Origin: Endomicrobium sp.
GTDB lineage: Bacteria > Elusimicrobiota > Endomicrobiia > Endomicrobiales > Endomicrobiaceae
Assembly (NCBI GenBank): GCA_031264425.1
Contig: JAISDY010000130.1
Location: 1 to 16,274, forward strand
Reading direction: 5' to 3'
Length of the DNA: 16,274 nt
Positions within the stretch are counted from its first letter, which is position 1, and each line of letters begins with the position of its first letter. Positions 1-16,274 of the stretch are shown here, piece by piece. Below the pieces are notes generated by a model, which saw nothing but the letters and a program-made list of their open reading frames with translations, made no database searches and had not been told where the DNA came from. The translations under genes and the position numbers were made by a program.

Positions 1-17
1 GACAAATAAAAATACAC

Positions 18-445
18 TGGTGGAGGTGGCGGGAATTGAACCCGCGTCCGAAAATGTTTTAGTAAGACCGCTACAGGCTTAGTCCGAAAATTTATCTCGT
101 TTATAACGCCGTAATCGGACGGTACTACGTTATAAACCAGCGCCGTTTAATTTTCATTTTAAACTGACGGCACAAGCCGCTTAAAACTAACCTGCTCTTG
201 TCGTTTTATCCCTATAGCAGGTGTCTAAGGTAAAACGAAGCCGCGTTAAGCAGCTATTAACGGAGCAACGAATGAAATGCTAGGTACCATATTAGGCACT
301 ATTGCACTTTTAACGTCGTCCATAGAAACAACAGTTTCGTTAGTTTCATTGTTGTTTATTTTTCGGTCGATTTTTGCGGAGCCATCGACCAACTCCGGCC
401 TGCTGTCATTACCTCAGCCACTCCCGTCGAACCCTGTTCACCCCC
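18..445 (-). ncRNA. ssrA: Transfer-messenger RNA (tmRNA)
   Basis: tmRNA rescues ribosomes stalled on mRNAs lacking a stop codon: it enters as alanyl-tRNA, then serves as template for a degradation tag. The 5' end is GGGGGTG (445-439) and pairs, with one G.U, with CACCTCC near the 3' end; an A discriminator and an encoded CCA (20-18) follow. The conserved GGGTTCGACGGG block sits just inside the 5' end, and a T-arm (GCGGG, loop TTCAATT, CCCGC) just inside the 3' end. Pseudoknot 1 is clear: CGGAG (397-393) with CTCCG (381-377) and GGTCGAT (390-384) with ATCGACC (371-365). A second H-type pseudoknot uses TCGTTTTA (238-231)/TAAAACGA (208-201) and CCTGCT (221-216)/AGCAGG (196-191). The length of 428 nt is at the long end for one-piece tmRNA, partly because the tag frame is long. 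The upstream tadA frame reads into its 5' part. I see no convincing separate promoter in the last 75 nt of tadA, so it may be cut from the ybgC-tadA transcript. Confidence 0.95.
246..353 (-). other. ssrA: tmRNA tag-peptide reading frame (about 35 aa)
   Basis: The frame downstream of pseudoknot 1 starts at AAC (353-351), 11 nt after the knot, the same spacing as the E. coli resume codon. It runs NNETNETVVS, then MDDVKSAIVPNM, then VPSISFVAPLIAA, and stops at TAA (248-246). The hydrophobic end LIAA matches the usual (A/L)xAA protease-recognition end, and the stop lies in a small hairpin (CGTTAA 262-257 with TTAACG 249-244), as expected for helix 5. The resume codon is inferred from spacing only; AAC is not the usual alanine or glycine codon, and 356-354 or 350-348 would be alternatives. 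Many tags are 8-15 residues, so this is unusually long. Confidence 0.75.
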
Positions 446-925
446 ATTATTTTTACGTCTTCCTTTAAAGAAATTCTTAATTATGTCAGCGCACTCTTTG
501 TTCAAGTATTTTTCTTTCCCGCCGTCAAATTCTATTTTGTGGTTTAATTTTTTGCTTTTAGCTATTTTAAAAACGCTTTTACAAGCTCCAGATTTCACGT
601 CATAGGCGCCAAAAATAATCTTTTTTATCCTCGCGTTTACAAGGGCGCCCGCACACATTGCACAGGGCTCAATTGTAACATATATGGAGCAATCGTTCAA
701 ACGGTAGTTTTTCAATTTTTTAGCAGCTTTGCGCAAAGCTACAATTTCCGCATGTGCCGTAGGATCAGACAATATAATGCATTTGTTAAATCCCCGCGCA
801 ATTATTTTGTCGTCACAAGTTATAACTGCGCCTATTGGCACTTCGCCGACTTTTTTGGCTTTACTTGCTTCTTTTATGGCTTGAGACATGAAATAAGCGT
901 CATTTTTAACGTTTTTATTTTTCAA
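356..925 (-). CDS. tadA: tRNA-specific adenosine deaminase TadA, with a tail read from the tmRNA gene
   Basis: TadA deaminates the wobble adenosine of tRNA-Arg(ACG) to inosine in the cytoplasm. The zinc cytidine-deaminase-type site is complete: DPTAHAE with H58 and the proton-shuttling E60, and PCAMC with C88 and C91. EVPIGAV (28-34) is the usual N-terminal strand. The start at 925 is TTG; the first ATG (889) would remove the first half of helix 1, which aligns with known TadA, so TTG is preferred. A GGAA lies 7 nt upstream, and the start overlaps the end of the thioesterase gene by 11 nt, implying translational coupling. The family normally ends near residue 150-160, at an FFKGRRK-type end; here no stop occurs and codon 161 begins exactly at the first base of tmRNA (445). 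Residues 161-189 are encoded by tmRNA 5' sequence, ending at TAA 358-356. The function is sure; the real C-terminus is not. Confidence 0.93.
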   Translation of the reverse strand: MKNKNVKNDAYFMSQAIKEASKAKKVGEVPIGAVITCDDKIIARGFNKCIILSDPTAHAEIVALRKAAKKLKNYRLNDCSIYVTIEPCAMCAGALVNARIKKIIFGAYDVKSGACKSVFKIAKSKKLNHKIEFDGGKEKYLNKECADIIKNFFKGRRKNNGGEQGSTGVAEVMTAGRSWSMAPQKSTEK

Positions 926-1313
926 GATTTTTTTCCAGTGCTTCTCTTATGTCTTTTGGGAAACGCACAGGCTTTAAATCTTTATTAACAAAAGGATGTT
1001 TTGTTTTGCCTGTAACTAAAAGTTTCCCTTTACATTTAACTTCGTAATAGCACGTTATGCTCGCCGCTGTTATTTCTGATATTTTTGTTTCTATTTCTAT
1101 GACGTCGCCGTATTTTGCAGGAGCCAAAGATTTGCACTCGGCATGAATAACAGGAAAATAAAAACCGCGATCTTCTATTGCTTTATATTCAAGACCTATG
1201 TCTCTGAGAAACTCTGTGCGTCCCCGCTCAAAGAAAATTAAATAGTTTGCATAATAAACCATCCCCATTTGGTCCGTATCGGCGTAAGAAATCCTCAGTT
1301 TTAACGAATGCAT
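915..1313 (-). CDS. ybgC: YbgC-type acyl-CoA thioesterase, hot-dog fold
   Basis: This is a small 4-hydroxybenzoyl-CoA-thioesterase-family enzyme that hydrolyses acyl-CoA esters in the cytoplasm. In proteobacteria the family is linked to the Tol-Pal envelope system or phospholipid metabolism. The signature YADTDQMGMVYYANYL near the N-terminus contains the catalytic aspartate (D14 by alignment with YbgC), followed by FFERGRTEFLR on the central helix. The ATG at 1313 is chosen because GGAG lies 7 nt upstream and the family starts just before this signature; the frame is open to 1394, but the extra 27 residues precede the predicted promoter and lack family similarity. This gives 132 aa, a normal length. 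It is the first gene of a unit continuing into tadA and ssrA. The physiological substrate cannot be told from sequence. Confidence 0.92.
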   Translation of the reverse strand: MHSLKLRISYADTDQMGMVYYANYLIFFERGRTEFLRDIGLEYKAIEDRGFYFPVIHAECKSLAPAKYGDVIEIETKISEITAASITCYYEVKCKGKLLVTGKTKHPFVNKDLKPVRFPKDIREALEKNLEK

Positions 1314-1340
1314 AATTTTCTCCGTTAATTTTCCTAACGA

Positions 1341-1370
1341 ATTATAGTACATTGATTCTAAGAAAATCAA
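1341..1370 (-). promoter_or_regulatory. Sigma-70-type promoter for ybgC-tadA-(ssrA)
   Basis: On the minus strand, TTGATT (1370-1365), an 18-nt spacer and a perfect TATAAT (1346-1341). The predicted start is about 20 nt before the ybgC ATG, just upstream of its ribosome-binding site. The promoter is divergent from the tRNA-Cys promoter at 1399. Confidence 0.7.
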
Positions 1371-1398
1371 AAATAAAATATTATTTTTGCGCAAAAAT

Positions 1399-1428
1399 TT
1401 GACTAGAGGACGGTGTTTTTAATATACT
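1399..1428 (+). promoter_or_regulatory. Sigma-70-type promoter for tRNA-Cys/tRNA-Val and downstream genes
   Basis: TTGACT (1399-1404), an 18-nt spacer and TATACT (1423-1428), each one base from consensus. Transcription would start near 1435, about 14 nt before tRNA-Cys. Confidence 0.75.
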
Positions 1429-1448
1429 TGGTCATTATTTAGTTCATT

Positions 1449-1520
1449 GGTGCGGTACCCAAGTGGTAAGGGAGCAGTCTGCAAAACTGTTATTCGCCGG
1501 TTCGATTCCGGCCCGCACCT
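1449..1520 (+). tRNA. tRNA-Cys (GCA)
   Basis: Acceptor stem GGTGCGG/CCGCACC with the U discriminator typical of tRNA-Cys. The anticodon loop CTGCAAA gives GCA between stem halves GCAGT and ACTGT. The T-arm is CCGG-TTCGATT-CCGG. No CCA is encoded, so it must be added post-transcriptionally. Confidence 0.96.
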
Positions 1521-1542
1521 TGTTCATGTAAAATCATATGCT

Positions 1543-1616
1543 GCCCGGTTAGCTCAGTTGGTTAGAGTACTTCCTTGACATGGAAGGGGTCAGAAGTTCG
1601 AGTCTTCTACCGGGCA
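1543..1616 (+). tRNA. tRNA-Val (GAC)
   Basis: Acceptor GCCCGGT/ACCGGGC with A discriminator; D-arm GCTC/GAGT; anticodon stem CTTCC/GGAAG around TTGACAT, giving GAC; T-arm AGAAG-TTCGAGT-CTTCT. No CCA is encoded. Only 20 nt separate its 3' end from the decarboxylase ATG at 1637, so 3' trimming of the tRNA would leave an mRNA whose leader is little more than the Shine-Dalgarno sequence. Confidence 0.96.
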
Positions 1617-1636
1617 CTCTAAGGGAAGGCAGCATA

Positions 1637-3121
1637 ATGAAAAAAGTAAAAAACTCGAATTTTGGAAAACAGTCTAAGGCTCCATTATTTGATACACTTT
1701 TAGGACACGCAAAAAGAGACGTTATATCACTACATTGCCCGGGACATAAAAACGGAAGAAGTATAGATAAAGAATTAAAAAATTATGTCGGCGAAGAGGT
1801 TTTTAAATTTGATGTTACGGTTTTTGACGAAGTAGATTCTTTACACGATCCTGTCGGACCAATAAAAAAAGCTCAAGAACTTATGGCAGAAGCATATGGT
1901 GTTGAGCATTCTTTATTTTTGGTAAATGGTACTTCCGTCGGCAACATGGCTATGTTTCTTTCGGCATGTAATCCGGGCGACTCAATAATAATTTCAAGAA
2001 GCTCTCATAAGTCTATAATGGCGGGAATTATTATGTCTGGTGTTTGGCCTATTTGGGTTCAACCTAAAATAGATCAAAATCTAGACTTGATTTTTAGCAT
2101 GACTTATGATCAGGTTAAAGAAGCTTTGGATAAATATCCTGAAGCAAAAGCTGTGTTTATAACGAGCCCTACTTATAATGGCATTGTTACTGAGTTGAGC
2201 AAAATTGTGGATTTGTGCCATAGAAGAGGTAAGATTCTTCTTGTTGACGAAGCTCACGGAGCGCATCTGCATTTTAACGATATATTGCCTGAATCTGCCG
2301 TTGAAGCCGGCGCCGATTTATGCGTTCAGTCAACGCACAAAATTTTGTCGGCAATGTCTCAGGGATCGGTTTTACATTTTAAATCTAAATTTATTGATTT
2401 TAACAGAGTAAAAAGAATAGTCTCAATGCTTCAAACCACAAGCCCTAATTATTTAATTCTTGCGACTATTGATTTAGCTAGAAGACAGGTTGTTTCGCAG
2501 GGAAAAGAGGACTTTGACAAAGTTATAGACGCGGCTGAGTGGGGACGTTCGTATATAAATAAAAACATTGGCAATATGAAATGTTTTACCAGACAAGAAA
2601 TAAATAAATTGAGGTTTGATTTAGACATAACAAAGCTTACCGTAAACGTTACAAAAACAGGGCTTTCAGGAGATGAGATTGAAAACATTTTGGCTAAAGA
2701 ATATAATATTCAGCTTGATTATGCCGATTTGTTTAATTTGGTAGCAATTCCCGGCGAAGGCACAATTAAATCTGATATAGAGGCTTTTGTAAAAGCACTT
2801 GAAAGTATAAGTAAAAAATATCACGGTAAACAAAAAAACTGGATACTTAAGATTCCATCTTTAGCTACCGAGATGGTTATGAAGCCTAGAGACGTGCTCC
2901 TTTCAAACAGCGTAACAAAGGTGAGTTTAAAGAAGTCTGTCGGACATATAGCCGCTCAAACTTTGACACCTTATCCTCCGGGAATACCAGTAGTAATACC
3001 CGGAGAAAGAATAACTCAAGAAATATGCGATTATCTTATGGATACAGCGTCTAAGGGCATAAGAGTAAGCGGTCAAGAAAACGATAAATTAAGAATGGTT
3101 AAAGTGTTTACAAACTTCTAA
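1637..3121 (+). CDS. Orn/Lys/Arg decarboxylase, PLP-dependent (SpeA/Cad-like)
   Basis: This is a fold-type-I PLP decarboxylase acting on a basic amino acid, the entry step to polyamines (arginine to agmatine, or lysine to cadaverine). Visible blocks are HCPGHKNG near residue 37, FDVTVFDEVDSLHDPVG, the nucleotide-like loop LVNGTSVGN, VDEAHGAH with the PLP-contacting Asp and His, and STHKILSAMSQGS with the Schiff-base lysine K235. The C-terminal end carries the conserved TPYPPGIPVVIPGE segment. At 494 aa it matches the shorter Gram-positive/cyanobacterial SpeA-type enzymes rather than the roughly 715-aa proteobacterial inducible ones. The frame is open back into tRNA-Val (1580), but AAGGGAAGG (1621-1629) precedes the ATG at 1637, which is the start used here. 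It is followed immediately by the DksA-like gene. Substrate choice cannot be settled from sequence; arginine is the likeliest by length class. Confidence 0.9.
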   Translation: MKKVKNSNFGKQSKAPLFDTLLGHAKRDVISLHCPGHKNGRSIDKELKNYVGEEVFKFDVTVFDEVDSLHDPVGPIKKAQELMAEAYGVEHSLFLVNGTSVGNMAMFLSACNPGDSIIISRSSHKSIMAGIIMSGVWPIWVQPKIDQNLDLIFSMTYDQVKEALDKYPEAKAVFITSPTYNGIVTELSKIVDLCHRRGKILLVDEAHGAHLHFNDILPESAVEAGADLCVQSTHKILSAMSQGSVLHFKSKFIDFNRVKRIVSMLQTTSPNYLILATIDLARRQVVSQGKEDFDKVIDAAEWGRSYINKNIGNMKCFTRQEINKLRFDLDITKLTVNVTKTGLSGDEIENILAKEYNIQLDYADLFNLVAIPGEGTIKSDIEAFVKALESISKKYHGKQKNWILKIPSLATEMVMKPRDVLLSNSVTKVSLKKSVGHIAAQTLTPYPPGIPVVIPGERITQEICDYLMDTASKGIRVSGQENDKLRMVKVFTNF

Positions 3122-3133
3122 ATGGAGAGTAGA

Positions 3134-3484
3134 ATGAATAAAAAAGATTTAGTAGAAATAAAAAAACTCTTGATAGAAAAGAAAGCAGAACTTTTAAATA
3201 AGACAAATAACGCTCAAAGAGATATAAATTCCGACGATATAAACGTCGGAGACGAAATAGATACCGCAAGACAAAACAGCGATAAAGAGATGTTTTTTGA
3301 ACTTGTCGCTGGCGACAAGATAACATTGAATGCCGTAAATGACGCTCTTGCTAAAATAGAGAAGAATACTTACGGCACATGCGAGTGTTGTGGCGAAGAA
3401 ATTCCTGCGGAAAGATTAAAAGCCATTCCTTGGACTAGGTATTGCATAAAGTGTCAGGAAGAAGCTGAAAGTCCTAAAAGATAA
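3134..3484 (+). CDS. dksA: DksA/TraR-family RNA polymerase-binding transcription factor
   Basis: DksA-type proteins enter the secondary channel of RNA polymerase and, with ppGpp, tune rRNA, tRNA and amino-acid promoters. The 116-aa protein has an N-terminal coiled-coil region, with the acidic tip motif D-x-x-D-x-A present as DEIDTA (residues 40-45). A C-terminal four-cysteine zinc finger follows (C83, C86, C104, C107) within YGTCECCGEEIPAERL and PWTRYCIKC. It is shorter than E. coli DksA (151 aa) but keeps both functional elements. An in-frame ATG at 3122 abuts the previous stop, but the GGAG within it (3124-3127) is correctly spaced for the ATG at 3134, so that start is preferred. It lies between the decarboxylase and the MscS channel, 2 nt before the latter. 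Confidence 0.9.
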   Translation: MNKKDLVEIKKLLIEKKAELLNKTNNAQRDINSDDINVGDEIDTARQNSDKEMFFELVAGDKITLNAVNDALAKIEKNTYGTCECCGEEIPAERLKAIPWTRYCIKCQEEAESPKR

Positions 3485-3486
3485 CA

Positions 3487-4509
3487 ATGTTATTTCAAGT
3501 TTGGAGTCGGATATTAGAAAAAAGTTTTTTGTGGATAGAGAGCGTGTCTCTATTTGCTCTTATATTCATAATAGGCTTTTTGTTTAAGAGGTATGTGGCG
3601 AGATTTGTGCAAAATATTCTTGCAAAAATAGGTTTGGTTCTTCACGATAAGATTTTAGTAATAACAAGTAGCTACATTTCTTTTTGGTTTTTTCTCATAG
3701 CTCTCTATGTTGGAATTTTAAAAGCTCCTATAGATACTAAAAGCGCCGTTATTGATAAAATTTTTTACGGAGTATTTGCTTTTTCAATAGTTGTTCTGAT
3801 CGCGTCTATACTTTCTAAACTTTTCCGTAGGGCAATTCAAGAAAAAATCGGTTCAAATATATTAAAGTTTTCAATAACGTTTATAGGATTGGTTTTAATA
3901 TTAAATCAAGCCGGCGTGAAGCTGACGCCGATTTTAACTGCTTTGGGCATAGGCTCTCTTGCAGTTGCGTTGGCTCTTCAAGATACTCTTGCCAATTTTT
4001 TTGCCGGGATAAACATTCTTGCCAGTAAACAAATTGCAAGAGATGATTATATTAGGCTTGATTCAGGACAAGAAGGAACGGTTGTTGAAGTTAACTGGAG
4101 AACGACTTTAATAAAAGAAATATATAATACTACCATTGTTGTGCCTAACAGTAAAATATCTTCGTCTATAGTTAAAAGCTATCATTTTAAAAAGTCTGAA
4201 GTTACGTCTTCAATAACTTGCGGCGTATCGTACAGGAGCGATTTAGACCAAGTTGAGGAAATTGCAAAACTTGCGGCTAAAGAGATAATAGACAAATATG
4301 ATTCCGCTTCCAAAGATTATCAGCCTATCGTTCAGTTTACAGATTTTGGAGAATCTTCTATAAACTTTATTTTATATTTTAGAGTTAAAACGGTTTATGC
4401 AAGAGCTTTTATAAAGAGCGAAGTTTTGAAGAATTTATATAAGAGATTTGGTGAGGCTAAAATAGAAATTCCTTTCCCTCAAAGAATAGTTACTATTAAC
4501 AAAAATTGA
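3487..4509 (+). CDS. MscS-family mechanosensitive ion channel
   Basis: MscS-family channels open under membrane tension and release solutes on hypo-osmotic shock. The 340-aa protein has hydrophobic segments at about 19-35, 62-79, 93-110 and 126-144. These are followed by the pore-lining helix at about 150-175, with the small-residue pattern GIGSLAVALALQDTLANFF typical of MscS TM3. The cytoplasmic beta domain follows, with the VVEVNWRTT and IVVPNSKI motifs seen in this family, then an alpha/beta C-terminal part ending in IEIPFPQ. It starts 2 nt after the dksA stop without a strong ribosome-binding site, so translational coupling is likely. It has about five membrane spans, more than the three of E. 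coli MscS. The promoter for panD overlaps its last codons. Confidence 0.92.
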   Translation: MLFQVWSRILEKSFLWIESVSLFALIFIIGFLFKRYVARFVQNILAKIGLVLHDKILVITSSYISFWFFLIALYVGILKAPIDTKSAVIDKIFYGVFAFSIVVLIASILSKLFRRAIQEKIGSNILKFSITFIGLVLILNQAGVKLTPILTALGIGSLAVALALQDTLANFFAGINILASKQIARDDYIRLDSGQEGTVVEVNWRTTLIKEIYNTTIVVPNSKISSSIVKSYHFKKSEVTSSITCGVSYRSDLDQVEEIAKLAAKEIIDKYDSASKDYQPIVQFTDFGESSINFILYFRVKTVYARAFIKSEVLKNLYKRFGEAKIEIPFPQRIVTINKN

Positions 4510-4524
4510 CGCAAATGCTATAAT
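4496..4524 (+). promoter_or_regulatory. panD: Extended -10 promoter for panD and the downstream unit
   Basis: TTAACA (4496-4501), a 17-nt spacer ending in TGC, then a perfect TATAAT (4519-4524): an extended -10 (TGnTATAAT) with a near-consensus -35. It overlaps the mscS stop codon, and transcription would begin near 4531, about 25 nt before panD. Confidence 0.8.
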
Positions 4525-4555
4525 ATCGCCGTAATTTAGTTCGGAGGCAGTTGTG

Positions 4556-4897
4556 ATGAAGTTTGTTTTAAGTTCAAAAATTTTTAAGGCTACGGTGACG
4601 GAAGCCAATTTGGAATATAAAGGTAGCATAACGATAGATACTTATCTTTGCGATAAGGCAGGCTTGTGGATAGGGGAAAAAGTTTTGGTGGTGTCTAATA
4701 GCTCAGGAGCAAGGCTTGAAACTTATGTAATCCCCGGTAAACCATATTCAGGTGTAATTTGCATGAACGGCGCAGCCGCTCACCTTATAAAGGCTGGCGA
4801 AGAAGTAATAATAATGGGCTTTACTCTTTCAGACAAACCTATTGACCCTAAAATTGTTTTTGTGGATAAAGATAATAAGATTGTAAAAATAAAGTAA
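4556..4897 (+). CDS. panD: Aspartate 1-decarboxylase proenzyme PanD
   Basis: PanD converts L-aspartate to beta-alanine for pantothenate and coenzyme A. It is made as an inactive chain and cleaves itself at a Gly-Ser bond to form a pyruvoyl group. The site is visible as YKGSITID, between G23 and S24. MNGAAAH (the conserved NGAAAH block) follows, and the 113-aa length is normal. The codon before the ATG is GTG (4553), giving two adjacent possible starts; GGAGG (4543-4547) lies 8 nt from the ATG and 5 nt from the GTG, so the ATG is preferred. No panB or panC is present nearby. The gene has its own promoter and is followed 17 nt later by tRNA-Pro. Confidence 0.95.
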   Translation: MKFVLSSKIFKATVTEANLEYKGSITIDTYLCDKAGLWIGEKVLVVSNSSGARLETYVIPGKPYSGVICMNGAAAHLIKAGEEVIIMGFTLSDKPIDPKIVFVDKDNKIVKIK

Positions 4898-4914
4898 TTA
4901 CTTGCAATATTTTT

Positions 4915-4988
4915 CGGGGCGTGGCTCAGCTGGCTAGAGCGCTCGGTTCGGGACCGTGAGGTCACTGGTTAAAATCCAGTCGCCCCGA
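4915..4988 (+). tRNA. tRNA-Pro (CGG), with two non-standard positions
   Basis: Acceptor CGGGGCG/CGCCCCG with A discriminator; D-arm GCTC/GAGC; anticodon loop TTCGGGA giving CGG; T-stem ACTGG/CCAGT. Two deviations are visible. The anticodon stem CTCGG/CCGTG has a U-U opposition at its second pair (28-42), and the T-loop reads TTAAAAT, with A in place of the almost invariant C56 that pairs with G19. It may be a tolerated variant or a decaying isoacceptor, since a UGG tRNA can read CCG. No CCA is encoded. The sigma-factor ATG lies 19 nt downstream. Confidence 0.88.
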
Positions 4989-5007
4989 ATCTTTTAAAGG
5001 AGATAAA

Positions 5008-5961
5008 ATGAATGCCAGATTTGATCCTTTAGGACTTTATTTTGAAGCAATCAGAAAAATTGAACCCATCTCTGAGAAAGAAGTTAAATCTTTGTGGGTT
5101 AAATCCAAAACCGATAAAGCGGCTTTTAACAGACTTGTGGAACAAAACTATAGATTAGTCATACCTATAGCGAAAAGATTTATGAAGAAAGGTATAGATT
5201 TCATGGATCTTATAGAAGAAGGAAATCTTGGTCTTATAAAAGCAGTTGAGAAGTTTGATCCAACCAGAAACGTAGCCTTCTCAACATATGCGGTTTATTG
5301 GATAGAACAATATATAAGAAAAGCAATAGAAAATAGCGTAAAAACAATAAGGATACCTTCTCATATTTGGGACGCTCTTAACAGATGGCTAAAAACAAAA
5401 GTAATTTTAAGAGAGAAACTTAAAAGAGAGCCGACAACCGACGAAATAGCAAAAAAATTGAAACTTAATACAGACCAAGTTGGTGATTTAATGAGGGCTT
5501 CTTCAGTTTTTAATGGAGGAATTTCTTTAGAGGCGGCTGTAGGTGAAGATTCAAACTTACAGCTTAAAGATACAATATCAGATGATGAGGATAATTCGCC
5601 AGAATCAGTTACGGAAATTATAAGAGCCAGAGCAGATATAGGCATGGCTTTAAACGATTTGCCGGATAGAGAGAAAGAAGTTGTAAGAATGAGATTTGGT
5701 ATAGGCGGGATGGAGCCTATGTCGTTGGATTCCATTGGTAAAGTTTTAAATGTTTCCAGAGAACGTGTTAGGCAGCTGGAACTTCATGCTTTTAAAAAGC
5801 TGAAAACTATTTTAGGTAAATACAATTTTATAGGCAAAGAAGAAGCTGAAACTCTAAAACTTGACAGCAGAAACGGCAGAGATAGACGCAGGAATGAAAC
5901 TCAGCCTTCTAAGTTTAAAGATAGAAGGTCTAATATAGAAAGAAGAGTAAAGTGGATATAG
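5008..5961 (+). CDS. Sigma-70-family RNA polymerase sigma factor (group 2-like) with a basic C-terminal tail
   Basis: A sigma factor directing RNA polymerase to promoters. Region 1.2 is at about 6-30. Region 2 is at about 43-107, with DLIEEGNLGLIKAVEKFDP and the 2.4 helix YAVYWIEQYIRKAI. Region 3 begins TIRIPSHI, and region 4 has LPDREKEVVRMRFGI and the helix-turn-helix SIGKVLNVSRERVRQLE. No region 1.1 or long non-conserved insert is present, so 317 aa suits a group 2 or RpoS-like factor rather than the primary one. Region 4.2 keeps RERVRQ, the residues reading the -35 TTGACA. In region 2.4 the RpoD pattern WWIRQAIT is YWIEQYIR, changing residues near the -10 contact. Beyond the usual end lies an Arg/Lys-rich tail of about 35 residues containing GRDRRR and KDRRSNIERR. 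GGAG precedes the ATG, and the end overlaps apt by 10 nt. Confidence 0.92.
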   Translation: MNARFDPLGLYFEAIRKIEPISEKEVKSLWVKSKTDKAAFNRLVEQNYRLVIPIAKRFMKKGIDFMDLIEEGNLGLIKAVEKFDPTRNVAFSTYAVYWIEQYIRKAIENSVKTIRIPSHIWDALNRWLKTKVILREKLKREPTTDEIAKKLKLNTDQVGDLMRASSVFNGGISLEAAVGEDSNLQLKDTISDDEDNSPESVTEIIRARADIGMALNDLPDREKEVVRMRFGIGGMEPMSLDSIGKVLNVSRERVRQLELHAFKKLKTILGKYNFIGKEEAETLKLDSRNGRDRRRNETQPSKFKDRRSNIERRVKWI

Positions 5962-6482
5962 AGTCAAAAATTAAGAATACAGTTAGAGATGTGGTTGATT
6001 TTCCCGTAAAAGGAGTTGTTTTTAAAGATATAACGCCTATTCTCAAGGATATAGCTCTTTTTAAAGAAATAATAGATGCGTTTTCATATAGATACAAAAA
6101 TATTAAAGTTGATAAAATTGCCGGCGTTGAGTCCAGAGGATTTCTGTTTGGTATGCCTTTAGCTGTAAAAATGGGTATTCCTTTTATCCCCGTTAGAAAG
6201 AAAGGAAAACTTCCGAGCAAGACTGTTTGGGCGTCCTACTCTATGGAGTACGGTTCCGCAACGATAGAAATGCACGAAGATGCGGTTTCAGAAGGCGAGA
6301 ATGTTTTGTTGATTGACGATTTTCTTGCCACCGGAGGCACTGTCAACGCTTCAGTGGAGCTTGTTGAGAAATTGAAAGGAAAAGTGGTTTCTGCTGTATT
6401 TGTTTGCGAACTTTCTTTTTTAAAAGGCAGAGAGAATATAAAAAATAAAAATATTGACGTTTTTTCTATAGCTAAGTTTTAA
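5952..6482 (+). CDS. apt: Adenine phosphoribosyltransferase
   Basis: Apt salvages adenine by joining it to PRPP, giving AMP. The 176-aa length is normal. FKDITPIL is near the N-terminus, VESRGFLFG forms the hood/flexible-loop region, and LLIDDFLATGGT is the PRPP-binding loop with its paired Asp residues and ATGGT. The start is GTG at 5952, inside the last codons of the sigma-factor gene; the overlap suggests coupled translation. No better start exists, since the family homology begins at once (ESKIKNTVRDVVDFPVKG). AMP from Apt complements the de novo route represented here by purA. tRNA-Arg follows 10 nt downstream. Confidence 0.95.
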   Translation: MDIESKIKNTVRDVVDFPVKGVVFKDITPILKDIALFKEIIDAFSYRYKNIKVDKIAGVESRGFLFGMPLAVKMGIPFIPVRKKGKLPSKTVWASYSMEYGSATIEMHEDAVSEGENVLLIDDFLATGGTVNASVELVEKLKGKVVSAVFVCELSFLKGRENIKNKNIDVFSIAKF

Positions 6483-6492
6483 AACATCACAT

Positions 6493-6566
6493 GCCCTGAT
6501 AGCTCAACTGGATAGAGCAGATCCGTCCTAAGGATAAGGTTGGAGGTTCAACTCCTCTTCAGGGCG
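6493..6566 (+). tRNA. tRNA-Arg (CCT)
   Basis: Acceptor GCCCTGA/TCAGGGC with G discriminator; D-arm GCTC/GAGC; anticodon loop GTCCTAA giving CCT; T-arm GGAGG-TTCAACT-CCTCT. The outermost anticodon-stem pair (27-43) is a G-A opposition; the other four pairs are normal. No CCA is encoded. It reads AGG. Confidence 0.93.
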
Positions 6567-6632
6567 TACTATAAAATTATTTTATATAATTTTTTAAAAA
6601 GATAAGTACAGGAAATGCGTACAGTTTCCAAT

Positions 6633-6647
6633 ATACAAACTTTGTAT
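6633..6647. promoter_or_regulatory. Perfect 15-nt palindrome before glgP, possible operator
   Basis: ATACAAA-C-TTTGTAT is a perfect inverted repeat with 7-bp arms ending 2 nt before the AAAGGAG ribosome-binding site of glgP. A second imperfect dyad, GGAAA (6611-6615) with TTTCC (6625-6629), lies just upstream. The position would suit a repressor site or an RNA hairpin controlling glgP, but A/T-rich palindromes arise easily by chance, and no promoter is clear between 6567 and 6632. Confidence 0.4.
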
Positions 6648-6660
6648 TAAAGGAGCTAGT

Positions 6661-9252
6661 ATGGATTTGGATTTATTTAATGAAAAGCAAGAAACTTATA
6701 CTGTTGAAAATGTAAAAACTTTTGTAGGCATACCTAACCTTCCTGATAATTTAAATCCCTTAATTACAATTGCCGATAATATGTGGTGGTGTTGGAATAG
6801 CGACGCATTTGAGTTGTTTAGAAGAATGGATATGGACATGTGGGAAAAAACATATCATAATCCGAAAGCCATGATTGAAGTTTTAAGCCAAGAAAGACTT
6901 ATAGAACTTTCTCAAGATGACAGTTTTGTTTCCCATGCAGAGAGAGTAAAAAATGCTCTGGACAGGTATCTTGGCATGAATACATGGTATGCAGAACACT
7001 GTTCTGATTATGCTAATTTCAAATTTGCATATTTCTCCACTGAATTTGCCGTACACGAAAGTATTCCTATCTATTCCGGAGGACTTGGCGTTTTATCGGG
7101 AGACCACTTAAAATCTGCAAGTGATATGGGTCTTCCTCTTGTCGGAGTCGGTCTTTTATACAGATATGGGTACTTCAGACAGCGTTTAAGTTTTGACGGT
7201 TTGCAGCAGGAAGAATATGTTGAAAATAATTTTTTTCATATGCCCCTTGAACTTGTAAAAAATGAAGATGGAAGCGAACTTATAATTGATATTGATATTC
7301 CAAATCAAAAAATTTACGCAAGAGCTTGGAAAATTAAGGTGGGAAGAATTCCTCTTTATCTTTTAGACACGAATATAGATAAAAATTCAAAAGACGCAAA
7401 AACTATCACTGGGCAACTGTATGGCGGCGATAGAGATATGCGCATTCGTCAAGAAATAGTTTTGGGTATAGGCGGAGCAAAGCTTCTTGAAGCTTTAAAA
7501 ATAGACCCTGACGTTATACATATAAATGAGGGACATTCGGCTTTTTTATTATTGGAAAAAATCCGACGCCATATGGACAATGGTCTTTCTTTTGACGCGG
7601 CGTTTCAAATAGTAAAAAGCAACTGCGTATTTACCACCCACACTCCTGTTCCCGCAGGAAACGAAATTTTTTCAAGCGATTTGTTTCTAAAATATTTTGG
7701 TACTTTATGCCAAAAATTCGGCATATCAAACGAACAGCTTTTAAAGCTGGGAGAAATCCCTCTTAATCAAAAAGATTTCTCAATGACTATACTTGCTTTA
7801 AAAACTTCAAATAAAGCAAACGGCGTCAGCAGACTGCATGCTACCGTCGCTAGAGATATGTGGCAAGGCATATGGGCTAATCTGCCGAGAAAAGAAGTTC
7901 CCATAACGCACATAACAAACGGCGTTCATACAAACACTTGGATTTCAAATGAAATTTCAGATTTGTTTGACAGATATTTGGGAGAGTGTTGGAGAGACGA
8001 ACCCGCGGATCACACAATTTGGAATAGAGTAACCCAAATACCAGACGCAGAAATATGGAGAGGACATGAAAGAAGAAGAGAACGCCTCGTTACGTTTGCA
8101 AGGTCTAGGCTTCGCCGTCAGCTTGAAAGGAACGGAGCAACTAGAAAAATAATAAATCTTGCCGATGAGGTTTTAGATCCGGAAGCGTTGACAATAGGTT
8201 TTGCAAGGAGATTTGCTTCTTACAAAAGAGGCAATTTAATATTTAAAGATTTAAACAGAATAAAAAAAATTCTTACTAATAAAGATTTTCCCGTTCAAAT
8301 AATAATGGCCGGCAAAGCTCACCCGCAGGATAATACAGGCAAGGCTATTATTCAGAATATAATTTCTCTGTCAAAAGATCCTGATTTGCAAAGAAAAGTG
8401 GTATTTTTGGAAGAGTATGACGTGAACGTAGCGCATTACCTTGTTCAAGGAGCAGACATTTGGCTTAACAACCCTCTAAGACCTGAAGAAGCCTCCGGTA
8501 CAAGCGGAATGAAAGCGGCTGTAAACGGAGTGTTAAATTTTAGCGTTCTTGACGGCTGGTGGTGCGAAGGTTACAATGGGAGTAACGGCTGGACTATAGG
8601 CTCAATAAAGCGCTATCCCGATAGAGAATATCAGGATTTAGTTGAAAGCAGAGATATTTACGAAATATTGGAAAATGAAATCATACCTTTATTTTTTACA
8701 AGAGGACAAGATTCTATACCAAGAGGTTGGACGCAGAAAATGAAGTTTTCAATGCAGACTTTAGGTCCGGTATTTAATACTAATAGAATGATAGAGGAAT
8801 ATACAAAAAAGTTTTATATTCCTACCGCGTTAGAGTATGCCAAATACAAAAAAGATAATTACGAGCCAGTTAAGAAAAAAAGCGAATGGATTAAAGGTAT
8901 TTACGGCAATTGGAATGCCGTAAAATTTATTTCAACAAGCGATAATATTTTAAACGAGATGAAAATTTCAAACGAAATAACCGTGCAGGCGAAAGCTTAT
9001 TTGGGATCCATTTCGCCAAACGATGTGAGCGTTCAAATTTACAGCGGATATGTTAGCGACGAGCAATCTGTAAGCGAACCGAGCATAGGCGTAATGAATC
9101 TTGTTTCAAAAGATAACGATAATTATGTTTTTGAAGGAAAAATTCTGATTGACAAAGTCGGCAAATGCGGATATACTTTACGTGTTTTACCTCAGTATGA
9201 AGGAGAAGTTCAGATAGTGCCGGGTCTAATAAAGTGGATACAGAGGATTTGA
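6661..9252 (+). CDS. glgP: Alpha-glucan (glycogen/maltodextrin) phosphorylase, DUF3417 type
   Basis: This GT35 enzyme releases glucose 1-phosphate from glycogen or maltodextrin using phosphate and PLP. The first roughly 100 residues (NMWWCWNSDAFELFRRMD) are the DUF3417 domain found in the Thermotoga/Mycobacterium branch. FSTEFAVHESIPIYSGGLG then GDHLKSASDMG form the conserved N-lobe, HTPVPAGNE and ITNGVHTNTW follow, and the PLP lysine is K618 in EASGTSGMKAAVNG. A C-terminal beta-rich region of about 130 residues completes the usual length of this subtype (863 aa). AAAGGAG lies 5 nt before the ATG. It follows tRNA-Arg after a 94-nt AT-rich leader with dyads and runs directly into gph. It indicates glycogen or malto-oligosaccharide use; the exact chain-length preference is not visible. 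Confidence 0.96.
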   Translation: MDLDLFNEKQETYTVENVKTFVGIPNLPDNLNPLITIADNMWWCWNSDAFELFRRMDMDMWEKTYHNPKAMIEVLSQERLIELSQDDSFVSHAERVKNALDRYLGMNTWYAEHCSDYANFKFAYFSTEFAVHESIPIYSGGLGVLSGDHLKSASDMGLPLVGVGLLYRYGYFRQRLSFDGLQQEEYVENNFFHMPLELVKNEDGSELIIDIDIPNQKIYARAWKIKVGRIPLYLLDTNIDKNSKDAKTITGQLYGGDRDMRIRQEIVLGIGGAKLLEALKIDPDVIHINEGHSAFLLLEKIRRHMDNGLSFDAAFQIVKSNCVFTTHTPVPAGNEIFSSDLFLKYFGTLCQKFGISNEQLLKLGEIPLNQKDFSMTILALKTSNKANGVSRLHATVARDMWQGIWANLPRKEVPITHITNGVHTNTWISNEISDLFDRYLGECWRDEPADHTIWNRVTQIPDAEIWRGHERRRERLVTFARSRLRRQLERNGATRKIINLADEVLDPEALTIGFARRFASYKRGNLIFKDLNRIKKILTNKDFPVQIIMAGKAHPQDNTGKAIIQNIISLSKDPDLQRKVVFLEEYDVNVAHYLVQGADIWLNNPLRPEEASGTSGMKAAVNGVLNFSVLDGWWCEGYNGSNGWTIGSIKRYPDREYQDLVESRDIYEILENEIIPLFFTRGQDSIPRGWTQKMKFSMQTLGPVFNTNRMIEEYTKKFYIPTALEYAKYKKDNYEPVKKKSEWIKGIYGNWNAVKFISTSDNILNEMKISNEITVQAKAYLGSISPNDVSVQIYSGYVSDEQSVSEPSIGVMNLVSKDNDNYVFEGKILIDKVGKCGYTLRVLPQYEGEVQIVPGLIKWIQRI

Positions 9253-9256
9253 AGTT

Positions 9257-9895
9257 ATGGGGTTTGATTTTTTAATTTATGATTTAGACGGAACGCTTGT
9301 AGATTCTTTAGGCGATATTGCCTCTTCGGTTAATTCGGTAAGGGTAGATAACGGACTTGAGCATTTGTCTTTAGAACATATACGTTCTTATTTAGGAAGC
9401 GGAGTAAACGCTCTTATATCAAAAGCTATTCCTGACAATAGCGAAAAAGTTAAACAAAATGTTGACGGTTTTAAGCCTTATTACAAGCGGCGTATGCTTG
9501 ACACTACCGTTATGTTTAGCGGCGTCAAAGAAATGTTGGAATCTTTAAAAGATAAAAAGAAAGCGATTCTGACAAATAAAAATGAAGTTTACGCAAAAGA
9601 GATTGTGGAAAAACTTGGAATTGCCGATTATTTTGTTGAAGTTTGGGGCGGTGACACTTTAGCTGTAAGAAAGCCCGATCCAAAAACAATTCTTGAATTG
9701 GTAAAAACTACAAAATCTAAACTTTCAAAAACAGTTATGATTGGCGACAACGCAAACGATTTTTTAGTGGCAAAAGCCGCCGGCGTCCGGATTATAGCCG
9801 TTGCTTACGGTTATTGTGATTTAGACCAAATAAAAGCGTACGGACCTGACTACATAGTAAAAACGCCGCAAGAGATAGCGAGTATTGTTTTATAA
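9257..9895 (+). CDS. gph: HAD-family phosphatase, phosphoglycolate phosphatase-like
   Basis: A 212-aa haloacid-dehalogenase hydrolase of the Gph/PGP type, probably removing phosphate from 2-phosphoglycolate (a DNA-repair by-product) or a related small phosphate ester. All four HAD motifs are present: DLDGTLVDS with nucleophile D9 and acid/base D11, ILTNK (motif II Thr), RKPDP (motif III Lys), and MIGDNANDF (motif IV acidic pair). A helical cap lies between motifs I and II, as in subclass C1. It starts 4 nt after glgP and ends at a strong terminator, so it is the last gene of the panD-to-gph run. The substrate is a family-level guess; a pyrophosphatase or sugar phosphatase is possible. Confidence 0.88.
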   Translation: MGFDFLIYDLDGTLVDSLGDIASSVNSVRVDNGLEHLSLEHIRSYLGSGVNALISKAIPDNSEKVKQNVDGFKPYYKRRMLDTTVMFSGVKEMLESLKDKKKAILTNKNEVYAKEIVEKLGIADYFVEVWGGDTLAVRKPDPKTILELVKTTKSKLSKTVMIGDNANDFLVAKAAGVRIIAVAYGYCDLDQIKAYGPDYIVKTPQEIASIVL

Positions 9896-9896
9896 A

Positions 9897-9938
9897 GACA
9901 AAAAGACTAGGATGATTTTAAAACCTAGTCTTTTTGTC
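9897..9938. terminator. Bidirectional intrinsic terminator
   Basis: GACAAAAAGACTAGG (9897-9911) and its exact reverse complement (9924-9938) form a 15-bp stem with a 12-nt loop. Read either way, the inner GACTAGG/CCTAGTC stem is followed by TTTTT. It separates gph on the plus strand from the convergent gene on the minus strand. Confidence 0.9.
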
Positions 9939-9950
9939 AACTTGCAAATC

Positions 9951-10366
9951 TTATTTCTTTTCGGCTTTCTTCTTATCAAAGTGAGCTTTCTTTTCGTGTA
10001 TTTTCTTACGTCCTTCGTCGCTTGTTACAAAATCTACCTTGCTATCCACAGCTTTATCTTTATCGGCTTCATACTCGCTTATTTTGGCTTGCAGCTTAGA
10101 AATTTTTTCTTTTTTCATAGCTATTTTTTTGTCTAAGAAATCCGCGACAATTTTTCTTACGTCCTTCTTTATATTGTCTTTCTTGTTGTCTGCAGCTTTT
10201 TCATACTTGGATACTAAGTCGTCTAGTTTAGTAATGTACTTTACTTAGCCTCTTTAAACTCTTTTACCTTTGGATCCTTGTTATCATGATGGGCAAGAGA
10301 CACTGCTGGAACAAAACAAGAAAAAAAGAAAACGCTACATAATACCAACGTCACTTTCTTTAACAT
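9951..10366 (-). pseudogene. Secreted lysine-rich coiled-coil protein gene, frameshifted
   Basis: I do not recognise this protein. An ATG at 10366 is preceded by an exceptionally strong GGAGGAGG (10379-10372). It opens a frame with a clear signal peptide, MLKKVTLVLCSVFFFSCF then VPAVSLA before HHDNK, which stops at codon 42 (TAA, 10243-10241). From 10244 to 9951 the next frame is open for 97 codons and continues the same style: VKYITKLDDLVSKYEKAADN, KKDVRKIVADFLDKKI, MKKEKISKLQAKISEYEADK, and a KKAEKK end. Adding one base near 10244 (AAGTAAAG to AAGGTAAAG) joins the two parts into a 138-aa periplasmic, highly charged helical protein. The gene follows the dCMP deaminase by 40 nt, a TATAAT (10411-10406) lies upstream, and the bidirectional terminator follows. 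It is either a recent pseudogene or a sequencing error; no slippery heptamer for programmed frameshifting is visible. Confidence 0.8.
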
Positions 10367-10406
10367 AAAAACCTCCTCCGGTTATTTCAAACTCTTCTAC
10401 TACGCA

Positions 10407-10907
10407 TTATAGAAATTGCGTTATAGAGAGATTGTTTAAATGCAAAGTAGAAAATTCTACTCCCGCTTCCGAGAAAAGTTCCTTAAAAGTAGTATCGGGG
10501 TATTCTATATCTGCGACAACTTTTTTTATTCCAGCATTTACTATCATTTTTGCGCATAGCACACACGGAGAATGGGTACAGTAAAGAGTTGAACCTTTGA
10601 TATTGATTCCATGGTACCCGCCTTGAATAATTGCATTTTGTTCGGCGTGTATAGCCCTGCATATTTCATGTCTTTGACCTGACGGGATGTTCAAGGCGTT
10701 TCTTAAACAGCCTAGAGACAAACAATCTTTTGTTCCAGAAGCCGCGCCATTATAGCCCGTGGTAAGAATTCTCTTATCTCTTACAATAACAGCACCAACA
10801 TGATGACGTTCGCAAGTGGATCTTTCCGCAATAAGCCATGCCAATTTCATAAAATAGTCGTCCCAAGAAGGACGATTATTTATATCAGTGTTCTTTTCGG
10901 TTGCCAT
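10407..10907 (-). CDS. dCMP deaminase (ComEB-like)
   Basis: The enzyme deaminates deoxycytidylate to dUMP, the substrate of thymidylate synthase, and so links to thyX at the end of this window. The 166-aa protein has RPSWDDYFM at the N-terminus, HHVGAVIV, the zinc/proton-shuttle motif HAEQNAI with H87 and E89, and PCVLCAKM with C115 and C118. C32, C62, C67 and C83 match the extra metal-binding region seen in phage T4-type and ComEB enzymes. No Shine-Dalgarno sequence precedes the ATG, but a consensus-type promoter ends 6 nt before it, so the mRNA is probably leaderless. It is transcribed divergently from glyQ. Confidence 0.93.
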   Translation of the reverse strand: MATEKNTDINNRPSWDDYFMKLAWLIAERSTCERHHVGAVIVRDKRILTTGYNGAASGTKDCLSLGCLRNALNIPSGQRHEICRAIHAEQNAIIQGGYHGINIKGSTLYCTHSPCVLCAKMIVNAGIKKVVADIEYPDTTFKELFSEAGVEFSTLHLNNLSITQFL

Positions 10908-10913
10908 GAGACA

Positions 10914-10942
10914 ATTTAACTAAAAAATCCGTATTGTGTCAA
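10914..10942 (-). promoter_or_regulatory. Promoter of the dCMP deaminase, predicted to give a leaderless mRNA
   Basis: On the minus strand, a perfect TTGACA (10942-10937), a 17-nt spacer and TTAAAT (10919-10914). The +1 position expected 7 nt after the -10 is the A of the start codon (10907). The -35 overlaps that of the divergent glyQ promoter. Confidence 0.75.
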
Positions 10943-10963
10943 CATGCTTTTTTTTGTTAAAAT
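10934..10963 (+). promoter_or_regulatory. Probable promoter of glyQ-glyS
   Basis: TTGTGT (10934-10939), an 18-nt spacer and TAAAAT (10958-10963), with transcription expected near 10970 and a leader of about 34 nt. The -35 is weak and shares bases with the opposing -35, so the two polymerases should compete. Confidence 0.5.
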
Positions 10964-11003
10964 ATTTCCCTGGGTTAGACTTGTATGTTAATCGGGAGAT
11001 CGT

Positions 11004-11876
11004 ATGAATTTTCAAGAAATTATTATGACTTTACAGAAATTTTGGGCAAAGCAGGGCTGTCTTGTATGGCAGCCTTACGATTTAGAAAAAGGTGCGGGTA
11101 CTTTTAACCCCGCTACTTTTTTACGGGCTTTGGGTTCTAAGCCATGGAGCGCCGCTTATGTTGAGCCTTCCAGAAGACCTACTGACGGCAGGTATGGCGA
11201 AAATCCTAATAGGCTTCAACATTATTATCAATTTCAGGTGATTATGAAGCCGGCTCCAAAAAATATACAGCAAATTTATTTAGAAAGTTTAAAAGCAATG
11301 GGTTTAGATCCCAAGAAGCACGATATAAGATTTGTTGAAGACGATTGGGAATCTCCGACTCTTGGCGCTTGGGGGCTTGGTTGGGAAGTTTGGATTGACG
11401 GTATGGAAGCAACGCAGTTCACTTATTTTCAACAGGTTGGAGGAATATCTCTAAATCCTATTTCGGTTGAAATTACATATGGGACCGAGCGCCTTGCCAT
11501 GTATGTTCAAAAGAAAGATAACATATATGAGTTGCAATGGAACGACACTGTGACTTATGGCGATATTCACCTTGAAGATGAAAAACAGTGGTCTGCTTAT
11601 AATTTTGAAAAAGCTAATGTTGATATGTTAAAAAGACATTTTACCGATTGGGAAAATGAAGCGAAGAATCTTATTCAAAATGAACTTCCTCTTCCAGCAT
11701 ATGATGCTGTTATGAAATGCTCCCACCTGTTCAATTTGCTTGATGCTAGGGGGGCAATTTCAGTCTCTGAAAGAGTTGGTTATATTCTTAAGGTTAGGAC
11801 TATGGCAAAATCTGTTGCTGAAAAGTATTTGGCAACGGTTGATGACGTCAATTTAGATGTTGTTGCAAATAAATAA
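11004..11876 (+). CDS. glyQ: Glycyl-tRNA synthetase alpha subunit
   Basis: This is the catalytic class II core subunit of the bacterial alpha2-beta2 glycyl-tRNA synthetase, which activates glycine and, with GlyS, charges tRNA-Gly. The 290-aa length is close to the usual 290-300. Recognisable segments are [20 protein letters not shown] near the start, [20 protein letters not shown] (motif 2 area with ATP-binding Arg), [20 protein letters not shown], and [19 protein letters not shown] lies 5 nt before the ATG. glyS follows 29 nt after the stop, the normal arrangement for the two-gene enzyme. Confidence 0.97.
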
Positions 11877-11905
11877 AATTCGTTACAAAACTCATGGAGC
11901 AAAGA

Positions 11906-14017
11906 ATGTCTAATGATAATGAAAGAATAGCTTTACTTGAAATAGGAACGGAAGAAATTCCCACGTCGTATATTGAACCTGCTTTAAAACAAATTGAACA
12001 AACTGCTTTAAAAGAGTTTGCAAGTTTAAATATAAAGCACGGTTTAGTAAAAACTTTTGCCACGCCAAGAAGACTTATATTGATTGTTGAAAATTTATCT
12101 ATTAAAAGCGAAGATAAGACTGAGGAAATTTTGGGACCTTCATGGAAAGCTGCAAAAGATATAAATGGGCAGTGGACTCAAGCGGCTAAAGGTTTTGCCG
12201 CAAAAAATGGAACTATATCCGACAAGCTGAATAAAAAGGTTACGGAAAAAGGCGAGTATCTCTCTTTTACAAAAAAGACAAAAGGTGAAAAAACTGAAAA
12301 TCTCTTAACAGTTATTTTTCCAAAGATAATAAGCAGCATATCTTTCCCTAAAGCTATGATATGGGAAGAGAGCGGGTTTAAATTTGCAAGACCTATAAGG
12401 AACATAATAGCACTTTTTGGCAAGAAGATAATTAAATTTAGAATAGCTGACGTTGACTCTTCCAATTGGACGATAGGTCTTCATACTTATGACAGATCAA
12501 AAATAAAAATAGATTATCCTGAAAATTATATAACCGTATTAAAAAATAAATCCGTTTTAGTCGATCAGAATGCAAGACGCGAAGAAATGAAAAAGTCTAT
12601 AGAGTTTGTGGTCAAAAGAGTCGGCAGTGTTGTTCCCGATGAGACTTTAGTTGACGAAGTAAATTATTTAGTTGAATATCCGTCGGCAGTTCTTTGCGAT
12701 TTTGATAAAAAGTATTTAGATTTGCCTCCGGAAGTTCTTACAGTATGCATGAAAAAAAGCCAAAAGTGTTTTGCGGTCAACGATAAGAATGGAAAATTTT
12801 TAAATTGTTTTATCGGGGTTAAGAATGGAGTTTCCACATATTTGGACATAGCTAAGGAAGGGTATGAAAGAGTTGTTGCTGCAAGGCTTGCCGACGCTGA
12901 ATTTTTTTATAAGAACGATCTGAAAAGCGATCTTAACACTAATATTGAAAAACTTAAAGGCGTTGTTTTTCATAAAGAAATAGGAACTATTTATGAAAAG
13001 ATTAAAAGGGTAAAAAAGATAGCGTTTCTTTTCAATAAAGAATTCAACATGCAAATGGATGAAAAATCACTTGAAAGAGCTGTGATGCTTTCAAAAGCTG
13101 ATCTAGTAAGCGAGATGGTGTTTGAATATCCGGAGCTTCAGGGCGTTATGGGCAAAATTTACGCTTTGAAATCAGGGGTAGATACCGATGTTGCAGAATC
13201 TGTTGAGCAACATTATTGGCCCTTGAGTGCGTCCGGAAAACTTCCTTCAAATAAATTGGCTTCTTTAATATCTTTGGCTGATAAAATAGACACTTTAGCA
13301 GCGAACTTTTCAATTGGGCTTGAGCCTTCAGGTTCGGCTGATCCTTACGGGCTTAGAAGAGCCGGAATAGGATTTATAAGGATTGCGACGGAAATTCTCC
13401 CTAATAAAGGATTAAGCTCTGCAATTGAAAAGGTATTTGAGTTTTTGCCGGAAAATATAAAAAGTAACCCAAAATCTAAAACGGCTTACGAGAAACTTGT
13501 TAATTTTTTACGCCAAAGGATAGAAGGTATTCTTGAATCTGAAGGCTATAGTTTTGATGAGGTTAAATCTGTAATTAATGTTTTATGCGATAATAAATTT
13601 AAAGATTTGGGTTCTTTTCTGCCAAAACTTGCAGCTTTAAAGAATGCAAGACAAAAAGGCGATTTCTCGTCTATTTCCGCTGTTTTTAAGAGAATAAACA
13701 ATATTTTAAGTCAGGCAAGAAAACAAAATATTGATATTTTGGATATTATAAATGAAAGTTTATTAGCAGAAGATGCAGAAAAAAATCTATTTGATTGCGT
13801 TAAAAAGACAAAATTAGAAGTTGCTGAATATATTTCTCAAAATAAATATGCCGAAGTTTTTGATAAGGTTTTAGAAATAAAACCTAGTATTGACGGATTT
13901 TTTGAAAAAGTTATGGTAATGTCAGAAGATGCTAAAATAAAATCAAACAGAATATCTTTGTTAAATTACACAAAGGATATTTTCGCAGAATTTTTAGATT
14001 TCTCGGCTTTGCAGTAA
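11906..14017 (+). CDS. glyS: Glycyl-tRNA synthetase beta subunit
   Basis: The large partner of GlyQ, which binds tRNA-Gly and is required for aminoacylation. It begins with LLEIGTEEIPTSYIEPAL, typical of GlyS, followed by the B3/B4-like domain, with FATPRRL near residue 50. A central HD-type helical part includes SVEQHYWPLSASGKLPSN, DKIDTLAANFSIGLEPSGS and DPYGLRRAGIGFIRI, and a C-terminal anticodon-binding helical region of about 100 residues follows. At 703 aa it is the usual length (about 690). An in-frame ATG exists at 11894, but the only ribosome-binding site, GGAG at 11896-11899, lies inside it and is spaced 6 nt from the ATG at 11906, so that start is used. Confidence 0.96.
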   Translation: MSNDNERIALLEIGTEEIPTSYIEPALKQIEQTALKEFASLNIKHGLVKTFATPRRLILIVENLSIKSEDKTEEILGPSWKAAKDINGQWTQAAKGFAAKNGTISDKLNKKVTEKGEYLSFTKKTKGEKTENLLTVIFPKIISSISFPKAMIWEESGFKFARPIRNIIALFGKKIIKFRIADVDSSNWTIGLHTYDRSKIKIDYPENYITVLKNKSVLVDQNARREEMKKSIEFVVKRVGSVVPDETLVDEVNYLVEYPSAVLCDFDKKYLDLPPEVLTVCMKKSQKCFAVNDKNGKFLNCFIGVKNGVSTYLDIAKEGYERVVAARLADAEFFYKNDLKSDLNTNIEKLKGVVFHKEIGTIYEKIKRVKKIAFLFNKEFNMQMDEKSLERAVMLSKADLVSEMVFEYPELQGVMGKIYALKSGVDTDVAESVEQHYWPLSASGKLPSNKLASLISLADKIDTLAANFSIGLEPSGSADPYGLRRAGIGFIRIATEILPNKGLSSAIEKVFEFLPENIKSNPKSKTAYEKLVNFLRQRIEGILESEGYSFDEVKSVINVLCDNKFKDLGSFLPKLAALKNARQKGDFSSISAVFKRINNILSQARKQNIDILDIINESLLAEDAEKNLFDCVKKTKLEVAEYISQNKYAEVFDKVLEIKPSIDGFFEKVMVMSEDAKIKSNRISLLNYTKDIFAEFLDFSALQ

Positions 14018-14106
14018 AAATAAGTTTAATGTAACGTAAATTTGTAAAAATATATTCTAATATCTTATTTTCGTCACTCAATTTGTTTACTAATAAGCGC
14101 TGTTTA

Positions 14107-14160
14107 AGAAGATACCGCTTTATCAGTTGGACAATTAAGAGTTAAAGTGGTCTTTCTTCT
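14107..14160. other. Long imperfect hairpin in the glyS to tRNA-Lys gap
   Basis: The 281 nt between glyS and tRNA-Lys hold no credible gene. Within them, ACCGCTTTA (14114-14122) pairs with TAAAGTGGT (14143-14151), 9 bp with one G.U. The stem is extended past a small internal loop by AGAAGA (14107-14112) with TCTTCT (14155-14160). A T-rich run (14174-14187) follows after 13 nt. It could be a glyS 3' structure, a weak terminator or a small RNA; the T-run is too far away for a textbook terminator. Confidence 0.4.
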
Positions 14161-14200
14161 GTTTTACGACGGCGTTTTTTTGTTTTTTGCATAAATCTGT

Positions 14201-14229
14201 TTGACAAAGATAACTTTTTATGCTAGTCT
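14201..14229 (+). promoter_or_regulatory. Promoter for tRNA-Lys/tRNA-Glu (and probably purA-thyX)
   Basis: A perfect TTGACA (14201-14206), a 17-nt spacer ending in TGC, then TAGTCT (14224-14229), an extended -10 with a weak hexamer. The start would be near 14236, leaving a 60-nt leader removed by RNase P. Confidence 0.7.
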
Positions 14230-14298
14230 TTATAGGTTATTAGCGACAAGGTTGTTTAGTTCTATAAGAAGATTTAAAATCCTTTCAGATCATTTGAA

Positions 14299-14371
14299 GG
14301 GCCCGTAGCTCAGTCGGTAGAGCACCTCACTTTTAATGAGGTTGTCGTGCGTTCGAGCCGCACCGGGCTCA
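14299..14371 (+). tRNA. tRNA-Lys (TTT)
   Basis: Acceptor GGGCCCG/CGGGCTC with one G.U and A discriminator; D-arm GCTC/GAGC; anticodon stem CCTCA/TGAGG around CTTTTAA, giving TTT; T-arm GTGCG-TTCGAGC-CGCAC. No CCA is encoded. It lies 3 nt from tRNA-Glu. Confidence 0.97.
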
Positions 14372-14374
14372 TCT

Positions 14375-14447
14375 GCTCCCATCGTCTAGGGGTCTAGGAC
14401 ACAGGATTTTCAATCCTGCGACACGAGTTCAAATCTCGTTGGGAGCG
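14375..14447 (+). tRNA. tRNA-Glu (TTC)
   Basis: Acceptor GCTCCCA/TGGGAGC with the G discriminator usual for tRNA-Glu; D-arm GTC/GAC; anticodon stem CAGGA/TCCTG around TTTTCAA, giving TTC; T-arm ACGAG-TTCAAAT-CTCGT. No CCA is encoded. Confidence 0.97.
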
Positions 14448-14463
14448 TATTTTATTAACAGTA

Positions 14464-14477
14464 GGCGTGTTCACGCC
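14464..14477. promoter_or_regulatory. 14-nt inverted repeat upstream of purA
   Basis: GGCGTG-TT-CACGCC is a perfect GC-rich palindrome in otherwise AT-rich DNA, 17 nt after tRNA-Glu. A TATAAA (14484-14489) follows 6 nt later, but no -35 is visible at the right distance; the repeat occupies that place. It could be an operator or activator site for purA, or a small hairpin in the tRNA-Glu trailer. Confidence 0.4.
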
Positions 14478-14516
14478 AAACACTATAAACCCTTTAGACT
14501 TTTTAAAAAAATTTAA

Positions 14517-15830
<1,314 letters not shown>

Positions 15831-15831
15831 C

Positions 15832-16274
15832 ATGAATGTAAAACTTTTAAAGTCAACCAAAGATGCTGAAAAAATTTGTGCGGTAGCTGCCAGACTGTGT
15901 TACAGCGCTGCGAAAATTGACGATATTGATGAAAATTTTACTCCTGATAAGGTTAAAGATTTATTGAGCAAAGTTATTTCTTCAGGACATCATTCTGTGC
16001 TTGAACACGCATCTTTTACATTTGGTGTTGAAGGTGTGTCGCGTGCTTTGCTTGCTCAGCTTACAAGGCACAGAATAGCTTCTTTTTCGGTTCAGAGCCA
16101 AAGATATGTAAAGTTTAAGTCTGGCGTTGATTTTGTATTTCCAGATACCCTAAAAAAAGATGAGAAACTTTTGGAAAAATATAATAATTTTTTAAAAAGT
16201 ACTGAAAACTTATATAAAGAATTTTTAGATGCCGGCATTCCTGCGGAAGACGCAAGATATATTCTTCCAAATGC
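15832..16274 (+). CDS. thyX: Flavin-dependent thymidylate synthase ThyX (5' part, runs off the window)
   Basis: ThyX methylates dUMP to dTMP using methylenetetrahydrofolate and FAD/NADPH, replacing ThyA. The first 147 codons are visible. GHHSVLEHASFTF (52-64) carries a conserved His-rich segment, and RHRIASFSVQSQRY (79-92) is the ThyX signature RHR-x7-S-x-R, binding FAD and dUMP. ARYILPNA at the window end matches the next conserved block, so about the last third of the gene is missing. It starts 1 nt after the purA stop with no separate ribosome-binding site beyond the AAAAGG area inside purA, so translation is probably coupled. The dCMP deaminase in this window supplies its substrate. Confidence 0.96.
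   Translation, partial: MNVKLLKSTKDAEKICAVAARLCYSAAKIDDIDENFTPDKVKDLLSKVISSGHHSVLEHASFTFGVEGVSRALLAQLTRHRIASFSVQSQRYVKFKSGVDFVFPDTLKKDEKLLEKYNNFLKSTENLYKEFLDAGIPAEDARYILPN

Follow-up and report, generated by a model that had tools for sequence, protein, structure and literature searches.

In an Endomicrobium endosymbiont from the termite gut, the tRNA-editing gene tadA runs without a stop codon into the tmRNA gene (ssrA) that lies behind it, and from comparison of genomes across the class we consider it fairly probable that the tmRNA is cut from a joint tadA-ssrA transcript, with the tadA stop codon drifting almost neutrally from one side of the cut site to the other. The variation seen is most simply accounted for if the stop's position matters little as soon as RNA processing ends the message, and a dedicated feedback loop between TadA and tmRNA is not needed in this explanation.

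The window, by which we mean the whole 16,274-nucleotide stretch of DNA analysed, is contig JAISDY010000130.1, positions 1 to 16,274, of Endomicrobium sp. GCA_031264425.1, a draft genome of 910 kb in 145 contigs that is 69% complete. The genome is a member of the flagellate-endosymbiont group Candidatus Endomicrobiellum, and these flagellate endosymbionts are described as ranking lowest in their family in both genome size and GC content (PMC11257099). An isolated, free-living relative is Endomicrobium proavitum (PMC4505116). Hereafter, genus refers to this endosymbiont genus, and G047, G011, G056 and similar labels denote the class genomes that were compared, the closest being G047, with a TadA 94% identical to that of the window. 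A tmRNA match at E <= 1e-20 was found in 77 of 95 class genomes and a tadA-like match in 85 of 95, a count that includes distant homologues.

The junction in the window

The tmRNA gene lies on the minus strand at 18..445 and is matched over its full length (model 1-374) by RF00023, with 170.9 bits against a curated threshold of 47 (E 2e-68); its mature 5' end, the RNase P site, is predicted at 446/445. ARAGORN, when run on the window, did not report the tmRNA at 18-445, and our guess is that its long tag may be the cause. According to the Rfam alignment, the tag frame NNETNETVVSMDDVKSAIVPNMVPSISFVAPLIAA occupies 246..353 (minus strand), with 35 codons (353-249) followed by TAA (248-246). Its resume codon, AAC, was taken from that alignment, the tag script having trimmed one N earlier, and the tag ends in AA. 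The 3' CCA is encoded in the window tmRNA; the final A is not encoded in that of G047.

Codons 1-160 of tadA (446..925, minus strand), which begin with TTG, encode the domain of TadA, tRNA adenosine(34) deaminase, as judged from the open reading frame and a match to the NF008113 equivalog profile (score 181 bits, cut-off 150, residues 6-160 matched), and loss of the domain in this gene is thereby ruled out. Since the match stops at residue 160, the end of the domain coincides with the start of the tmRNA. The frame as read directly extends over 189 codons (925..356, minus strand) and has no stop ahead of the tmRNA; codon 161 (GGG) starts on tmRNA base 1 (925 minus 3x160 = 445), and the first in-frame stop is the TAA at 358-356, nt 88-90 of the 428-nt tmRNA. 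The read-in, comprising codons 161-189 and this TAA (356..445, minus strand), therefore gives TadA residues 161-189 that are tmRNA sequence translated as codons. The sequence reading and the RF00023 match thus bear out the original prediction that tadA lacks a stop before the tmRNA 5' end and that codon 161 begins exactly on base 445. It had also held that TadA of 189 residues could come only from uncut transcripts, and here we agree, with the qualification that the extra residues are tmRNA codons and that the domain is finished before them.

The final four tadA codons ahead of the tmRNA (R K N N; 446..457, minus strand) lie past the conserved FFKGR in the alignment, and this stretch holds a TAA that is in frame in G047 and G011 and out of frame in the window. 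In comparison with G047, a single C is missing at the junction, the sole gap of the tadA alignment, and through this one-base difference the reading frame misses the TAA at -4 and continues to nt 88-90 of the tmRNA. With a single base of a single draft at issue, the difference could be erroneous, and the true tadA would then end with TAA at -4 as in G047, one C having been lost from the contig or its consensus. The singularity of the gap and the division of the draft into 145 contigs favour such a reading, but the difference is not merely one of homopolymer length, the other long open reading frames of the window are open, and 15 other genomes have junctions with the tadA stop inside the tmRNA, which makes a real stop-inside state plausible here. 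We think an error of this kind unlikely, and it is compatible with our class-wide explanation. Slippage on the A-run may be dismissed almost entirely: an A5 run immediately precedes the out-of-frame TAA, and one extra A in AAAAAT would restore it to the frame, but transcriptional slippage is typical of runs of about nine and A5 is short for it.

Upstream, the tadA start is overlapped by a gene for a YbgC/FadM-type thioesterase (915..1313, minus strand; TIGR00051, 89.5 bits against a cut-off of 68.7), which heads the presumed operon. Its start, ATG 1313, was picked by us, the open reading frame list beginning at TTG 1394. A promoter-like TTGATT-18-TATAAT (1341..1370, minus strand), a consensus match only, lies 5' of ybgC-tadA-ssrA. 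A ybgC match is found upstream of tadA at 35 of the 70 class loci described below. The TadA substrate tRNA-Arg(ACG) is present in the nearest relative, G047, in which 30 of 43 tRNA places were read.

The junction across the class

Of the 77 tmRNA-bearing class genomes, 70 have tadA at most 0.6 kb upstream of the tmRNA on the same strand. Those omitted are G020, in which the junction is deleted, G043, G002, G071, G075 and G076, in the last four of which the tadA match is on a different contig, and G082, which has a weak, distant tadA match only. In G043 (L104, C65) tadA and tmRNA are on the same strand with about 1.8 kb between them. In G020 (L106, G020:C108:362-1204) tadA is without its last codons and the tmRNA without its 5' part, resulting in an apparent in-frame fusion of TadA to the tmRNA tag frame, ending AMPMAAA*, in a draft assembly. 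Outside the class, at least 7 of 23 genomes with a TadA match (E <= 1e-25) have the tadA-tmRNA linkage, and in the 7 listed linked pairs the stop always precedes the tmRNA; tadA and tmRNA were both listed for families f25 and f23, and there they are on different contigs.

A missing stop that was conserved across relatives had been put forward as support for function, and a stop before the tmRNA in close relatives as grounds for giving the idea up. The comparison went the second way. The stop precedes the tmRNA in 54 of the 70 pairs, nearest relative included (16 times at a distance of no more than 15 nt and 38 times further upstream), and lies inside the tmRNA in 16; the close relatives G047 and G011 (85% TadA identity) both carry TAA at -4. 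The stop is at +5 in G015 (82%) and G009 (79%) and at -5 in G013 (76%), and G056 (79%) has the arrangement exactly as in the window (+87, phase 0). Stop-inside pairs make up 11/35 in the genus, 2/18 in the family's other genera, 0/7 in the order's other families and 3/10 in the rest of the class. Their stops are at +5 (7 genomes), +9, +10, +34, +54, +55, +69, +87 (twice) and +105, and phases 0, 1 and 2 are represented by 6, 7 and 3 cases. A conserved codon phase was rejected on this spread over all three phases, as was any conserved role for the 29 added residues, the tails being tmRNA read as codons that differ among genomes.

Spacers are at most 60 nt long at 46 of the 70 junctions and are shorter in the endosymbiont genus (median 30 vs 54 nt, p 0.026). 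The overlap itself is not significantly enriched there (11/35 vs 5/35, Fisher p 0.15).

Most of the class tmRNAs (63/70) have a UGA at nt 6-8, by which the tmRNA itself supplies a stop to genes running in on one of the frames, and it serves as the stop for 7 of the 16 stop-inside tadA genes. The tags are long and variable, with 14-48 codons in the genus and 21-29 in the family's other genera; readable tags have 9 to 25 codons in the order, and 9 codons in 7 of the 10 rows of the remaining class (3 misread). These lengths come from a simple script trim and could be wrong by one or two residues, and the script is known to have failed on or misread six of the 70 rows (G059, G053, G032, G034, G031 and G024). 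The tag of G047 has 27 codons, against 35 in the window, and is near-unrelated in sequence, with the remaining tmRNA almost identical. Shrunken tmRNAs of 270-307 nt were seen in G055, G054 and G017, which are small genus drafts (0.4-0.5 Mb).

Promoter evidence

We scanned for promoters with a simple sigma-70-type score set against shuffles of the same stretch, an approach that sees sigma-70-type sites only. As originally predicted, there is no good independent tmRNA promoter in the last 75 nt of the window tadA, where no promoter-like site reaches 9/12; the nearest on the same strand is at 700..672, and the best weak match directly before the tmRNA ranks at 0.39 against other stretches of the locus. 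The 60 nt before the 70 linked tmRNAs showed no sigma-70 signal (mean z -0.11, se 0.12), with 3/70 ranking in the best 5% in one run and 2/70 in the control run, and the 24 linked tmRNAs with spacers of more than 60 nt showed none either (z -0.08, 2/24 in the best 5%). A tmRNA promoter inside tadA was thus rejected, as far as sigma-70-type scans go. The stretch 5' of the ybgC start was in the best 5% at 20 of 32 loci (mean z 1.92), tadA heads without a ybgC match were weakly enriched (10/35, z 0.54), and of the tRNA genes in the window 1 of 5 was in the best 5% (z 0.88). With a 100-nt stretch instead, the counts were 5/70 for linked tmRNAs, 3/24 for those with spacers above 60 nt and 18/32 for ybgC heads.

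As a control we used tmRNAs of the same phylum not behind tadA, defined as those without a TadA match in up to 400 nt before the tmRNA. These 39 places were hand-picked and G043, which has a TadA match upstream, was removed, leaving 38, of which 15 were in the best 5%, compared with 2/70 linked tmRNAs (Mann-Whitney p 0.0018). By group, the signal was found in 6/6 of f22, 5/10 of f14, 2/4 of the own family, 1/8 of f15, 1/3 of f19 and 0/7 of f25, f23 and f17, one of these seven rows having all N upstream; the control rows are mutually related and the signal comes mainly from f22 and f14. Since some unlinked tmRNAs show no signal either, an absent signal is no proof of an absent promoter.

Taken together, the adjacency in 70 of 77 genomes and the near-absence of a tmRNA promoter signal give support, from genome comparison, to the one-transcript premise of the original prediction, and most likely the linked tmRNAs lack their own promoter and are transcribed together with tadA. 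The alternative is that a tmRNA promoter inside tadA escapes the scan, so that the joint RNA is a minor one and RNase P cuts few tadA messages. Indeed, tmRNA is usually needed in far greater amounts than TadA, and the 0/7 among unlinked f25, f23 and f17 tmRNAs suggests that some tmRNA promoters of this phylum may go unseen; against this, the same scan finds sigma-70 sites at 15/38 unlinked tmRNAs and 20/32 ybgC heads, and linked tmRNAs with the longer spacers show a signal in 2/24 only. We give this alternative a modest chance, and continue to favour a tmRNA made from the tadA transcript.

Rescue machinery and the frequency of overlap

SmpB is present in the window's own genome and in 38 of 41 genus genomes. 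RNase P RNA was found in 32/41 genus genomes (20 over the Rfam cut-off), including 14/14 high-quality genomes, and ClpP in 28/41; neither RNase P RNA nor ClpP was found in the own genome, at its 69% completeness. Among 11 genomes examined, a short RF-1-domain open reading frame, besides release-factor-sized ones, is intact in 6 and broken by stops in one; that of the own genome has 142 codons, is intact and is an ArfB-like candidate.

How often a stop should be missing by chance was computed from a null model in which the spacer, from the last conserved TadA motif to the tmRNA, is random sequence of the same make-up, applied to those 46 of the 70 pairs whose spacers do not exceed 60 nt. The 60-nt limit, the motif marking the end of the TadA core and, in the scans above, the promoter weights were chosen by us. 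In the 28 genus pairs, 11 stop-inside cases were observed with 10.7 (sd 2.3) expected from base composition and 12.2 from triplet frequency, and in all 46 pairs, 16 were observed with 19.9 or 21.8 (sd 3.1) expected. There is therefore no excess of missing stops over random spacers and, over all 46 pairs, a slight deficit; the total being under the chance value, weak selection keeping the stop outside the tmRNA is possible. On a TadA tree of the 70 rows, made by a quick method from 158 columns and with 30 of 67 inner branches left open, the stop-inside state requires at least 12 changes, 7 of them forced by starred branches, and the label is slightly clustered (22/500 shuffles as low). A conserved missing stop was accordingly rejected: G047 and G011 keep their TAA, the frequency is about that of chance and the state has changed at least 12 times.

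The same results bear on the feedback loop of the original prediction, in which RNase P makes the tadA message non-stop, tmRNA tags the resulting TadA, and TadA level is tied to tmRNA supply, the whole being selected. Several observations would suit such a loop: the promoter comparisons make a joint tadA-ssrA transcript likely, SmpB is present, ClpP is found in 28/41 genus genomes and the tag ends in AA; moreover, the stop lies inside the tmRNA in 11/35 genus pairs, and G056 shares the exact arrangement of the window. Nevertheless, the stop is kept in G047 and G011, overlaps occur at about the chance level and in any phase, stop positions differ, the tails are unrelated and the state changes at least 12 times on the 70-genome tree. 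We consequently regard a selected loop as improbable. An overlap that recurs at about the chance rate resembles tolerated gene crowding, not an evolved control loop.

Proposed mechanism

We propose that in these genomes a (ybgC-)tadA-ssrA transcript carries the tmRNA as its 3' part and that the tmRNA lacks a separate promoter, a suggestion drawn from the genome comparison. The 5' end of tmRNA is made by RNase P (PMC3985003, in the part accessible). Within a joint transcript, this maturation at the predicted site would make tmRNA -1 the last base of the tadA message, and from established RNase P processing a cut at 446/445 in the window should leave that message with a sense codon (160) at its end. 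Where the spacer is short, the stop may fall before the cut or inside the tmRNA, its position drifting nearly neutrally.

Ribosomes following the polymerase could enter the first 90 nt of the still incomplete tmRNA, and those passing before it is finished, folded and cut would produce the 189-residue TadA with its 29-residue tail. Messages that have been cut would be rescued by tmRNA-SmpB, to give tagged TadA, or possibly by the ArfB-like factor, to give an untagged TadA of 160 residues. Since codon 160 already completes its domain, TadA would still be made, and each form could work unless degraded.

A stronger version would hold class-wide: wherever tmRNA lies behind tadA it is carved from the tadA mRNA without its own promoter, and TadA is throttled by tmRNA maturation and tagging. 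This seems to us doubtful. If true, each mature tmRNA would cost one tadA message, which would lack a terminator and in many cases a stop as well, and the decoding of CGN codons would be linked to ribosome-rescue capacity wherever the stop codon sits. The narrower observation suggests that a stop codon is loosely held where RNA processing, and not a terminator, makes the end of the message. The junctions form a natural series, with stops from before the tmRNA to 105 nt inside it, and in this lineage the tmRNA seems to arise within a transcript that also codes for protein.

Comparison with known systems

We found no description of the tadA-ssrA overlap among the open-access papers listed for it; the idea that RNA processing makes a message non-stop is already in print (PMC4131195, PMC8124441). 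The sources cited below were accessible in part, and what we say of them refers to those parts. In Carsonella, smpB runs into ssrA in half of the strains (Hudson, Lau and Williams 2014, PMC4131195), and the authors note that tmRNA maturation would make the smpB mRNA non-stop, call this an interesting feedback situation and state that they found it nowhere else. As in the window, an upstream coding gene reads into ssrA in a reduced endosymbiont genome and a non-stop mRNA is expected; the effect is again limited to some genomes, half of the Carsonella strains, and the Carsonella extension is 'apparently random' sequence. The gene differs, being smpB, which encodes the partner of tmRNA, in Carsonella and tadA in Endomicrobia.

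The same paper lists 250 same-direction upstream genes that overlap a tRNA or tmRNA (Table 4), for example FTSW_RODA_SPOVE/tRNA-Ile in Helicobacter (44). The window has the arrangement defined there, a same-strand upstream coding sequence without a stop before the 5' end of the RNA (Hudson 2014), and so shares an identical geometry and the same predicted non-stop product. Whereas the top overlap families in that list reflect few evolutionary events, the tadA-ssrA pair is class-wide and its overlap seemingly arose repeatedly.

In the case of selB/selC, processing of the tRNA has been proposed to repress SelB by making the selB mRNA non-stop (PMC8124441). There too some relatives have a stop ahead of the tRNA, but in many species tRNA-Sec is wholly nested and its length is mostly frame-keeping, while the window frame stops at nt 88-90 of a 428-nt tmRNA; in the partial overlaps of selB/selC, the stop position is kept within a lineage, and the tadA stops by contrast vary inside the tmRNA. 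In E. coli arfA, cleavage of a stem-loop by RNase III has been shown experimentally to yield a non-stop message that is tagged by tmRNA (PMC3989581). That system is alike in that mRNA cleavage supplies the substrate for tagging, and differs in its nuclease, RNase III, and in its product, a rescue factor; the product here, TadA, is not one, and a cut before the stop is not conserved, the stop coming earlier in 54/70 pairs. Some human mitochondrial mRNAs, ending where a tRNA begins, also lack a fully encoded stop, a point of difference being that polyadenylation completes it there (PMC9674279). Set beside these systems, tadA-ssrA in Endomicrobia is a further case, and one that recurs within a single gene pair.
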